Part shown: piece by piece, positions 1 to 64,000 of the stretch | How positions within the stretch are numbered: the stretch's first letter is position 1 | How the letters are laid out: every line of letters begins with the position of its first letter | Assembly (NCBI GenBank): GCA_036262515.1 | Contig: DATAIT010000057.1 | Span: 1 to 64,000, forward strand | Source of the DNA: Acidimicrobiales bacterium | Lineage (GTDB): Bacteria > Actinomycetota > Acidimicrobiia > Acidimicrobiales > GCA-2861595 | Length of the DNA: 64,000 nt | Direction of reading: 5' to 3' | Position numbers and translations under genes: made by a program | Notes under the pieces: model-generated | Database searches by the model: none | Told to the model about the DNA's origin: nothing | Seen by the model: only the letters and a program-made list of their open reading frames with translations

Positions 1-144
1 TATGCCTCGAGTCTCGCCGCAGCCAGTCTGCAGCGGCTGGGTCTGCGTGGCGCCACCGACCTGGATGGTGGATTTCAAGCCGTCCTCTCCGCCAACGCCA
101 CCCTGCTCGACGAGTCAGCGGTGGCCCCTCCGCCCGAACCCTGA
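1..144 (+). CDS. Rhodanese-like domain protein, C-terminal end (partial)
   Basis: The gene enters from the left edge, so its start is outside the window. The 47 visible codons read YASSLAAASLQRLGLRGATD followed by LDGGFQAVLSAN and end in TGA at 142. The pattern S-x-A-A-x-x-L-x-x-L-G ... D-L-x-G-G-F is the usual last helix and strand of a rhodanese fold, which handles sulfane sulfur or acts as a phosphatase-like domain. The catalytic Cys loop would lie just upstream and is not visible. An 11-bp hairpin follows the stop. Family assignment is moderately sure; specific function is unknown. Confidence 0.6.
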   Translation, partial: YASSLAAASLQRLGLRGATDLDGGFQAVLSANATLLDESAVAPPPEP

Positions 145-175
145 GGTCCGCCCTGCTCGCGGCGTGTCCCTATGG

Positions 176-207
176 CCAGGCGGCGGCCCGCGTGGTCCGC
201 CGCCTGG
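176..207 (+). terminator. Perfect GC-rich hairpin after the rhodanese gene
   Basis: CCAGGCGGCGG pairs with CCGCCGCCTGG across a 10-nt loop (11 perfect base pairs). It starts 32 nt after the rhodanese stop codon. No T-tract follows, which is common for terminators in GC-rich actinobacteria. The rest of 145-452 holds no convincing gene; the probable left end of the IS3 remnant is in its last 70 nt. Confidence 0.5.
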
Positions 208-452
208 CCCGCTAGAGCAGGGCACCGATGCGCTGCTGCGTCGGCCCGAGCACCGTTGAAGAGGTGCTGGTCAGCCAGCGGCGCGCTCCCTACCGGGTGC
301 GGGGCACCGAGAACGGTGATGAGTGCGCCTGCCCGAGCTCGTCGCGCCGGAAGAGATGGTGGCGTGACCCCCTGAGATCGGGCCACCTGATGTGTCCCCC
401 TCCCGTTGGACCGGGGTTGTGAGACTGGCGGCCAACCTCGAGGAGGAAGGCC

Positions 453-1200
453 GTGCCCCATTCGTATGCGCCGCAGTTCCGGGCGATGGTCGTAGACCAG
501 GTTCTCGCCGGCAGACGGGTGGCGGAGGTCGCCGCCGCCGTGGACGTCGGTGAGGCCACGGTCTACCGCTGGGTCCGACCGGAGCGGATCGACCGGGGTG
601 AGCTCGTCGGAACCTCGACGGCCGACAACACGCAGCTGCAGGCGGCCCGCCGGCGCATCGCGGAGCTCGAGTCGGAGCTCGCCATCGTGAGAAGGGCGTC
701 GGCGTTGTTCGACGAGGGTCGGGTGGTGCGCCCAAAAGCGGTGTTCGGGATCGTGTCCACGTTGGCGACTGAGGGCCACGGCACCAAGCGGGTATGCCGT
801 CTCCTGCACGTGGTGCCGTCGGGCTTCTTCCGGTGGCGCTCGCAGCCGCCCTCTGATCGCGCCATCCGGCGAGCCTGGCTCGCCGACGTCATCGTCGAGA
901 TCCACGAGCGGCGCGACGAACCTGCGGATGACGCCGCACCCGAGCCGAGCTGGCCGACCACTACGCCCAGGTGGTCAACAAGAAGCTCATCCGGGCGCTC
1001 ATGGCCGAGCGGGGCATCAGCGGCCTGCCGGCCCGCCGCAAGGGCAGATCGCACCTTGTCAACCGGGTGACCACCGAGGACCTGGTCAACGGAACTTCCG
1101 CCGCGAGGGACCGAACCTGCTGTGGATGACCGACCTGACCGAGCATCCGACCCGGGAAGGCACGCTCTACTGCTGCTCCGTGATCGACCGGGAACGGCAG
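453..1200 (+). pseudogene. IS3-family transposase, frameshifted and truncated
   Basis: A GTG start after GAGGAGGAAGGCC opens an OrfA-like segment: a helix-turn-helix (VAEVAAAVDVGEATVYRWV) followed by a leucine-zipper-like stretch (QLQAARRRIAELESELAIV). The frame runs straight into OrfB-like sequence (GHGTKRVCRLLHVVPSGFFR). The match then jumps frame near 905-930 (ELADHYAQVVNKKLIRALMA) and again near 1085 (GPNLLWMTDLTEHPT, holding the first catalytic Asp of the DDE core). Homology stops near 1200, before the other two acidic residues. At least two frameshifts plus truncation make it inactive. A possible left tip is TGATGTGTCCCC at 388; no right tip was found. Confidence 0.8.
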
Positions 1201-1855
1201 TGGAGGCCTCCCTCGACCAGGCCGAGGCCGAGATCGCGCCGGGAGCACCGGCCGGACGGAGTCGCCTCCTTGGTCTTCTGCCCGGCGAGACGAAGCTGGT
1301 CACCTTCGACGGCGTGCTCTTTGAGGTCTCGATGGACCCGGACCCAGCGGACGTGCCGAAATCGGCCCCCGACGTGCTCGACGGCGCCACCGACTGACCT
1401 CGTGCGCGGGTCGCCGAGCGCCATACGGGGGTGACCTCCGACTACGGGGATGCGGGCGACAAGGGGTGCGGCGAGTTGGTGATGAAGCTGGGCGGCCCGC
1501 GAGCGCGTTGCAAGCCCTTGACGCCCATGGCGCTCCCGGGCTGCGCCCGCCGACCATCAAAATAAAGCCGATTGGTGCACGACAGGTCTGCCTACCGGTC
1601 GCCGGCCCCTCTGCGCAGGACGGTGTTCGGGGGCGAGAGCTCGATGGGAGGTCCAACGACCAGCGCGGCGGTGTTCGCATAATGACCCACCAGGACTGCA
1701 AGAAGAACCGCAGGTCAGAGGCCATTTCATTTCCTGCGGTTCGGGTTGCTTCTGTCGGGTGCTCCGCTCGACAGGCTGCTGCGGCGGTGCGGTGGGCCCG
1801 GGGGCGAGCGGCCGAGAACTACCGGGTGAGGTGGTGTTGAATCGCGTCCCGAACG
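1201..1855. other. Gene-poor stretch after the IS remnant
   Basis: A plus-strand frame ending at 1397 (ETKLVTFDGVLFEVSMDP ... DVLDGATD) could be the tail of a lost gene cut by the IS3 element, but I do not recognise it and it has no credible start. From about 1400 to 1855 I see no gene-like sequence, no clear promoter and no strong hairpin. Confidence 0.35.
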
Positions 1856-2233
1856 TTACGCGGGGTCTGGACCCTCAACCGGAAAGACCACCGGCCCTTC
1901 GCCGAAACGCGCCAGGATGATCTCCCCGGTCTCGGTCGACGTGTTGCCCTCGCGATGTACCAGTCTCCTGGGTACCTGAAAGTACTCACCCTCCTTGGCC
2001 TCGACCTGCTCCTCGCCGCTCGGCCCGAACTCAAGGCTGATCTTCCCCTTGAGGACGTAGCCGATCGTGACGTTGTCGCCGTGGTGGTGCCACCCAGACA
2101 TCGTTTCAGGCTCCGCTTCAACGTGGCCGAACCAATGGCCGTGCGCCTCGAATGCGACGCGCCTGTTCAATCCAGGCGTGCCTTCCGCCTTCTGCAACTG
2201 ATCGCTACGCAGTTTCCGAACAGGATCAGGCAT
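1856..2233 (-). CDS. Cupin-2 domain protein
   Basis: This 125-residue protein has the small single-cupin size and pattern. The first cupin motif is seen as SGWHHHGDNVTIGYVLKGKI (residues about 46-65), with a His cluster suited to metal binding, followed by EYFQVPRRLVHREGN for motif 2. Such stand-alone cupins bind small ligands or metals and often act as isomerases, dioxygenases or sensors; the substrate cannot be told. The ATG at 2233 is preceded by GAGGG at a good distance. It stands alone between decayed sequences. Confidence 0.75.
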   Translation of the reverse strand: MPDPVRKLRSDQLQKAEGTPGLNRRVAFEAHGHWFGHVEAEPETMSGWHHHGDNVTIGYVLKGKISLEFGPSGEEQVEAKEGEYFQVPRRLVHREGNTSTETGEIILARFGEGPVVFPVEGPDPA

Positions 2234-2361
2234 TGACCACCCTCTTCTCCCACGCTCCGACTCTTGCCCCGCAACGAGGGTCCGTCAACCAGCTACCCGC
2301 TCCGCCGGCGTGCCACTCGCCAAAGTTGCGGGGCATGGGACCTCGACCGCCTTTCGAGACG

Positions 2362-2535
2362 TCAGGCGCCTATCTCGAGCCGGATCGGCACCATGACCAC
2401 GCCCCCGGCGACGCTGGCCGGCCCGTCCCCCGCAGGGAAGTCGTAGGTCGTGTTCCCGGTGGTCTCGAGGTGGACCATCGGGTACACCGTGGCCTGTGAT
2501 GCGATCGGCCAGCCGCAGCGGGGGCGGCTACTGGC
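2362..2535 (-). pseudogene. C-terminal fragment of an unknown protein
   Basis: On the minus strand an open stretch ends at TGA 2362 and reads ATVYPMVHLETTGNTTYDFP then AGDGPASVAGGVVMVPIRLE before the stop. It has protein-like composition, but upstream an in-frame stop lies at 2536-2538 and no good start is present. The sense of the opposite strand changes near 2500-2520, where a different gene fragment begins. I read it as the tail of a gene cut by a rearrangement. The family is not recognised. Confidence 0.4.
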
Positions 2536-2645
2536 TCACCGCCTCCGACGGCGGGGTGTTCGCCTTCGGCGACGCCCGCTTCGCCGGCTCCACCGGGGCA
2601 CTTCGGCTCAACGCGGCGGTGGTGGGCATGGCCCGTCGCCCGTGA
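2499..2645 (+). pseudogene. Fragment of an acidimicrobial YWL-SDGG-FAFGDA repeat protein
   Basis: Forty-eight codons from ATG 2499 include GGGYWLTASDGGVFAFGDAR and AGSTGALRLNAAVVGMA, about one unit of a repeat found many times over in large secreted proteins of Acidimicrobiia. Only a single unit remains and there is no signal peptide, so this is a remnant rather than a working gene. Its TGA (2643-2645) overlaps the GTG start of the lipoprotein gene at 2642, which may be chance. The unit is the best lineage marker in the window. Confidence 0.6.
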
Positions 2646-3073
2646 GCCGGCGGCGCTGGGCGGCGGCTGTGGTGGCGACCCTCGCCGTCGCCTCGTGCGG
2701 GAGGAACGACCCGCTGCCGGCCAGCCCCCAGGTGGTGGACGTCACCATGGGCGAATACGGCTTCTCCTACGACCACTCGGTGTCGGCCGGTCGGGCCGTG
2801 TTCAGAGCCGCCAACACCGGCGCCCTTCCCCACGAGCTGGTGCTGGTGGTGGTGCCCAAGGAGCTGGCCGGGCACCTGGCCGCTCAACTCCAGTCGTCCA
2901 AACGCAAGGCGGTGGCCACCCGTGGCTACCTGCCGCCTCGGCCCCCGGGGGCCGACGGCACCTTCGCCGTGGACCTCCGCCCGGCCCACTACGCCTTGAT
3001 GTGCTTCGTGACCGACCCCGACGGCGAGGTCCACGCCCGCAAGGGCATGGTCTCGGAGTTCACCGTGCGGTGA
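2642..3073 (+). CDS. Cupredoxin-like lipoprotein
   Basis: From GTG 2642 the product has 143 residues: a short basic start (SRRRWAAAVVATLAVASCGR) with a lipobox ending in Cys at residue about 19, so it should be lipid-anchored outside the membrane. The mature part (VTMGEYGFSYDHSVSAGRAV, FRAANTGALPHELVLV, HYALMCFVTDPDGEVHARKG) follows the beta-sandwich of small cupredoxin-like proteins. His in PHELV and Cys in LMCFVTD resemble copper ligands. Longer upstream frames lack coding character. Electron transfer or copper binding is possible but unproven. Confidence 0.65.
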   Translation: MSRRRWAAAVVATLAVASCGRNDPLPASPQVVDVTMGEYGFSYDHSVSAGRAVFRAANTGALPHELVLVVVPKELAGHLAAQLQSSKRKAVATRGYLPPRPPGADGTFAVDLRPAHYALMCFVTDPDGEVHARKGMVSEFTVR

Positions 3074-3198
3074 GCGGGTGACACCTCGCCCGCCGGACCA
3101 GGTGCCACCACCGGTCGTCGCGTCCGGACCGCTGCCCGCACGAGGTCCCCAGCCGAGCTCGAGGCGGCCATCGTGACCATGCGCCGGGCACGTCCTGT

Positions 3199-3204
3199 TA
3201 GCTT
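3199..3204 (+). promoter_or_regulatory. -10 element of a leaderless promoter for the desaturase gene
   Basis: TAGCTT lies exactly 6 nt before ATG 3211 and no Shine-Dalgarno sequence is present. A TANNNT box this close puts the transcription start on or next to the start codon, as in actinobacterial leaderless mRNAs. The same arrangement recurs at 5052, 42724 and 45758. Confidence 0.5.
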
Positions 3205-3210
3205 TCGGCG

Positions 3211-4035
3211 ATGCCGGTCGGTGTGATCGTCGGGCTCGTCCCTGGCCTCTTGACCAGCATCGTCACGGAGATCTACTGCCATCGTTGCGTTGCGCACCGA
3301 GCGTTTCGGGTGCACCCGGCAGTAGCGGCGACGCTCGATCACTTCATGCAGGTCTATGGGGGGGCTCATCCCCAACGGTGGGCCGGCGTCCACCGGCTGC
3401 ACCATCGCTACGCCGACACGCCTCTCGATCCGCACTCGCCCCTCGAGCGCCACCCACTGCTGATCCTGCTGGGGACCCCATACCTCTTCGCCGCGACCAC
3501 GCAGCGGCTGCATGCCGATTCCCCGAGCAACGGGAAGGGCCACGTCGCCGCCCGCTTCCTCATCACCGGCTTTTGGCTTTTCACGATCGGACTTCCGCAA
3601 ACACTGATCGCGCTGGCAGTTCACGTCGTCGTCTACTTCGGGCTCATGGGCATGGTCAACACAATCGGCCACCGCTCAGGCCGGAAGCCCCATCCCGACG
3701 TTCCGGGGTACGACTCGGCGTGGCTGGCCCTCCTGCTGCTCGGCCACGGCTACCACAACTCCCACCACGCCCATCCGGCTGCCGCCCGCGTCGGGTACCT
3801 CGACCCGATGTGGCCGATCGTGCGCCTTCTCGCCGGGCTGAGAATCATCACGATCCCGGAGCAGCGGGCGCAGTCACATCCCCGGGCCTGTTGCTTTGCG
3901 TCGGTCTCCTCCCGCTCGAAGGCGGCCGGAGTCCACGCCTCGGCGAGCCCGAAGGAATCCCCGGATCCCTGGTCCGGGACGCCCCGTCGCCCTCGCCATC
4001 GAGCGCGTCGACCAGTCACCGAGTCTCATGGCTGA
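3211..4035 (+). CDS. Acyl-CoA/acyl-lipid delta-9-type fatty acid desaturase
   Basis: A 274-residue integral membrane di-iron desaturase. The three histidine boxes are clear: HRCVAH (about residue 24), HRLHHRYADT (about 62) and GHGYHNSHHAHP (about 179), spaced by hydrophobic segments (LLILLGTPYLFAA, LITGFWLFTIGLPQTLIALA). It should introduce a double bond into membrane acyl chains and so tune fluidity. The last 60 or so residues (after IITIPEQRAQ) are Arg/Ser/Pro-rich and unlike the family, so the true C-terminus may have been lost or extended by a local frameshift. The ATG has a leaderless-type promoter. Confidence 0.82.
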   Translation: MPVGVIVGLVPGLLTSIVTEIYCHRCVAHRAFRVHPAVAATLDHFMQVYGGAHPQRWAGVHRLHHRYADTPLDPHSPLERHPLLILLGTPYLFAATTQRLHADSPSNGKGHVAARFLITGFWLFTIGLPQTLIALAVHVVVYFGLMGMVNTIGHRSGRKPHPDVPGYDSAWLALLLLGHGYHNSHHAHPAAARVGYLDPMWPIVRLLAGLRIITIPEQRAQSHPRACCFASVSSRSKAAGVHASASPKESPDPWSGTPRRPRHRARRPVTESHG

Positions 4036-4061
4036 CGACCTCGTTGCCGGGCGGCCCCCGA

Positions 4062-4412
4062 TCAGGTTCGTGCCGAGTCGAGGTACAGGAGTAGCTCATG
4101 AGCGGCTACCTGGACGTCGCTGTGCATCCACTCCGCGGCCCGGTAATAACCCGCAATGAGGCCCATGCGGTGCAGTCGCCGAAAGTCCCCGTACACGAAG
4201 GCATAGCGGGCCTTCGTTCCGTCGGCGGCGCCATCGGTGACGGCCAGATGCCACTCCCCGTACTCCTCCCAGCTGTGCGACTTGAGGAAGGCGTTCTGCT
4301 CGGCGGCACGAGGCTGGACGTCGGCCCAGCGGCTGCGCAGGCGGTACTGACGGGCGTCGATCAGGGCGCGCGCCTTGGCTATTCCCGCCGGGTTGACCCG
4401 GTACGACGCCAC
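4062..4412 (-). CDS. Conserved hypothetical protein (116 aa)
   Basis: The product begins with GTG and reads MASYRVNPAGIAKARALIDA, RSRWADVQPRAAEQNAFLKS, EEYGEWHLAVTDGAADGTKA, YAFVYGDFRRLHRMGLIAGY. Even composition, a well-formed start and a compact globular look support a real gene, and the pattern resembles small actinobacterial conserved proteins of unknown role. No signal peptide or membrane segment is visible. CAGACT lies 7 nt before the GTG, consistent with a leaderless start. Its first 34 nt overlap the degenerate tail of the upstream glyoxalase-fold gene. Confidence 0.6.
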   Translation of the reverse strand: MASYRVNPAGIAKARALIDARQYRLRSRWADVQPRAAEQNAFLKSHSWEEYGEWHLAVTDGAADGTKARYAFVYGDFRRLHRMGLIAGYYRAAEWMHSDVQVAAHELLLYLDSART

Positions 4413-4819
4413 GCCTGGCAGTCTGCCACGCTTGAGTTCCGGTCGAGATGGGCAACGACCGGCATGCTCCGAGACGTTCCGGTCTCAGGGGGACATGATG
4501 CGGGCGGGTAGGCAGGTCGTGCTCCGGCGGAGTCGCGCGTTGCCCGTTCCTGCTCGGCGAAATCGGCGGCGGTCATGCCGACGGCGTGCCCATCCGACCA
4601 GACGAGATGGCTGAGTCCGGTCTCGGTAGCGACAGCCGCGCCGTTCGGATCGTGGACGAGCTCGATGGCTACGAACTCGTCGCCCGGGAGCTTGATCATG
4701 GTGAGGTGCCCCAGGTGGGTTTCCGATACCTCGCCCACGACCTCGTATCCCAAGCTCGTGTAGAAGGCGAGCGAGCGATCGCGATCGGCGACACGGAGGC
4801 CGACATGCAGGGTCCTCAT
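4379..4819 (-). CDS. VOC/glyoxalase-fold protein with degenerate C-terminus
   Basis: From ATG 4819 the start is typical of the vicinal-oxygen-chelate fold: MRTLHVGLRVADRDRSLAFY followed by TSLGYEVVGEV and LPGDEFVAIELVHDP. After AADFAEQ (about residue 87) the sequence becomes ERATRDSAGARPAYPP and loses the last strand pattern (D-P-D-G-x-x-I-E), and the frame then runs over the start of the next gene. A frameshift near 4555 or a deletion has probably removed the proper end, so activity is doubtful. Codons further upstream of 4819 are not gene-like. Confidence 0.55.
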   Translation of the reverse strand: MRTLHVGLRVADRDRSLAFYTSLGYEVVGEVSETHLGHLTMIKLPGDEFVAIELVHDPNGAAVATETGLSHLVWSDGHAVGMTAADFAEQERATRDSAGARPAYPPASCPPETGTSRSMPVVAHLDRNSSVADCQAWRRTGSTRRE

Positions 4820-5051
4820 CGTGGATGAACAGTCCGGTACCCGTCGATCAGATTCGAGCAGCGCTGGGACCCCACCGCCGGAAGACTGCCACGCCGTCGG
4901 CAGTCGGCTGTGGATCTCGACGCCGAGGCCGCTCCGCATCACTCTTCGGTGGTGGCCCGGTCGGGTCCGAAGACGCCACCTCCGAGCCATGCCGTGCGCC
5001 GGACTGCGGGTGGTGCCAGCGTCCCGCTCGTCTGCTCGCCGTCGCTCGGGG

Positions 5052-5057
5052 CACAAT
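5052..5057 (+). promoter_or_regulatory. -10-like CACAAT box, leaderless start of the VOC gene
   Basis: CACAAT lies 6 nt before ATG 5064 and there is no ribosome binding site. The same hexamer, with the same 6-nt gap and nearly the same gap sequence (GCGCCC here, TCGCCC there), precedes the GTG at 42736. Confidence 0.4.
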
Positions 5058-5063
5058 GCGCCC

Positions 5064-5453
5064 ATGGCCATCCGGTGGGTCGGACTCACGGTGGACTGCG
5101 AGTGGGCTGGGCCGATGGCGCGCTTCTACGAGGGCTTTCTCGGGTTCGAGATCCGCGAGCTCGGTCCGGGCGGACGATGGGCTCAATTGTTCGGCCCGGA
5201 GGGCGGCGTCCACCTGAACATCCAAGGCGACACGTCGTACAAGCCGCCGACGTGGCCTGAGCAATCCGGGGAACTGACCAAGATGTTCCATATGGAGGTC
5301 GAGGTCGACGACCTCGAGGCTGCGATTGCCCGAGCCATCGAGGTCGGCGGCACCGAGGCGCCATGGCAGCCACCCGATCGCAACCGCGAGCGGCTGCGAA
5401 TCATCCTCGATCCCGCCGGTCACCCACTCTGCTTGTTCCTCCGCGGCGAGTGA
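5064..5453 (+). CDS. VOC/glyoxalase-fold protein
   Basis: This 129-residue protein contains a complete VOC domain: MAIRWVGLTVDCEWAGPMAR, FYEGFLGFEIRELGPGGRW, HMEVEVDDLEAAIARAIEVG and the closing IILDPAGHPLCLFLRG. The fold supports metal-dependent isomerases, dioxygenases and resistance proteins, and many members only bind ligands; the substrate cannot be assigned. The ATG at 5064 is favoured because the domain begins there and a CACAAT box stands 6 nt upstream. The gene is divergent from the damaged VOC gene at 4379-4819. Confidence 0.75.
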   Translation: MAIRWVGLTVDCEWAGPMARFYEGFLGFEIRELGPGGRWAQLFGPEGGVHLNIQGDTSYKPPTWPEQSGELTKMFHMEVEVDDLEAAIARAIEVGGTEAPWQPPDRNRERLRIILDPAGHPLCLFLRGE

Positions 5454-5515
5454 GGTGTACAGCTACTCCCACGGAGCTGCACGATCATGAAGGAGAGCAC
5501 CATGGCAACGACGGA

Positions 5516-5641
5516 GCTTCAGGCGATCGAGCGGAGCTCCCGGAACTCGACGACGAGTCGCGTATCCGAGTGCTGATCGTTGACGACCATCAGATCTTCG
5601 TCGAGAGCCTGACGCGCCCGTTGGGGGCAGCTCCGGACATC
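5516..5641 (+). pseudogene. N-terminal fragment of a NarL/LuxR-type response regulator receiver
   Basis: In one frame the DNA reads ELDDESRIRVLIVDDHQIFV then ESLTRPLGAAPDI, the first strand and helix of a receiver domain with its acidic pair (DD). The match stops abruptly at about 5641 and the following sequence is the end of the minus-strand gene at 5678. The phosphorylated Asp and the DNA-binding half are absent. A candidate ATG at 5502 lies in another frame. This is a broken gene end. Confidence 0.55.
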
Positions 5642-5677
5642 GTCCAGTACCCGAAGGTCCGGCCCGCGCCGCGGTAC

Positions 5678-6568
5678 TCAGGGGTGCCGGCGAGCCCGCC
5701 TGGCAACGACGCCGCCGCCGGTGCCGGCGAGAAGCGCGAGGAGAACGACTGCTCCGACGGCGAGCGGATGGCCGCCATCCCGCTCGGCAGCGACCAGACG
5801 AGCCGGGCCGGCGTGGGCGCCGGCCGCCCGGTCTCGGTCGACGACGACTGGGGACGCCGGCTCAAGGCCGGCGACCGGAGAGACGGCCTGCACGGGGACG
5901 GCGACGGCGGCGGCGCCCACGGCCGCCGGCGAGGGCACGGGCGCGACCACTGGCACCGCGCCGCCAACCTGCGGTGCGTGGGCGCCAGTTCGGGCGACAG
6001 GGCTGGTCGCACCACCCGACGTTTTGGTGGCCACCGGTGCGGCGCCGATCCCCGCGCCACCGCTCGGCGGAATGCCTGCGTCGGCGTTCGCCGGTGACGG
6101 GGCGTCCCCCACCGGCGGCTGGTACTCCACCGATTCGGCGGACACGACAGCCGGGGCGGGCGTCGTCGTCGTGGTCAGCTCCGGCACGGTGGTCGTCGTC
6201 GTCACCGGCGGCGAGGTCACCTCGAAGGCGAACGTGCTGCGGTACTCCGCGCCGTCACTGGGAGAAGGTGTCACTGCGGTCACGAGGAAGAGCCCTGGCG
6301 CGCTGGGGGGAACGGTGATCTCCGTGGAGAACTGTGGTCCGGTTGCGTCGCCGACGAGCGGCCCGCTACGGCCGTTCCAGTGGATCTCGACCGGCTGGCC
6401 ATCAACGAAGCCAGTGCCGGTGACGGTGACGTGCGAGCCGGCTGGTGCCGCTTGCGGCGCGATGGTGAGCGCGGGCCCGGGCGAACATGCCCACGCCGAT
6501 GCGGCCATGAGGGCACCGACCGCGAGCACGAGGGCGCCGCCGGTGACCAACCTCTCTCGTCGCGCCAT
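5678..6568 (-). CDS. Secreted, membrane-anchored surface protein with an IPT-like domain
   Basis: The 296-residue product has a signal peptide (RRERLVTGGALVLAVGALMA, cleavage near SAWA-CSPG). A single Ig-like/IPT-type domain follows (TIAPQAAPAGSHVTVTGTGF, GQPVEIHWNGRSGPLVGD). A Thr-rich linker and about 130 residues of Ala/Pro/Val/Gly-rich stalk come next, with a C-terminal hydrophobic segment (LAVGAVVLLALLAGTGGG) and a basic tail (RRARRHP). This is the layout of a wall-spanning actinobacterial surface protein without an LPxTG motif. GGAGG precedes the ATG. The role is unknown; a Cys at the cleavage site makes lipid attachment possible. Confidence 0.65.
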   Translation of the reverse strand: MARRERLVTGGALVLAVGALMAASAWACSPGPALTIAPQAAPAGSHVTVTGTGFVDGQPVEIHWNGRSGPLVGDATGPQFSTEITVPPSAPGLFLVTAVTPSPSDGAEYRSTFAFEVTSPPVTTTTTVPELTTTTTPAPAVVSAESVEYQPPVGDAPSPANADAGIPPSGGAGIGAAPVATKTSGGATSPVARTGAHAPQVGGAVPVVAPVPSPAAVGAAAVAVPVQAVSPVAGLEPASPVVVDRDRAAGAHAGPARLVAAERDGGHPLAVGAVVLLALLAGTGGGVVARRARRHP

Positions 6569-6664
6569 GCTGCCTCCGTGGCCGGCCCTTCCGCTGCGAC
6601 TGTAGACGAAAAGACGGCGTCGGCAAAGGACCAGTAAATCCCACTATCGTGAGCTCGTTGCCGC

Positions 6665-8368
6665 GTGGGACAGGGCCATGAAACTCGATCACCTCGATCT
6701 CGCCTGATCGACGTCGCCGGCCCGTCGGTCGGCCGGTCCTCGCCGAGCGGGCCACCAGGCTGCGGCTCGACGCCCTCGTCGTCACGGTCGCTCCGTCTAC
6801 CGGTGACGGCTGGGTTCTTCACTCTTCTCGTTGTCGTCGGCCTCCTCGTCTACGGCGACTTCGGGATCACCTGGGACGAGCCCGGGATCCACAAGTACGG
6901 GAACCTTCTGGTCGACCACTACGCGCCGGGCGGCGCCTGGGAGGACTTCTGGATCTTTCGCTTCTACGGACCGGTGGTCGCGGTTCTCACCGCCTTCGTC
7001 GATCGCCTCACCCCGTCGCCTGCAGCTGGCTACCGGGGTTCGCATCTGCTCTATTTCTTCGTGTTCGTCGGTGGCGTCTTCGCGTTCTACAAGCTGTGCT
7101 CCCGGCAGTTCGCCAGTTGGCGCTGGGGTCTCTTCGGCGCCGCGCTCCTCGTGGCTTCGCCCAGGGTCTTCTCGCACGCATTCGTGAACTCGAAGGACAC
7201 GCCGCTCATGACTTCGTTCATCGTGGCGGTGTACCTGCTCGTCCGATACCTCGAGACCCGCCGCCCGAAGTGGCTGGCGCTGTGCGGGGTGGCCACGGCC
7301 GTTGCAATCGACATCAGGATCGTCGGTGTGTCCCTGGTGGCCCTCGCCCCGGCAGCCGTCCTCGTCGACGCCGCGTGCGCCACGGAGAAACGGTGGCGCG
7401 GCGCAGCGGGGGCTGTGGCGACCTATGTCGCCACAACTGTCCCGGCGACGATCCTCCTTTGGCCCTTCCTGTGGCAGAACCCCATCGGCAGGCTCCTGGA
7501 GACCTTCCGGCTGATGGCGTTCTTCAACACTGGACCACCGGCAACGCTGTACCTTTCGGAACCGGTTCCGGTGACCGAGACCCCGTGGCACTACGTGCCC
7601 GTGTGGATGGGCATCACCACGCCGATCCCGTACCTGGTCATCGCCTTCGTCGGCTTGGCCACCATCGCAGGTCGCGTCGGCCGTCGTCGAGGGGCGTCGG
7701 CACGCTCTACCGAGCGGTACTTCCTGGTCTACACCGCCTGGCTCGTCGTACCCCTGCTCGTGATCATCGGAAAGAACAGCGCCCTGTACGACGAGTGGCG
7801 TCAGGTGCAGTTCCTGTACCCCGCATTCCTGATGTTCGCGGTGGCCGGCGCCAAATGGATGTACGAGACCGCCGGGTCCGGCTGGCGACGGCGCCCTTCG
7901 GGCACGTCGACGAGTGGCAGTGGCAATCGGCCGATCCAGGTTGTGCTCGTCGTCGCTGCCGCCGTTTCCATCGGCTGGACCGGCTACCGGATGGCTGGTC
8001 TTCACCCCTACGAGGGGCTCTACTTCAACGCCCTGGTGGGAGAGGCGGGCGGTGCCCAAGGACGCTTCGAGCTGGACTATTGGGGTCTCTCGTACAAGGA
8101 AGGGCTCGAGTTCCTGCTGTCCACGGCTCCGGGTATCGTCAGGATCAACCAGTGCTTCGACGGCGGACCCGCATCCGCCAACACCCAGCTGTTCTCCAAA
8201 CGGGACCGGGAACGGTTGAGATTCGTGGACGCTGGTGAGGCCGAGTTCGGCATCTGTGCGCCAGCGAGGATGCCGCCGGACGCCTACCTGCCCGAATACC
8301 AGACCGTGTTCAGCGTGAGCCGGGATGGCGCCACCTTCCTCTTCGTAAAGCGGCTCTCCAACTCCTGA
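6665..8368 (+). CDS. GT39/ArnT-like membrane glycosyltransferase
   Basis: The protein has up to 567 residues and many membrane spans. The first span ([20 protein letters not shown]) leads to [13 protein letters not shown], whose Asp-Glu pair in the first outer loop is the hallmark of the GT39/ArnT/PMT group that transfers sugars from polyprenyl-phosphate donors outside the membrane. Further spans include [17 protein letters not shown] and [10 protein letters not shown], and a soluble C-terminal part follows. The first 45 or so codons are low-complexity, so the true start may be near GTG 6803. The acceptor cannot be predicted. It stands alone upstream of the chemosensory operon. Confidence 0.7.
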
Positions 8369-8432
8369 GCTCGGCGGATCACCCGGACCGACGGGGGACG
8401 ACACCCCCAACTCCCCCGGAACCGCAGCTACC

Positions 8433-10373
8433 GTGAGCGGGATGCGCTTCGCACGCACGGGTTCGCGGATCTGGATGAAGCTCGCCGCCATTGCGCTGAG
8501 CTTCACCGTCCCGCTCGTCGTCACCACGTGGTTCCTGGTGGAGGAGAAGAACATCAAGATCGAATTCGCCCGCCAAGAGTTGCGGGGCGACCGGTACCTC
8601 CGGCCGCTCACCAAGCTCCTCGGGCACGTCGACCTCCACCGGGCGCTGGCCCGCCGGGATGCTGCGCAGTCGGAGCGGGCACAGGCGCTGGTGGACGACG
8701 ACCTGCGGGACCTGCAGGAGGTCGACAAGGATCTCGCCGACGAGCTCGACACGACGACGAGCGCCCTGAGCGGGCAGGGCCGTGGCTCGGGTGCACCCGA
8801 GCAGCTGCTGGCCACCTGGGAGAGCGCCAAGCTGGCCGGCGACGTGGCCACCAGCGAGCGCCTCCATCAACAGCTCATCACCGATATCCGGCTTCTCGTC
8901 ACCCACGTCGGCGACTCGTCGAAGCTGATCCTCGATCCGGACCTCGACACCTATTACGTGATGGACGCACTCCTGCTGAAGGAGCCGGAGATCGTCGACC
9001 GAATGAGCGGGCTGGCGTCGGTCGTCGACCAGACCGCCGGTGACACGCCCGAGTCCCGCGCCCGACTCGCGGCCGAGGTCGCCCTCCTCCGATATCAGGC
9101 CGACGGCCTCGGAGCCGACCTGGCGACGGCGTTCCGGGAGACCAAGCGGAACAACCACGACGACGCCCTCGAGCCGACCCTCACCCCCCTTCTGGCTCGG
9201 GCGGCGGAAGCCACGGCGCGGGTCGCCGATCTCACCGCGCCCACGGTCGATCGTGCCGCATACGCGACGGCCGTCCGCGACGCCATGGACGCCCATGCGT
9301 CCCTGTGGGCGAGCCTGATCGACCAGGAGGACGTGATGCTCGGCTCGCGGCTGGACGGCGACCTCGGTCGCCGCCGGGTCGCCTTCACGGCCGTCTTCCT
9401 CGCCCTCGTCCTGTCGGTGGCGCTCACCCTGCTGGTGGCCCGGCGCCTGTCGCGCCGAGTCGGGACCGTCGCCGCCGCCGCGGGAGAGCTGGCCGCGGGC
9501 GACCTCGGCAGCAGGGCCCGGGTCGACAGCCACGACGAGATCGGGCTGATGGCCAACGCCTTCAACGCCATGGCCGAGCATCTCGACGTGCTCGTCACCC
9601 AGGTGGCATCGGCCAGCGAGGCGGTCAGCTCGTCGGCCATCGACCTCAGCTCGGCGGCCGAGGAACTGGCGGCGACCACCGTGGAGCAGTCCGCCTCGGT
9701 GACCGAGGCGTCCGCCACCACCGAGGAGCTGGCTCGGGCATCGGCGTCGATCGCCACCACCGTCGACGACGTCGCCGGCCAGGCCGCCGAGACGCGGCTC
9801 AACCTGGAGCAGGCCGAGGCCGACATCCAGGTGTCGTCCGAGCGCACGCTGGCCCTCGCCGAGCGGGTCGGTGAGATCGGCGCCATCCTCACCTTGATCA
9901 ACGAGATCGCCGACCAGACCAATCTCCTGGCTCTCAACGCCGCCATCGAGGCGGCACGAGCGGGCGAGGAGGGGCGCGGGTTCGCCGTCGTGGCCGACGA
10001 GGTGCGTCGCCTGGCCGAACGCTCGAAGACGTCCGCCGCCGACATCGCCACCATCATCGAGGGCATACAGGGCGAGACCAACGCCACGGTGATGGCCATG
10101 GAGAAGGGCTCGAAGCAGATGCAGGACGGCCTCGGGCTCCTCGCGTCCGTCACCGAGGGAACGGCCCAGGTGGGGCTGACCACCCAGCAACAGCGCTCGG
10201 CCACCGCCCAGCTGGTGGAGACGATGGAGCAGCTGAGCGAGGCCAGCCGCCAGGTGTCCGACACCGCCGGGCAGATCGCCACCGCCTCCGCCTCCCTGGC
10301 CCAACTGGCGTCGAACCTGGAGCGCACCGCATCGGTCGCCACGTCGGACCGGGCGAGCGCTCCCTCGACGTAG
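8433..10373 (+). CDS. Methyl-accepting chemotaxis protein, WspA-like position
   Basis: A 646-residue transmembrane receptor: TM1 at about 15-33 ([20 protein letters not shown]), a large extracytoplasmic helical sensor (about 40-305), TM2 ([20 protein letters not shown]), HAMP ([20 protein letters not shown]) and a cytoplasmic hairpin with the invariant tip [20 protein letters not shown] then [20 protein letters not shown]. It lacks a CheR-docking pentapeptide at the C-terminus (ends SAPST). It is the first gene of a seven-gene operon that ends in a diguanylate cyclase. The signal is not predictable from the sequence. GTG 8433 is used; ATG 8442 is an alternative. Confidence 0.9.
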
Positions 10374-10380
10374 GCCGTCG

Positions 10381-10776
10381 GTGCGCGTCCTGCTCCTGCC
10401 CGTCGGCGAGGAGACGTACGCAGTCGACATGGCTGCCGCCCGGGAGGTCGTCGCCGCTCCCGATCTCACCCGGCTACCGGGCGCCCCGTCGACCCTCATG
10501 GGCGTGTTCAACCTCCGGGGGGAGATCGTGCCGGTGTTCGACACGGCGACGCTGCTCGGGATCGGCACCGCGCAGCCGACCTTCGTCGCCGTCATCGAGA
10601 CCGCCTCCGGACCCGCGGGTCTGGCCATGACCGCCATGGGCGCCTCGGTCGACCTGAGCGTGCCGGTGGGCGACACGGAGACGCCGGGCACCTGCGGCTC
10701 CTTCGCGTTCGCTGATCGCCTCGTCGTGCTGATCGATCTCGAGGCGCTCCTCGCGCCCGCCCGGCTGCACGGCTGA
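10381..10776 (+). CDS. cheW: CheW-like coupling protein (first copy)
   Basis: The 131 residues form one CheW domain: MRVLLLPVGEETYAVDMAAA, REVVAAPDLTRLPGAPSTLM and the conserved GVFNLRGEIVPVFD. CheW proteins join receptors to the CheA kinase in the signalling array. It starts with GTG only 7 nt after the MCP stop and ends 15 nt before cheA, so it is part of the same transcript. In the Wsp arrangement this position corresponds to WspB. Confidence 0.85.
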   Translation: MRVLLLPVGEETYAVDMAAAREVVAAPDLTRLPGAPSTLMGVFNLRGEIVPVFDTATLLGIGTAQPTFVAVIETASGPAGLAMTAMGASVDLSVPVGDTETPGTCGSFAFADRLVVLIDLEALLAPARLHG

Positions 10777-10791
10777 GCAGGGCTGAGCACC

Positions 10792-12870
10792 GTGTCGGCG
10801 ACCGGCTACGAGGACGAGTTCCGCCGCCTCTTCGCCGAGGAGGCGGAGGAGCGGCTGGCCGTGCTGGCCCGCGAGCTGCTCGCCCTCGAGCAGGCCGCTG
10901 GTGACGCCGAGCTGGTGGGATCGCTGTTTCGCGAGGCGCACACCCTCAAGGGCGCGGCGGCGGTGGTCGGCATGGAGGAGGTGAGCCTGGTCGCCCACAC
11001 CATGGAGAACCTCCTGGAGCAGCTGCGTGCCGGCGAACGCCAGACCACCTCTGCACTGATCGACGGGCTGCTCGCGGCGGTGGACGCGCTGCAGTCCATG
11101 GTGCCGGCGGTGCTCGACGGTGAGGACATGATGCCGATGGCGCGCCAGGTCCAGCGGGCCCTGGATGCGCTGGCCGACGAGCCCGTCGGGAAACGCTCGT
11201 CCGGGGCGTCCGACCGCGACGAAGCCCCTGTGCAGGCGGCGGCAGAGGCCGCGGCGGCGGAAGCACCGACGACGGCCCGCCGCGCCCATGCCGCCGACGC
11301 CGACGTGGCCCGGGTTCCGCTCGCCCGGCTCGACGAGATCGTGCGCCTGGTCGGCGAGTCGGCGGCGGCGACGCTGCGCGTCGGCCGCCTGGTGGGGGAG
11401 CGCCTCGGGGTCGACCCCGGCACCGTCGACGAGCTACGGGGCCTGTCCCACCTCCTCAACGAGCTGCAGGAGCGGGCCATGCGCACGCGGATGGTGCCGG
11501 TGTCCACCATCACCGACGTGCTGCAACGGGCGGTGCGGGAGGCGGCCCGTGCCACGGGCAAGGACGTCCGGTGGGAGGTCCGGGGCGACGACACGGAGCT
11601 CGACCGGGGCGTGCTCCAGCAGCTGGCGGACCCGCTGCTCCATCTGGTGCGAAACGCCGTGGACCACGGCATCGATCCGCCCGCCGTACGCGCGGCGGCG
11701 GGCAAGCCGGTCCAGGCGGTGGTCCAGCTGCACGCGATGCAGCTCGGCTCGGAGGTGATCATCACGGTGGCGGACGACGGAGGTGGCATCGACGTCGCCA
11801 GGGTGCGGGAGAAGGCGGCGGGCCACGGCGCCGATGTCGCGACGATGTCGGACGAGGAGGCGCTGTACCTCGTGTTCCGGAGCGGGCTCTCCACCGCCGC
11901 GTTCGTGTCCGACATCTCCGGCCGGGGCATAGGTCTCGACGTGGTGCGGGCCAACGTCGAAGCGGTGCGGGGGCGCGTCGAGATCCGGACGGAGCCCGGG
12001 GCCGGCACCGAGTTCCGGGTGATCGTCCCCATCACCCTGGCCGTGCTCCCGTGCCTCCTCGTGACGGCGGGCGGTCAGCGGCTCGCCATTCCGATGCAGT
12101 CGGTGGTGCTCGTCCAAGAGGCGGGCGGCGAGACGCGGTCCGAAGGGCGCCGGCAGGTGAAGGTGGGGACACAGGTCGTCCCGCTCGCGAGCCTGGCAGC
12201 GACCTTCGGGCTCCCGGAGGTCGGCGAGGACGGGCCGGTCGTCGTAGTGGCCGGGCTCACGCGGCGCCATGCCTTCGTGGTCGACGCGCTGCTCGGCCAG
12301 CGCGACGTCGTGGTGAAGGGCCTCAGCCGCCTCGTGCCGCACCTCGCCCTCATCGCCGGCGCCAGCGTCGAACCGGACGGCTCGATCCTCCTGGTGATCG
12401 ACATCGCCGGACTCATCGACCGGGCCCGGCTGTCGCACGCACCGGCGACGGCGGCCGCCGAGAACGGGGGCGATGGCAGCGTGACGGCGCCACCCCTCCG
12501 GCATGCCAACCTGCTGGTCGTGGATGACGCACTCACCGTCCGTGAGCTGCAACGGTCGATCCTCGAGAGAGCCGGATACTCGGTGGTGACGGCTGCCGAC
12601 GGCGAGGAAGCGATGGCCCGCCTGGCCGAGGCCCCGGTCGACCTCGTCCTCACCGACGTCGAGATGCCGCGCATGGACGGATTCGCGTTGACCGAGGCGA
12701 TTCGCGCCCACCCCGAACGCGGCAACGTCCCGATCCTCATCCTGACGTCGCGCGCCAGCGCAGGTGACCGCCAGCGGGGTCTCGAAGCGGGCGCCGACGG
12801 CTACATCATCAAGAGCGCGTTCGACGAGGGGTCCCTCCTCGAGGCCGTGGCCCGGTTGCTCGGTCGGTGA
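10792..12870 (+). CDS. cheA: Hybrid chemotaxis histidine kinase CheA-REC (WspE-like)
   Basis: The 692 residues hold, in order: an Hpt domain with phospho-accepting His50 in REAHTLKGAAAVVG; an Ala-rich linker with no evident P2 domain; a dimerisation segment (ARLDEIVRLVGESAAATLRV); the ATPase with N-box LHLVRNAVDHGID, G1 box ADDGGGID and G2 box GRGIGLDVV; a CheW-like domain; and a C-terminal receiver (LLVVDDALTVRELQ, phospho-Asp in LVLTDVEMPRMDG). A CheA with a fused receiver and no P2 is the WspE layout and not the flagellar one. Its stop overlaps the next gene as GTGA. Confidence 0.9.
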   Translation: MSATGYEDEFRRLFAEEAEERLAVLARELLALEQAAGDAELVGSLFREAHTLKGAAAVVGMEEVSLVAHTMENLLEQLRAGERQTTSALIDGLLAAVDALQSMVPAVLDGEDMMPMARQVQRALDALADEPVGKRSSGASDRDEAPVQAAAEAAAAEAPTTARRAHAADADVARVPLARLDEIVRLVGESAAATLRVGRLVGERLGVDPGTVDELRGLSHLLNELQERAMRTRMVPVSTITDVLQRAVREAARATGKDVRWEVRGDDTELDRGVLQQLADPLLHLVRNAVDHGIDPPAVRAAAGKPVQAVVQLHAMQLGSEVIITVADDGGGIDVARVREKAAGHGADVATMSDEEALYLVFRSGLSTAAFVSDISGRGIGLDVVRANVEAVRGRVEIRTEPGAGTEFRVIVPITLAVLPCLLVTAGGQRLAIPMQSVVLVQEAGGETRSEGRRQVKVGTQVVPLASLAATFGLPEVGEDGPVVVVAGLTRRHAFVVDALLGQRDVVVKGLSRLVPHLALIAGASVEPDGSILLVIDIAGLIDRARLSHAPATAAAENGGDGSVTAPPLRHANLLVVDDALTVRELQRSILERAGYSVVTAADGEEAMARLAEAPVDLVLTDVEMPRMDGFALTEAIRAHPERGNVPILILTSRASAGDRQRGLEAGADGYIIKSAFDEGSLLEAVARLLGR

Positions 12871-13871
12871 CGAACGTGGTCGTGGTCGATGACGCGCCGG
12901 TGCAGCGGGCCTACATCGCCCGGATCCTCCGGACCGACGGCGACATCGCCGTCGTCGGGCAGGCCGACACGGCTCGCCAGGCGATCGACGTGGTGGCCTC
13001 ACTGCGGCCCGACGTGGTCGTGCTGGACCTGCAGATCCCCGGAGGCGGGCAGCACGCCATCGAGCAGATCATGGCGTTCACCCCGACGCCCATCCTCGTG
13101 CTGTCGGCCGGAGTGGACGGTCGCGAGTCGCTCGACGCGGTGGAGGCACTGGTTGCGGGTGCGGTCGACGTGCTGCCCCAGCCGCACCCCGGCGACACAC
13201 CGGCGGAGAACCTGTTGCGGCAGCGGGTGCGGACGCTGCGCGGCGTCACGGTGCTGCGCCATCCGCGGGGGAGCCGTACCTCCGCTCCCGAGGCGAGGCG
13301 CCCGGCTGGTGCCTCGACCGGCATCCCCGTCGTCGCCATCGCCGCGTCGACGGGTGGGCCGGCCGCCCTGTCGCTCGTCCTGTCCGGTCTAACCGGCCTC
13401 CGCGCGCCCGTGCTCGTCATCCAGCACCTGCACCCGGACTTCGTCGACGGCTTCGTGACATGGATGGCGCGTGACGCCGCCCTGCCGGTGGAGCTGGCCC
13501 GTGACGGCGCCGTGGTGAAGCCGGGAGTCATCTACATCGCGCCGGCGGGGACGCACCTCAAGCTCGCCGCCGACCGGCGGATCGTGCTCGACCCCGAGCC
13601 CGAGACGCTTCACCGTCCGTCGGCCAACGCGCTGTTCCACTCCCTGGCCGAGCACGGCGGGCCGGTGATCGGCGTCGTGCTCACGGGAATGGGCGACGAC
13701 GGCGCCACCGGGCTGCTGGCCCTGCGCCGTCGCGGCGCCGTCACGATCGTGCAGGACGAGGAGACGTCGGCGGTGTTCGGCATGCCGCAGGCTGCGCTCC
13801 AGCAGGGCGCCGCCGCTCGCGTGGTCCCCCTCGGGCGGATCGCGGCGACGATCCTGGGAGCGGCGCAATGA
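12867..13871 (+). CDS. cheB: Chemoreceptor glutamate methylesterase CheB (WspF-like)
   Basis: A receiver domain (TNVVVVDDAPVQRAYIARIL, phospho-Asp in VVVLDLQIPGGG) is followed by a full methylesterase domain with the catalytic Ser (AIAASTGGPAAL), His (VIQHLHPDF) and Asp (LTGMGDDGATG). Length 334 residues is usual. The enzyme removes receptor methyl groups to adapt signalling. The conserved receiver Lys seems replaced: the expected K-P motif reads VDVLPQPHPG, so phospho-regulation may differ. GTGA overlap with cheA and ATGA overlap with cheR indicate translational coupling. Confidence 0.9.
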   Translation: MTNVVVVDDAPVQRAYIARILRTDGDIAVVGQADTARQAIDVVASLRPDVVVLDLQIPGGGQHAIEQIMAFTPTPILVLSAGVDGRESLDAVEALVAGAVDVLPQPHPGDTPAENLLRQRVRTLRGVTVLRHPRGSRTSAPEARRPAGASTGIPVVAIAASTGGPAALSLVLSGLTGLRAPVLVIQHLHPDFVDGFVTWMARDAALPVELARDGAVVKPGVIYIAPAGTHLKLAADRRIVLDPEPETLHRPSANALFHSLAEHGGPVIGVVLTGMGDDGATGLLALRRRGAVTIVQDEETSAVFGMPQAALQQGAAARVVPLGRIAATILGAAQ

Positions 13872-15163
13872 GCGACCGTGCGATCGAGGATGCAGCCCGG
13901 CTGCTGTCGCGAGGGGTGGGGCTGCGGCTCGACCCCACCATCCGCGCCCGGCTCACCAGCGCGGTGCGAGCCGAGGCGGAGAGTCGCGGGCTCGACGTTT
14001 CCGCGTACGTCGCCCGCCTCGAGGTGGACCAGGGGGATCTCCAGGATCTGCTCAACCGCGTGACCGTCCAGGAGACCTCGTTCTTCCGCGACGCCGGCCA
14101 GTTCGCAGCCCTCGCCACGCACGTGCTTCCCGCCCTGCGCAGCGCCGGGGTTCCCGTCGTCGTGTGGAGCGCCGGGTGCTCGAACGGGCAGGAGGCCTAC
14201 TCCCTCGCCATGGCGCTGGCAGAGAGCGGGATCCGCAACTGGCGGGTCATCGCCAGCGACATCTCCACCAAGGCGCTCGCCCGGGTGCGCGACGCGCAGT
14301 ACGGGACGCGTGAGGTGGAGGCGCTGTCGGAGGACCGGCGCCGGCGCTTCCTGGTCCCGGTCCGCGGCGAACAGGGCCGGTGGGCGGTCGCCGAGAACCT
14401 TCGTGGCCGAGTGTCCGCCGTGCGCCACAACCTGGCGGCCGATCCTCCCCCGTTCGAGCCCCGGCAGTGCCAGATCGTCTTCTGCCGCAACGTGTTGATC
14501 TACTTCGGGGCCGACGACGTCCTCGCCTTCCTGGAACGCCTCTCGCCATGGCTCGATCCCGGCGCCCACCTCTTCCTCGGGTACAGCGAGTCGCTGTGGC
14601 AGGTGACCGACTCGTTCCACCCCGTGAAGCTGGGTGAGGCGTTCGTCTACCGGCCTGGGCCGCGCCCGGCCGGTCCGAGCCCGGCTGATCTGAGCCCGGC
14701 TGGTCCGAGCCCGGGTGATCCGAGCACGGTCGCAGGTGCGCCGACGGCGCGGCCCTGGAGCTCCCATGAGCGTCGGCCGCCGCCGTACCGCCCGGCAGCC
14801 CAGCCACCGATCGCGCGTGCGCGGCCCGCCCCGGCGACCGCCTCGGCGGGGGTGCCCGGGAGGGACCCGGAGGCGGCACGCCTGCTGGCGGCGGGCGAAT
14901 CGGCGTTGGCGGCCGGGGACCACCAGGGCGCCATCGGTGCATTCCGCAAGGCGGCCTTCATCGAGCCCGACCAGCCGATCGTCCACCTCCATCTCGCCAC
15001 GGCGCTCGAGATGTCCGGTGACGATGTGGCCGCCCGGCGCGCCTACACGGTGGCGCGGTCAGCCATCGACCGGTGCGATCCCGCCGTGCTCGAAGCCACG
15101 CTCGAGGGCTACCAGCTCGGCGAGCTGGTGGGCCTGCTCGAGGCCAAGATCGGCCAGCGATGA
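13868..15163 (+). CDS. cheR: Chemoreceptor methyltransferase CheR with TPR tail (WspC-like)
   Basis: Residues 1-260 form the CheR fold: an N-terminal helical part, the early motif TVQETSFFRDAGQF, the SAM-binding loop VWSAGCSNGQEAYSLAMALA and IVFCRNVLIYFG. A Pro/Ser/Gly/Ala linker built on tandem 15-nt repeats joins it to a C-terminal TPR-like helical part (LLAAGESALAAGDHQGAIGA, VHLHLATALEMSGDD). It methylates receptor glutamates. The TPR tail matches WspC rather than classical CheR. It overlaps both neighbours by 4 nt (ATGA). Confidence 0.9.
   Translation: MSDRAIEDAARLLSRGVGLRLDPTIRARLTSAVRAEAESRGLDVSAYVARLEVDQGDLQDLLNRVTVQETSFFRDAGQFAALATHVLPALRSAGVPVVVWSAGCSNGQEAYSLAMALAESGIRNWRVIASDISTKALARVRDAQYGTREVEALSEDRRRRFLVPVRGEQGRWAVAENLRGRVSAVRHNLAADPPPFEPRQCQIVFCRNVLIYFGADDVLAFLERLSPWLDPGAHLFLGYSESLWQVTDSFHPVKLGEAFVYRPGPRPAGPSPADLSPAGPSPGDPSTVAGAPTARPWSSHERRPPPYRPAAQPPIARARPAPATASAGVPGRDPEAARLLAAGESALAAGDHQGAIGAFRKAAFIEPDQPIVHLHLATALEMSGDDVAARRAYTVARSAIDRCDPAVLEATLEGYQLGELVGLLEAKIGQR
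14672..14731 (+). repeat. Four tandem 15-nt units in the CheR linker
   Basis: The units GGTCCGAGCCCGGCT, GATCTGAGCCCGGCT, GGTCCGAGCCCGGGT and GATCCGAGCACGGTC follow without gaps and encode alternating G/D-P/L-S-P/T-A/G/V pentapeptides. Because 15 is a multiple of 3, copy-number change would lengthen or shorten the linker between methyltransferase and TPR without breaking the frame. Confidence 0.7.
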
Positions 15164-15549
15164 CCACGATCGTGCGCTTCCGCGTCGGCGACGCCCCCTA
15201 TGCCATGCCGGTGGAGCGCATCAGCGAGGTGCGCTCCGCCCGTGACCTCACGCCACTTCCCGACCCTCGCGACGGCGTGGCCGGTCTCATGCGTCGCGGC
15301 GACAGCACGATCACCGTCCTCACGATGTCCGAGCGGGCTGGTCGCCACGTCATCGTCATCGATTCCGGTGCGGCCGAATTCGCGCTGCTGGTCGACGAGG
15401 TCACGGGGGTGCACCGCGTCGACGACGCCTCCGTGCGTCCGTCACCGGCCGGTCAGAGGCACGGAGTGGTCGGCGGCGTGGTCGCCGACGGCGCCGAGCT
15501 GGTGTTCCTCCTCGACGTCAGTGCCCTGGCCAGGCGGTTGACGCCGTGA
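15160..15549 (+). CDS. cheW: CheW-like coupling protein (second copy, WspD-like)
   Basis: The 129 residues form a single CheW domain (MTTIVRFRVGDAPYAMPVER, ISEVRSARDLTPLPDPRDGV, FALLVDEVTGVHRVDDASVR). The GLMRRGDSTITVLTM segment is slightly altered from the usual N-x-R-G-x-x-x-P-V. A second CheW directly after cheR is the wspC-wspD order. ATG 15160 overlaps the cheR stop (ATGA) and the stop overlaps the next GTG (GTGA). Confidence 0.85.
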   Translation: MTTIVRFRVGDAPYAMPVERISEVRSARDLTPLPDPRDGVAGLMRRGDSTITVLTMSERAGRHVIVIDSGAAEFALLVDEVTGVHRVDDASVRPSPAGQRHGVVGGVVADGAELVFLLDVSALARRLTP

Positions 15550-16481
15550 CCGCGGGGATGTCGCCGAACCGGGCCTCCCTCATCCTGGTAGCCGATGACT
15601 CGTTGGTGATGCGCGCCCTGCTGCGCCGCCAGCTCGAGGAGCACGGCCTCGTGGTGGTGGAGGCGGTCGACGGTGAGGACGCCGTGCGGATGTGCCGGGA
15701 CTGGTCGCCGGACATCATCCTCCTCGACGTGGAGATGCCGAAGCTGGACGGGCACGGCGTGCTCGTGCAGCTGCAATCGGACCCCGTGCTGGCCGACATC
15801 CCGGTGGTGTTCCTCACCGCCCGCACGACGACCGACGATGTGGTGGAGGGATTGCGGCTCGGCGCCCACGACTACCTTCGCAAGCCGTTCGCCCCCGCTG
15901 AGCTGCTGGCCCGCGTCAACGCCGCCCTGCGGGTCAAGGCCCTGCAGGACCAGCTGCGGCAGCGCAACGCCGAGCTCGACCTCATGAGCCGCACCGACGC
16001 TCTCACCGGTCTCCCCAACCGCCGGCACATGCAGGATCACCTGAAGGCCGTCGCCTCGTCGGCCTGCGACGAGTCGACACCGTTCGGTCTCCTCATCGTC
16101 GACATCGACCACTTCAAGCTGGTCAACGACACCCTCGGCCATGCGTCCGGCGACGTCGTGTTGCGGGCCATCGCCGACCGTCTCGCCGGCGCCTGCCCGA
16201 GCAACGTCGTCGCCGGGCGCTGGGGTGGCGAGGAGTTCGTGGTGGTCGCACCGGGCACCGACCTCACCGGCGCCGTCGGCCTCGGCGAGCGGCTCAGGGA
16301 GGCTGTGGCCGCCGATCAGGTGTCCCTCGGGGCCGGGCCCGAGGCCAGCATCACGGTCAGCGTCGGAGCAGCCGCCGGCGTCGCCGACGGGGAGTCACTG
16401 CTCCGCGTCGCCGACGCCGCACTCTTTCGTGCCAAGCGCTCGGGCCGAAACCGTGTCTCCACCGCAGACGACGCCCGCTGA
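15546..16481 (+). CDS. Response regulator diguanylate cyclase REC-GGDEF (WspR-like)
   Basis: The 311 residues comprise a receiver (ILVADDSLVMRALLRRQLEE, phospho-Asp in IILLDVEMPKLDG, Lys in YLRKPFAPAE) joined by a helical linker (LRVKALQDQLRQRNAELDLM) to a GGDEF domain (RTDALTGLPNRRHM, DIDHFKLVNDTLGHASGD, signature RWGGEEF). It should make cyclic-di-GMP from GTP when phosphorylated by the upstream CheA. The RxxD product-inhibition site that normally sits just before GGEEF is not seen (CPSNVVAGRWGGEEF), so feedback inhibition is probably weak. GTG start overlaps the cheW stop. Confidence 0.9.
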   Translation: MTAGMSPNRASLILVADDSLVMRALLRRQLEEHGLVVVEAVDGEDAVRMCRDWSPDIILLDVEMPKLDGHGVLVQLQSDPVLADIPVVFLTARTTTDDVVEGLRLGAHDYLRKPFAPAELLARVNAALRVKALQDQLRQRNAELDLMSRTDALTGLPNRRHMQDHLKAVASSACDESTPFGLLIVDIDHFKLVNDTLGHASGDVVLRAIADRLAGACPSNVVAGRWGGEEFVVVAPGTDLTGAVGLGERLREAVAADQVSLGAGPEASITVSVGAAAGVADGESLLRVADAALFRAKRSGRNRVSTADDAR

Positions 16482-16716
16482 AAACCAGCGGCCCGTTCTG
16501 GGGGGCGATCCTTCCAAAACTGCGGATTTGCCGGGCCACCGAGCGACGCGAGAGTCCCGAGGCGCCTCCCCGATCCGTCGATATAGGCCATGGTGGCCGA
16601 TGTTTCCGGCGGCGGCACCGTTTACCCTCGACCTCGACAGATCAGGTCACGCCGCGGACCGTTGCGGCGAGCCCGAGTCAGCGGGGGGAATTCGGACTAC
16701 GGAAGGGGAGAGTTTC

Positions 16717-18099
16717 ATGGTACGAACTCGAACAGGCGCGCTCCGGCGCCCCGCGGCCGCCGTCCTCGCGTGCGCCGTCATCAGCGGGCTCGGCCTCGGC
16801 CGGCCGGCCACTGCGAGCCATGGCGGCGACGTCGCTGCCGTCGCCGGGTACGGCTTCGGCTACTGGTCGGACGGGATATCGCTCTTCGGCGGCAGCCAGG
16901 CCGACTTCGGCCCGACCCCGACGGTGACGCTGGCGGACGACGCATCCAACAGTTCCACCTCCGTCTCGGCAACGTGCTCCTACGTCCACTACGGCCCGGC
17001 AACACTCCTGACCTCCGACGACGTCACCGTGGAGACCTCCGGCACCTTGGGCCCCGGCGGCGGGGCCACCACCACCTCGTCGATGGTCAACGTCAACAAG
17101 GCGACCACCGTGTGCGGCGTCGTCGACCTGACGAACGTGACCGGTTCGGAGATCTTCACTGCCGACGCCGTGACCGGGACCGCCAGCGCCACCTCGACCG
17201 GATCCAGCGGGTCCACCGGCGTGTCCGGGGGGACGCTGAACACGCATCACCAGGGTATCCAGGACTGTGGCACCAGCTTGTGCGGGCGGCCGGGCGAACA
17301 GCACACCCACGACCCGCTCGACCCCGACGGCGCAGTCACCGTCCCCGACAACCCGTCGCCGAACTACGCGGTCGAGGGCCACGTCCATCTGGGCACGACG
17401 AGCACCGACTACTTCGTGGTCGTCTTCAACGAGCAGACGGTGTATCCGGACGGCTCGACTCTCGTCACCCCGGTCCACGAGTACTTCGGGTACCGGCTGG
17501 TCGGCGGGGTGATCACCGAGGACAAGCCCTACAGCCTCGGCGGGAGCATCCTCCACGGCCACCTGCAGATCGGCCAGGTGACGGCCAACGACGCCCTCCT
17601 CGCCGACGACGACAGCGATCATGTCCCGAACGTCCGCGACAACTGCGACGCCGTGTCCAACCCCGGTCAGGCGGACGCCGACGGCGACGGACTGGGCGAC
17701 GCCTGCGACCCATTCCCAGGCGGTGCACCCGACCTGCGCGTGGACGTTTCCGACTCCCAGGACCCCGTCAGCACCCGCTCGCAGGTCGGCTACACGGTCG
17801 AGGTGTACAACGCCGGCACGGCTGCCGCCGAGGGGGCGACGGTCTTCACCCGCCTGTCGGGGGTGACGTACATCGGCCCGTCGAACAACGGCTGTGTGGT
17901 CGTGAAGGGCAAGAACGCCGGGGTCCGCTGCGACATCGGCACGCTCGGGCGGGCGGGCGGTTTCCGCGTCGTGCTGTTGGCAAAGACACCTGCCAAGGGC
18001 CGGACGGCCTCCGTGACGTCGACGGTGTCGACCACTTCCACTGACGAGAACCTCGCCAATAACACCGATACCGAGACCACCGAAATCGTCAAGCCGTGA
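16717..18099 (+). CDS. Secreted protein with thrombospondin-3-like Ca repeats and a DUF11-like domain
   Basis: The 460-residue product has a signal peptide (RPAAAVLACAVISGLGLG ... ATA-SHGG), a choice-of-anchor-like region of about 270 residues with four Cys, calcium-binding type repeats (DDDSDHVPNVRDNCDAVSNP, DADGDGLGDACDPFPG) and a C-terminal DUF11-like Ig domain (DLRVDVSDSQDPVSTRSQVG). It is exported and probably part of the matrix or cell surface. GGAAGGGGAG precedes ATG 16717. It lies downstream of the c-di-GMP operon after a 235-nt gap in which I recognise no riboswitch, and is followed by a hairpin. Confidence 0.7.
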   Translation: MVRTRTGALRRPAAAVLACAVISGLGLGRPATASHGGDVAAVAGYGFGYWSDGISLFGGSQADFGPTPTVTLADDASNSSTSVSATCSYVHYGPATLLTSDDVTVETSGTLGPGGGATTTSSMVNVNKATTVCGVVDLTNVTGSEIFTADAVTGTASATSTGSSGSTGVSGGTLNTHHQGIQDCGTSLCGRPGEQHTHDPLDPDGAVTVPDNPSPNYAVEGHVHLGTTSTDYFVVVFNEQTVYPDGSTLVTPVHEYFGYRLVGGVITEDKPYSLGGSILHGHLQIGQVTANDALLADDDSDHVPNVRDNCDAVSNPGQADADGDGLGDACDPFPGGAPDLRVDVSDSQDPVSTRSQVGYTVEVYNAGTAAAEGATVFTRLSGVTYIGPSNNGCVVVKGKNAGVRCDIGTLGRAGGFRVVLLAKTPAKGRTASVTSTVSTTSTDENLANNTDTETTEIVKP

Positions 18100-18108
18100 G
18101 TCTCGGTA

Positions 18109-18165
18109 TCCCGTCGATCAGGGCGAGGAAGCGGCCTCCCGACCACTCCCTCGCCCCAGACGGGA
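18109..18165 (+). terminator. Two-part hairpin after the secreted-protein gene
   Basis: TCCCGTC (109-115 of this kb) pairs with GACGGGA (159-165), and inside it GGGCGAGG pairs with CCTCGCCC. It begins 10 nt after the stop at 18099 and lies before the protease promoter region. No T-run follows; termination is inferred from position. Confidence 0.45.
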
Positions 18166-18263
18166 TCAACATCGGAACACGGCCGGTGCATTCGCCCTTT
18201 TCTTGACGGAGAGCGTCTGGTAAACAGGCTCCGGCGGCGCGTCGCGCGAGTCGTTGTCGTTGC

Positions 18264-20072
18264 ATGAGCCGGGGGGAGGAGATGCGACAAGGAGCGACCC
18301 ACCGCGAGTCGCCAGGGGAGGCGGCCGCCGCGTCGGCCGCCGTGGCCTCGCCGCCGCCGCCTCGCCGCGCCGGAGCGCCTCGCCGCGCCCGTTCGCGACG
18401 ATCGGCCGCCGCCCTCGCCGCCGGCGTCCTCTCGATCCTGTGGCATGCACCTCCCGCCGCGCATGGCACGCTCGGTGGGGACCCACCGCCGGGAGCCGGC
18501 GCCCCGTTCGCGTCGTTCGGGAGGACATCCCTCCACATCAAGCTCACCGCCGCCTCGGGGATCACGCTGGCCTCCGACGGGTCCTTCACGGGCGGCGCGG
18601 CGGACCAGGTGCAGCAGCTCAACCGCATGCTGGTCGACGCCGGCCGCACCGCCACGAGCAGGCTGGCGCCGGAGCCGGCCGGTAGCGCCCCGCAGGAACG
18701 GGTCCGGTGGAGCCTGCGGAACTACTACGCAGTCAGGTTCGCAGGAGAGATCGACACCCCCGCCGTCAGCCGGCGGCTGGAACGCCTCGACGTGGTCGAG
18801 GCGGCATATCCCGAGCCCGTTCCCGCACCCCCGCCGGCCACGCCCAGCTTCGTCGGTCTGCAGGCGTACCTCCAGGCGACGCCGGCCGGCATCGACACCA
18901 ACTATGCGGCGCACTTCCCCGGGGGTGGGGGCGAGGCGGTGACGATCTTCGACATCGAGTACAGCTGGAACACCGATCACGAGGACCTCACGCGTACCCG
19001 CGGCGCGCTCATCCCCATTGGCACCCCGAGCGATCCCTTCGCCGACAGGAACCACGGCACCGCCGTGCTCGGTGCGCTGGTCGGTGACGCCAACGACGTC
19101 GGCGTCACGGGTGCCGTGCCGGCGGCAGGGATCCGGCTCGTCAACGCCTACAGCACGGAGCGGGGCTACGACCCGGTGCACGCGCTCTACGTCGCCGCCG
19201 GTGCGGCCGAGGCAGGTGACGTCGTGCTCGTCGAACAGCAGGCCTACGGGCCCTCCCAGTCACCCGGGTACGTACCGTTGGAGTGGATCCCGGCGGTGTA
19301 CGACGCCATTGCCGCGCTGACCGCCGACGGCGTGCAGGTCGTCGAGGCGGCCGGGAACGGGAGCCAGGATCTCGACGACCAAGCCGTCTTCGGGAACCCG
19401 TTCCCGCTGGGCAAGCCGGACTCGGGAGCCATCATCGCCGGAGCCGGTCTGAACTGCGCCGGCTCGGTCCGCCTGGCCCGTGCCCCGTTCAGCACCTACG
19501 GCGCGCGGATCAACCTTCAGGGACCCGGGGAATGCGTGGCGTCGACCGGCTACGGGGACCTGTACGGCGCCGCCGGTCCCAACGCCTTCTACACGCAGCG
19601 CTTCAACGGCACGAGCTCGGCATCGCCGGTCGTGGCGGCGGCAGCCGCCGCCATGAGCTCGAGCTACAAGACGCTCAACGGCGCGGCGGCGACACCGGCC
19701 CAGATCCGCAAGTGGTTGCGGAACACCGGCACCGCCCAGACGGGCGACCCGAGCGGCAACATCGGGCCCTATCCGAACCTCCGCCAGGCCCTCCTGCTCA
19801 CCGACAGGAGCCCGCCCACGACGCCGGATCCCGCCGCCTGGTTGAGCGGCAACCAGAGGCCGGTGCTCTCCTGGACGCCCTCGGCCGACAACGTGTCGGT
19901 GAAGACCTACAAGGTGTACCGCAACGGCACCCTCTACGCGTCGGTCACCGCGCCCGGCTTCACCGACGTCAACGTCACCTCCGGCAAGACCTACGGCTAC
20001 GCCGTGGCGGCCAAGGACTGGAGCGGCAACGTGTCCCCGGTGTCCGCAACCGTACGGGTGTCGGTTCCGTAA
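18264..20072 (+). CDS. Secreted subtilisin-like (S8) serine protease with C-terminal Fn3-type domain
   Basis: The 602 residues contain an N-terminal Arg-rich export region (RRSAAALAAGVLSILWHAPP), a propeptide, and an S8 domain with Asp in AVTIFDIEYSWNTDHEDL, His in RNHGTAVLGALVGD and Ser in FNGTSSASPVVAAAAAAM. The catalytic Asn region is GVQVVEAAGNGSQDLD. A C-terminal fibronectin-III-like domain follows (LSWTPSADNVSVKTYKVYRN). It should act outside the cell. ATG 18264 is used; a second ATG at 18282 sits directly behind a GGGGGGAGGAG stretch. The DIEYSWNTDHED surround is unusual but complete. Confidence 0.85.
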   Translation: MSRGEEMRQGATHRESPGEAAAASAAVASPPPPRRAGAPRRARSRRSAAALAAGVLSILWHAPPAAHGTLGGDPPPGAGAPFASFGRTSLHIKLTAASGITLASDGSFTGGAADQVQQLNRMLVDAGRTATSRLAPEPAGSAPQERVRWSLRNYYAVRFAGEIDTPAVSRRLERLDVVEAAYPEPVPAPPPATPSFVGLQAYLQATPAGIDTNYAAHFPGGGGEAVTIFDIEYSWNTDHEDLTRTRGALIPIGTPSDPFADRNHGTAVLGALVGDANDVGVTGAVPAAGIRLVNAYSTERGYDPVHALYVAAGAAEAGDVVLVEQQAYGPSQSPGYVPLEWIPAVYDAIAALTADGVQVVEAAGNGSQDLDDQAVFGNPFPLGKPDSGAIIAGAGLNCAGSVRLARAPFSTYGARINLQGPGECVASTGYGDLYGAAGPNAFYTQRFNGTSSASPVVAAAAAAMSSSYKTLNGAAATPAQIRKWLRNTGTAQTGDPSGNIGPYPNLRQALLLTDRSPPTTPDPAAWLSGNQRPVLSWTPSADNVSVKTYKVYRNGTLYASVTAPGFTDVNVTSGKTYGYAVAAKDWSGNVSPVSATVRVSVP

Positions 20073-20146
20073 CGGTGCGAGCGCACCAGCCCCGATCGAG
20101 CGACGGCACCCCGGACGCACGGTGGCCGCGCCTGGCGCCGCCCGTC

Positions 20147-20152
20147 TATCCT
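20147..20152 (+). promoter_or_regulatory. -10 TATCCT box just before the radical SAM start
   Basis: TATCCT lies 8 nt before GTG 20161 with no ribosome binding site, which supports a leaderless start there rather than the ATG at 20122. Confidence 0.4.
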
Positions 20153-20160
20153 CCCCTGCG

Positions 20161-21681
20161 GTGACTCGACCTCCCGGCCGCCCGCTGCCGGGCGCTGCCG
20201 CGCCGGTCCTGCACCTGGTGATGCCGCCGTGGGCCGGTCTCGGCATCCACCGCACCTTCGGTCATCGCATGCCCCCGATGGCGCTGCTCGTGCTGAGCGC
20301 GCTGGCCCGGCGCGAGGGGTGGGCCGTCCGCTTCGTGGACCTGAACGGCGAGCAGCTGCCGGACGAGGAGCCCGACCTGGTCGGCATCAGCGTGTGGACG
20401 ATGCTCGCGCCACAGGCCTACGAGCTGGCTGACGCCTATCGGCGCCGACGGGTCCCGGTGGTCATGGGCGGCGTCCATCCCTCGATGCTGCCGGGGGAGG
20501 CGCTGCGGCACGCCGACGCCGTGGTGGTGGGCGAGGCGGAGTCGGTGATCGGCCGGGTGCTGGCCGACGCGGCGGCCGGCCGGATGGCGGGCGTCTACCA
20601 GGGCACGTGGGAGGGCATGGGCTCGGTACCCCGGGTCCACGAGTGGACCGACCTGCTCGAATCCACACCCATCATGCGCTACCTGCCCCGCAACACGCTC
20701 CAGACCACGCGGGGGTGCAGGTTCAATTGCGACTTCTGCTCGGTCATCCGCATCAACGGGCGGGGATCTCGCCATCGCGATCCCGACGAGGTGGTGGAGG
20801 AGCTGCGCGTGTTGCGACGCCGGGGCCAGAAGTTCGGGCCCTTCTTCCACGTGTCGTTCCTCGACGACGACCTGGCCGCCGACCTGGAGTTCGCCGCCGC
20901 CCTGTGCGAGGCCATCGTGCGCTCCGGTCTCAAGATGTCGTGGGCTGCGCAGGCGTCCATCGGCCTGGCCGGTGATCCGGCGATGGTCGACCTGGCGGCA
21001 CGGGCCGGGTGCAGCGTGCTGTTCACCGGCTTCGAGAGCATCTCGCGCGAGACGCTGGTCGAGTGCAACAAGAAGAACCGGCCCCACCTCTATGGCGAGT
21101 CGGTCACGCGCCTGCATGACCACAAGATCCTCGTCGAGGGAGGCTTCATATTCGGCTTCGACCACGACGAGCCTGGCGTGTTCGACGAAACCGTGGAGTT
21201 CGTCGACACCATCGGCGTCGACGCCGCCCACTTCTCGATCCTCACCCCGCTGCCCGGCACGCAGACCTTCGCCCGGATGGCGGGCGACGGGCGCATCCTG
21301 AGCTATGACTGGGGCGAGTACGACCTGTACCACGCCGTCTTCGAGCCGGCGCACATGTCGAGAGCCCAGCTCCAGGAAGGCCTGTGGAGGGCGTACCGGG
21401 GCTTCTACGGTGGCGGCCGACGGTGGCGACGGTGGCGCCGGCACGTGGGCATGCGCCTCGACCCGGTGGTCGGCACCACCATCAGCCTCACGAACGCCGA
21501 CTACGCCCGGCGGTTCCGCCCCCATCCGAGCACCCGGCCCCGCTATGTGGCCGACCCCGCCGACCTCGAGGCGCTGCTCGTCACCAGCGCCGCACCCGCG
21601 GCGCAGGCCATCACGACCGCTGTCGAGCAGTTCGTCACCCTGTCCGGCACCCGGGCGACGGCGGCGTCGAGCCGGCCGTAG
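20161..21681 (+). CDS. B12-binding-domain radical SAM protein
   Basis: The roughly 506-residue enzyme has an N-terminal cobalamin-binding-type Rossmann domain (HRMPPMALLVLSALARREGW, PDLVGISVWTML, VPVVMGGVHPSMLPGEAL) and a radical SAM core with the cluster motif CRFNCDFC in TTRGCRFNCDFCSVIRINGR. Later segments (LDDDLAADLEFAAALCEAI, FTGFESISRETLVECNKKN, GGFIFGFDHDEPGVFDETV) match the Elp3/MiaB-like TIM barrel of the B4040-type family. It probably carries out a radical methylation, cyclisation or rearrangement; substrate unknown. It converges with cysC. Genes of this family are frequent in natural-product and lipid clusters. Confidence 0.82.
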   Translation: MTRPPGRPLPGAAAPVLHLVMPPWAGLGIHRTFGHRMPPMALLVLSALARREGWAVRFVDLNGEQLPDEEPDLVGISVWTMLAPQAYELADAYRRRRVPVVMGGVHPSMLPGEALRHADAVVVGEAESVIGRVLADAAAGRMAGVYQGTWEGMGSVPRVHEWTDLLESTPIMRYLPRNTLQTTRGCRFNCDFCSVIRINGRGSRHRDPDEVVEELRVLRRRGQKFGPFFHVSFLDDDLAADLEFAAALCEAIVRSGLKMSWAAQASIGLAGDPAMVDLAARAGCSVLFTGFESISRETLVECNKKNRPHLYGESVTRLHDHKILVEGGFIFGFDHDEPGVFDETVEFVDTIGVDAAHFSILTPLPGTQTFARMAGDGRILSYDWGEYDLYHAVFEPAHMSRAQLQEGLWRAYRGFYGGGRRWRRWRRHVGMRLDPVVGTTISLTNADYARRFRPHPSTRPRYVADPADLEALLVTSAAPAAQAITTAVEQFVTLSGTRATAASSRP

Positions 21682-21746
21682 ACCTGCCGTCCCGCGGGGC
21701 CGGCGACGGCACCGACCGGCCGAATCCTGCCGAGGGCCGGCAGCGG

Positions 21747-22274
21747 TCAGGAACCGGTGAGCGCCTGCCAGATCTGCTCGGTGGACTCCTCCACCGTCTG
21801 GCGGTGGGCCTGGACGACGACCTCGGGGGCGAGGGGCACCTCGTAGGGGTCGTCGATCCCGCTCAACCCCTGCATGGACCCCGAACGCTGCTTGGCGTAG
21901 AGACCCTTCACGTCCCGTTCGGCGCAGACCTCGACCGGGGTGGCGACGTGGACTTCGAAGAACCGCCCGTTGTGCAGGGCCCGGACGTAGTCGCGATCCT
22001 CCTGGTAGGGCGAGATGAGGGCGCAGACGGCCACCACGCCGTTGCGGCTGAGCAGGTGGGCCACGAAGCCGATGCGGCGCACGTTGGTGGCTCGGTCCTC
22101 GCGGGAGAACCCGAGGTCCTTGGTGAGGTGCGTGCGCACCACGTCGCCGTCGAGAAGCTCGACGGGGTAGCCCTCCGCCGCCAGGCGGCCCGCCATGGCG
22201 CTGGCCAGCGTGGTCTTGCCCGACGAGGGAAGGCCGGTGAACCAAATCGTGCGTCCGCCGGACAAGCGGCTCAA
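21747..22274 (-). CDS. cysC: Adenylylsulfate (APS) kinase
   Basis: The 175-residue product is a stand-alone APS kinase: P-loop WFTGLPSSGKTTLA, then LLDGDVVRTHLTKDLGFSRE with the substrate-binding Asp-Gly-Asp, RATNVRRIGFVAHLLSRNGV, and FFEVHVATPVEVCAERDVKG. It phosphorylates APS to PAPS, the sulfate donor used by the nearby sulfotransferase. The TTG start at 22274 is chosen because it overlaps the upstream stop as TTGA and sits just before the domain; longer frames upstream are shadows. APS for it could come from CysD/CysN encoded at 43.6-45.8 kb. Confidence 0.88.
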   Translation of the reverse strand: MSRLSGGRTIWFTGLPSSGKTTLASAMAGRLAAEGYPVELLDGDVVRTHLTKDLGFSREDRATNVRRIGFVAHLLSRNGVVAVCALISPYQEDRDYVRALHNGRFFEVHVATPVEVCAERDVKGLYAKQRSGSMQGLSGIDDPYEVPLAPEVVVQAHRQTVEESTEQIWQALTGS

Positions 22275-23851
22275 CGGCGACCCTTGCCCGGCGCAGCGGC
22301 CTCCTGACCCGCGGCCTCGGCCAGATCGGACAGCGCGCCGAGGGCCTGCTCGGCAAGCTCCTTCGTGCAGACGAGGACGTCGGGGAGCCACGGGACGGCG
22401 TTGTTGTAGCGGAGGGGGCTCCCGTCGATGCGCGACACGTGGAGGCCGGCGGCGGCGGCGACGGCGACCGGCGCCGCCGTGTCCCACTCGTACTGGCCCC
22501 CGGCGTGGACGAAGATCTCCGCCTCTCCGAGCACGACGGCCATGGCTTTGGCGCCCGCCGATCCCATGGGCACGAGCGTGGCGCCGAGCCGGTCGGCCAG
22601 GGGCTCGACGAAGGCGGCCGGTCGGCTGCGGCTCACGACCATGCGGGGCGCTCCGTCGTGCCGGGGCCGGCGCTCGGGCGGCGGCATGGTGGACAGGGTC
22701 AGGCCTTGCGCCGGAAGGGCGACGGCGCCGGCGGCGACGGAGCAGTCGACCACCAGCGCGACGTGCACGGCCCAGTCGGTGCGTCCCGGCTCGCCGAACT
22801 CTCGCGTTCCGTCGAGCGGGTCGATGATCCAGACGCGCCGCAGCTCCAGGCGGGTTGCGTCGTCGGCCGCCTCCTCCGAGAGGATCCCGTCGTCGGGGAA
22901 GCGGGTGCAGAGGAGCTCGACGAGCAGGTCGTTGGCCAGGCGGTCGCCTTGGCGACGGACGACCTCGGGGCTGGCACCGTCGCTCTCCAGCCGGCGGCGG
23001 AGCTCGACGAGGAGGTGGCCTGCCTCGGTGGCGGCCCGGGTTGCCTCCTTGTGGTCATCGAGGGTTGCCAGCACGGTTCTTCTCCCAGGGCGATCGCTGA
23101 TCGCACCGACGCCTCGTCCGGTCGGCTGGTTGCGTCCCACGAAGTCGCGCACCGCCCAAGCCGACCGCTGGTCGGCGTCGGGAAGCGTACCAAGCCCGAG
23201 AACGGCGTGGGCTGCGCCGCCCCGGTGGTTGGCAAGCATGCCCGGAACGAAGGTCGGCTCCCCGTGTGCGGCCTGCACCGCCGTGCCGGCCGCCGAGCCG
23301 GCCGGGTCCACGAGCTCGCCGACCTGGACATCGCCCGTGGTGAGCACGTCGATGTCGATGACGTGGGGCGCCCCGAAGAGGCGGTCGATCTTGCGACGGG
23401 CGATCCGCTCGGTCGTGGCATCGACCACGATCTGCGCCCGCACCATGAACGTGAAGCTCCGCGCCTCGCGCACGAGGCGCTCCAGCAGCGCCAGGACTCT
23501 GGTGGCCTCGGGCTCGTCGAGGGCGTCGGCCGCCGACCGGACGGTGGGGGCGATGACCTCCAGCGTCCAGGCCGCATCAGCTCTGGCCGTGTACACCCGC
23601 CGGGCCGGGCCCCTGCCCTCGAACTCCCACGCCGGGTCGACGAGCCCCGCCTTCTCCAGCCACTTCAGCGCTCGGTAGATCCGGCCCGGGGGGCTGCGGA
23701 ACCCGAGCTCCGCCAGCCGGACGATGATCTCGTAGCCGTGCGCCGGTCGGTCATGGAGGAGCAGAAGGACCCACGCTCGCGCGCTCGTCCTGGGGGCGCA
23801 CAGGTCCGATTCGCTCGGGAGCCTGCGCGGTGGAAGAACGCCGCTTTCCAT
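22271..23851 (-). CDS. cysQ: PadR-like regulator fused to a CysQ-type 3',5'-bisphosphate nucleotidase
   Basis: One continuous 526-codon frame. Residues about 25-105 form a PadR-type winged helix (VLLLLHDRPAHGYEIIVRLA, GRIYRALKWLEKAGLVDPAW), residues 130-200 an unknown domain, and residues 262-510 an inositol-phosphatase/CysQ fold (DDGILSEEAADDATRLE, WIIDPLDGTREFGEPGRTDW, YEWDTAAPVAVAAAAGLHV). The metal-binding E-E and D-P-L-D-G-T residues are present. CysQ hydrolyses PAP left by sulfotransferases. GTG 23074, behind GGGAGAAG, could start a separate CysQ protein of 267 residues. A true fusion is therefore plausible but not proven. It overlaps cysC by 4 nt. Confidence 0.75.
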   Translation of the reverse strand: MESGVLPPRRLPSESDLCAPRTSARAWVLLLLHDRPAHGYEIIVRLAELGFRSPPGRIYRALKWLEKAGLVDPAWEFEGRGPARRVYTARADAAWTLEVIAPTVRSAADALDEPEATRVLALLERLVREARSFTFMVRAQIVVDATTERIARRKIDRLFGAPHVIDIDVLTTGDVQVGELVDPAGSAAGTAVQAAHGEPTFVPGMLANHRGGAAHAVLGLGTLPDADQRSAWAVRDFVGRNQPTGRGVGAISDRPGRRTVLATLDDHKEATRAATEAGHLLVELRRRLESDGASPEVVRRQGDRLANDLLVELLCTRFPDDGILSEEAADDATRLELRRVWIIDPLDGTREFGEPGRTDWAVHVALVVDCSVAAGAVALPAQGLTLSTMPPPERRPRHDGAPRMVVSRSRPAAFVEPLADRLGATLVPMGSAGAKAMAVVLGEAEIFVHAGGQYEWDTAAPVAVAAAAGLHVSRIDGSPLRYNNAVPWLPDVLVCTKELAEQALGALSDLAEAAGQEAAAPGKGRR

Positions 23852-23968
23852 CGATGTCTTTCCTGGGGGCAGAGTCGGCGCCCCTTGGCGCGGACCGTTC
23901 TGTTCAGTGAAGACGACGGGCCCACCAAATGCAAGCCGTTTGTACGGAGCCGGTACGACTGGTGGGGT

Positions 23969-24916
23969 TCACGGGGCCAGGAAGCGGAAGTTCGGCCAGA
24001 GGGCGACGTCCACCTGCGGATAGGCGGCCACGAGCTTCTCGACGTCGGGCCGGTACAGCCCGACCAGATCGGCCCGCGCGCCGGCGGGAAGGGCCACCTT
24101 GGTGGCACGGGTGAGGTTCACCGGCGTGGCGTCGGCCAGCTCCCCGAGAGGCGGCAGGCCCAGGAAGGCCAGCGTGCGCCCGAGCTCGCCGGCGACGTCC
24201 TGGCGGCACCGTTCGAACTGCTGGACGAGGACGCGCTCAGGGTCCACGTGGCGGGTGAGCAGTTCGAGCTGTGCGTGGTACATGCCCCGCAGGTAGGCCT
24301 CGGTGGCGGCCCGCGCATCCGGCACCGCCTGGCGCTCGGCCACGTGGGTGAGACCCGAGACGATGCGCTCGACGGGATCGCGCAGGAGCACGAGCACCTT
24401 GGCGCGGGGCGCCGCCTCCTGGAGCAGGCGCGGGATCCAGAAGTGCAGCATGTAGTCGGGCGTCCACTCCCCGGTCAGCTGTCCGGCCGGGCGGGGGAAC
24501 CACCGGTGGTACTCGGCGACGTCGGCCGGTCCGAACCCGGTGTCGAAGAACCGCATGAAGAAGTGGCGCTCCTTGTGGGCGCCCGGGTGGTTGAACACGC
24601 CGGGGTGCCGGGTGAGGAGCTCGTACCACCACGTCGTCCCGGCCTTCTGGGCGCCGACGCCCACGAAGTCCGGCGGCCCGGTCGCCCACTCGGGCGGGCA
24701 GGCAGGAGGGCGCAGGCGGGCGCCCGGTTCCCACGGCGCCACCAGGCCGAGCGAACGGCGGACGGGCATTCGCACGCGGGCCGGGAGGAGGTCGATCGCC
24801 GTCCTGGCCACGGCGCGCGCGGCGCGACCCGGGGCAGGAAGTCGGCGGCCGCCGGCCCCGTCCGGCCGGGGACGTGGGGGACCGGTACGCCCACGTCCGT
24901 CCTGGTGCCCGGTCAC
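23969..24916 (-). CDS. PAPS-dependent sulfotransferase
   Basis: The 315-residue protein has both PAPS-binding motifs of the sulfotransferase-1/3 fold: the 5'-phosphosulfate loop DFVGVGAQKAGTTWWYELLT and the 3'-phosphate motif VLVLLRDPVERIVSGLTH, with YMLHFWIPRLLQEAAPRAKV between. It transfers sulfate to an unknown hydroxyl or amine, most likely a surface glycan or lipid given the polysaccharide genes upstream and cysC/cysQ downstream. About 60 basic, Pro-rich residues precede the domain, so an internal start is possible. A TATGCT box lies 9 nt before the GTG. Confidence 0.85.
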   Translation of the reverse strand: MTGHQDGRGRTGPPRPRPDGAGGRRLPAPGRAARAVARTAIDLLPARVRMPVRRSLGLVAPWEPGARLRPPACPPEWATGPPDFVGVGAQKAGTTWWYELLTRHPGVFNHPGAHKERHFFMRFFDTGFGPADVAEYHRWFPRPAGQLTGEWTPDYMLHFWIPRLLQEAAPRAKVLVLLRDPVERIVSGLTHVAERQAVPDARAATEAYLRGMYHAQLELLTRHVDPERVLVQQFERCRQDVAGELGRTLAFLGLPPLGELADATPVNLTRATKVALPAGARADLVGLYRPDVEKLVAAYPQVDVALWPNFRFLAP

Positions 24917-24925
24917 CGGGTCGCC

Positions 24926-24931
24926 AGCATA
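24926..24931 (-). promoter_or_regulatory. -10 TATGCT box of the sulfotransferase-cysQ-cysC genes
   Basis: On the minus strand TATGCT stands 9 nt before the GTG at 24916 and would give a nearly leaderless transcript covering the sulfation genes. The 24917-25135 gap shows nothing else recognisable. Confidence 0.35.
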
Positions 24932-25135
24932 CGGCCAGCCGTCTGGGGCAGGCGCCCCGGGTTGAGGCCCCGGTCTCCAGGCGAAAGGGACGAAGCCGAA
25001 GACCGGGACCCCGAGATTCGACCGGCCGGGTGCGCCAACCGGGCGAACGGTCCCAAGTAGTAGTCGACGCTGGGCCAGGAGTCAACCAATTTCGTATCCG
25101 CTCATGACAAACAATTCCCCCGATCCGGGACAGGG

Positions 25136-26581
25136 TCAGCGGCGGGCGGCGACGGGTCCCATCGGTGGGGGCGCGAAGCGGGCCACCCTCGCCGGCTTGG
25201 TCAGCGGCGGGAAGGCGAAGAGCACGAGCACGAGGGGGAACACCTGCACCCGTTCCCGGGCCAGCGTCCCGAAGTTCCGAAAGGACGCGAAGGCCAGCAG
25301 GAACGACAGGGAGTATACCGCCGCCAGCAGCACGTAGGGATTGGCGAGCAGGCGCCGGAGGGCAGCCTTCAGGCGCTTGCGCGAGGCCACGAACAGCACG
25401 AGCATGCCGGTTCCCTCCACGGACGAGGCCAGCGTCTGCACGTTGTGCGCTTCCACCGGCAGTGGTCGCACGAGGATGCCCGGTACCGCCAGCGGCCAGG
25501 GCAGCTGCGCGGTGGTGAACCCCGAGCCGCCGCCGGCCGTCTGCTCCTCGGCCGTCTGCAGCGTGGACTGGACGGCCGAGGCGTCGAGGGACGCCAGGTC
25601 GAAGTGCTTGGCGAACTGCGAACCGAGCACCGATCCGATGGCGAGGAGGAAGGCGAGTCCGCTCAACGTGGCCAGCGGTCCGAGGCGACTGGAGGTCGAC
25701 GACCGGCGGACCAGGTAGCCGGCCATCAGCGCGATGAACGCCAGGACGCCGATGTGCGGCCGGCACAGGCCCGATGCGATGAGCCCGGCCGCCACCAGCG
25801 CCAGGCCCCCGCGCCGTCGGGTCAGCAGCAGGGCGGCGCCCATGGACGTCGTCCCGAGGGCGAGCGTCATCCACGCCTCCTTCCCGATGGCAGACGTCCA
25901 GAACAGCAGCGACGGCAGCAGGAACACGAGGTAGGCGTAGCGCCGGTGGTCCCCTTCGGGCACGGCCACCACGAAGGCCCGGTAGAAGAGGTAGAGGCCC
26001 CAGAACCCGAACCACGCGAACACCAGGTAGCCGCCGAACTTGCTCGGGCCGGTGATGGTGTACAGGTAGCCGGTCACGGCGTTGATGAAGCGCCGGCCCA
26101 GCTCACCGTTCTTGGCCAGCCCGAAGTGCCCGGAGCGGAAGGCTTCGGAGTACCGGACGCCCTGGTTGTGGTAGCCGCTGGCGTCGGCGATCCCGCCGTA
26201 GACGATGAAGGCCACCGCCTGGTTGAGGAAGGCGACGGCGAGCTTGACGAAGAAGGCGACGACGATGATCCGGCCGACGGTGGGATCCGGCTCCCGCCGG
26301 ACGGCCCGCCGGAGCATGGGCACGCTGACGCCGACCAGCGCCGGGGCGATCACCATCGTCCCCCATGCGTTGTAGTCGCCGTGCTCGAGGGCCCAGGCGA
26401 ACCATGTGACATAGGCGAGCACGCCCACCACCGCCAGCACCAGGACGGCCCGGAATCGAGCCGGCTCCAGTCCACCTCCCTGCACCCGCACCCCGGCTGG
26501 GACGCCGGCGGCCGCCCTCACGGGGAGCGGCGAATCCCACTGTGCGGCTGCCAGCGGCGCCAGAACGAGGGCTGCTGCCAC
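25136..26581 (-). CDS. Multi-spanning membrane protein, Wzy-like polymerase candidate
   Basis: The 481 residues contain about ten hydrophobic spans (RAVLVLAVVGVLAYVTWFAW, GRIIVVAFFVKLAVAFLNQA, LFWTSAIGKEAWMTLALGT, YVLLAAVYSLSFLLAFASF) and one long outer loop (ASGYHNQGVRYSEAFRSGHF). This resembles polysaccharide polymerases and related lipid-linked-oligosaccharide proteins, but there is no sequence signature that proves it. Its first codons overlap the end of the kinase gene by 64 nt from the ATG; GTG codons near 26497 would remove most of that overlap. Next to Wzz/kinase and sulfotransferase genes, a role in polymer assembly is likely. Confidence 0.55.
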   Translation of the reverse strand: MAAALVLAPLAAAQWDSPLPVRAAAGVPAGVRVQGGGLEPARFRAVLVLAVVGVLAYVTWFAWALEHGDYNAWGTMVIAPALVGVSVPMLRRAVRREPDPTVGRIIVVAFFVKLAVAFLNQAVAFIVYGGIADASGYHNQGVRYSEAFRSGHFGLAKNGELGRRFINAVTGYLYTITGPSKFGGYLVFAWFGFWGLYLFYRAFVVAVPEGDHRRYAYLVFLLPSLLFWTSAIGKEAWMTLALGTTSMGAALLLTRRRGGLALVAAGLIASGLCRPHIGVLAFIALMAGYLVRRSSTSSRLGPLATLSGLAFLLAIGSVLGSQFAKHFDLASLDASAVQSTLQTAEEQTAGGGSGFTTAQLPWPLAVPGILVRPLPVEAHNVQTLASSVEGTGMLVLFVASRKRLKAALRRLLANPYVLLAAVYSLSFLLAFASFRNFGTLARERVQVFPLVLVLFAFPPLTKPARVARFAPPPMGPVAARR

Positions 26582-28494
26582 GGTCGCCGGTCGCTGGACC
26601 CCGTCTCGGGCGGCGGCCCCTTCTCGTCGGCCAGGGCCGACTCGGCGACCGTCTCGGGGGGGTGGTCGGCCAGCAGCGCACCGGCACCGGCGGGTGCGTC
26701 GACCGGCGCCTCGGGGAACGCCTCGTCCACGACGTCGGGCGGGGGAGGCGCCGCCTTGCGACGCCTCCGGCGCCGCAGCGGTGGGGCCACGCCACGCCGT
26801 CCCCGCACGCCGAGGAGGGCCACGCCGAACACGGGGGCGCCGAGCCGGGCCAGCAGCTCGCCCATCCGCTCGGCGTCGTCCGCCGTCGTGCGCCCGGCGC
26901 GGGCGACCACGACGACGGCGTCAGCGGCCGGTACGAGCTCGGCGGCGTCGTTGTACAGCAGGGCGGGAGGGGTGTCGACGATGATCACGTCGGTGACGGC
27001 TCGTGTCCGCAGCAGCAGCTCCCGGGCGCCGGTGATGATCCCGGCCGGGTTGTCGGCCGGCGTGCCGCTCGACACCAGGCGGATCAACCGGTGGCCCGTG
27101 GGCTGGGCCGCCTCGCCCAGCACCGACGCCGGGCGCCGGTCGGCCACCACATCGGAGAGCCCGCGCGCCGGGTCGACGCCGAAGTAGTCGTCGAGGTTGG
27201 GCCGGCGCAGGTCGGCGTCGACCACCAGCACCGACCGGCCCGCCTCGGCGAAGCTGGCGGCCAGGTTGACGGCGGTGGTGCTGCGCCCCTCCGACGGGCG
27301 GGGCGACGTGACCAGGATCAGCTTGAGGTCCTTGGCGTCGACGAGCGGCTCGAACCGGAGCTCGTAGGCGTGCTCTCCCGCCATCCGCTCGGGCTTGGGG
27401 GGCGCTGGCGACTGGTCGCCGTCAGCGCCGGAGGCGCCCGCCCGCACCGGCCGAAGCCGGGGCACGGCCTGGGCGAGCACGATGGCCGACCGGAGCTTGC
27501 GGTAGGCCTCGGCCACGCGCGACAGCGGGTTGGACGCGGTCTCCACCGCCCACTGGCGCCGCCGCCGGCGGGGCGTGACGGGCACCTCGGTGAGGACCGG
27601 CAGGCCGAAGGCCTGCTCCGCCGCCTGCTTGGTGTGGAGGCGGGAGTCGAAGCGGTCGAGCACCAGCACCACCGCGCCGCCGAGCACCATGGCCAGCGCC
27701 ACGGCCAGCACGAGCCGGCCCCGCCTGCCCTCCGGTGGCTTGAAGCCCCCGCTGTCGCCAGCGGTGCCGACGGCGACCGGCTTGGCCTCCGACACGGTCA
27801 CGAAGCGGGATTCCGGCGGGCCCTTGATCTCTAGGTCGGTCTGGCGGCGGACGGTTGCCGTCAGCTCGGCGACCAGGGCTTCACGCCGGGCCTTGAGCGA
27901 CGCGTTCCCACCCCCTTGATCGGCGCTGAGCTGGGTGTCGATCTCGTTGAGCTGCCCGGTGAGGCTGTCGAGCTGGGCGGCCGCCTCGTCGACGTCGCGC
28001 TGGTACGCCTCGGTCGCCAGCTCGAGGTCGTAGTCGACCGCCTTGTCGGCAAAGGTGTCCACGACCGCCGCCAGCTCCCCCTTCTTGCGGCTGCTGGCCG
28101 AAAAGGTGATCGTGCCCAGCTTCTTGTTCACCTTGATCTCGACCCGCTTGGCCAGCGTCGTGGGATCGGGCCGCTCGAGCTCCTCTGCGACCCGGCGGGC
28201 GACCTCGGGGCTGTGGAACAGGCGGGACGCGGCTGCCAGCAAGGTGTTGCGGGCGGTCAGGGCGTCGGCGTCACCGCCGGCGGCGGTCGGGGGCAGGGAG
28301 ATGATGTGCTCGGCGACGAAGTGCTGGCGCGACTGGGCGCGGGCGGCATCGCTGGGCGTCACGAGGATCGTGACGACCACGGCTGCCACTGCCGCGAGGA
28401 CGAGCACCCAATACCGCCGCCGGAGGGCACTCAGGTAGTCACTCGGCTGCAAGAGGTACTCCGTTCGGGCGACCTGAGCGTCACGTCTTGGCAT
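26518..28494 (-). CDS. Wzz-domain bacterial tyrosine-kinase-like protein with altered Walker A
   Basis: The 658-residue protein starts with a short cytoplasmic part and TM1 (RYWVLVLAAVAAVVVTILVT), then an extracytoplasmic coiled region (residues about 60-240) and TM2 (RLVLAVALAMVLGGAVVLVL), as in chain-length regulators. The cytoplasmic part is a BY-kinase/ParA-like ATPase: Walker A' LVVDADLRRP and Walker B DVIIVDTPPALL. The Walker A reads TSPRPSEGRSTTAVNLA, with Arg where the Lys of G-K-[ST] should be. A C-terminal Tyr cluster is absent; the tail is Arg/Pro-rich. It likely controls polymer length or export; kinase activity is uncertain. Confidence 0.8.
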   Translation of the reverse strand: MPRRDAQVARTEYLLQPSDYLSALRRRYWVLVLAAVAAVVVTILVTPSDAARAQSRQHFVAEHIISLPPTAAGGDADALTARNTLLAAASRLFHSPEVARRVAEELERPDPTTLAKRVEIKVNKKLGTITFSASSRKKGELAAVVDTFADKAVDYDLELATEAYQRDVDEAAAQLDSLTGQLNEIDTQLSADQGGGNASLKARREALVAELTATVRRQTDLEIKGPPESRFVTVSEAKPVAVGTAGDSGGFKPPEGRRGRLVLAVALAMVLGGAVVLVLDRFDSRLHTKQAAEQAFGLPVLTEVPVTPRRRRRQWAVETASNPLSRVAEAYRKLRSAIVLAQAVPRLRPVRAGASGADGDQSPAPPKPERMAGEHAYELRFEPLVDAKDLKLILVTSPRPSEGRSTTAVNLAASFAEAGRSVLVVDADLRRPNLDDYFGVDPARGLSDVVADRRPASVLGEAAQPTGHRLIRLVSSGTPADNPAGIITGARELLLRTRAVTDVIIVDTPPALLYNDAAELVPAADAVVVVARAGRTTADDAERMGELLARLGAPVFGVALLGVRGRRGVAPPLRRRRRRKAAPPPPDVVDEAFPEAPVDAPAGAGALLADHPPETVAESALADEKGPPPETGSSDRRPWQQPSFWRRWQPHSGIRRSP

Positions 28495-28501
28495 GGAATG
28501 G

Positions 28502-28525
28502 TACCGGCGGCCTCGTGCGCCGGTA
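28502..28525. promoter_or_regulatory. Inverted repeat in front of the Wzz/kinase gene
   Basis: TACCGGCG and CGCCGGTA (8 perfect bp, 8-nt spacer) lie just upstream of ATG 28494 and overlap a minus-strand TACCAT box at 28503-28498. It could be an operator or an mRNA hairpin. The rest of 28495-28685 has no gene. Confidence 0.35.
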
Positions 28526-28685
28526 TGCCGCCCCGCCACGACGACTCGGTTGCCCGGGGCCCACCCTTGAGATCGGCCTCTCACGGCGCGACCTGAGCAG
28601 ACCTGGAGCCGTCCTTCGTCTGCCCTGGTGCCCCTCCGACGAACGCCGTCCGCCGCCGGGGCTCTCGCCGGCGTGCGGCCCATGG

Positions 28686-31600
28686 TCAGGCCGGGGGCTG
28701 CCGCCGGGCCACGCGTGAGCGGTGGAGTCGCAGGAGGGTGTCGTAGACCAGCAGCTCCTGGGCCCGGTGGGCGGTCGTCAGCAGCCGGTTCAGGTGCAGG
28801 TGGACGTAGCTCGTGGCCAGCTGCTCGACGGCGGCCGACAGTCGCCCGGCCCGTTCGAGGTCGGTGAGCTCGAGGCCGATCGGCGCCAGGCGGCGCGACC
28901 GCTGCCAGAGCCCCTCGAAGCGGGCCCCCGTGGCGCCGGGGCGGTCGACGTCGGCCCGCAGCACCTCGTCGAGCCGGTGGCGCCGGGCACGGAAGGTCCG
29001 GCTCAGCTGCTCTTCGAACGGCCCGTCGACGCGGTGCTCCCAGGCATAGATGGCTCGACCCCGTGCGTAGACGGCCAGCTTCTGCTCGTCGTCCAGGCAC
29101 AGGTCGTCGAGCAGGGCGTCGACACCTCGCACGGCCAGCTCCCACCGGTCGTTGGCGTCGTCGCCACCGTCGGAGCCGGCACCGGCGCACAGTGCACCGA
29201 GCACGGCGTCGCTGTCGGCCGAGAAGATGCGCTCGGCGACGAGGATGCCGTCGGCCCCTCCGTACCGCTCGACCTCGCGGTCGTAGGTGTCGAGCTGGAG
29301 CCCCCATGCCGCGCCGTCGTCGACGGCCGTGCCCAGGGCCCGGGTGACCTCGTTGGCCACGTGGAGCGGGTCGGTGCCGGCGGCGGCATGGAACCGCACG
29401 CGCAGGTGCCAGTGCGGGTCGCCGTAGCGCACGAAGAACCAGCCGTCGGCGTGACCGTGGTCGAACAGCCGCCGGCGGAGCGGGTCGACGACGTCCCGGA
29501 GCAGGACGTCGACGGCGGACGGGCCGGCGTAGACCTTGGCCGAGACCCACTCTGAGCCCGGTGGGAAGCTCCGGCGCACGGGCGACGGCGCCAGGGGGGC
29601 GGGGCGGGGGCGGCGGTTCGGCAGCGCCGACGTGAAGGGCACGACGATCTCGGAGGTGAAGCGGCCTTCCGGCCCGCGGGCACACAGGCGGTCGGGCGAT
29701 GGGAACACCTCTTCGAGCACGGCGTGCGATCGACCGCGGACGAGGTGGACGAACGACTCCGCCGACAGGACGTTCTCGAGATCGACGAGCAGGGCGGCGT
29801 CAGCGTCGACCAGTGTGACGAGCCGCGGGATCTCGCGGTCGAGCCGCCACGCCCGGATGCGCCGGGCCAGCTGCGGGCCGCTGGCGGCGCCGAGCCAGCC
29901 CAGTTCGTCGGCGGTGACCTGCCATCGGGCGAGGGACAGCACGAGCCGGCCCGAGCGGACCCTCGGCAGGAACGGCGCGTGCTCGAGCGCTCCCCAGGTC
30001 CAGGACAGGCCCGCTCGCACGCCCTGCGTCTGCAAGGACGCCAGCAGCCGGTACACGGCGGGGCCGCTCCGGGTGAAGTCGTGGGCGGTCGTGCTCCTCG
30101 GGACGACCCGGCGGCCGAGCCGGCGGGAGCGGAGGACGACTTCGCCGTCGACGACGGAGACCAGGAGGTCGCCGAGCGCGATCTGGCGGTCGGGCGAGGC
30201 GCCCGAGGTCCCGAGGCAGGCGATCTCGTAGCCCCGCAGCACCGGCCGGGCGACGACGTTGTCGAACGGAGCCTCGGGTTGGTGGACGATCTCGGCCCAC
30301 ACCGCGTCGGGGTCCTGCGCCTCCTCCGCCCGCAGATGCTGCTCGACGTGGCCGAGCAGGCCCGGGTCGGTGTGGCAGAACCGCCCGAGCAGCCAGGCCC
30401 CGGACGGGCCGCCGACGGCCCGGAGGAGCACCGAGAAATCGCCGCTGTCAAGTGCGCTGTCGCTGTCGGCTTCCAGCGAGGCGAGGACGGCGAAGGCGCC
30501 GGGGAGCGGGAGCGGGGGAGCGTCGTCGGCCAGCGCCTCCAGGTCGTCGGCCTCGAGCACCATCTCGGTGCTGCGCCGGGCCGTGGTGGCGAGCAGCAGG
30601 CCGAGCAGGACGTCGTCCCCGGGCAGCTTGGGCGCCGCCGGGGGGGGTGGCGGTGGGAACGACAGTCCGTCGAGGGGCGCAGCGGTGAGCGCCGGCGGGC
30701 CGAACCCGATGCCGGTCTCGTCGTCGACGGCCTCCAGGAGTGGCACCTCGCGGCCGCCGTACCGCTGCTCGAAGGCGTCGCGGAACCGGTCGATGTCGCC
30801 GGGCGTGCGCCGCCGGGCGATGCCCTGCAGCAGGGCCACGCCGCGGGCGATCTCGTCGAGCACCCGGCTGCCCAGCGTGATGTCGGTCGCCGGTTTCACC
30901 AGGTCGACGTGGAAGCGTGCCTCGGCCGCACCGGCGGCCGGCAGGGCATCGAGCTCCCTGCCGAGCACGCGGTAGCGCTCGGGCGCCGCACCGAGCCCGG
31001 CGGCGTCGACGTCGGACAGCTCGTCGGCGGCCGCTCGCAGCGTCTTGGCCACCGCCGCGCTCGACGGCGCCGCCTCCAGCAGGTCGGCCAGGCCTTCGAT
31101 CGGCTCGCCGCCGGTGACCGGGACGCGGGCGCTCGGCACGAGCACCTGCGAGCGCACCAGCTCGTCGACGTAGCGGGCCGCGCCGCCGTGGCGGTCGACT
31201 CCACCGGCGACCGCCTCGACCAGCTGGGCCGTCGTGGCGCCTCCCTCGGCCCGGGCCAGCGCCGAACGAAGCCGCGGCGTGTCGGGCGCCCCCCGGAAGC
31301 CGGCCGGGGCCCGCTCGCCCGCCTGCACCCAGCGGACGCCGCCCGGCGAGCGGTGGAGGGAGGGGTTGGGGGCGAACGGCACGTCGGCGCCCGTGTCGCC
31401 GGCGGTGGAGACCCCGAGAGCCAGCGCCGCCAGGTACGAGGCGTCGACCCTGGTCCGCCGGCGGTAGCGGTCCCTCGGTTCCAGGACGAGGCGGGTGCGC
31501 TGTCCCGTCGTGCCGACGGAGACGCCGGCGAACAGGCCGAAGGGCGTGGCACGCGACGCGGCCCGCACCAGATAGCGGGCCAGCGCCCGCTCGATGCCCT

Positions 31601-31892
31601 GGCCCCGCTCGCTGTTGGGATCCCGCCGCCAGAGCGGTATCGAGGCTTCGAGATCCGGAGAGGCGAGGAAGACGGCCTCGCGGATCTCGGGCCGCTCCAG
31701 CAGGTCGGCCAGCCGGCGCCGCAGGCGCAGGCGGTCGCGGGGGAGCGCCTCGTCGAGGAGGGTGCCGCCGATGGCGGGAGCGCCGAGGTCCTTGCCCAAC
31801 CTCGTGAGCTCGTCGTACGGGAGAAGCGGCGTGCGAAGGACGAAGAAGCCGGCCGGCGAGAGCGCTTGCTTCACGCCCGGCATGGTGTCCAT
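28686..31892 (-). CDS. Full-length LanB-type lanthipeptide dehydratase
   Basis: The roughly 1068-residue protein begins SPAGFFVLRTPLLPYDELTR and has the long N-terminal glutamylation domain of LanB (RYLVRAASRATPFGLFAGVS is its conserved Arg-rich turn; LSFPPPPPPAAPKLPGDD links subdomains). It ends with the SpaB_C-type elimination domain (SEWVSAKVYAGPSAVDVLLR, GWFFVRYGDPHWHLRVRFHA). The enzyme uses Glu-tRNA to glutamylate Ser/Thr of a precursor peptide and then eliminates glutamate to give dehydroamino acids. No LanC cyclase, protease or obvious precursor is seen in the window. ATG 31892 or 31883 is the likely start. Confidence 0.88.
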   Translation of the reverse strand: MDTMPGVKQALSPAGFFVLRTPLLPYDELTRLGKDLGAPAIGGTLLDEALPRDRLRLRRRLADLLERPEIREAVFLASPDLEASIPLWRRDPNSERGQGIERALARYLVRAASRATPFGLFAGVSVGTTGQRTRLVLEPRDRYRRRTRVDASYLAALALGVSTAGDTGADVPFAPNPSLHRSPGGVRWVQAGERAPAGFRGAPDTPRLRSALARAEGGATTAQLVEAVAGGVDRHGGAARYVDELVRSQVLVPSARVPVTGGEPIEGLADLLEAAPSSAAVAKTLRAAADELSDVDAAGLGAAPERYRVLGRELDALPAAGAAEARFHVDLVKPATDITLGSRVLDEIARGVALLQGIARRRTPGDIDRFRDAFEQRYGGREVPLLEAVDDETGIGFGPPALTAAPLDGLSFPPPPPPAAPKLPGDDVLLGLLLATTARRSTEMVLEADDLEALADDAPPLPLPGAFAVLASLEADSDSALDSGDFSVLLRAVGGPSGAWLLGRFCHTDPGLLGHVEQHLRAEEAQDPDAVWAEIVHQPEAPFDNVVARPVLRGYEIACLGTSGASPDRQIALGDLLVSVVDGEVVLRSRRLGRRVVPRSTTAHDFTRSGPAVYRLLASLQTQGVRAGLSWTWGALEHAPFLPRVRSGRLVLSLARWQVTADELGWLGAASGPQLARRIRAWRLDREIPRLVTLVDADAALLVDLENVLSAESFVHLVRGRSHAVLEEVFPSPDRLCARGPEGRFTSEIVVPFTSALPNRRPRPAPLAPSPVRRSFPPGSEWVSAKVYAGPSAVDVLLRDVVDPLRRRLFDHGHADGWFFVRYGDPHWHLRVRFHAAAGTDPLHVANEVTRALGTAVDDGAAWGLQLDTYDREVERYGGADGILVAERIFSADSDAVLGALCAGAGSDGGDDANDRWELAVRGVDALLDDLCLDDEQKLAVYARGRAIYAWEHRVDGPFEEQLSRTFRARRHRLDEVLRADVDRPGATGARFEGLWQRSRRLAPIGLELTDLERAGRLSAAVEQLATSYVHLHLNRLLTTAHRAQELLVYDTLLRLHRSRVARRQPPA

Positions 31893-32008
31893 CGCGCCCG
31901 CCGTCGCCCGGCACCGCTGCGAGCGTCGGCCGGCACCGACCCGGTGCACGGACCGCGAGCGTCCCCCCGGCTGCCTCGAAGAGGCGCTTTCCGTCCCTTC
32001 CCCCGCAT
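31871..32008 (-). CDS. Possible 45-residue small ORF overlapping the LanB start
   Basis: A minus-strand frame opens at ATG 32008, 9 nt after a TATACT box, and ends in TGA at 31871, inside the first codons of the dehydratase gene. It would encode a basic peptide (MRGKGRKAPLRGSRGDARGP then CTGSVPADARSGAG ... WTPCRA) with two Cys, three Ser and two Thr. Position and promoter fit a precursor or a leader peptide, but composition is not typical and the reading could be chance in GC-rich DNA. Low confidence. Confidence 0.2.
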   Translation of the reverse strand: MRGKGRKAPLRGSRGDARGPCTGSVPADARSGAGRRRARWTPCRA

Positions 32009-32017
32009 ACCAGCGTT

Positions 32018-32023
32018 AGTATA
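32018..32023 (-). promoter_or_regulatory. AT-rich promoter of the LanB gene (-10 TATACT)
   Basis: On the minus strand GTGTTGACGGACCTATACTA (32036-32017) stands out in this GC-rich DNA. TATACT at 32023-32018 is a near-perfect -10. A TTGACG at 32033-32028 with TATGCG 18 nt further is an alternative pair. It gives the dehydratase its own promoter, separate from the phosphopantetheinyl transferase that ends at 32089. Confidence 0.5.
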
Positions 32024-32088
32024 GGTCCGTCAACACTGACCGAGCCAGCGCTTTGGGTCGAATGTCTCGGCGCTCGTGCCGCCGCTCG

Positions 32089-32766
32089 TCACGGACCGGC
32101 GACGAACATGCGGATGTCGTGCACCGCCCCGGCGCACGCGAGGGCGCCCACCAGCGGCAGGTCCACGGCCAGGGGGGCCATGCTCCACCCGTTCCACGTC
32201 GAGGTGCGACCGCCGGTGGTGTCGACGTCCTTGAGAGGCCCGGCCAGGCCGACGCCCATGGCCTTGAGCACGGCCTCCTTCGCCACCCACCGCTCGTAGT
32301 AGCCGACGCAGCGGACGGCGGCATCGGGCGACGACGACTCGGTCTGGCGTCGCTCGGCGTCCGAGAACACGATGTCGACCATGGCGCTCCAGTCGAAGTC
32401 GGGGCGAACGACCTCGATGTCGACGCCCACGTCGGCCGAGCCGGAGAAGGCGAAGACGGTGGTGTCGCCTGCGTGGGCCACGCTGACCCGCAGCGGCGAG
32501 GGCTTCCCGTCCACGACCACCACCGGCCTTCCGTGCGGTCCGCCGCACCGGGCACACGTGCGCTCGACGGTGAGGTCGCCGTCGGGCAGGTACCGCCGCG
32601 CCAGGTCGCGCAGCACGAGCCGCAGGGCCTCGGTCCGTCGCCCCCGGGCTCCGGGGCCGGGCGGCTCCTGGGCGCGGCGGTGCACCCACGCGTGGCACTC
32701 GCCGCGCGCCAGGGTGGCCAGGGGCCCGGAGTCGCCTCGAGCCTCGTCGCCGGCGCTCACCGCCAC
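32089..32766 (-). CDS. 4'-phosphopantetheinyl transferase (Sfp type)
   Basis: The 225 residues carry the Sfp-family motifs: GRPVVVVDGKPSPLRVSVAH, the Mg-binding GVDIEVVRPD and WVAKEAVLKAMGVGL. The enzyme moves phosphopantetheine from CoA onto carrier proteins of polyketide, peptide or fatty-acid synthases. No carrier-protein gene lies in the window, so its target is elsewhere or it serves a peptide or lipid pathway linked to this locus. GTG 32766 follows the glycosyltransferase stop by 20 nt, so the two are probably co-transcribed. Confidence 0.85.
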   Translation of the reverse strand: MAVSAGDEARGDSGPLATLARGECHAWVHRRAQEPPGPGARGRRTEALRLVLRDLARRYLPDGDLTVERTCARCGGPHGRPVVVVDGKPSPLRVSVAHAGDTTVFAFSGSADVGVDIEVVRPDFDWSAMVDIVFSDAERRQTESSSPDAAVRCVGYYERWVAKEAVLKAMGVGLAGPLKDVDTTGGRTSTWNGWSMAPLAVDLPLVGALACAGAVHDIRMFVAGP

Positions 32767-32786
32767 CTCAGGCGCGCGCCGCCATG

Positions 32787-33743
32787 TCAGGCGCTCGGGA
32801 GCTCACCGGTGACGCGCTGGAACCTCGGATTGGGGCCCTTGCGCCCCCTCACCCCGTCCCAGAGGCCCTGGAGCGTGGCCAGGCGGGCCGCCCCCGTCCG
32901 GGCCAGTTGCATGCGCCGGGCCGAGTAGGCGAGGTGGTTCGCCGTCCACAGCGGCGTCCCGTGGCGCCTCGACAGGAGGAAGAAGTTGCGGGCCACGTAG
33001 TACGCCCGCCACGGCTCGTCGGCGTCGATCGGGCGCTCGGCCGACAGCGCCTCGTCCCACCCGGCCGACGTCATGTGCCGGGCCGTGGCCGTGGCGCTCT
33101 CCCGGTCGACCAGGACGCGGAACCCGGCCGCCTTGACCCGGAACCAGAAGTCGAAGTCCTCGTACCCGAAGAACCACGTCTCGTCGGGGAGCACGCCGGC
33201 CCGCACGACCCGGCTCGGCACGAGGCTCGCTCCCCATGCGGCTGCGTCGATCTCGTCGAAGCCCGATCGGGTGGTCGCCGTGTAGATGCTCGTGCCGCCG
33301 CTGCGGCGGTCGAGGCACCGCCCGTACGGGACGACCCCCCCGACGGGGGCGCCGGGCACGGCGCGCTCGTACGCCTCGGCCCCGGCGATGAGCCGGCTCA
33401 CCCGGGGGGCGGGGATGTCGAGCACGGCGATGTCGTCCTCGCAGAGGTAGATCCAGCGGGTGGCCGGCATGGCTGCCGCCACCACCAGCCCGTGGCGGAA
33501 CCCCCCGGCGGGACCCAGGTTCACTGGTAGGCGCTCCACCCGGATGGAGGCCTCCAGGTCGGCATCCTCGAGGCCACCCTCGCCGTTCACGACGAGCACG
33601 ACGTCGGCGGGACGGAAGCCCTCGGTCGAGATCAGCTGGCGCACGACCTGCGTGGCCAGCCGCTTTCTCCGGAAGGTGAGCACCACGGCGACGGTGCCCG
33701 CCGGCGGACAGCGGTCGTCAGCGCGCACGCCCAAGGATCGCAC
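32787..33743 (-). CDS. Family 2 (GT-A) glycosyltransferase
   Basis: From GTG 33743 the 318-residue protein has a GT-A fold: AVVLTFRRKRLATQVVRQLI, DVVLVVNGEGGLEDADLEAS, NLGPAGGFRHGLVVAAAMPA and the metal-binding acidic motif WIYLCEDDIAVLD (E-D-D in place of D-x-D). Further on, ETWFFGYEDFDFWFRVKAAG is the acceptor-site ED pattern of rhamnosyl- and galactofuranosyl-transferase relatives. It likely adds a sugar to the surface polymer from a nucleotide donor. The frame upstream of 33743 is not protein-like. Confidence 0.82.
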   Translation of the reverse strand: MRSLGVRADDRCPPAGTVAVVLTFRRKRLATQVVRQLISTEGFRPADVVLVVNGEGGLEDADLEASIRVERLPVNLGPAGGFRHGLVVAAAMPATRWIYLCEDDIAVLDIPAPRVSRLIAGAEAYERAVPGAPVGGVVPYGRCLDRRSGGTSIYTATTRSGFDEIDAAAWGASLVPSRVVRAGVLPDETWFFGYEDFDFWFRVKAAGFRVLVDRESATATARHMTSAGWDEALSAERPIDADEPWRAYYVARNFFLLSRRHGTPLWTANHLAYSARRMQLARTGAARLATLQGLWDGVRGRKGPNPRFQRVTGELPSA

Positions 33744-33812
33744 GCCGTTCCGAGGGGCGGCAGGGCCGGGGCCGCCCGGGCGCCCCGTAGTGGCCGGGAC
33801 GGGGACGCCTGG

Positions 33813-34175
33813 CGCGCGACGTGCCGGTGGCTCACGGGCGCGGCGGTTTCCGGCGGCGGTGATCCCGACACCTCCGGCTCGGCCACGCTCGTCGTCGACC
33901 GGGCGGCGAAGACGCTGTGCTACAGCCTCTCGTGGTCGTCGGTCGACGGAACCGTGACCGCTGCGCACGTGCACCAGGCGCCGGCTGAACAGGTCGGGCC
34001 GCACGTCGTCGACCTGTTCAACGGCGCGTCGTTGCCCGGCACCGGATCGGCGTCCGGTTGCGTCGCGGTGACGGCGACGCAGATCGCCACGCTGGTGCGC
34101 AGCCCGTCCCAGTTCTACGTGAACCTCCACTCGACGAGCTACCCGTCGGAAGCGCTGCGGGGCCAGCCGGGCTGA
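33813..34175 (+). pseudogene. CHRD-domain protein fragment without a start
   Basis: On the plus strand, inside the minus-strand polysaccharide operon, one frame reads LTGAAVSGGGDPDTSGSATL, AAKTLCYSLSWSSVDGTVTA, AHVHQAPAEQVGPHVVDLF and SPSQFYVNLHSTSYPSEALR-GQPG to TGA 34175. That is most of a CHRD domain (A-H-I-H ... Y-V-N-V-H-T ... G-x-I-R-G-Q-L). No start codon or signal peptide is present in frame upstream, although such proteins are exported. It looks like a decayed or inserted fragment. Confidence 0.6.
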
Positions 34176-34262
34176 CCGCCGGCGACAGAGCCCAGCTGCT
34201 CGAGGAGCGCCCTGGCCGCGGCTATCGCGGCCAGGGCGTCCTCGCGTTCGTCGCCCACGTCC

Positions 34263-35192
34263 TCAGGACACGGCGTGGCGCAGGCGCCTGGACAAGTAGC
34301 CCCACACGGTCGGGTGGCTGCGGAGGCACGATGGCTCGTCCGACAGAGGCGTCACGATCTCGGGGGCGTCGCCGGCCAGCAACGGCTTCACCGCGTCGAG
34401 CAGCGGGCGCACCCCGGCCGCCAGGTGCAGGTAGGGGTAGGTGGCGAACGAGTCGGCGGGGGTGACGCCGAAGGTCACCTGGGCCAGCACCGGCCCGGTG
34501 TCGATGCCCTGGTCGATGATGTGCACGGTGGAGCCGACCAGCTCGGGACGGCCCTCGGCCAGCGCCCAGTAGCCGCCGTGGACACCCCGGTACTGCGGCG
34601 CCACGCCGGCGTGGAGGTTGACGAAGGTGGCCTTGACGGCGTTGAGCGTCTTGGCGGAGATGACCCGCGTGCCCGACACCACCACCACCGTCGGGTTGAG
34701 GGCCATGAGCACGGCCCGACCCTCGTCGGAGTTGACGGAGGGGATGTGGACCACCGGTTGATCGATGGGCGACACGTCGAGGTCGTTGTCGTCGAGCACG
34801 GCGGCGATGCGCTTGGCGCCCCGGCGCTGGAGGACCGGCACCGTCACCACCGAGAACAGCAGCTGGCCGGCGACGGTCCGAAGTCCGAGCTTCTTGGCCC
34901 GCTTGGCGAGCAGGGAGCGACGTGACACCCGTTGCTCCAGCACCACGGACACGTACCCGAAGCGCTGGCGCAGCGCGTGGAACAACACGTTGGTGGCCGG
35001 GCAGGGCGAGCCGAGCAGGACGAGACGGGCCGTGCCGGGCAGGCCCGGGCCGTCGCCGTCGAGGTGCAGCACTTCGGAGTCGTGGGCGGGGGCAGCCGCC
35101 AGTGGACGCACGCCCGGCGGGGAGACGACGCGCACGTCGCCGCCCCAGTCGGTGGGGGATGTCGTCTGAGCCATGACGTCGCCGTTCAGCAC
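34263..35192 (-). CDS. Formyltransferase-domain protein
   Basis: The 309 residues carry a formyl-transferase (N10-formyl-THF) fold: LVLLGSPCPATNVLFHALRQ, NPTVVVVSGTRVISAKTLNA, FVNLHAGVAPQYRGVHGGYW (catalytic N-x-H) and STVHIIDQGIDTGPVLAQVT (catalytic D). Length and start differ from Met-tRNA formyltransferase, and the genomic setting among sugar genes suggests N-formylation of an amino sugar. The GTG at 35192 overlaps the CapD stop by 7 nt; an ATG at 35174 is an alternative. Substrate is inferred, not proven. Confidence 0.72.
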   Translation of the reverse strand: MLNGDVMAQTTSPTDWGGDVRVVSPPGVRPLAAAPAHDSEVLHLDGDGPGLPGTARLVLLGSPCPATNVLFHALRQRFGYVSVVLEQRVSRRSLLAKRAKKLGLRTVAGQLLFSVVTVPVLQRRGAKRIAAVLDDNDLDVSPIDQPVVHIPSVNSDEGRAVLMALNPTVVVVSGTRVISAKTLNAVKATFVNLHAGVAPQYRGVHGGYWALAEGRPELVGSTVHIIDQGIDTGPVLAQVTFGVTPADSFATYPYLHLAAGVRPLLDAVKPLLAGDAPEIVTPLSDEPSCLRSHPTVWGYLSRRLRHAVS

Positions 35193-37150
35193 ACGGCCCG
35201 AGCTTCGATCTCGACGAGATCGATGACATCGGGCTGGGATGCGGGCGAGGTGTGCACGAGCTCGAAGAGCTGATCGGTCACTTGCGCATGCTCCTCTTGG
35301 GCGGATAGGGCGGCGAGGCGGCGGGTGCCCATGCTGAGCACGGCGCCGTCGAGCACCGACGGGCGAAGGCGGACGATGGAACGGTGGGCGGTGGGGTGGG
35401 CCTGCTCGCAGGCCGCCTGCAGCTCCTCGGCCAGCTTCTCGCCGGCTCGGGGCCCGGTGACCACCACGGCGACGTCGGCGCCGACGTTGCGTCCCGACAG
35501 GCGGATCATCCGCTCCGCCAGTGCGAGGATGTTGACGGGCTCACCCATGTCGAGCATGAACACCTCGCCGCCCTCGGCCATGGCGGCGGCCTGGAGGACG
35601 AGCTGCACCGCCTCGTGGACGCTCATGAAGTAGCGGGTCATGCGCGGGTCGGTGACGGTGACGGGCCCGCCGGCCGCGATCTGGCGGGCGAAGGTGGGGA
35701 TCACGCTGCCCCGGCTGCCCGCCACGTTGCCGAAGCGCACGACGCAGTGGCGGCCGCCGCGCTCCGACGCCTGGAGGACCAGCTGCTCGCCCAGCCACTT
35801 GGTGGCGCCCATCACCGAGCGGGGTGAGACCGCCTTGTCGGTGGAGATGAACACCAGCCGCTCGACGCCCGCCTCCCGGGCCGCGGCCAGCAGGTTGGCC
35901 GTGCCCACCACGTTGGTGGCCACCGCCTCGGTCGGGTGGTCCTCCAGCACCGGCACGTGCTTGAGCGCAGCGGCGTGGAAGACCACGTCGGGGCGGTGGC
36001 GCAGCAGGACCCGGCGCAGGGCCAGACGGTTGCGGATGTCGCACAGGACCTCGACGGCCTCGGTGGCGAGGGTGGCCACCGTGTCGAACAGGTGGGTCTC
36101 GTCGTGGTCGAGCAGCACCAGCCGGGCCGGCTCGCACAGCGCCACCTGGCGGGCGATCTCGGACCCGATGGATCCGCCGGCGCCGGTGATCAGCACCCGC
36201 CGGCCTCGGAGCAGGCCCCGCACCGCCTCCAGGTCGGTGGCCACCTCGGCCCGGCCCAGCAGGTCCTCGATGCGCAGCTCGCGCACGTCGCGCACCGACA
36301 CCTCCGCCCCCAGCAGCTCGCCGACTCGGGGCGTGACCTTGACCGCCACCGCGGCCTCCTCGCCCAGGCGGGCCACCCGGTCGACCAGCTCGGGGCCGGC
36401 CGACGGTATGGCCAGCACGACCTGGTGGAGCTCGAGGTCCCGCACCAGCTCGGGCAGGCGGGTGATGGGACCGGTCACGGCCACGCCGGCCAGGCTGAGG
36501 CCCCAGGTCTGGGGATCGTCGTCGAGCACCACGACGGGGACCAGGCCGGCGCCGGGGTGGCGGCGCATCTCGCGGACGATCATTGCCCCCGACGCCCCCG
36601 CGCCCACCACGGCGACGCGCAGGCCCGACACCGCCTCGGGGCGACGGTTGAACGCGAACAGCCGGGACTGGAAGCGCACCGCCCCGGTGAACATCATGGT
36701 GGCCGCCCCGCCCACGACGACCACCGACAGGGGCTCGCGCACGGCGACGGTGGCTGCCACCAGGAGACACGCGGTGGCCGTGGTGGCGGAGGCGATGACC
36801 GAGCGGGCCTCGGCCACGCTGGCGTGCCGCCACATCTGGCGGTACAGCCCGAACGCCCGGTTCCCCCCGCAGTGGGCCAGCAGCGCCAGGATCAGGAACG
36901 AAGGGAAGGAGTCCCAGAACCCGGAGGGCACGGCGCCGTCGAAGCGCAGCACCAGCGCCGCCGCGTAGCAGCCCACGGTGATGGACGCGTCGAGGGCGAT
37001 CAGCGGCAGGTCGCCGCGGATGCGGCTGGCCGCCCGGGCCAGGCTGAGACCCACCGGCACGCCGGCCGCGGCTCCTGGCACCGCCGGGGGCGCCACCGCG
37101 GAGGCGATGACGGCCTCGGCGCCGATCGACGAGGCGTCCACGGTGGTCAT
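35186..37150 (-). CDS. Membrane-bound nucleotide-sugar dehydratase/epimerase (CapD/WbpM family)
   Basis: The 654-residue protein has four N-terminal membrane spans (LIALDASITVGCYAAALVLR, FLILALLAHCGG), a first Rossmann domain (RVAVVGAGASGAMIVREMRR) and a second with the NAD motif VLITGAGGSIGSEIARQVAL and the catalytic region FISTDKAVSPRSVMGATKWL, where Met replaces the classical Tyr as in 4,6-dehydratases. PRMTRYFMSVHEAVQLVLQA is also typical. It probably makes a UDP-4-keto-6-deoxy-hexosamine for the polymer. Its ATG overlaps the upstream stop (ATGA) and the product likely feeds the formyltransferase pathway. Confidence 0.9.
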   Translation of the reverse strand: MTTVDASSIGAEAVIASAVAPPAVPGAAAGVPVGLSLARAASRIRGDLPLIALDASITVGCYAAALVLRFDGAVPSGFWDSFPSFLILALLAHCGGNRAFGLYRQMWRHASVAEARSVIASATTATACLLVAATVAVREPLSVVVVGGAATMMFTGAVRFQSRLFAFNRRPEAVSGLRVAVVGAGASGAMIVREMRRHPGAGLVPVVVLDDDPQTWGLSLAGVAVTGPITRLPELVRDLELHQVVLAIPSAGPELVDRVARLGEEAAVAVKVTPRVGELLGAEVSVRDVRELRIEDLLGRAEVATDLEAVRGLLRGRRVLITGAGGSIGSEIARQVALCEPARLVLLDHDETHLFDTVATLATEAVEVLCDIRNRLALRRVLLRHRPDVVFHAAALKHVPVLEDHPTEAVATNVVGTANLLAAAREAGVERLVFISTDKAVSPRSVMGATKWLGEQLVLQASERGGRHCVVRFGNVAGSRGSVIPTFARQIAAGGPVTVTDPRMTRYFMSVHEAVQLVLQAAAMAEGGEVFMLDMGEPVNILALAERMIRLSGRNVGADVAVVVTGPRAGEKLAEELQAACEQAHPTAHRSIVRLRPSVLDGAVLSMGTRRLAALSAQEEHAQVTDQLFELVHTSPASQPDVIDLVEIEARAVC

Positions 37151-38388
37151 CCCCTCACCGCCTCGGCGGCCGGCAGCGCCGCCGCCAGGCGAGTACCGAC
37201 GGTTCCCGTCCCGGAAGGTTCGGGGGACGGCAGGTGGCGGGCGGCCGGGTCGGCCCGTCGGCCGCGATCGACGACGTCGCCGTAGATGGCCTCGACCCGC
37301 CGGGTGGCGCTGGCGATGTCGAACTGGGCCCCGCATGCCCGGGCCGCCACCGACATGCGGGCCCGCGCCGGCTCGTCGACGACCATCTGGGTGAGCGCCC
37401 GGGCCAGCTCGCCGGCGTGGCCGGGGGTCACCATGAGCCCCTCGACGCCGTCGGTGACCACGCTCGGGATGCCGCCCACCGTCGACGTCACCGTGGGCAC
37501 GCCGAGGGCGAGCGCCTCCATGACCGAGACCGGGAACCCTTCGGACAGCGAGGCCAGGGCGAACACGTCGAAGCCGGCCAGCACCCGCACGGCGTCGGCC
37601 CGGCCGCCGAGCAGCAAGAAGCGGTCGCCCAGGCCCAGCTTCCGATGCAGCGCCTCGACCTCGGCTTCGAGGGGCCCCACGCCCACCGCCGCGAAGCGCA
37701 CGGGCAGATCGAGGTCGACCAGGGCTCGTGCCACGGGCAGCAGCACGTCGTAGCCCTTGCCCTCGCGCATGTTGGCCACGGTGCCCACCAGGACCTCGTC
37801 GTCACCGACTCCAAGCTCGCGGCGGACCTCCGACCGCCACGTCTGGCGGGCGTCGAACTGCTGGTAGGGCACGCCGTGGACGACCACCTCCATGCGCCGC
37901 CGGAGGCGGGCGGGGACGGCCTCCTTGACCGGGTGCGACACCGCCACACTGGCCGCGTCGAGGCCCATGGTGGCCGCGTTCAGCGCCCGCAGCATCACCG
38001 GGTTGGTGGTCCAGGTGTTGTGCTCGGTGGTCACCGTCTTGGGCCGGGCATGGGCCGGGAGCGACCGCACCACAAGGCGGCCGAGGGCGGCGGTGTACGG
38101 CAGGTGGAAGTGGACGACGTCGAAGCGCCGCTCGAGCAGCAGCTGGCGCAGGCGCCGCATCCACCGCAGGTCGCCGTTGTGGTCGCTTGCGCCCAGGCAG
38201 TGCACGGGGATGCCGGCGGCCTCCAGCTCGGGCACGAGGGCGTTCATGGAGGGCAGCACGTAGGCCGCCTCGTAGTCGAATCGCTCGGCGTCGCGGGACA
38301 TCGCAGCCGAGACCAGAAGACGTTCCGCGCCCCCGAAGCCCAGACACTTGATGCACCACAGAACGCGCGAACGTGAGTCGCTCGTCAA
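37147..38388 (-). CDS. Family 4 (GT-B) glycosyltransferase
   Basis: The 413-residue enzyme has the GT-B double Rossmann form: LWCIKCLGFGGAERLLVSAA at the N-terminus, RFDVVHFHLPYTAALGRLVV, and in the donor half VLVGTVANMREGKGYDVLLP and FALASLSEGFPVSVMEALAL, the E-x7-E retaining motif. It is the first gene of the run 37147, 35186, 34263 on the minus strand. The start is TTG at 38388; no better ATG or GTG is in frame. Promoter region with an inverted repeat lies 39 nt upstream. Confidence 0.88.
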   Translation of the reverse strand: MTSDSRSRVLWCIKCLGFGGAERLLVSAAMSRDAERFDYEAAYVLPSMNALVPELEAAGIPVHCLGASDHNGDLRWMRRLRQLLLERRFDVVHFHLPYTAALGRLVVRSLPAHARPKTVTTEHNTWTTNPVMLRALNAATMGLDAASVAVSHPVKEAVPARLRRRMEVVVHGVPYQQFDARQTWRSEVRRELGVGDDEVLVGTVANMREGKGYDVLLPVARALVDLDLPVRFAAVGVGPLEAEVEALHRKLGLGDRFLLLGGRADAVRVLAGFDVFALASLSEGFPVSVMEALALGVPTVTSTVGGIPSVVTDGVEGLMVTPGHAGELARALTQMVVDEPARARMSVAARACGAQFDIASATRRVEAIYGDVVDRGRRADPAARHLPSPEPSGTGTVGTRLAAALPAAEAVRG

Positions 38389-38426
38389 TGCAGACCCCCA
38401 CAGCCCCAGATCGCAGGAGAACTCAG

Positions 38427-38445
38427 TAGGTGCTCAGTACACCTA
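38427..38445. promoter_or_regulatory. Inverted repeat in the promoter region of the polymer operon
   Basis: TAGGTG-N7-CACCTA lies 39 nt upstream of the GT4 start at 38388, within the 352-nt AT-richer gap (38389-38740) between that gene and the divergent haloperoxidase gene. Size and symmetry fit a dimeric regulator site. The rest of the gap shows no gene and no riboswitch I can name. Confidence 0.4.
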
Positions 38446-38740
38446 TGGAGTGGTCCTTTGTTCGCTGGACCCTACAACATGGACCGTGGAGCGACAAGGG
38501 CGAATAATCAAAATCGGCCGGTGCGCTGGGCTCGCTGCCGCGGGGTTCCGCGAATTTCTCCTTGTAGTACCCGGCAATGATGACTATCGTCGCATGGGGT
38601 TCACCGGAATAGGTGCGAAGCAACGACGCTCTGGGGGCGATCAGACAGACCGGACGCCGCCACCTGACGGGTGTCCGGGGGCTGGTTCCGGCGCGCCTAC
38701 GACCACGCACGGTGGCCACTCGAGCCAGGGGAGGCACGAC

Positions 38741-40306
38741 ATGCAGGACAGGCACGACAGGGAACCGACCGACGTCGACGGAGGCGGGCGGCTTCGGAGG
38801 GCGGCCCGGCGAAGAGGCGTCGGGGTGCTGTGCGCAGCCGGCTTGGCCGGCTCGCTGGTCGCATGGCCCGTGGCACCGAGCTCGGCGAACTCGATTGCCG
38901 CCACCTCTGTGGCCGCCGTGGCCGAGGACAACATCGTCCTCCAGTGGAACTCGGCCGTGCTCGCCGGGGTGCGCCTGTCGAAGCTCCCGCCTCCGATGGT
39001 CTCCCGGGCGATGGCCATCGTGCACACCTGCATCTTCGATGCGTGGGCCGCGTATGACCAGAAGGCCGTCGGTACCCGCCTCGGCGGCTCGCTGCGCCGT
39101 CCGCCGAAAGAGCGCAGGGGCGCCAACAAGAGCGAGGCCATCAGCTACGCCGCCTTCCGCGCCGCCAGCGAGCTCGTCCCCACCGGGGCGCCGATGTACG
39201 CATCGCTCATGGCCGGCCACGGCTACGACCCGGCCAACATGACCACCGACACGTCCACGGCGGCCGGCGTCGGCAACGCGGCGTGTGCCGCCGTGCTCGA
39301 CTTCCGCCACCACGACGGGTCCAACCAGCTCGGTGACCTGAACGGCGGCCTTCCGTACTCCGACTACACCGGGTACGTGCCGGTCAACGCCGTCATGGAC
39401 CTCAGCCAGCCGTTCGACCCGGCCACCGTCGTCGATCCCGACCGCTGGCAGCCGCTGCGCTACGTCGACAAGACGGGTACCACGGTCACCCCGGGGTGGA
39501 TCGCGCCGTACTGGAACCGGGTCACGCCGTTCGCCCTCGAGCGCGCCGACCAGTTCCGCGGCGATCCCGGTCCCCTGCGCTTCGGCGCCCCGGGCTTCGC
39601 CGAGCAGGTGCAGGATCTGGTCGACCTGAGCGCGTCCCTCACCGACAAGGAGAAGGTGATCTCGCAGTACTGGTCCGACGGCCCGACCTCCGAGACACCT
39701 CCGGGCCACTGGAACGTCCTGGCCCAGCTCGTGTCACGCCGCGACCACAACGGCCTCAACGAGGACGTCCAGATGTTCTTCGCCCTGAACAACGCCGTGT
39801 TCGACGCCGGCATCTCGGCATGGGACAACAAGATCACCTTCGACTGCGTTCGCCCGATCACGGCCATCCGCTATTCCTTGGCCGGCCAGCAGATCCAGGC
39901 GTGGGGCGGGCCCGGCATGGGCACGGTCACGATGGACGGCGCCAACTGGAAGCCCTACCAGCCCACCTGGTTCCCCACGCCGCCGTTCGGCGAGTACACG
40001 TCCGGGCACAGCACGTTCAGCGCAGCGGCCGCCGAGATCCTGAAGCGGTTCACGGGCAGCGACGCCTTCGGCGCATCGGCCACGGTCGCGGCGGGCAGCT
40101 CCAACGTCGAGCCGGGCATCGTGCCGGCCGCCGACGTCACCCTGTCGTGGCCGACGTTCTCCGACGCCGCCGCCGAGGCGGGGCTGTCCCGGCGCTACGG
40201 CGGCATCCACTTCGAGCGGGCCGACCTCGACGGTCAGGCCGGCGGTCGCCTGGTCGCCGGCGCAGTGTGGGACAAGGCCCAGAGCTACATCAAGGGCCGG
40301 GCCTAG
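38741..40306 (+). CDS. Vanadium-dependent haloperoxidase/PAP2-like secreted enzyme
   Basis: The 521-residue protein has a twin-arginine-like N-terminus (RLRRAARRRGVGVLCAAGLA) and an all-helical acid-phosphatase/haloperoxidase core. Vanadate/phosphate-binding motifs are FDCVRPITAIRY, EYTSGHSTFSAAAAEILKRF and RRYGGIHFERADLDGQAGGR. It may halogenate or dephosphorylate at the cell surface; members of this group are often annotated as haloperoxidases without proof. AGGGGAGG precedes ATG 38741, and the apparently longer frame upstream is non-coding promoter DNA. It is divergent from the polymer operon. Confidence 0.78.
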   Translation: MQDRHDREPTDVDGGGRLRRAARRRGVGVLCAAGLAGSLVAWPVAPSSANSIAATSVAAVAEDNIVLQWNSAVLAGVRLSKLPPPMVSRAMAIVHTCIFDAWAAYDQKAVGTRLGGSLRRPPKERRGANKSEAISYAAFRAASELVPTGAPMYASLMAGHGYDPANMTTDTSTAAGVGNAACAAVLDFRHHDGSNQLGDLNGGLPYSDYTGYVPVNAVMDLSQPFDPATVVDPDRWQPLRYVDKTGTTVTPGWIAPYWNRVTPFALERADQFRGDPGPLRFGAPGFAEQVQDLVDLSASLTDKEKVISQYWSDGPTSETPPGHWNVLAQLVSRRDHNGLNEDVQMFFALNNAVFDAGISAWDNKITFDCVRPITAIRYSLAGQQIQAWGGPGMGTVTMDGANWKPYQPTWFPTPPFGEYTSGHSTFSAAAAEILKRFTGSDAFGASATVAAGSSNVEPGIVPAADVTLSWPTFSDAAAEAGLSRRYGGIHFERADLDGQAGGRLVAGAVWDKAQSYIKGRA

Positions 40307-40345
40307 CGACGACCAGGGTCGTTGCGGGGCGCCGGACGACCTCGG

Positions 40346-41263
40346 TCAGCCGGCGCTCCGCAGCGAGGCCCCGGCCACCCGGTCGCGAGTGCGACGGGGG
40401 GTGCGCAGCGCCCGGGCGGTCGCCCAGAACTGGTCGAAGGCCGTGCCCACCAGCTGGGCGAAGCCCGGATGCTCGATGTGCAGCGTCATCGGGTAGCCGT
40501 CGACGGCGACCGGGTGGAGCATGTTGACGAGGGCGACCCGCCGATCGACCACCACCAGCTTGATCGGGAGCTCCTCGGTGAGCCGGGCCCGGACGCCGGC
40601 CTCGTGGTATATGCTCATCTCGGTGCGGAAGGCCTCGGAGCTGGGATCCTCCCACTGCTCGGCCTCGTAGAGGACCCGGACGTCGACACCCCGGTCGAGC
40701 ATGTCCAGCACGGCCTGGTTGGGGTTGGGGAACGTCCACGTGTACGGAGGTCGCGTGAACATGACCACCTCGCGCTCGGCCTCGCCGAGCAGCTCCTCGT
40801 ACGTGGTCTTCATCTGCTTGGCGCCGGGAAGGACGTGGACGAACGGCAGCGCCACGTCGGGCGGCTCCTCGGGGAAGGAGCGGTCGAGCAGCTTGCGCAC
40901 GTCGTCCGCCCGTTCGCGGTGCTGGCGCAGGCGCTCGACCTCGGCCGCGTTGAGCCGTTCCATCACCTGGTCGCGCCCGGGGCTGGCCCACACCGCGGGG
41001 CCCGGCCCCGGGACCCGCTCGGCCAGCCCGCGCGTGCCGAGGCCCTGGAGCACGGGGTAGACCGCCGTGCGGGGCACCCCCGACAGTCGGGCCAGATCCA
41101 CGCTGTTGGCCGACCCGCGACGCAGCAGGGCCAGCAGCACCCGTGCTTCGTAGGGGCTCAGCCCGAGGTCCTGGAAGCCCCGAAGAAGGGGCTCGGGAAT
41201 GGCGTCACCAGGCATGATGTCCTCGTCTCGGGTGCGCTGCGCTGACCGGCCCTTGGCCGCCAC
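40346..41263 (-). CDS. TrmB-family transcriptional regulator
   Basis: The 305-residue product has an N-terminal winged helix (LLRGFQDLGLSPYEARVLLA, SVDLARLSGVPRTAVYPVLQ) and a C-terminal phospholipase-D-like effector domain (YEELLGEAEREVVMFTRPPY, ELPIKLVVVDRRVALVNMLH), the TrmB-like sugar-sensor layout. GTG 41263, 7 nt behind GGAGG, is chosen over the ATG at 41215. A TATACT box and an 8-nt palindrome (ATACGTAT) lie 42-54 nt upstream and may be an autoregulatory site. It converges with the haloperoxidase gene. Target genes are unknown; the adjacent polymer genes are candidates. Confidence 0.82.
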   Translation of the reverse strand: MAAKGRSAQRTRDEDIMPGDAIPEPLLRGFQDLGLSPYEARVLLALLRRGSANSVDLARLSGVPRTAVYPVLQGLGTRGLAERVPGPGPAVWASPGRDQVMERLNAAEVERLRQHRERADDVRKLLDRSFPEEPPDVALPFVHVLPGAKQMKTTYEELLGEAEREVVMFTRPPYTWTFPNPNQAVLDMLDRGVDVRVLYEAEQWEDPSSEAFRTEMSIYHEAGVRARLTEELPIKLVVVDRRVALVNMLHPVAVDGYPMTLHIEHPGFAQLVGTAFDQFWATARALRTPRRTRDRVAGASLRSAG

Positions 41264-41304
41264 TGTCGTTCCTCCAACGGTCGTACCGGCTGAGCTGCCG
41301 TCCA

Positions 41305-41317
41305 AGTATACGTATCT
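41305..41317 (-). promoter_or_regulatory. TrmB-gene promoter box with palindrome
   Basis: On the minus strand AGATACGTATACT contains the palindrome ATACGTAT and the -10-like TATACT (41310-41305), about 42 nt upstream of GTG 41263. Autorepression is a guess from position. Confidence 0.4.
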
Positions 41318-41472
41318 TGCAACGGGGCGCCCCGGGTCGCCGCTCCGGCCATCCGGCCGCAGCGGTTTGGAGGGAATTGTCGGGAGGTGACGTCGGCGCC
41401 ATGTGCTCCGAATAGTAACCGTTCTGCACAAAGTCGTTCGACTTTTCGCCTCCGGTCGACCACCTCCGTGTG

Positions 41473-42576
41473 CTACCCAGCGTCGTCGGGCCTCACCCTT
41501 CGTGCCGCCCGCACCACGTGGTGGAGTCGGCGCCGGCTCACGGCGGGCTGGCGGGGGACGAGCACCGCCCGGAGGTACGCCAGCTTCTGTGAGGGGCCGC
41601 GCACCGCCGGCAGCCCGGACAGCGCCATGCGCAGCCATGTGGCACGGGCGGAGGTGTGACGGCGCAGGGCGCGGGCGTCGGCGCGGGCGGGGCGGAACGA
41701 CGACGCCCACGCCGGCAGGGGCCCCTCGCTCCGCACGGCGAGGACGTCCCACGCCCGTCCCACGCCGAGCGCCACCACCGCCTCCGCTCCCCACCTCCGC
41801 CCGGAGCGGAGGACGGCGGGAATTTCGAGCTCCGTGGTGGTCGCCATCTGTGCCACGTCCCGCAACGGGGCGAGCCGCAGCTCTCTCGAGCCGATGGCGG
41901 CGTTGAAGCACACGGCCAGGAACTCGTGCTCGAGGGGAAGTGCCCGCACGTCGCGCCGGCCGACGGCCACCAGCACCGGCGACCCGAAGAGCTCGTCCAG
42001 GGGCACCAGGAGCCCGAAGCGGCCGTCGACGATCGTGCGGTGCACGTCGATCTCCAGGCCGTCCGGCGTGACGAGCGTGACGGCCTTGCCGAACCGGCGA
42101 TCGAACCCCGGGCGCAGCTCGGGGACGGGCCGCCGGTAGCCGTTGGCGCACAGCAGGGCGATGGCGTCGTCGAAGGCGGCTGCGGGGACCAGGATGTCCA
42201 CGTCACCGAAGCTGCGGAGGGACGGGTCCGGGTAGGCGCGGCGGGCCAGCGTCGGACCCTTCATCGCCCGGTGGTCGATCCCCGAGCCTTCGAGCAGCTC
42301 GACGGTGTCGAGGAGGGCCCGTTCCAGCACGAGGCACCCGGCCACGGCGATGGCGTGGAGCTCCTCGGCGTCGCGCCGCTGGGCGCCCGTGGCGGCGAGG
42401 GCACCGTCGGTCACCGCCTTCACCAGGTGACCGGCGATCCGCTCCCGGCCGGCGGCGGAGAGCAGCGCCGCCCAGGTCGCCCCGTCCAGTGGTCGGCCGG
42501 GCAGACGGTGCTCCGTGGGCAATCCGTGCGCCGCCACGGCGGCGGCAAGGTCGGGAACCGGTCGCCCCACGCCCAT
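41473..42576 (-). CDS. PF14907-type nucleotidyltransferase-like protein
   Basis: The 367-residue protein has the pattern of the uncharacterised nucleotidyltransferase family seen in polysaccharide and RiPP loci: GIDHRAMKGPTLARRAYPDP, SLRSFGDVDILVPAAAFDDA (Gly-Asp-x-Asp metal site) and GLEIDVHRTIVDGRFGLLVP, then a helical C-terminal half. The reaction is unknown. It is divergent from the Tat/LPxTG/PqqD fusion gene at 42736, a partnership (this family next to a PqqD-like domain) that recurs in such loci. GTG 42570, third codon, is an alternative start. Confidence 0.72.
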   Translation of the reverse strand: MGVGRPVPDLAAAVAAHGLPTEHRLPGRPLDGATWAALLSAAGRERIAGHLVKAVTDGALAATGAQRRDAEELHAIAVAGCLVLERALLDTVELLEGSGIDHRAMKGPTLARRAYPDPSLRSFGDVDILVPAAAFDDAIALLCANGYRRPVPELRPGFDRRFGKAVTLVTPDGLEIDVHRTIVDGRFGLLVPLDELFGSPVLVAVGRRDVRALPLEHEFLAVCFNAAIGSRELRLAPLRDVAQMATTTELEIPAVLRSGRRWGAEAVVALGVGRAWDVLAVRSEGPLPAWASSFRPARADARALRRHTSARATWLRMALSGLPAVRGPSQKLAYLRAVLVPRQPAVSRRRLHHVVRAARRVRPDDAG

Positions 42577-42723
42577 CGACCGTACCGGTCGCGGCGAAGA
42601 GGCGGGACGGCGCCGCCGGTCGTCGGCTGCGACCGGACGGACCGAGTTGTCGGGTTCGCCACGTATTGCGGGCGGATGACCGCGAAGAGCAAGATTCCCT
42701 GGGCGTTTCGCGTCGACGTCTGC

Positions 42724-42729
42724 CACAAT
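42724..42729 (+). promoter_or_regulatory. -10-like CACAAT box, leaderless start of the PqqD-fusion gene
   Basis: CACAAT-TCGCCC-GTG: the box is 6 nt before GTG 42736, matching CACAAT-GCGCCC-ATG at 5052-5066. This fixes the start at 42736 rather than the earlier ATG at 42676. Confidence 0.45.
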
Positions 42730-42735
42730 TCGCCC

Positions 42736-43554
42736 GTGAGCGACACCGCCGAGGCGCAGCTGCACCGGCGGGTCCTGCTGCGTCGCGCCGCGGTGGGGAG
42801 CGTGGCGGCCGGCATCGCCTGGGCTGCGCCCTCCGTCACGGCCATGTCGGTCGCCGGGGCCGTGGGCAGCCTCCCGCCGGGGGGTGGTCCGGATCCTCCA
42901 CCGCCCCCGGGTATCGACGACCCCGACCCGGGTGACGGCCACGTGGACCCGGATCCCGGCCAGCGCGACGAGGCCGCGCCGGGCTCAGGCTCCGGCTCCG
43001 GGGATGACGACGGCGACGACGGGGGCGACGCGGAGGACGGCGGAGACGCTGCGCTTCGAGCGGACGTCTCCGGCGGCGGCGCCGACGGGCGCGCCCAGGT
43101 GCTCGGCACCGAGCTGTCGGCCGAGACCGGGAGCCCGGCCGCCGCCGGTTCCGGCCTCGGCCGGGCGGGAGAGGGCGAGACGCTGCCCCGGACCGGTCTC
43201 GACCTCGGCGGGCGCCGCGCCGCGGCCGGGGCCCTGCTGGGCGGGGCCGCCGCGTTGGCCATGATCCGCCGCGCTGCCGCCAGCGCCGACGCTGGCGACG
43301 TGTGGGTGGCGCGGGCGCCCGCTGCCCTGTGGCGGCGCCTGCCGCGCGGGCGGACGGCGGTGCTGGCGCAGAGTGGTCCGCCGCTGGTGCTCGACGACGC
43401 CGGCTCCCGCCTGTGGGAGCGGCTGGAGGAGCCGGTGCGCCTGCGCGACCTCCTCGACCCTGGCGACCCGGCCGGCGACGCCCCGGCGGAGGATGTCTCG
43501 GCGGTGGTCGAAGCGCTCCACGCCCGGGGCCTCCTCGTGCTCGGACCGCCGTGA
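42736..43554 (+). CDS. Tat signal - acidic linker - LPxTG-like segment - PqqD (RRE) fusion
   Basis: The 272-residue protein starts with a twin-arginine signal (HRRVLLRRAAVGSVAAGIAW, AAPSVTAMSVAGA). A Pro/Asp/Gly-rich stretch follows (DDDGDDGGDAEDGGDA). LPRTG is then followed by a hydrophobic segment and basic residues (AAAGALLGGAAALAMIRRAA). Where a sortase substrate would end, the frame goes on for about 90 residues: RGRTAVLAQSGPPLVLDDAG, SRLWERLEEPVRLRDLL and VSAVVEALHARGLLVLGP, a PqqD/RRE-type peptide-binding domain that would face the cytosol. I know no standard family of this design. It converges with cysN, one base apart. Confidence 0.7.
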   Translation: MSDTAEAQLHRRVLLRRAAVGSVAAGIAWAAPSVTAMSVAGAVGSLPPGGGPDPPPPPGIDDPDPGDGHVDPDPGQRDEAAPGSGSGSGDDDGDDGGDAEDGGDAALRADVSGGGADGRAQVLGTELSAETGSPAAAGSGLGRAGEGETLPRTGLDLGGRRAAAGALLGGAAALAMIRRAAASADAGDVWVARAPAALWRRLPRGRTAVLAQSGPPLVLDDAGSRLWERLEEPVRLRDLLDPGDPAGDAPAEDVSAVVEALHARGLLVLGPP

Positions 43555-43555
43555 T

Positions 43556-44818
43556 CTAGGCCGGGGTGGACGACGGTCCGAGGATGATCCCTGCGCCGAC
43601 GGTGGCGTTGGTGGCCTCGTCGGCGAGGATGAAGCTCCCGGTGCGGCGGTTGCGCCGGTAGTCGTCGAACATCAACGGCGTGGTGGAGCGCAGCCGAAGG
43701 CGCCCGATCTCGTTGAGGTCGAGGGACGAGGCCGTCTCGTCGCGGTGGAGCGTATCGATGTCGAGCCGGTACCGGAGGTCGCGCACGATGACACGGCTCC
43801 AGCGGGTCGTGTGCTTGATGGCGTACTTGCCGCGCACGGACAGGGGCTGGGGAGCCAGCCAGCACACCATGGCGTCGAAGTCCTGGCCCACCTCGGGCTG
43901 GTTGCCCGGGCGGCAGAGCACGTCGCCGCGGGAGACGTCGACGTCGTCGCGCAACCGGATGGTGACCGACATCGGGGGGAACGCCTCCGACACGGGACCG
44001 TCGTAGGTGTCGATGGACGCGATCGTCGAGGTGAGCCCCGACGGCAGCACCATCACCTCGTCGCCCGGGCGGAAGGCGCCGCCGACGACCTGACCGGCGT
44101 ACCCGCGGTAGTCGTGGTGGCGGTCGTTGTGCGGGCGGATGACGTACTGCACGGCGAAGCGACTGTCGATGAGGTTGCGGTGCGAAGCGATGTGCACCTC
44201 CTCCAGGTGGGCCAGGAGGGGCAGCCCGCGGTGCCACGGCATGTTGGGCGACTGCTCGACCACGTTGTCACCGAGCAGGGCCGAGACTGGGATGAAGGAC
44301 AGGTCGGCGACGTCGAGACGAGTGGCGAAGGACGCGAAGTCGTCCTTGATGCGCTCGAAGACGGCCTCGTCCCAGTCGACGAGATCCATCTTGTTCACGC
44401 AGACCACGATGTGCGGGATGCGGAGGAGCGTGGCGATGAACGCGTGCCGGCGCGACTGCTGCACGAGGCCCTTCCGGGCGTCGACGAGCACGACGGCGAG
44501 GTCGGCCGTGGACGCCCCGGTCACCATGTTGCGCGTGTACTGCACGTGCCCGGGGGTGTCGGCGATGATGAACTTCCGCCGCGGGGTGGCGAAGTAGCGG
44601 TAGGCCACGTCGATGGTGATGCCCTGCTCGCGCTCGGCCCGCAGGCCGTCGGTGAGCAGGGCCAGGTTCACGTAGTCCAGCCCGCGCTGCGAGCTGGCTC
44701 GCTCGACCGCTTCGAGCTGGTCCTCGAAGATCTGCTTCGAGTCGTAGAGGAGCCGCCCGATGAGCGTGCTCTTCCCGTCGTCCACCGAGCCGGCGGTGGC
44801 CAGCCGCAACAGGTCCAT
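43556..44818 (-). CDS. cysN: Sulfate adenylyltransferase large subunit (GTPase)
   Basis: The 420-residue product is CysN without a fused APS kinase: G1 GSVDDGKSTLIGRLLYDSK, the switch-I region EQGITIDVAYRYF, G3 IADTPGHVQYTRNMVTGAST, G4 CVNKMDLVDWDE, followed by two beta-barrel domains (RPHNDRHHDYRGYAGQVVGG). With CysD it couples GTP hydrolysis to APS formation. The ATG abuts the cysD TAG with no gap. The missing kinase domain fits the separate cysC at 21747-22274. Confidence 0.95.
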   Translation of the reverse strand: MDLLRLATAGSVDDGKSTLIGRLLYDSKQIFEDQLEAVERASSQRGLDYVNLALLTDGLRAEREQGITIDVAYRYFATPRRKFIIADTPGHVQYTRNMVTGASTADLAVVLVDARKGLVQQSRRHAFIATLLRIPHIVVCVNKMDLVDWDEAVFERIKDDFASFATRLDVADLSFIPVSALLGDNVVEQSPNMPWHRGLPLLAHLEEVHIASHRNLIDSRFAVQYVIRPHNDRHHDYRGYAGQVVGGAFRPGDEVMVLPSGLTSTIASIDTYDGPVSEAFPPMSVTIRLRDDVDVSRGDVLCRPGNQPEVGQDFDAMVCWLAPQPLSVRGKYAIKHTTRWSRVIVRDLRYRLDIDTLHRDETASSLDLNEIGRLRLRSTTPLMFDDYRRNRRTGSFILADEATNATVGAGIILGPSSTPA

Positions 44819-45751
44819 CTAGAAGTACCCCTCCTTCTTGCGGTCCTCCATGGCGGCCTCGGAGAACTTGTCGTCGGCGCGCGTCGCGCCTCGCTCGGTG
44901 ATGCGCGTGGCGCTCACCTCGGCGATGACCTCGGCGATCGTGGCGGCCGACGACTCCACCGCGCCGGTGCACGACATGTCGCCCACCGTGCGGTACCGCA
45001 CGACCGTGGTGAACGGCTCCTCCTCGGGCAGCAGGGGCAGGTGATCGCCGGTGGCGAGCAGCATCCCGTCGCGGCTGACCACCTCGCGCCGGTGCGCGAA
45101 GTACATCGGTGGTACCTCGAGCTCCTCCTCGGCGATGTACTGCCACACGTCCAGCTCGGTCCAGTTGGAGATCGGGAAGGCGCGGATGTGCTCGCCCTTG
45201 CGGACGCGACCGTTGTAGAGGCCCCACAGCTCGGGCCGCTGGTTCTTCGGGTCCCACTGGCCGAACTCGTCTCGGAAGGAGAAGAACCGCTCCTTGGCCC
45301 GTGCCTTCTCCTCGTCGCGCCGGGCGCCGCCGAAGCAGGCGTCGAAGCCGTGCTCCTCGATGGCGTCGAGCAGGGTCGTGGTCTGGAGGCGGTTGCGTGA
45401 TGCCCGGGGGCCCGACTCGTCGACCACCCGGCCCCGGTCGATCGACTCCTGCACGCTGGCCACGATGAGCCGCTCCTGGAGCTCGGCCACCCGCCGGTCG
45501 CGGAAGTCCAGCACCTCGGGGAAGTTGTGCCCGGTGTCGACGTGCATGATGGGAAAGGGGAAGTGCGCGGGCCGGAAGGCCTTCTCGGCCAGGCGAAGCA
45601 GCACGATCGAGTCCTTGCCGCCGCTGAAGAGCAGTACGGGACGCTCGAGCTCGGCGGCGACCTCGCGCATGACGAAGATCGCCTCCGACTCGAGCTCCTC
45701 GAGATGGGTCAGCTCGTACGGGTGCCTGCGCTGGGCGGCGACTGGCGTCAT
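44819..45751 (-). CDS. cysD: Sulfate adenylyltransferase small subunit
   Basis: The 310 residues match CysD: LTHLEELESEAIFVMREVAA, the PP-loop VLLFSGGKDSIVLLRLAEKA, PFPIMHVDTGHNFPEVLDFR, CFGGARRDEEKARAKERFFS, FPISNWTELDVWQYIAEEEL and the end TERGATRADDKFSEAAMEDR-KKEGYF. It binds ATP and sulfate to make APS. TAGCCT lies 6 nt before ATG 45751, so the cysDN mRNA is probably leaderless. No APS/PAPS reductase or sulfite reductase genes are adjacent, so the output may go to sulfation. Confidence 0.96.
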   Translation of the reverse strand: MTPVAAQRRHPYELTHLEELESEAIFVMREVAAELERPVLLFSGGKDSIVLLRLAEKAFRPAHFPFPIMHVDTGHNFPEVLDFRDRRVAELQERLIVASVQESIDRGRVVDESGPRASRNRLQTTTLLDAIEEHGFDACFGGARRDEEKARAKERFFSFRDEFGQWDPKNQRPELWGLYNGRVRKGEHIRAFPISNWTELDVWQYIAEEELEVPPMYFAHRREVVSRDGMLLATGDHLPLLPEEEPFTTVVRYRTVGDMSCTGAVESSAATIAEVIAEVSATRITERGATRADDKFSEAAMEDRKKEGYF

Positions 45752-45757
45752 CGGTAG

Positions 45758-45763
45758 AGGCTA
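45758..45763 (-). promoter_or_regulatory. -10 TAGCCT box, leaderless cysDN promoter
   Basis: On the minus strand TAGCCT-CTACCG-ATG: the box is 6 nt from the cysD start with no Shine-Dalgarno sequence. Further upstream an AT-rich stretch (GGTAATTTGTAATTGCACC at 45796-45814) lies between cysD and the divergent lipoprotein gene. Confidence 0.5.
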
Positions 45764-45874
45764 TCCGGCCGACCGGCGGGTGCAGCCCGGTGACCGGTAA
45801 TTTGTAATTGCACCTAGTGGCAGCAGATGTCCGTTCCGTTAGGGTCCGGGGAGGCTCACAAACGGGAGGAAACG

Positions 45875-47725
45875 ATGCGGGAACGTCACGGGCGTCGATC
45901 GCTGGCCATGCTGGTCGCCGCAGGAATGGGTGCCGGCCTCCTGGCCAGCTGCTCGTCACAGGACAAGGGATTGGAGCTCGGAAGCTTCTCCAGCCCGCTG
46001 GCCCAGATCCAGCAGCTCCAGGGTGAGGAGGACCATCTCCACGTCGACGAGGTGCGCCTGCGCAGCGACAACCTCCTGCTCCAGTGCAGCTACACGTTCG
46101 GCGTCATCGACGTGAGCGACCCGGCCGAGATGTCCTACCTGGCCCAGAACCTCAAGCACGTGATCCCGGGCGACGAGCGCAAGCCGGGGTGCATCCATCT
46201 CGCGTCCGACGGCAACAGCGTCTATACGACCCATCGCGGCAACATCAGGAACCCGGCGTTCCTGAGCGGTTGGGACATCACCGATCGGGAGCACCCCGTG
46301 CAGCTGCCGGTGCTCCAGGAGCCGGGCGAGAGCTACGAGGGGATCGATGTCGCCAACGGCACCATCTACGTGGCGCTGCACGACAAGGGGATCGGCGCGT
46401 ACCGGCGGGGTGCGGACGGCATGTTCGCCCGCATCGGGACCGGCACCGGGTTCAAGAACGCCTGGGGCGTCCTCGCGCACGACAACACCCTCTTCGTCGC
46501 TGACGGCGTCGGCGGTCTCGTCACCGTCGACGTCACCGACCCGACGAAGCCGGCGATCCTCGGCCAGGTGGCCACCGGCGGGCAGGCCCGCCACGTCGCG
46601 CTCGACGGTGACACGGCCTACGTGGCCGCCGGGTCGGCCGGCCTGGTGGCGGTCGACGTCTCCGATCTCACCAAGCCGCGGGTGCTGAGCCACACGGCCA
46701 CACCCGGTCCGGCCATCCGCGTCGACTTCTCGGCCGGGCGCGTCTTCGTTGCGGCATGGAACGACGCCCGCGTGTACGACGTGGCCGACCCCAAGGCGCC
46801 GGCGTTCATCGGGGCCGCCCGCATGACCCACCAGCTGGAAGCTCCCGAGGGCGACCGGCCGCTGGCCACCTCTCGCGTGCTCGGGATCGCCGCCAAGGAC
46901 GACCTCGTCTATGTCGGCAACTGGCATCTCGTCTACTCGTTCCGGCTCTATCCGGACCGCAAGGCGCCCAGCATCGTGCTGCCGGAGGCGACCGAGCTGA
47001 TGGACTTCGGCAAGGTCAAGCCCGGCAAGACCGCCGACCTCCCGCTCCAGGTCACCAACCAGGGGACGGCGCCCCTCACCCTCGCCCACAACTGGGTCCA
47101 GGGCTCGGCGTACACCGTCAAGCCGGAGCAAGTGAAGATCGAGCCGGGGCAGTCCGCCGATCTCACGATCACCTTCGCGCCGACGAAGACCGACCGCGAG
47201 GTGGGCTACCTCCAGCTGCTGTCCGACGATCCCCGCGAGCCGCTGCGCAAGGCCTACCTGGTCGGCAACCAGCCGGGGATCTCGGTCGGATCGATGCTGC
47301 CCGAGACGAAGGCCGTCATGCTCGACGGGTCACCGTGGTCGTCGGCCGATGCCGCCGGCAAGGTGATGCTGATCAACTACTTCGCCACGTTCTGTCCGGT
47401 GTGCGGCACCGAGCTCCCCGACGTCCAGGAGCGCTTCTACAACAAGTACCAGGACCAGGGCCTGGAGGTCGTGGGTCTCAACGCCCACGACAAGGTGGAG
47501 CAGATCGCCGCCGTCGACGACTACCGGCAGAACCTCGGCATCACGTTCCCCCTCGGCATCGAGGAGACCAAGACGTACGCCGGTCTGCAGGAGAACTTCG
47601 TCGGCCTCAACCCGTTCCCCACCGACGTGATCGTCGGGAAGGACGGGCGCATCGAGTACATCGCGCGCGAATACGACCCGGGTGCGATCGAGACGACGAT
47701 CAAGAGGCTCCTGACCCTGCCGTGA
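45875..47725 (+). CDS. Lipoprotein with LVIVD-type propeller, Ig-like domain and thioredoxin domain
   Basis: The 616-residue protein has a lipobox (MLVAAGMGAGLLASC), then LVIVD-like beta-propeller repeats (GVIDVSDPAEMSYLAQNL, LVTVDVTDPTKPAILGQVAT, LVAVDVSDLTKPRVLSHTAT). An abnormal-spindle/choice-of-anchor Ig domain (MDFGKVKPGKTADLPLQVTN) and a C-terminal TlpA/AhpC-type redoxin domain (LINYFATFCPVCGTELPDVQ, CPVC active site) follow. It is exported and lipid-anchored, and could reduce or oxidise disulfides or cytochrome assembly partners. GGGAGGA precedes ATG 45875. Propeller plus redoxin in one chain is unusual. Its stop overlaps the next gene (GTGA). Confidence 0.8.
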   Translation: MRERHGRRSLAMLVAAGMGAGLLASCSSQDKGLELGSFSSPLAQIQQLQGEEDHLHVDEVRLRSDNLLLQCSYTFGVIDVSDPAEMSYLAQNLKHVIPGDERKPGCIHLASDGNSVYTTHRGNIRNPAFLSGWDITDREHPVQLPVLQEPGESYEGIDVANGTIYVALHDKGIGAYRRGADGMFARIGTGTGFKNAWGVLAHDNTLFVADGVGGLVTVDVTDPTKPAILGQVATGGQARHVALDGDTAYVAAGSAGLVAVDVSDLTKPRVLSHTATPGPAIRVDFSAGRVFVAAWNDARVYDVADPKAPAFIGAARMTHQLEAPEGDRPLATSRVLGIAAKDDLVYVGNWHLVYSFRLYPDRKAPSIVLPEATELMDFGKVKPGKTADLPLQVTNQGTAPLTLAHNWVQGSAYTVKPEQVKIEPGQSADLTITFAPTKTDREVGYLQLLSDDPREPLRKAYLVGNQPGISVGSMLPETKAVMLDGSPWSSADAAGKVMLINYFATFCPVCGTELPDVQERFYNKYQDQGLEVVGLNAHDKVEQIAAVDDYRQNLGITFPLGIEETKTYAGLQENFVGLNPFPTDVIVGKDGRIEYIAREYDPGAIETTIKRLLTLP

Positions 47726-48495
47726 GGTGGCGAGTCCTCACGGCAGGCTTCGCTGCCGCCCTCGCCGTTACCGGCTGCGGCGACGCGGGCGGCGGCGGGG
47801 CGGCCGGCGATGCCGCCGCCTCGCCGGGCATACGCGGCGTGCTCCGCGACGAGAAGGGCGCCGCCCTCGCCGACACCGAGGTGCTGGCCTGCCAGACGAC
47901 CATCTGCCAGTTCGGGGTCACCGACGGGCGCGGGGCGTTCGTGTTCCCCATCGACGCACCGGCGAAGGTCGCCATCAAGACACGCGAGGACCTTGCCGCC
48001 GTCCCGCCACGCGGGTCGGCGCTGTACCCAGTGCAGCTTGGGCCCGCCACCAGCGTCGACCTGCACGACGTGCACGTCCCGACCCTGCCCCATGTGGTGC
48101 CGCTGGCCGAGGACGACGGGGCGCAGACGATCGCGGCCGGCGACGGCCTGGAGCTGACCCTTCGCCGCCGCGATCTCGTCTCCAGCGGCCACGCCCTCAC
48201 CGGCGTGGGTGCCCGCGCCATCGGATCCAATCGCATGCCGGACCTGTTGGGGCTGGGCGCCGAGGAGGTCGTGGCCTGTTACGCGCTGCACCCGTTCGGC
48301 GTCACCAGCACCTCGCCCATCGCCGTCAGCGCCCGCACCACCATCCCGCCGGGTGTGGCCCTGAAGCTCCGCACGATCAGCGACATCGACGGCACACTGT
48401 CGGAACCAGTGCCGGGAACCTCCGACGGGAGGTTCATCACCACCCCGCCGGGCACGGGAATCGCCAGCCTCACCTGGCTCGTGATCACCCGCTGA
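47722..48495 (+). CDS. Lipoprotein with a carboxypeptidase-regulatory-like domain
   Basis: GTG 47722 overlaps the stop of the redoxin lipoprotein (GTGA). The 257 residues begin with a lipoprotein signal (TAGFAAALAVTGCGDAGGGG). Then come a CarboxypepD_reg/Big-type beta-sandwich (GIRGVLRDEKGAALADTEVL, QTTICQFGVTDGRGAFVFPI) and a second unknown domain of about 140 residues (YALHPFGVTSTSPIAVSART). It is likely a partner of the upstream protein at the membrane surface. Function is unknown. Confidence 0.7.
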   Translation: MRWRVLTAGFAAALAVTGCGDAGGGGAAGDAAASPGIRGVLRDEKGAALADTEVLACQTTICQFGVTDGRGAFVFPIDAPAKVAIKTREDLAAVPPRGSALYPVQLGPATSVDLHDVHVPTLPHVVPLAEDDGAQTIAAGDGLELTLRRRDLVSSGHALTGVGARAIGSNRMPDLLGLGAEEVVACYALHPFGVTSTSPIAVSARTTIPPGVALKLRTISDIDGTLSEPVPGTSDGRFITTPPGTGIASLTWLVITR

Positions 48496-48536
48496 GAGCC
48501 GCCGGTAGGTGCAGTGGTCGGTCGTATGCCACCATC

Positions 48537-50777
48537 GTGGGGGACGTCGCTGGTGCACGAGGCGGGAGAGCGCGGTTGGCCCTAGCCATTTTCGAGGCCG
48601 TCGACGACGGCGGACAGCTGGTTTCGCGCGTCCGTCAGTTCGTGGCGGAGGAGGTGCGCCGCCTGGGCCGGCCCGAGCTGGTCGACGACGCCGTCCTCGT
48701 GGTCAGCGAGCTGGCGGCGAACGCCATGCTCCATGCCGGCGGCATCGCCGGCGTCCGGCTGACAGAGCGCGGTGACGCCGTCCGTATCGAGGTGCACGAC
48801 CACACCCGGGTGCCCCCGGTGATGGCCCGGCAGTCGGTCGACGCCATGACGGGCCGCGGGCTGCGCCTCGTGGCCTCGCTGGCGTCGCAATGGGGCGCCG
48901 AGCCGACGGAGTCGGGGAAGCTCGTGTGGGCCGAGCTGTCCCCCCTCCACACGCACACGGCGGCGATGAGCGTCGACGAGGTCATCGCCATGTGGGACGA
49001 CGGCGCCGCCGTCGACGCTGCCGTGCCCGTGACGCGCTACCACGTCTCTCTCGGCGACGTGCCGACGCCGCTGCTCCTGTCGGCCAAGGCGCACGTCGAC
49101 AACCTCGTGCGGGAGTTCACCCTCGCCGCGCGCGGTGCGGAGACCAAGGTGAGCGGCGAGCTGCCGCCGCATCTGGCCGGTCTCATCGAGACCGTCGCCA
49201 CGCGCTTCGCCGAGCCGCGGCAGTCGATCAAGCGGCAAGCCCTGGTCGCGGCGGCCGAGGGCCGCTCGCACGTGCGCCTGGAGCTGGACCTGCCCGCCAG
49301 CGCCGCCGACGCCGGCGAGGAGTACCTCCGGGCGCTCGACGAGGCCGACTCCTATTGCCACGCCGCCCGCCTGCTCACCATCGAGACGTCGCCGCGTCAT
49401 CGCCTGTTCCGGCAGTGGTACGTCGGCGAGCTGGTCTCGCAGTTGCGGGCCGCCTCGGCCGGGATCGTCGCGCCTCCGACGCAGTCCTTCGAGGACCGTC
49501 TGCTGAACGAGTTCGACGCCGCCGCCACCGCCCAGGCCATGTCGAAGCGGGTGACCAGGCTGTACGAGCTCTCCGCCGCCCTCTCGAGCGCCGCCTCCCA
49601 GGAGGCGGTCGCCGCCGCCGTGCTCGAGCAGGGGGTGGCCGCCCTCGGCGCGTCCGGGGGAGGCGTGCTGCTGTCGACGGAGGCCAACCGCCTGTCCGTC
49701 CCCGGAACCGTCGGCTACGACGAGCCGACGGTCGACCGCCTGCGCGACGAGTCGCCCGACGCCGAGCTGCCCGCCGCCGTCGCCCTGCGCACGGGACAGC
49801 CGGTGTGGATCGAGTCGCGCGAAGAGCGCGACCGGAGGTTCCCGGAGTTGCGCGACCTCGAGAGCAACACGCTGTCGATGTGCGCCGTCCCGTTGGTCAT
49901 CGGCGACCGTTGCCAGGGCGCCCTGTGGTTCAGCTTCTTGCGATCGCGGCTGTTCGACGAGGACGAGCGCCGCTTCGTCCTCGCTCTCGCCGCTCAGACG
50001 GCGCAGGCGTTCGCCCGCACGGAGCTCAACGAGCAGCGCTTGGAGTTCAGCCGCCGGTTGCAGCTCAGCCTCCTGCCCCGGCGCTTCACACCGCCGCCGC
50101 ACATCGAGCTGGCGGGCGTCTACCGCTCCCTCGGCGACGGCACCGAGCTCGGTGGCGACATCTACGACATGTGGGCCATGCCCGACGGCCGCTGGGGGGT
50201 CACCATCGCCGACGCCTCCGGGACCGGTCCGGAGGCCGCTGCCCTCACGGCCATGGTGCGGTTCAGCCTGCGGGCCCTGGCCACCGCCGAGGCCGTTCCG
50301 GTGGCGGTCGTCGACAATCTCAACCGGGCCCTCCTCGGCGCAGAGGTCGGCGGGTTCGAGGGTGAGCGCTTCTGCACGGCCCTGTTCGGGGTGATCACCC
50401 CTGGGCCGACGTCGACCGTGACGCTGGCAGGAGGCGGGCATCCGTCGCCCATGGTCCGCCGGGCCGACGGCACCATCGAGGAGATCGCCGTGGGCGGGTC
50501 GCTGCTCGGCGTCCTCGACGAGGTGACCTTCGCGTCGGCGGAGATCACGCTCCGGGACGGGGACGCGCTCGTGCTCTACACCGACGGGGTCATCGAGGCC
50601 CGCCGGCACGGCACGATGTTCGGCGTCGAGGGGGTCCGCGCCGCCATCGCCGGCGCACCCTTGGGTGCCGACCCGCTGGCCCGGGCCATCGAACAGGCCG
50701 TGCTCGACCACACGGACGGCGTCGTCAGCGACGACCTTGCCGTGCTCGTCATCCGGTCGGCCGTCTCGGACGAGTAG
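48537..50777 (+). CDS. SpoIIE-type PP2C phosphatase with N-terminal anti-sigma-like kinase domain and GAF
   Basis: The 746-residue protein carries, in order: a HATPase_c_2 (RsbW-like) domain with N-box VVSELAANAMLHAGG and MTGRGLRLVASLASQWG (residues about 10-135); a helical region of unknown type; a GAF-type domain with SMCAVPLVIGDRCQGALWFS (about 340-500); and a SpoIIE/PP2C domain (ELGGDIYDMWAMPDGRWGVT, ADASGTGPEAAALTAMVRF, VTLAGGGHPSPMVRR, LVLYTDGVIEARRHG). Such phosphatases dephosphorylate anti-anti-sigma factors in partner switching. GTG 48537 follows TATGCC by 6 nt. SigF-like promoters at 57.9-58.0 kb are candidate targets. Confidence 0.85.
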   Translation: MGDVAGARGGRARLALAIFEAVDDGGQLVSRVRQFVAEEVRRLGRPELVDDAVLVVSELAANAMLHAGGIAGVRLTERGDAVRIEVHDHTRVPPVMARQSVDAMTGRGLRLVASLASQWGAEPTESGKLVWAELSPLHTHTAAMSVDEVIAMWDDGAAVDAAVPVTRYHVSLGDVPTPLLLSAKAHVDNLVREFTLAARGAETKVSGELPPHLAGLIETVATRFAEPRQSIKRQALVAAAEGRSHVRLELDLPASAADAGEEYLRALDEADSYCHAARLLTIETSPRHRLFRQWYVGELVSQLRAASAGIVAPPTQSFEDRLLNEFDAAATAQAMSKRVTRLYELSAALSSAASQEAVAAAVLEQGVAALGASGGGVLLSTEANRLSVPGTVGYDEPTVDRLRDESPDAELPAAVALRTGQPVWIESREERDRRFPELRDLESNTLSMCAVPLVIGDRCQGALWFSFLRSRLFDEDERRFVLALAAQTAQAFARTELNEQRLEFSRRLQLSLLPRRFTPPPHIELAGVYRSLGDGTELGGDIYDMWAMPDGRWGVTIADASGTGPEAAALTAMVRFSLRALATAEAVPVAVVDNLNRALLGAEVGGFEGERFCTALFGVITPGPTSTVTLAGGGHPSPMVRRADGTIEEIAVGGSLLGVLDEVTFASAEITLRDGDALVLYTDGVIEARRHGTMFGVEGVRAAIAGAPLGADPLARAIEQAVLDHTDGVVSDDLAVLVIRSAVSDE

Positions 50778-50912
50778 TGCCGGCGCCGGGCGTGCGGCTG
50801 CCCCGGCGGCGCCCCAGCAACCCTGGATCGGATTCACACGCAATTGCCAGGATCGTGGCGCATCCTGGAGGTCATGGCGGGCCGGCCCGTCCGGCGACGA
50901 GAAGGAGAAGAC

Positions 50913-51533
50913 ATGGAAGGCGACAACAGGACTGAGGACCCGACGACCGAGGCGGCCGACGCTCGAGGGCGACGGTTCCGATCCGGCATCGTCGCCGCCG
51001 GCGCCGCCTTCGGGCTGACCCTCGCCGGACTCGGCGTGGCCGCCGGGCAGACCGACGGGCCGAGCACACAGCCCGACCCCGGGCCCGCCGTCGCTCCGGC
51101 CCCGGGCCCGGGCGGTCCCGGCGTGCGGGGCTTCCGCGGTGGTCCGGAGCACCACAAGGGCCCCGGTTTCGGCATCCACGGTGAGTTCACCACCAGGGCA
51201 CCCGGCGGCGGCTACCAGACCGTGGCCACGCAGCTCGGCGAGGTCACGGCCGTCAGCGCCTCGTCGCTCACGGTCAAGAGCGAGGACGGGTTCAGCCGGA
51301 CCTACGGCGTGGACGACAACACCATGGTCAACGCCGGCAACGACGGAATCGGCGACGTCGCCAAGGGCGACCAGGTTCACGTGATGGCTCTCGTAGCCGA
51401 TGGCAAGGCCAGCGCCGTCGACGTGCGCGACCTCACCCAGGACGCCAACCTGCGTGGCCACTGGGCGCCCGCCCCCATGCCCCACACGGCGCCGGGTACC
51501 GAGCCGGGCTCCACCACTACCACGACCAGCTGA
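50913..51533 (+). CDS. Exported protein with a DUF5666-like beta domain
   Basis: From ATG 50913, preceded by GAGAAGGAGAAGAC, the 206-residue product has a basic N-terminus and one hydrophobic segment (SGIVAAGAAFGLTLAGLGVA) that could be a signal peptide or anchor. A Pro/Gly-rich part (GPAVAPAPGPGGPGVRGFRG) follows, then a small domain with VATQLGEVTAVSASSLTVKS, EDGFSRTYGVDDNTMV and GDVAKGDQVHVMALVADGK. That pattern resembles DUF5666-type secreted proteins. The C-terminus is Thr-rich. Function unknown. A strong hairpin follows the stop. Confidence 0.65.
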   Translation: MEGDNRTEDPTTEAADARGRRFRSGIVAAGAAFGLTLAGLGVAAGQTDGPSTQPDPGPAVAPAPGPGGPGVRGFRGGPEHHKGPGFGIHGEFTTRAPGGGYQTVATQLGEVTAVSASSLTVKSEDGFSRTYGVDDNTMVNAGNDGIGDVAKGDQVHVMALVADGKASAVDVRDLTQDANLRGHWAPAPMPHTAPGTEPGSTTTTTS

Positions 51534-51551
51534 GAGCCGCCCGTTCCGTCA

Positions 51552-51581
51552 TGAGGAGGCCGCCGCGAGGCGGCCTCCTCA
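51552..51581 (+). terminator. Strong hairpin (13-bp stem, GCGA tetraloop)
   Basis: TGAGGAGGCCGCC pairs perfectly with GGCGGCCTCCTCA around a GCGA tetraloop, 18 nt after the stop at 51533. This is the clearest intrinsic-terminator-like structure in the window, though no T-tract follows. Confidence 0.7.
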
Positions 51582-51799
51582 CGCGCGAAGAGGCGGGGAC
51601 GGGCGGCCGGTGCCGTTTCGCCCGCCCCAGGCGGCGGGTACAAGGGCGTTCGTGCCGTCGCCTCCGTGGACCGGGACGACCCCCTGCGGCCGGTCCCGGT
51701 GAGCCTGAGGCCCGCTCGCCGCCGCCATCCCGAGGTCCACCGGCTCGATCCGTCCGACCGGCGCCCGGCGGCATCGGGCGCCCGTCGTCGGCTGCCGCC

Positions 51800-52295
51800 G
51801 AAGCGGTCAGCGACGCTCTCCGTCGGGGGTCGAACCGCTTCGTCGCCCGACGCCGGCGGGCCGGCGCCCTCACCCTGGCGGCGATGGGCTCGCTCGGCGC
51901 CGTCGCCACCTACCAGCTCGGGCTCGTCGAGCACCTCCCCGAGCCGCCCGGGCGCTGGCTCGATGCCGACCGCGTCGTGGTACGCCTCGGGGGAGGCGTA
52001 CCACTACCTGAAGACGCCCGACGCCGCCCTCGGGTTGCTGAGCTACGCCGTCACCCTCGTGCTGGCAGGGATGCGCGCCGATCGCGACCCGTCGACCCAG
52101 CCCTTCCTCTCACTCGCCTTCGGCGCCAAGGTCGTCGCCGACGCGGCGGGCGGGCTGTACCTGACCCTGGAGCAGGGCTCGAAGCACCGGCGGTTCTGCT
52201 CGTGGTGCCTGGGGGCGACCGCCTTCAGCATGGCGACCGTTCCCCAGGTGCTCCCCGAGGTGCGGGCCGCGTGGAGCACGCTCCGCAGCCGCTGA
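51800..52295 (+). pseudogene. VKOR-family (DsbB-like) membrane protein, frameshifted
   Basis: The N-terminal part lies in one frame (RRGSNRFVARRRRAGALTLA, AMGSLGAVATYQLGLVEHLP, to about 51975) and the rest in another (ASGEAYHYLKTPDAALGLLS, YAVTLVLAGMRADRDPSTQP, FCSWCLGATAFSMATVPQVL, to TGA 52295). Joined, they make a vitamin-K-epoxide-reductase-like membrane protein with a Cys-Ser-Trp-Cys pair. The shift near 51975-51990 disrupts translation unless it is a sequence error. The start is unclear; the preceding Arg/Pro-rich DNA does not decide it. Confidence 0.55.
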
Positions 52296-52345
52296 GCCCG
52301 CCGGCCGGCCCCGGCCGGGCAACCGAGGCCGATGGGCGCCGAGGG

Positions 52346-52817
52346 GCGCTGCCCCCCGCCATCGGGTCCCACCGGCTCGTCTCCGCCGGCGGCTCGGCTG
52401 CACTCGTCACGCCCGACGGCGAGGTCGACCCGGTACCCGCCCGACGGGCGCGACGGGTTTGCCGGGCGGGAAGGCGCGTTCGTCCCCATGGGGGCCTGGG
52501 CGGTGTCGGCCCTGGCCGCCGTGGGGCGCGTCGACGAGGCGCGCGAGCGGCTCGACCGGCTGTGCGCCGTGCTGCCGCCATTGCTGGCCGAAGAGGTCGA
52601 CCCCGCCACCGGCGCCATGCTCGGCAACGTCCCGCTCGTGTGGTCCCACGTGGAGCTGGCCCGGGCGCTGTACGTCGTCGAAGCGGCCGAGCGGCGGGCC
52701 CGGTGGGGCGCCGCCGGCCTGTGGGTATGGAGGATCGGACGGTACCTGCGCCTCCGGATGCGACCGGACAGGACGACACGGCGCGGGACGAGACAGCACG
52801 GGGAGGAAGCGGGATGA
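52346..52817 (+). pseudogene. GH15 (glucoamylase/trehalase-like) gene with an internal deletion
   Basis: The first piece reads ALPPAIGSHRLVSAGGSAAL then VTPDGEVDPVPARRA, like the first residues of GH15-type proteins (I-G-D-x-R-x-A-A-L-V-x-x-D-G-S-I-D-W). About 30 codons later another frame gives EGAFVPMGAWAVSALAAVGR, VDEARERLDRLCAVLPPLLA, EEVDPATGAMLGNVPLVWSH, which is the C-terminal catalytic end. Roughly 400 middle residues are missing and the frames do not match. TGA 52817 overlaps the SDR start (ATGA). Confidence 0.6.
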
Positions 52818-53818
52818 GCATCGGCCGCGGCACCACGGTGGTCGTGACGGGCGCCAGCTCCGGCATCGGCCGGGCGACGGTGCGCCTGCTGGGCCAGCGC
52901 GGGGCCGGCGTCGCCCTGCTGGCCCGCAACGTCGAAGCACTGGAGGCGGCGGCCAAGGAGGTCGAGGCGGCGGGCGGTCGTGCCCTCGTCGTGCCCGTCG
53001 ACGTCGCCGACGCCGAAGCCGTCGCTGATGCGGCCCGGCGCGTCGAGGAGGAGCTGGGGCCCATCGACGTGTGGGTCAACAACGCCATGACCGCCGTCCT
53101 CGCCCCCGTGTCGGAGACGTCGGCCGCCGAGTTCCGCAGGGTCACGGAGGTGACCTATCTCGGATACGTGCACGGCACGCTGGCGGTGCTGCCGAGGATG
53201 CGGAGCAGGGATCGAGGCGTCATCGTGCAGGTCGGCTCGGCCCTGGCGTACCGGTCGATCCCGCTCCAGGCCTCGTACTGCGCGGCCAAGCACGCCGTCA
53301 AGGGATTCACCGAGGCGTTGCGCTGCGAGCTGCTGCACGACCGGAGCAACGTCAAGGTCACGATGGTGCAGCTTCCCGGGGTGAACACGCCCCAGTTCGA
53401 GCAGGTGAAGACCACCCTGCCGAAGCACCCGATGCCCGTTCCACCCGTGTACCAGCCCGAGGTCGCCGCTCGCGCCATCGTGTGGGCCGCCGAGCATCCT
53501 CGCCGCCGCGAGGTCTACGTCGGCGGTCCGACGCCGCTGGTCGTGTGGGCAGGCCGGCTGGTGCCCGGCCTCGTCGACCGCTACCTCGCGGCCACGAACT
53601 ACAAGGCGCAGCAGGCCGGCGACCCCGTGGATCCCGACAGGCCGACATACCTGTGGCAGCCCGTGCCGGGCGACCGGGGCGCCCACGGCCGCTTCGACGA
53701 CATCGCCCACCCCCGCAGCCTCCAGTTCGCGGCGGCCGCCCGCCGCCGGTCGGTGGCGTTCGGCGCCGCCGCCGGGGCGCTGGTCGTCGGCGCCGCCGTC
53801 CGCCGGAGCCGCTCCTGA
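52814..53818 (+). CDS. Short-chain dehydrogenase/reductase
   Basis: The 334-residue protein begins at ATG 52814 behind GGGAGGAAGCGG. It shows the SDR motifs TGASSGIGRATVRLLGQRGA (cofactor), DVWVNNAMTAVLAPVSET (N-N-A), Ser in QVGSALAYRSIPLQ and the catalytic YCAAKHAVKG. The C-terminal extension (FDDIAHPRSLQFAAAARRRS) ends in a hydrophobic Ala/Val segment and Arg residues, which may touch the membrane. It is an NAD(P)-dependent oxidoreductase of unknown substrate. It converges with the hemerythrin gene 3 nt apart. Confidence 0.88.
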   Translation: MSIGRGTTVVVTGASSGIGRATVRLLGQRGAGVALLARNVEALEAAAKEVEAAGGRALVVPVDVADAEAVADAARRVEEELGPIDVWVNNAMTAVLAPVSETSAAEFRRVTEVTYLGYVHGTLAVLPRMRSRDRGVIVQVGSALAYRSIPLQASYCAAKHAVKGFTEALRCELLHDRSNVKVTMVQLPGVNTPQFEQVKTTLPKHPMPVPPVYQPEVAARAIVWAAEHPRRREVYVGGPTPLVVWAGRLVPGLVDRYLAATNYKAQQAGDPVDPDRPTYLWQPVPGDRGAHGRFDDIAHPRSLQFAAAARRRSVAFGAAAGALVVGAAVRRSRS

Positions 53819-53821
53819 GGT

Positions 53822-54385
53822 CTAGTTGCGGATGCGCCGGCGGGCCGCGTCGCGTGCCCGGTCGACGAGCCCGGCGCCGGCCCCGGCGGCCAGGTTGCCC
53901 GGCGGCGTGTCGGGGGAGCGGGGGTGCGGCCGGGTGGGAGCGACCTTCTTGGCCTTCTCCAGTGCGTCGCCGATCTCGGCCAGAACCTTGCGACCGAGGG
54001 CCTGGCGCACCTGGGGGAACAGCTCGCTCTCCTCTTCCTCGACGTGATGACGCGCGTTCTCGATGAGGACGGTCATCTTGGCGTGGAACCGCTCCTCGTC
54101 GGGCTTCATGCTGTCGAGCTCGGACGCCACCCACTTGACGATGTGATGCTCCTCGAGCGACTCGAGGACGTGCTCCTCGGCATCGGGGACCGACTCGCGG
54201 ACGGCCGGGTAGAAGACCTGCTCCTCGATGGCGGCGTGGACGGAGAGCTCCCGGATGATCTTCTCGGCCAGCTCCCGCTGCGCCACCATGGCTCCGGGGC
54301 CCGCCTTCTCGAACTTCTTGAACAGCGACTCGACGGTCTTGTGGTCCTGCTTCAGCAGCGTGATGGCATCCATGCACGTGGACAT
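53822..54385 (-). CDS. Hemerythrin HHE-domain protein
   Basis: The 187 residues contain a hemerythrin four-helix bundle: MDAITLLKQDHKTVESLFKK (first His), LSVHAAIEEQVFYPAVRESV (His/Glu pair), EEHHIVKWVASELDSMKPDE and NARHHVEEEESELFPQVRQA. It binds a di-iron centre and may sense or store oxygen or NO, a stress role suggested by its neighbours. ATG 54385 is used; ATG 54373 (MDAITLL) matches typical family starts. The basic Pro/Gly-rich tail is probably disordered. It is the last gene of the minus-strand stress operon. Confidence 0.85.
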   Translation of the reverse strand: MSTCMDAITLLKQDHKTVESLFKKFEKAGPGAMVAQRELAEKIIRELSVHAAIEEQVFYPAVRESVPDAEEHVLESLEEHHIVKWVASELDSMKPDEERFHAKMTVLIENARHHVEEEESELFPQVRQALGRKVLAEIGDALEKAKKVAPTRPHPRSPDTPPGNLAAGAGAGLVDRARDAARRRIRN

Positions 54386-54453
54386 TCCCCAACGGCCGCG
54401 CCGTTACCCACCGCCCTGCTCCTGCGCCCCATCGCTGGTCGCTGGTGCGGCGG

Positions 54454-55623
54454 TCAGCTCCGTCGGGCCAGGGCCTGCCACTCCTCGGCCAGCCGGCGCC
54501 GCTCGCGGTCGTCCCAATCGTCGCCGTGGCGGTCGTCGTCGCCAGCGCCGTTGCCCGAGGCCACCGACGTCGACGGCGTAGGGACGGCGGTCCCAGGGCC
54601 ATGCTGCGCCGACTGCCGCTCGAAGCGGCGCGGCGATTGCTTCTCCCGCCTGCCTCCGGCCGCAGGTGTTGCATCGGCCGGGCGAGGCGGAGCGACGTCG
54701 CCGGCCATCACCGCGCTCTGACGCTCCAGCTCGGCGTTGAGCTCGCCGCCGACCATGACGGCCAGTGCGCTGAGGTACAGCCACAGGAGCAGGACGACGA
54801 CCCCGGCGATGGACCCGTAGGTCTCGGCATAGGACCCGAAGCTGGTGACGTAGAACGAGAACAGCAGCGAGGCCCCCAGCCAGATGGCGGCGGCCAGGAT
54901 GCCACCGGGGCTCACCCATGCCCAATGCGGCGAGTCCCGGTTCGGCGCCAGGTAGTAGAAGGCCGCGAACAGCGCCGTCAGCGCGGCGAGCGCCAGGCCC
55001 CACCGGGCGATCGTCCACACCAGGACGAACGCGCCGCCGAAGGGCAGGTTGTCGCGGATGGCGTCTCCGAGCGGCTGGCCGAAGACGATGAGCACGGTGG
55101 CCGCGCCCCCGAGCACGGCGGTGGCCACCAGCAGTTCGAAGGCGACGAGGCGCTTCTTCACGAACGTCCGGTCCTGCTCGACGTCGTACGCGACGTCGAG
55201 GCCCACCTGCATGGCCGCCATCCCGGCCGAGGCGCTCCAGAGGGCGACCCCGACGCCGACCAGGGTGGCGACCACGGCAGCCCCGTCCGACTGGGCGCCC
55301 GCCTTCGCCAAGGCGTCGGTGAGCACCCGCGCCGCGTCGCCGGGCAGGATCGTCTTGATGGCGTCGCTCACGGAGGTGATCGTCGCGGCGCGGGCGTTGA
55401 ACAGGCCCATCAGGCCCACGAGGGCCAGCAGGGCCGGGAACACGGCGAGGAACCAGTAGAACGCCATGCCGGCCGAGATGATGCTGGCCCGGTCGTCCTT
55501 GAACTCCTTCACGGCCCGCCGCAGGCTCTGCTTCCAGTCCGGTGGGGAGAGCTCGAGCGGGGAGTCGGCCTCCGCACCCTCCCCCGTCTGGGGAGGGATC
55601 TCCTGCTCGTCACGCGCGCTCAC
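54454..55623 (-). CDS. YihY/BrkB-family inner membrane protein
   Basis: The 389-residue protein has six membrane spans of the YihY/virulence-factor-BrkB type (ISAGMAFYWFLAVFPALLAL, VGVGVALWSASAGMAAMQVG, FELLVATAVLGGAATVLIVF, GGILAAAIWLGASLLFSFYV, AGVVVLLLWLYLSALAVMVG) and the motif YGSIAGVVVLLLWLYLSA. The acidic N-terminus and the Asp/Arg-rich C-terminus are cytosolic. Proteins of this group are linked to envelope or osmotic stress but have no proven activity. GTG 55623 starts 13 nt after the DUF3618 stop, so it is in the same operon. Confidence 0.85.
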   Translation of the reverse strand: MSARDEQEIPPQTGEGAEADSPLELSPPDWKQSLRRAVKEFKDDRASIISAGMAFYWFLAVFPALLALVGLMGLFNARAATITSVSDAIKTILPGDAARVLTDALAKAGAQSDGAAVVATLVGVGVALWSASAGMAAMQVGLDVAYDVEQDRTFVKKRLVAFELLVATAVLGGAATVLIVFGQPLGDAIRDNLPFGGAFVLVWTIARWGLALAALTALFAAFYYLAPNRDSPHWAWVSPGGILAAAIWLGASLLFSFYVTSFGSYAETYGSIAGVVVLLLWLYLSALAVMVGGELNAELERQSAVMAGDVAPPRPADATPAAGGRREKQSPRRFERQSAQHGPGTAVPTPSTSVASGNGAGDDDRHGDDWDDRERRRLAEEWQALARRS

Positions 55624-55636
55624 CTGCGGGCTCCTC

Positions 55637-56584
55637 TCAGCGAACGGCAGCCCGCGCCCGGCGCGTGGTGGTGCCGCCGTTGGCTTTACTTGCGGCCGGC
55701 TTCCGCCGCGCCCGTGCCTGGCCGGTCGTGACGGCGGCGGCGTCCTCCGCCTTCGACTTCACCCTGCGGGTGGCGGCCCGCGCCTCGCCCTGGACGTCGT
55801 CGGTGGCCGCGCTGGCCTCCTCCTTCACCTGTTCGGCCGATCCGCGCGCGTCCTCCTTCACCTTCTCGGCCAGCAGCATCGCCTCGTCCTTCACCTGGGT
55901 GGCGGCGCCGGTGGCGCGCTGGCGCACCTCGCCGATGCTCTCCTGGGCCACGCCCTTGAGCTCCTCGGCCACCCCGCGCCCGGCCTCCAGCGCCTGCTGC
56001 TTCACCGGCTCGAGGCGCTCCTTGGCTTGGCCGCTGAGCTGGCGCTCGCGCTCGGTGGGGGGGATCCGGGATGCGAGCAGGAAGCCGCCACCGAAGACCA
56101 CCAGCCCGGCGACGAACGGATTCTCCTGCGTGCGCTGCCGCAGCGACCTGGGCGCGGAACGGGCCTGGTCGGACACCGACCCGGCGGCGTCACCGGCACG
56201 GGTGGCGAGGCTGCCCGCCGCGTTGCCGGCACGAGAGGCCGCCGAGCTCGCCGTGTCGCCCGCACGCGACGCCAGCTGCTTGGCCGGCCCGCGTCCGTTG
56301 CCGCTGCGGGCCCGGGCCGACGGGAGCTCGAACCCGTCGTCGGAGGCGTCGTCCGCACCGCCGTTGCCGACGATGGCGCCGCGGGCGCTACGGATCCCGT
56401 CGCGCACGATCCGCATGGGATTGACCCGGTACTTCACGTCGTCGACCTTCTCGGACACGTTGGTCTTCACCCGTCCCACCACCTTCTTGGGGGCCACCCG
56501 GTCGCCGATTGCTTCCAGGGTGTTGCCCAGCTCGTCGCGTGTCTGCTCGATGTCGCGCTTCACGTCCTCGGTGCGCCTAGCCAT
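55637..56584 (-). CDS. DUF3618 envelope protein
   Basis: The 315 residues start with the DUF3618 signature MARRTEDVKRDIEQTRDELG then NTLEAIGDRVAPKKVVGRVK. A long Ala/Gly/Ser-rich helical region, a single membrane segment (NPFVAGLVVFGGGFLLASRI) and a Lys/Ala/Glu-rich coiled repeat (SAEQVKEEASAATDDVQGEA) follow, similar to LEA-like stress proteins. It probably stabilises the envelope under stress. It overlaps the upstream holin-like gene by 8 nt (TAG at 56577). Function is not known at the molecular level. Confidence 0.8.
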   Translation of the reverse strand: MARRTEDVKRDIEQTRDELGNTLEAIGDRVAPKKVVGRVKTNVSEKVDDVKYRVNPMRIVRDGIRSARGAIVGNGGADDASDDGFELPSARARSGNGRGPAKQLASRAGDTASSAASRAGNAAGSLATRAGDAAGSVSDQARSAPRSLRQRTQENPFVAGLVVFGGGFLLASRIPPTERERQLSGQAKERLEPVKQQALEAGRGVAEELKGVAQESIGEVRQRATGAATQVKDEAMLLAEKVKEDARGSAEQVKEEASAATDDVQGEARAATRRVKSKAEDAAAVTTGQARARRKPAASKANGGTTTRRARAAVR

Positions 56585-57038
56585 TCCAGCTCCTCGTCAT
56601 CGGGCGCGAGGGCGTGGTGGAGGCGCCGCGCGAAAGGGATCCCTTCGCCACCTCCACGTCGTCGCGCAGGGTCTTGATCGTCTGCTCGGGCACCGGCTTG
56701 AACGACGCCAGCTTCTTGCGTCCGGCCGTTGCCATCAGGCCGCCGATGACCGCGAACAGCAGTCCGACGGCGAGGAAGGCGAGCCCCGTCGGGATGGCCT
56801 CGGCCAGACCCCACGCCGCCGCGAAGGCGAGCAGCAACGCCGCGAAGAACCCGGCGACGCCGGCGGCGGCCAGGAGCGCACCGGCCTTGGTGGCCTTGGA
56901 CACCTGGTCCTTGGTCTCCAGCTTGGCCAGCTCGACCTCCTTGCGCAGGAGGTCCTGCACCTGGCTGGTCATCTCCGAGAACAGCTCACCGAGCGGACGG
57001 TCGTCCACCGGCGGGTCGGCGTAGTGGTTGGCGGTCAC
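56577..57038 (-). CDS. Holin-superfamily (Actinobacterial holin-X-like) membrane protein
   Basis: The 153-residue protein opens with DRPLGELFSEMTSQVQDLLR and KEVELAKLETKDQVSKATKA, then two membrane spans (LAAAGVAGFFAALLLAFAAA, AFLAVGLLFAVIGGLMATAG). This is the usual pattern of chromosomal holin-X-like proteins that accompany DUF3618 genes in actinobacteria. The role is probably envelope maintenance and not phage lysis, since no phage genes are near. The start GTG overlaps the preceding stop (GTGA). Confidence 0.82.
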   Translation of the reverse strand: MTANHYADPPVDDRPLGELFSEMTSQVQDLLRKEVELAKLETKDQVSKATKAGALLAAAGVAGFFAALLLAFAAAWGLAEAIPTGLAFLAVGLLFAVIGGLMATAGRKKLASFKPVPEQTIKTLRDDVEVAKGSLSRGASTTPSRPMTRSWNG

Positions 57039-57832
57039 AGCGCGATCCCCCGATCGGTGCGGATGCCGGCACCGGCGCTCGCCAGCTCGCCGCGCCGCCC
57101 GACCGGGCGGGCGCGGACCGGCTCGTCCAGCTCGTCGAGCTCGTCCTCGCCGCCGCTCGACGCCCGGACGAAGCGGCCGACGCCGAAGCCGGCCACGGCC
57201 GCCACCATCAGGAAGGCGGCGGGCCGGCGGCGGGCGAAGCCGCGCACGTCGTCGAGCAGCGCCTCGAACTCGCCGGCCTCGACGTCGTCGGCCAGGCCAT
57301 GGATGCGTTCTGCGGCGCTGTGGATCTTCTCGGCACCCGAGGTGAGGTAGTCGCGGAACGCCTCTGCGTCACCGGTCGCACACGACGCCAGGGTCTCGGT
57401 GCTGCGGGCCAGCTTGGACAGTCCGTCGGCCGCCCGCCGCACCTGGACGTGGGCCTGCTCGGCGGTCCGCGACCGGGCCTCGTCGACCAGGGCTCGGGTC
57501 TGGTTCGCCAGCTCGGCTCGGACCTCGGTCGCCTGCGACTTGATGGTGCCCGTCAGCTCCTTGGCGTCGGCGCTGGCGGAGCGGGCCACGGCCTTGGTCT
57601 GGCTCTTGGCGACCCGCGCCACGTCCTGGCTGCGGGACTTGGCCTGGTCGGCCACGCGCTGGCTCTCGTTTGCCGTCGCGCTGGCGACCCGCTTGCCGTG
57701 ACGCGCCGAGGTCGACGCCACCTGCCGGGCCGAGCCGGTGCTCCGGGGGCCGGAGCCGGGCGACCGAGCGGACGAGCGTGCCGTGGCCGGGCCTCGCGTC
57801 GCTCGCTTGGGCGGTGTTGTCTGGGTTGGCAT
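57035..57832 (-). CDS. Ala/Ser/Arg-rich coiled protein with one membrane anchor
   Basis: The 265-residue product begins at ATG 57832 behind GAGGAGG. The N-terminal half is basic and disordered, then mixes helical Ala/Lys/Ser repeats (VADQAKSRSQDVARVAKSQT, AELANQTRALVDEARSRTAE). A conserved-looking block (SGAEKIHSAAERIHGLADDV) precedes one membrane segment (RPAAFLMVAAVAGFGVGRFV). It leads the operon that continues with holin-X, DUF3618, BrkB and hemerythrin. A SigF-like promoter lies 71-96 nt upstream. Function unknown. Confidence 0.72.
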   Translation of the reverse strand: MPTQTTPPKRATRGPATARSSARSPGSGPRSTGSARQVASTSARHGKRVASATANESQRVADQAKSRSQDVARVAKSQTKAVARSASADAKELTGTIKSQATEVRAELANQTRALVDEARSRTAEQAHVQVRRAADGLSKLARSTETLASCATGDAEAFRDYLTSGAEKIHSAAERIHGLADDVEAGEFEALLDDVRGFARRRPAAFLMVAAVAGFGVGRFVRASSGGEDELDELDEPVRARPVGRRGELASAGAGIRTDRGIAL

Positions 57833-57902
57833 GGTCGACCTCCTCGGAAGACAGCTGGGAGCCCGGGTCTGCCCGTCGCAGGTCGCCGGCTCAACGCGTG
57901 AT

Positions 57903-57928
57903 GTACCCGGCGCGACGCCACGAAAACC
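57903..57928 (-). promoter_or_regulatory. SigF/SigB-like promoter of the envelope-stress operon
   Basis: On the minus strand GGTTTT (57928-57923), 14 nt, then GGGTA (57908-57904) matches the GTTT-N14..16-GGGTA consensus of actinobacterial SigF/SigB. The start site would be about 60 nt before ATG 57832. Confidence 0.6.
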
Positions 57929-57969
57929 CTGTACAGGCAGGCCTGATGCCCGCGCGCCGGCTTTCCGGG

Positions 57970-57993
57970 GCGGATCCCCTTTCGAGGATCCGC
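57970..57993. terminator. Inverted repeat between two divergent stress promoters
   Basis: GCGGATCC and GGATCCGC form a perfect 8-bp stem around CCTTTCGA. It lies between the SigF-like promoters facing left (57903) and right (57998), so it is more likely a regulator site or a read-through block than a normal terminator. The remaining 57833-58189 sequence has no gene. Confidence 0.35.
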
Positions 57994-57997
57994 GTGC

Positions 57998-58022
57998 GGT
58001 TGTCCAGGGCCGTTTCCGGGTA
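57998..58022 (+). promoter_or_regulatory. SigF/SigB-like promoter facing the 58190 gene
   Basis: GGTTGT (57998-58003), exactly 14 nt, then GGGTA (58018-58022): the same spacing as the promoter facing the other way at 57928-57904. It would give a leader of about 160 nt ahead of ATG 58190. Confidence 0.5.
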
Positions 58023-58189
58023 GGGCGCGAGATGCCCTTTTCGCCATTGCCGGCTGCACCGGCCCACGGCGCCCTGCCGGACGTGGTCCACACCGTGTCA
58101 CGCCGGTGCCGGCGGCTGCGCCCCGGCGAGGGTGGCGCGCCTGCCAACGGGGCAGGATCGCCCGCCCCGTGTGCGGGTAAGGAGAGGTG

Positions 58190-58765
58190 ATGGGGGACAC
58201 AGGCGAGGAGGCTGCGAGGGCCGCCGGCACCGCCACAGCAGGTGAACCCGGCGCCGGGGGGCAGGCCGAGGGGGAGGGCGAGCGCCGGCAGACCGTCGCC
58301 GTCGCCGCGGCCAAGGGTGCCGCCGCCGGAGCGGTGGCCACAGTGGCCATGAGCGCGTGCATGCTCGCCGCCCAGAAGGCGGGGCTCATGGGGCGCCAGC
58401 CGCCGGCGCACATCGTCCGGGCCGCCACCGGGCGCAAGGTCGACGGACCGCCGCTGTCGGCCCTTTCGATCGCCGCCCATCTCGGCTTCGGGTCGGCCAC
58501 CGGCGCCGTGTACGCCGTCGCCACGGTCACCGGCCCGCGCTCGGGGACCTGGCGGCGGCCCTCGGCCGACCCCCGCACCGGCATGGCGTTCGGCCTCGCC
58601 GTGTGGGCGGTCAGCTACGCCGGGTGGGTCCCGGCCCTCGGGATCCTCGACCCGCCGTCGGAGGACCGCCTCGGGCGGCCGACCTCGATGGCCGCCGCCC
58701 ACGTCGTCTACGGCGCCGTGCTCGGACGCCTGCTGAGTGGCGGTCGGCCGCAGAGCCGTTCCTGA
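58190..58765 (+). CDS. YagU/DUF6789-like membrane protein
   Basis: From ATG 58190 behind GGAGAGG, the 191-residue product has an acidic disordered start and three or four hydrophobic spans (GAAAGAVATVAMSACMLAA, ALSIAAHLGFGSATGAVYAV, GMAFGLAVWAVSYAGWVPAL, AAHVVYGAVLGRLLSG). The H-L-x-x-G and H-x-x-Y-G elements resemble YagU/DUF1440-type proteins. Function unknown. It faces a SigF-like promoter shared with the stress operon on the other side, so it is probably stress-regulated. Confidence 0.65.
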   Translation: MGDTGEEAARAAGTATAGEPGAGGQAEGEGERRQTVAVAAAKGAAAGAVATVAMSACMLAAQKAGLMGRQPPAHIVRAATGRKVDGPPLSALSIAAHLGFGSATGAVYAVATVTGPRSGTWRRPSADPRTGMAFGLAVWAVSYAGWVPALGILDPPSEDRLGRPTSMAAAHVVYGAVLGRLLSGGRPQSRS

Positions 58766-58777
58766 GCCGGACCCGGG

Positions 58778-59410
58778 TCAGCGGCAGTCGACGCACAGGT
58801 CGGAACCAGCCACGAACTGGCCCGGCGCCTTGTGCATCCGGCACGACGGGCACAGCCGGGTGACGTCTGTCCTCGTCCTCGGCGGCGCGACCGCCTTGGG
58901 CTTGGCCGCCTTGGGGGGGCGGGGTGTCGCCGTTCGGGGCGGCCGGGCCGCCTTGGCCGGACGCGACGGCGCCACCGGCGGTGGCGGGGGAGCGGGGATC
59001 GGGAAGGGCGGGTCCTCCAGCATCAGATCGGCCTCGAGGAAGGCGTCGTCCACCTCCTCGGGCACGTCGCCGTACCAGTTGCCCGTCTCGAACCGCGTCG
59101 GGATGCGCCCCTCCGTCCGGAAGTAGTGGTTTGGCCGGGAGCCGGCGCCGAGCCGGTAGCCGACCACCCATCGCCGGCCCTTGGTCCACCGCACGAGGTA
59201 CAGCTCCGGGTTGCGCCACACGCCGGCCGCCACCCCGGTGGCCCCGTGGGCGGCGGCGCCGACCGGGGACGCCTCCTCGACCAGGCCGAGGGTGCGCAGA
59301 ACGGCGCTCCCGGGATCTCCCTTCACCGGGTTGACCAGGCTGATGCGCCGGCCCTCGATGGCCACTGCGAGCCCGTGCCCGCTGCGCAGCGCCTCGACCG
59401 CGTCCGCCAT
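58778..59410 (-). CDS. Hypothetical protein with C-terminal zinc ribbon
   Basis: The 210-residue protein starts at ATG 59410 (AGGAGG 11 nt upstream; GTG 59422 is an alternative). The N-terminal 130 residues form a compact domain (LRSGHGLAVAIEGRRISLVN, YLVRWTKGRRWVVGYRLGAG, RFETGNWYGDVPEEVDDAFL). A Pro/Lys/Ala-rich linker leads to a terminal zinc ribbon, CPSCRMHKAPGQFVAGSDLC then VDCR (C-x2-C-x16-C-x2-C). I do not recognise the family. A nucleic-acid or protein-binding role is possible. Confidence 0.6.
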   Translation of the reverse strand: MADAVEALRSGHGLAVAIEGRRISLVNPVKGDPGSAVLRTLGLVEEASPVGAAAHGATGVAAGVWRNPELYLVRWTKGRRWVVGYRLGAGSRPNHYFRTEGRIPTRFETGNWYGDVPEEVDDAFLEADLMLEDPPFPIPAPPPPPVAPSRPAKAARPPRTATPRPPKAAKPKAVAPPRTRTDVTRLCPSCRMHKAPGQFVAGSDLCVDCR

Positions 59411-59591
59411 CGCCTCGTCCACCTCCTCATGTTGCCCCGGTGACTCTCGGAACCACCACGTGAGCCCGCGCGCCGCGCCGGTCCCCGACCGGTTCGAGGA
59501 GACAGCGTTCGACCTGGTCGTCGTTCGCGTCGGCCGAGGCGTCGATTCCAGAGCTGCAGACGATCCGGAAGCCCGAGATCCGCACGTGCCG

Positions 59592-60224
59592 TCAGGAGCA
59601 GCCCTCCGTGAACCCCACCTCCGGGAGACGACCCGCCCGCATGCTGGTGACCTTCGTGCCGTCGGTCTCGGCGACCAGCCGGAACCCGGCGTCGGCAGGG
59701 TCGGTGGGTACGAGCGTGAGGTAATGGCCTCCGAGGTCGTAGTCGTGGGCCGTGACCCGCAGCCGACCCCCGTAGCGCCGCTGGGCCTCGGCCTCGGTCT
59801 GGCCGATGGCCACGCCTTCGGTGGTGGCGGTTCCGCCGGCGGTGACGTCCGCCCGGGCGACCGTTCCCGCTGCCACCATGAACGAGAGGCCGTCGAAGCC
59901 GGTGGCCGGCGCGTAGAAGGTGCACTCGTCGGTTGGCGCGGTGACCGGCTCCAGCGGGCGCCCGAGGGCCTGGGCGGCGGCCTCGACCGTCATGCCGACC
60001 CGGACGAGGCCCAGGCCGCGGATGTCGAGGCGGAGGTCCTCGACGGCGACCGTCGAGGGTTGGGCGGCGGTCGTCGACGCAGCGGTGACCGGCGTGGTGG
60101 TGGTCGTGACGGCGGGCGTGCCGCCGCCCGAGCAGGCGCCGGCGACCGCGCCGGCGAGAACGCCCGCGCCGGCGCAGATGCGGCGGGCGAGGATCCGGCG
60201 GGCGTGCGGCCGGCGGGACGTCAC
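59592..60224 (-). CDS. Secreted lipoprotein of unknown function
   Basis: From GTG 60224 the 210 residues begin with an Arg-rich start and a lipobox (ICAGAGVLAGAVAGACSGGG). After a Thr-rich stretch comes a globular domain (RLDIRGLGLVRVGMTVEAAA, QALGRPLEPVTAPTDECTFY, AQRRYGGRLRVTAHDYDLGG, ending VGFTEGCS). Two Cys in DECTFY and EGCS could pair. The form is reminiscent of SmpA/BamE-like or PASTA-type small exported domains, but no family is certain. It is probably anchored at the outer face of the membrane. Confidence 0.65.
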   Translation of the reverse strand: MTSRRPHARRILARRICAGAGVLAGAVAGACSGGGTPAVTTTTTPVTAASTTAAQPSTVAVEDLRLDIRGLGLVRVGMTVEAAAQALGRPLEPVTAPTDECTFYAPATGFDGLSFMVAAGTVARADVTAGGTATTEGVAIGQTEAEAQRRYGGRLRVTAHDYDLGGHYLTLVPTDPADAGFRLVAETDGTKVTSMRAGRLPEVGFTEGCS

Positions 60225-60307
60225 CCCTTCGTCGTGCCCGAGCGCGTGCCCGCGCCACGCCACGGACGATGCAGGCGCGGCAACCCCCGGCCTGGCCCGG
60301 TCGAGCG

Positions 60308-61168
60308 TCACGGGTTGCGCATCATGAGCCGCAGCTTGGGCCCGAGCCACGGCTTGCGGCCCCAGGCCAGCAGCTGCCCCTTGGCGATCGCGGCCCACTG
60401 GCTCCGGCGTCCCCACATGACGTCGAGCAAGGCGGCGGGGTCGGCGAGGATGTGGCAGTCGACGCGCCGGCCGGTCGGCTCGGCGACGCTGACAGCCCCG
60501 TCCTCGAACACGAAGTGGGCGCGCCCGGCGCCCTTGAGGCGGACGTCGTAAATGGCGTACACGCCCTTCGCCCGCTCCTGGTCCACCAGCGAGCGGCGGT
60601 CCATCTGGGCGATCACCGAGAGGAAGAAGCCCTGGATGATCAGCGCCGCGTGCCGGCCGTCGGTCGCCCACGGCCGGCCGGCGGCGCGGGCGATGTCGGC
60701 GCCATGGACGACGGTCTCGTTCAGCAGGTGGCACGTGAGGGTGCACAGGTCGACCTGGACGCCCTCCACCATCCAGGCGTGGCGCTCGCCGCCGGAGCGT
60801 CCCTCGCACTCCCGGAAGAACACGGCGGCCCGTTCCTCGATCCGGTCGGCCAGTACCGCAGCCCTGCGCTCGCGGTCGTTCTGCACCGCCCGTGTCGTGG
60901 TCGCACCTAGCTCCCACACGTCGGCGCCCATCGAGCGCCCGGCGATGTCGGGCAGGACCTCGTACACCGGAGACAGGTCGTCGCGCGCCAGGGCGGGAAC
61001 GGCGAGCCAGGCCTGCGACAGGTGCATGGCGACGTCGCCCAGGTCCCATGCCCCGACGGCGCCGCCGCTGGTGTTGGCGACGGAGCGCAGGAGGGCGACG
61101 ACGCGGGCGACCTCGCCGCGCAGCGCGTCCTGTGCCTCGGCCCAATCCACCGCGTACGCACTCGCCAC
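60308..61168 (-). CDS. DinB/maleylpyruvate-isomerase-like protein with SCP2-like domain
   Basis: The 286-residue protein starts at GTG 61168. The N-terminal half matches the mycothiol-dependent maleylpyruvate isomerase/DinB helical bundle (AVGAWDLGDVAMHLSQAWLA, CTLTCHLLNETVVHGADIAR), with His in AMHLSQAW, Glu in LLNETVVHG and His in VVHGADIA as candidate metal ligands. The C-terminal half is a sterol-carrier-like domain (FVFEDGAVSVAEPTGRRVDC, HILADPAALLDVMWGRRSQW). Reaction unknown; mycothiol-linked detoxification is a reasonable guess. A minus-strand TAACTT box lies upstream. It is divergent from the gene at 61275. Confidence 0.7.
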   Translation of the reverse strand: MASAYAVDWAEAQDALRGEVARVVALLRSVANTSGGAVGAWDLGDVAMHLSQAWLAVPALARDDLSPVYEVLPDIAGRSMGADVWELGATTTRAVQNDRERRAAVLADRIEERAAVFFRECEGRSGGERHAWMVEGVQVDLCTLTCHLLNETVVHGADIARAAGRPWATDGRHAALIIQGFFLSVIAQMDRRSLVDQERAKGVYAIYDVRLKGAGRAHFVFEDGAVSVAEPTGRRVDCHILADPAALLDVMWGRRSQWAAIAKGQLLAWGRKPWLGPKLRLMMRNP

Positions 61169-61274
61169 GACCGCCCTCGATCCCGGAGGAACCTCCGAAT
61201 CGGCGCAAGTTACCTCTCGTGCTCGGTGGGGGGCAGGCGTACCATGCCGGTAGAAGCGAAAGAGGGTGAGGCCC

Positions 61275-61697
61275 ATGCGCCGCTACCTCGTTGTGTCGAA
61301 CCAGACGCTCTCGAGCGAGGCGTTGGTCGACAAGGTCCGCACGTGCCGGGCGGCGGCCGGGCACTGCCAGTTCCATCTGGTCGTGCCGGCCACCCACGGA
61401 CACGAGCACCTCACGTGGACCGAGGGTCACGACAAGGCGATCGCGCGCGAGCGGTTGAACGCCACGCTGGCGCGCCTTCGCGAGATCGGAGCCGCGGTGG
61501 ACGGCGAGGTCGGCGACGCCCGTCCCCTCGACGCCATCGCCGACGCCATGCGGGGCCGTCCGCCGTTCGACGAGATCCTGCTCTTCACCCACCCGCCGGG
61601 CCTCTCGCGGTGGTTGCACCAGGACCTTCCGCACCGCGTCCAGCGCCAGTTCGCCACCCCGGTCACCCATGTGGTTGCGGAACCGGCGACCGCCTGA
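61275..61697 (+). CDS. Small universal-stress-like conserved protein
   Basis: The 140 residues from ATG 61275 (AGAGGG upstream) read MRRYLVVSNQTLSSEALVDK, CQFHLVVPATHGHEHLTWTE, DGEVGDARPLDAIADAMRGR, PPFDEILLFTHPPGLSRWLH. The alternation of hydrophobic strand and helix, and the V-S-N-Q-T start, resemble the nucleotide-binding alpha/beta fold of universal-stress-type proteins. No ATP-binding G-x2-G-x9-G is visible. A TACCAT box lies about 35 nt upstream. Role unknown, probably stress-related. Confidence 0.6.
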   Translation: MRRYLVVSNQTLSSEALVDKVRTCRAAAGHCQFHLVVPATHGHEHLTWTEGHDKAIARERLNATLARLREIGAAVDGEVGDARPLDAIADAMRGRPPFDEILLFTHPPGLSRWLHQDLPHRVQRQFATPVTHVVAEPATA

Positions 61698-61715
61698 CGG
61701 GCGACCGGGACCCGG

Positions 61716-62009
61716 CTACGGGTGCGACGGCGCCGGCGGCGCCCCTTCCAGCATGAAGGCCAGATCGTCGACGTAGCACCAGAACCAGTCCTCGCCCGGC
61801 TCGAACGACCGGACCAGCGGGTGCTCGGTCGCGCCGTAGTGGTGGGTGGCATGGCGCCCGGGCGAGCTGTCGCAGCAGCCGACGTGGCCGCACCGCTGGC
61901 ACACCCGCAGGTGGACCCAGTCGTGGCGCCCGGCCGCCAGGCAGTCCTCGCACCCCTCGGCACCGGGGCTGACCGGCTCGATCGTGTCGACGTGGTCGCA
62001 GCTCGGCAT
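61716..62009 (-). CDS. UBP-type zinc-finger protein
   Basis: The 97-residue protein is almost all a ZnF-UBP domain: CDHVDTIEPVSPGAEGCEDC, WVHLRVCQRCGHVGCCDSSP, GRHATHHYGATEHPLVRSFE, PGEDWFWCYVDDLAFMLEG. The Cys/His set (C-x-H, C-x2-C, C-x2-C-x3-C, H-x3-H) is complete for three zinc sites. In eukaryotes this domain binds ubiquitin C-termini; small bacterial members are common in actinobacteria and their target is unknown. It converges with the gene at 61275 and is followed upstream by a VOC gene 7 nt away. Confidence 0.8.
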   Translation of the reverse strand: MPSCDHVDTIEPVSPGAEGCEDCLAAGRHDWVHLRVCQRCGHVGCCDSSPGRHATHHYGATEHPLVRSFEPGEDWFWCYVDDLAFMLEGAPPAPSHP

Positions 62010-62016
62010 GGCCGGG

Positions 62017-62364
62017 CTACATGCCCTTGACGAGGCCGACGCGATTGCCGGCCGGATCGGCGAAGAGGGCCAGCCGGGGCCCGCCCGGGACGTCGGTGGG
62101 CGCCAGCAGCGTCTTGCCGCCCGACGCCTCGATCGTGCGGAGCGCGGCCTCCAGATCGTCGACCTGCACGTAGACCGTGACCGAGGGCCCACCCTCCATG
62201 GCCGGCCCGACGCCGCCGCCGATGCCACCCTCGGCCGCCTTCACCATGCCGTACTGCATCGGGTTGTCGGCGTCGATCTCCCACCCGAAGGCGTCGGCGT
62301 AGAAGCGCTGGAGGATGTCGCCCTCGCCACCCATGATCTCGAAGTGCACGACCGGCTTCGCCAT
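62017..62364 (-). CDS. VOC/glyoxalase-fold protein
   Basis: The 115-residue single-domain protein begins at ATG 62364 behind GGAGG. It reads MAKPVVHFEIMGGEGDILQR, FYADAFGWEIDADNPMQYGM, VTVYVQVDDLEAALRTIEAS and ALFADPAGNRVGLVKG, the two beta-alpha-beta-beta-beta units of the VOC fold. Members include glyoxalases and antibiotic-binding proteins, and this subfamily (F-x-E-I ... F-Y-x-x-x-F-G-W) has no settled substrate. It is probably co-transcribed with the zinc-finger gene. Confidence 0.8.
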   Translation of the reverse strand: MAKPVVHFEIMGGEGDILQRFYADAFGWEIDADNPMQYGMVKAAEGGIGGGVGPAMEGGPSVTVYVQVDDLEAALRTIEASGGKTLLAPTDVPGGPRLALFADPAGNRVGLVKGM

Positions 62365-62425
62365 GAGGACCTCCGTGTTCGGATGCCGGCAAACCGTATC
62401 GGGCCGTCCCGCCCCCGTCGCCCCG

Positions 62426-63160
62426 CTACCCGATCGCGTCGAGGATGCCGTCGACGGCCGCGAGCATCGCACCGTCGAGGTCGAGGCCGGTCCCGGCCCG
62501 GTCGGCGTCGACGATGCGCTCGTCGGCAGGCACCACGCCGGCGAGGGGGACACCGAAGCGGGCCGCCGCGTCCGTGCACGTGGCGACGTCGTCCCCCGAC
62601 GTCTTGTTGCCGACCAGCGCCACCCGGTCGATCCCGTGGGCGAGGGCCACGCCGACCACCCGCTCGGCCGTCACCGACGACTTCCGGCTCGGTTCCATCA
62701 CCACCAGCAGCACGTCGGCATGGGCCACCGTGCCGCTCGGGCGCTCGAGGTGATCGAGCCCGGCCTCCATGTCGACCACGGCGAGGTCGGCGTGCTCGTC
62801 GAGGGCCTGGGCCAGCAGTCCCCGCGCCGACACGTGGGCCGGGCACCAGCACCCGCCGGGATCGTCGCTGGCCGACATGGCGTGCAGCAGGGTGACGCCC
62901 GACGGTGCCGGGATCCCGAAGCCCCGAACGAGCTGGTCGGTTGTGACGGACCCGCCGCCCCGGCCCGCTGCGAGCGCCCGCGGCACCGGGCGGACGCGGT
63001 CGACGCCCGCCTGTCCGAGCCCGAGGCTGAGCCCCAGGTTCGGGCTGACGTCGGTGTCGACGGCCAGCACGCGCAGACGCCGTGCCGCCGCCGCCAGGGC
63101 CAGAAGGGCGGACACCGTCGTCTTCCCGGATCCGGTCTTGCCGGTGACGCCGACTCTGAT
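62426..63160 (-). CDS. CooC/MinD-like P-loop ATPase with apparent ATC start
   Basis: The 244 residues carry the deviant Walker A RVGVTGKTGSGKTTVSALLA, LAVDTDVSPNLGLSLGLGQA, and LAVVDMEAGLDHLERPSGTV (E-A-G-x-x-H is the CooC signature) with LVVMEPSRKSSVTAERVVGV and ALVGNKTSGDD. CooC-like proteins drive nickel insertion into CO dehydrogenase. The only good frame start is ATC at 63160, 9 nt after AGGAGG; the first in-frame GTG (63115) would remove the P-loop. Either ATC is used or the base is a variant. No CODH gene is visible. Confidence 0.7.
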   Translation of the reverse strand: MRVGVTGKTGSGKTTVSALLALAAAARRLRVLAVDTDVSPNLGLSLGLGQAGVDRVRPVPRALAAGRGGGSVTTDQLVRGFGIPAPSGVTLLHAMSASDDPGGCWCPAHVSARGLLAQALDEHADLAVVDMEAGLDHLERPSGTVAHADVLLVVMEPSRKSSVTAERVVGVALAHGIDRVALVGNKTSGDDVATCTDAAARFGVPLAGVVPADERIVDADRAGTGLDLDGAMLAAVDGILDAIG

Positions 63161-63218
63161 GGCTACGTTCCTCCTGCCGCCCGACGGCTGTCAACGTAGC
63201 GCCGGCCGGCGCGGGGAT

Positions 63219-63263
63219 AGATGCGCTGAAAACATCCGGCTTCCGGATGTATTCAGCGCATCT
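63219..63263. promoter_or_regulatory. 21-bp palindrome between the CooC-like gene and the heme peroxidase
   Basis: AGATGCGCTGAAAACATCCGG and its near-complement (one mismatch in 21 bp) flank a 3-nt loop. It lies 59 nt upstream of the ATC start at 63160 and 74 nt past the peroxidase stop. It is AT-richer than the surroundings and could be a strong terminator hairpin for the peroxidase or an operator for the CooC-like gene. No T-tract is present. Confidence 0.5.
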
Positions 63264-63310
63264 TCCGGAAGCGGGGCCCGTCGAAGCGCCGCCGGCCGGG
63301 GGTCGGGCGA

Positions 63311-63368
63311 CGCCGGCGGGGCGGAGCAGGTCGGGGTCAGGCGGCGCCGGCGAAGCGGAGCAGGTCGG
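63311..63368. repeat. 24-nt direct repeat across the peroxidase stop codon
   Basis: CGCCGGCGGGGCGGAGCAGG plus TCGG (63311-63334) is repeated with two mismatches at 63345-63368, 34 nt apart. The second copy codes for the last residues of the peroxidase on the minus strand, the first lies beyond its stop. It looks like a small tandem duplication. Confidence 0.6.
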
Positions 63369-64000
63369 CCATGGTGAACCGGCCCGGCTCGGCCGACGGC
63401 AGCTCCGGCGTCCACGTCGGCGACACCCGGAGGAACGAGGTCGGGTCGCCGGCCAGCAGCCCCACCAGGACCTCGGCGACGATGCGGCCGCCGGTGGGGC
63501 CGAGGCGGGTGCCGCCCTCCAGCCGCTCCGCCTCCCGGAGGAGGTAGTACCACAGCGGCGTCGGGCCGGAGAGCCCGAGGTCGCCGTGGGGCGCCGACGT
63601 GCCCATGGCGGCGGCCACCGCCTGCCCGGAGGGCAGCGACAGCGACCTGCCCCGGAGCATGTTGAGCAGGGCGAGCGACCGGCGGTCCCGGTCGATGTTC
63701 TGGGGAAGCTTGCGCATGGGGCCCGACAGGCGGGTGTCGATCTTGCGGCTCGGCTGGGGTGCCGGCCCCCCGAGGGCGAAGAAGTGCTTCCACTCCACCG
63801 TCCACCGCCTGGGCAGTGGGCGGAAACCGCCGAGGTGCTGGAGCGGGTTGGGGATCCGGATGTCGGTGAGGATCGGCAGCGGCTCGATGGCGTCGTTGAT
63901 CCGGTAGACGTCGCGCACCTGGCTGTGCCCGAAGCGGTAGGCGGCGCCGGAGAACTCGACCGGGATGAACGGCTGCGACCGCCACCGGAAGAAGGCGAGC
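63337..64000 (-). CDS. Animal-type heme peroxidase, C-terminal part (partial)
   Basis: The gene enters from beyond the right edge. The 220 visible residues end a myeloperoxidase/peroxinectin-like fold: FIPVEFSGAAYRFGHSQVRD with the proximal His in Y-R-F-G-H-S, then WTVEWKHFFALGGPAPQPSR, IDTRLSGPMRKLPQNIDRDR, and ALLNMLRGRSLSLPSGQAVA (N-M-L-R-G ... L-P-S-G-Q). These are signatures of bacterial members of the family, heme enzymes that oxidise halides or phenolics. Start, signal peptide and distal His are outside the window. Confidence 0.85.
   Translation of the reverse strand, partial: LAFFRWRSQPFIPVEFSGAAYRFGHSQVRDVYRINDAIEPLPILTDIRIPNPLQHLGGFRPLPRRWTVEWKHFFALGGPAPQPSRKIDTRLSGPMRKLPQNIDRDRRSLALLNMLRGRSLSLPSGQAVAAAMGTSAPHGDLGLSGPTPLWYYLLREAERLEGGTRLGPTGGRIVAEVLVGLLAGDPTSFLRVSPTWTPELPSAEPGRFTMADLLRFAGAA

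Follow-up and report, generated by a model that had tools for sequence, protein, structure and literature searches.

A Chemosensory Operon with Wsp-Like Parts and a Diguanylate Cyclase Output in an Actinobacterium

Gene Content and Layout of the Operon

We analyzed a 64,000-nt stretch of DNA (hereafter, the window) from a member of the Acidimicrobiales and found seven intact genes on its forward strand at 8433–16481, which Pfam matches identify in the order MCP, CheW, CheA with a receiver (REC), CheB, CheR with a TPR region, CheW, and REC-GGDEF (Table 1). An initial annotation made from the sequence had listed the same parts, and the Pfam searches confirmed it. At four junctions, consecutive genes overlap by four bases (GTGA at 12867–12870, ATGA at 13868–13871 and 15160–15163, and GTGA at 15546–15549), the number and motifs given in that annotation, and the start codon of CheW2 is the ATG at 15160; gaps of 7 and 15 bases separate MCP from CheW1 and CheW1 from CheA. 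The codon-position G+C of the operon genes is gene-like, with GC3 of 0.88–0.92. A scan for a promoter and a terminator gave no match, and, as had also been claimed, neither a stand-alone CheY nor a flagellar gene lies inside 8433–16481. We consider the chemosensory operon confirmed as real and intact.

Table 1. Coordinates of the operon features in the window and the evidence for them
Feature	Position	Strand	Evidence
MCP (chemoreceptor), 646 aa	8433..10373	+	Pfam, hydropathy, alignments
CheW1 coupling protein, 131 aa	10381..10776	+	Pfam
CheA hybrid kinase, 692 aa	10792..12870	+	Pfam
CheB methylesterase, 334 aa	12867..13871	+	Pfam, alignment
CheR methyltransferase, 431 aa, TPR-like region at the C terminus	13868..15163	+	Pfam
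CheW2 coupling protein, 129 aa	15160..15549	+	Pfam, junction check
REC-GGDEF diguanylate cyclase, 311 aa	15546..16481	+	Pfam, alignment
I-site position in GGDEF domain, PSNV replacing RxxD	16197..16208	+	alignment

Kinase, Adaptation Enzymes, and Cyclase

The CheA protein combines Hpt, H-kinase_dim, HATPase_c, CheW, and C-terminal Response_reg domains (the latter with Asp622) by Pfam. Its Hpt histidine is residue 50, the His50 of the initial annotation, which had also described a kinase without P2 and with a C-terminal receiver; Pfam indeed gives no P2 match, and an Ala/Pro-rich linker takes the P2 position. The TPR matches at the C terminus of CheR are weak but consistent; CheR-TPR proteins were described in 2012 as almost exclusively Gram-negative (PMC3447774). 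In CheB, which matches Response_reg and CheB_methylest, the receiver keeps Asp54 and has Gln105 where a conserved Lys is expected. This Lys varies among relatives and is also missing from the sampled WspF proteins. Because the CheB receiver lacks the residue and some relatives have lost more, phosphate-driven adaptation may be weak in this operon. Decay of the CheB receiver is uneven among related operons, with Lys replaced by Gln in the window and the phosphoacceptor Asp replaced in genome G281 (locus L192).

The cyclase keeps Asp61, Thr91, Lys113, and GGEEF and can be aligned over its full length with the PleD and WspR structures, showing 34% identity to WspR versus 52–56% within the actinobacterial clade defined below. 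The I-site reads PSNV in the window copy, RADD, RAED, or RTED in relatives, and RPSD in Pseudomonas WspR, and a straightforward prediction is that product inhibition via this site has been lost in the window cyclase.

Receptor Architecture

Pfam recognizes HAMP and MCPsignal domains in the MCP, and hydropathy predicts two transmembrane segments (residues 13–31 and 316–334) with an external domain of about 285 residues between them; a CheR-tethering pentapeptide was not found at the C terminus. The signaling domains of the relatives' receptors are strongly conserved. For nearly all relatives, the alignment scores of the external domains are no higher than those of shuffled sequence (highest z 2.8), and the external domain of the window receptor neither aligns with WspA nor matches a Pfam domain even at E 0.1. 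Folded from the single sequence, it is predicted as all-helical at low confidence (mean pLDDT 57.9), and a Foldseek search with this low-confidence model returned nothing significant, the best match being the four-helix domain of PcaY_PP (E 0.064). As even close relatives have sensor domains that cannot be aligned with one another, surface sensing by the operon receptor is unsupported, and the control of surface life suggested in the initial annotation gains nothing from the sensor domain. In G033 (L062 9777–13349), two adjacent MCP genes with near-identical signaling and different external domains precede CheW1; a recent receptor duplication and a sensor swap are candidate readings of the pair.

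Signaling-domain alignments also provided the receptor length. The receptors of the actinobacterial clade and of G466 have 14 residues fewer per arm than WspA and than the other sampled ACF and PilJ-like receptors and 7 fewer than the receptors adjoining the flagellar CheA of relatives, while their arms equal those of Escherichia coli Tar and Tap. With the class names taken from the literature and the lengths counted in our alignments, the operon receptor is by this measure of 36H length, two heptads per arm below 40H. In the literature, 40H receptors are ACF-compatible, 38H receptors belong to F5, and 36H receptors to F7 (PMC10746217). Here, a 36H-length receptor is paired with a nonflagellar, non-E. 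coli-like kinase.

Genome Context

The assembly comprises 3.41 Mb and is 97.8% complete and 0.4% contaminated. One MCP and three CheW domains were found in the whole genome, all within the operon, which is thus the only chemosensory system of the genome. The initial annotation had named an intact flagellar locus using this kinase as an outcome that would count against its reading; FlhA (PF00771) has no match in the whole genome, and it is present in 23 of the 99 relatives sampled. The presumed actinobacterial origin was borne out by six WhiB genes, a family found among 14 control genomes only in Corynebacterium.

GGDEF and EAL proteins are numerous, with 23 GGDEF matches (two of which may be halves of one gene) and 12 EAL matches, and there is one PilZ match. 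With about 22 further GGDEF matches in the genome, the window cyclase need not dominate the cellular c-di-GMP pool. Contig C25 carries a type IV pilus locus encoding PilC, PilM, a pilin, a PilB bearing MshEN, and another ATPase in a PilT-like position; a further MshEN-bearing ATPase is found on contig C97; the pilus locus and the operon are on different contigs.

Conservation among Relatives

In the sample of relatives, the order of the window organism is represented by about 60 families. CheA orthologues are sparse, at about 46–65% identity: a search at E 1e-85 found 10 genomes, including the window's own, among 397 members of the order. One of the 10, G597 (38% identity), has a different arrangement and is not a row in our trees. 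Further orthologues occur elsewhere in the phylum (G281, G111, and G215), and the operon is absent from the same-genus genome G001.

Some ten further actinobacteria, in a patchy distribution, share the gene order. It is complete in G018, G281, and G627 as well as in the window and colinear up to the contig ends in six genomes (G059, G033, G050, G071, G111, and G568); G012 has the same order except that CheW2 is missing. A REC-GGDEF gene occupies the same slot in G018, G012, G071, G281, G627, and G059, where it is cut by the contig end. It is absent from the output slot in two clade members: in G215, no REC-GGDEF follows downstream, and in G651 (L255 13220–13954), the translation after CheW2 reads as the beginning of a GAF-like protein that runs off the contig. 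FlhA was found in none of the seven operon carriers checked, although with a chance probability of 0.15 this is not significant alone. In a genome of the same family (G003, L066), we observed a different ACF-like cluster made up of CheR, CheW, MCP, CheA, and CheB; it groups with Myxococcota and Planctomycetota rows, and a stop codon breaks the reading frame of its CheA ahead of the receiver.

Phylogenetic Placement

In a 90-row CheA tree, the window kinase fell within a nine-row clade containing only actinobacteria (support 100/99) and outside the Pil-Chp clade. A 53-row tree of CheA and CheB again gave an actinobacteria-only clade (100/100), with G466 as its sister (95/93), and recovered separate clades for the Wsp systems of five Pseudomonas and two Cupriavidus (100/100) and for the flagellar type (100/99). 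When E. coli was added, it joined a Verrucomicrobia row within the flagellar clade, and the picture for the window was unchanged. The window system is nested in neither the Wsp nor the flagellar group. Such trees had been proposed in the initial annotation, with a position among flagellar classes as the outcome that would count against it; neither CheA nor CheB took that position in the CheA and CheA+CheB trees.

Relation to Known Chemosensory Classes

In the scheme of Wuichet and Zhulin, the operon resembles the ACF class in that it is nonflagellar, its CheA is a hybrid, its CheR carries a TPR region, and its response regulator bears the output domain. A hybrid CheA and a CheR-TPR are typical of ACF pathways (PMC3447774, PMC10782961). 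The kinase is outside the flagellar and Tfp clades, flagella are absent, and the output is not CheY, features assessed here from tree position and domain content. In the literature, ACF systems are associated with 40H receptors (PMC10746217), which is not a strict criterion, whereas the window has a 36H-length receptor. The operon is best filed as a variant of the known nonflagellar (ACF) chemosensory pathways. Six species of actinobacteria are on record as having ACF systems (PMC10746217), which may or may not include the operon type of the window, and no account of the type came up in the main texts of the part of the literature that we searched.

Other GGDEF-bearing ACF clusters, those of Nitrosospira (L092), Deferrisomatales (L132), and the actinobacterial G164 and G329, have MCP, CheA:REC, CheB, CheR, and REC/GGDEF in common with the window but differ in gene order, tree position, and receptors, which are 14 residues longer per arm. 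A cluster on the Deinococcus grandis plasmid pDEGR-1 (L240) shares MCP, CheA:REC, CheB, and a terminal REC-GGDEF; we rejected it as an instance of the same gene order, as its CheA is without Hpt, the Hpt forming a separate gene before the cyclase, and CheW-CheR-CheW lie upstream. Two flagellar classes were also considered and rejected. F5, usual in late actinobacterial classes and having a CheA with an extra CheW domain and 38H receptors, does not match in CheA clade, receptor length, or domains. For the E. coli-like F7, with its 36H receptors, the CheA/CheB of E. coli falls in the flagellar clade, apart from the window.

Interpretation and Alternatives

We think it likely that the operon encodes a stand-alone, nonflagellar chemosensory phosphorelay of ACF type that sets c-di-GMP, with wiring similar to that of Wsp and within a distinct actinobacterial clade. 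We favor this reading because the domain set and the overlaps are complete, the MCP and CheW genes are the only ones in the genome, FlhA is absent, the output slot is conserved in most relatives, the clade is restricted to actinobacteria and lies outside the flagellar ones, and a hybrid CheA and a CheR-TPR are typical of ACF pathways, and also because the cyclase keeps its phosphoacceptor, switch Lys, and GGEEF and the genome holds MshEN-bearing pilus ATPases along with a c-di-GMP network. The altered CheB receiver, the two clade members with no REC-GGDEF in the output slot, and the many other GGDEF proteins of the genome weigh against it.

The pathway could instead mainly control twitching by the type IV pilus, linked to it by c-di-GMP or by a direct regulator as in Tfp-class systems. 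The lack of flagella and the pilus locus with its two kinds of ATPase fit this alternative, which we nevertheless judge unlikely: the kinase is placed outside the Pil-Chp clade, the operon has no single receivers resembling PilG or PilH, and the pilus genes are on another contig.

The initial annotation called the system Wsp-type and regarded it as convergent or transferred. Its comparison of parts stands, as Wsp of Pseudomonas and betaproteobacteria has the same set in one operon, namely MCP, two CheW, CheA with a C-terminal receiver, CheB, CheR-TPR, and a terminal REC-GGDEF, and a c-di-GMP output in common with that predicted from the window genes. Family membership does not stand. The Wsp order A-B-C-D-E-F-R, sampled in Pseudomonas and Cupriavidus loci as A-B-C-(D)-E-F-R, contrasts with A-B-E-F-C-D-R in the window and its relatives, a difference from Pseudomonas that had been pointed out before. 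Wsp has been defined by the conserved synteny of wspA–wspF and reported from beta- and gammaproteobacteria only (PMC8552884), and the window operon lacks this synteny. The Wsp receptor is of 40H length with an unrelated sensor domain, and WspR has a longer stalk than the window cyclase, whose I-site is lost. A true Wsp system sensing surface contact, horizontally transferred from proteobacteria, is therefore improbable on the evidence of the separate closed clades, the receptor length and unalignable external domain, the gene order, and the low cyclase identity to WspR. In approximately unbiased (AU) tests, a joint clade of the window group and WspE was not rejected with CheA alone (p 0.45) and reached p 0.043 with CheA and CheB combined; a deeper common origin with Wsp is possible on these sequence data. 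By analogy, it is plausible that the system works like Wsp, from receptor to kinase to diguanylate cyclase, while its being Wsp is not supported by the comparisons above.

That the operon is a flagellar or motility chemotaxis system that outlived its flagella, the cyclase being a bystander, we regard as very improbable. Flagella occur in the 23 of 99 relatives noted above, and a clade joining the window group to the flagellar type was not rejected in the AU test (p 0.164), but the CheA of flagellate relatives is different and in its own clade, their receptors are longer by 7 residues per arm, the REC-GGDEF gene is translationally coupled and conserved in its slot, and the carriers checked have no FlhA. 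A decaying, nonfunctional operon is scarcely credible: the I-site and the CheB receiver Lys are lost in the window copy and the same-genus genome has no operon, but all seven frames are open, the overlaps are intact, GC3 is typical of genes, the other catalytic motifs are kept, and the operon is conserved across distant families.

In the favored ACF-type phosphorelay, a stimulus reaching the external domain of the receptor would alter the activity of the receptor–CheW–CheA array. Judging from what is known of the protein families, CheA would autophosphorylate at His50 and pass the phosphate to Asp61 of REC-GGDEF, which, once phosphorylated, would synthesize c-di-GMP. The receivers of CheA and CheB may serve as phosphate sink and feedback, and CheR-TPR and CheB would adapt the receptor by methylation. 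The effectors would be encoded elsewhere in the genome, most plausibly type IV pili, reached through PilB-type ATPases with MshEN domains, or else the one PilZ protein.

More tentatively, and with somewhat less than even confidence, we suggest that actinobacteria independently assembled a receptor-to-diguanylate-cyclase pathway with the same kinds of parts as Wsp, with an array type of their own of 36H length and fast-changing sensor domains, and that it is here the sole array and purely for c-di-GMP. A separate lineage with these parts would show the coupling of receptor arrays to c-di-GMP to be a recurring solution. Having no flagellum and a single receptor, a single kinase, and a single cyclase coupled to them, the organism would be a simple natural test system for an array-driven cyclase, and the same genome would allow asking whether 36H-length receptors can serve a nonmotility kinase. 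Because the family is separate from Wsp, the signal and the role of the operon are to be worked out afresh.

Other Features of the Window

Outside the operon, the window contains a full-length LanB-type lantibiotic dehydratase with both domains on the reverse strand (28689–31949), and the neighboring genes at 32092–35192 include a 4'-phosphopantetheinyl transferase and a formyl transferase; together, 28689–35192 is a possible natural-product cluster. On the forward strand, we found a protein with DUF6851 and a vanadium-chloroperoxidase-like helical domain (38348–40303) and a large regulator with GAF, HATPase, and SpoIIE-type phosphatase domains (47727–50774).
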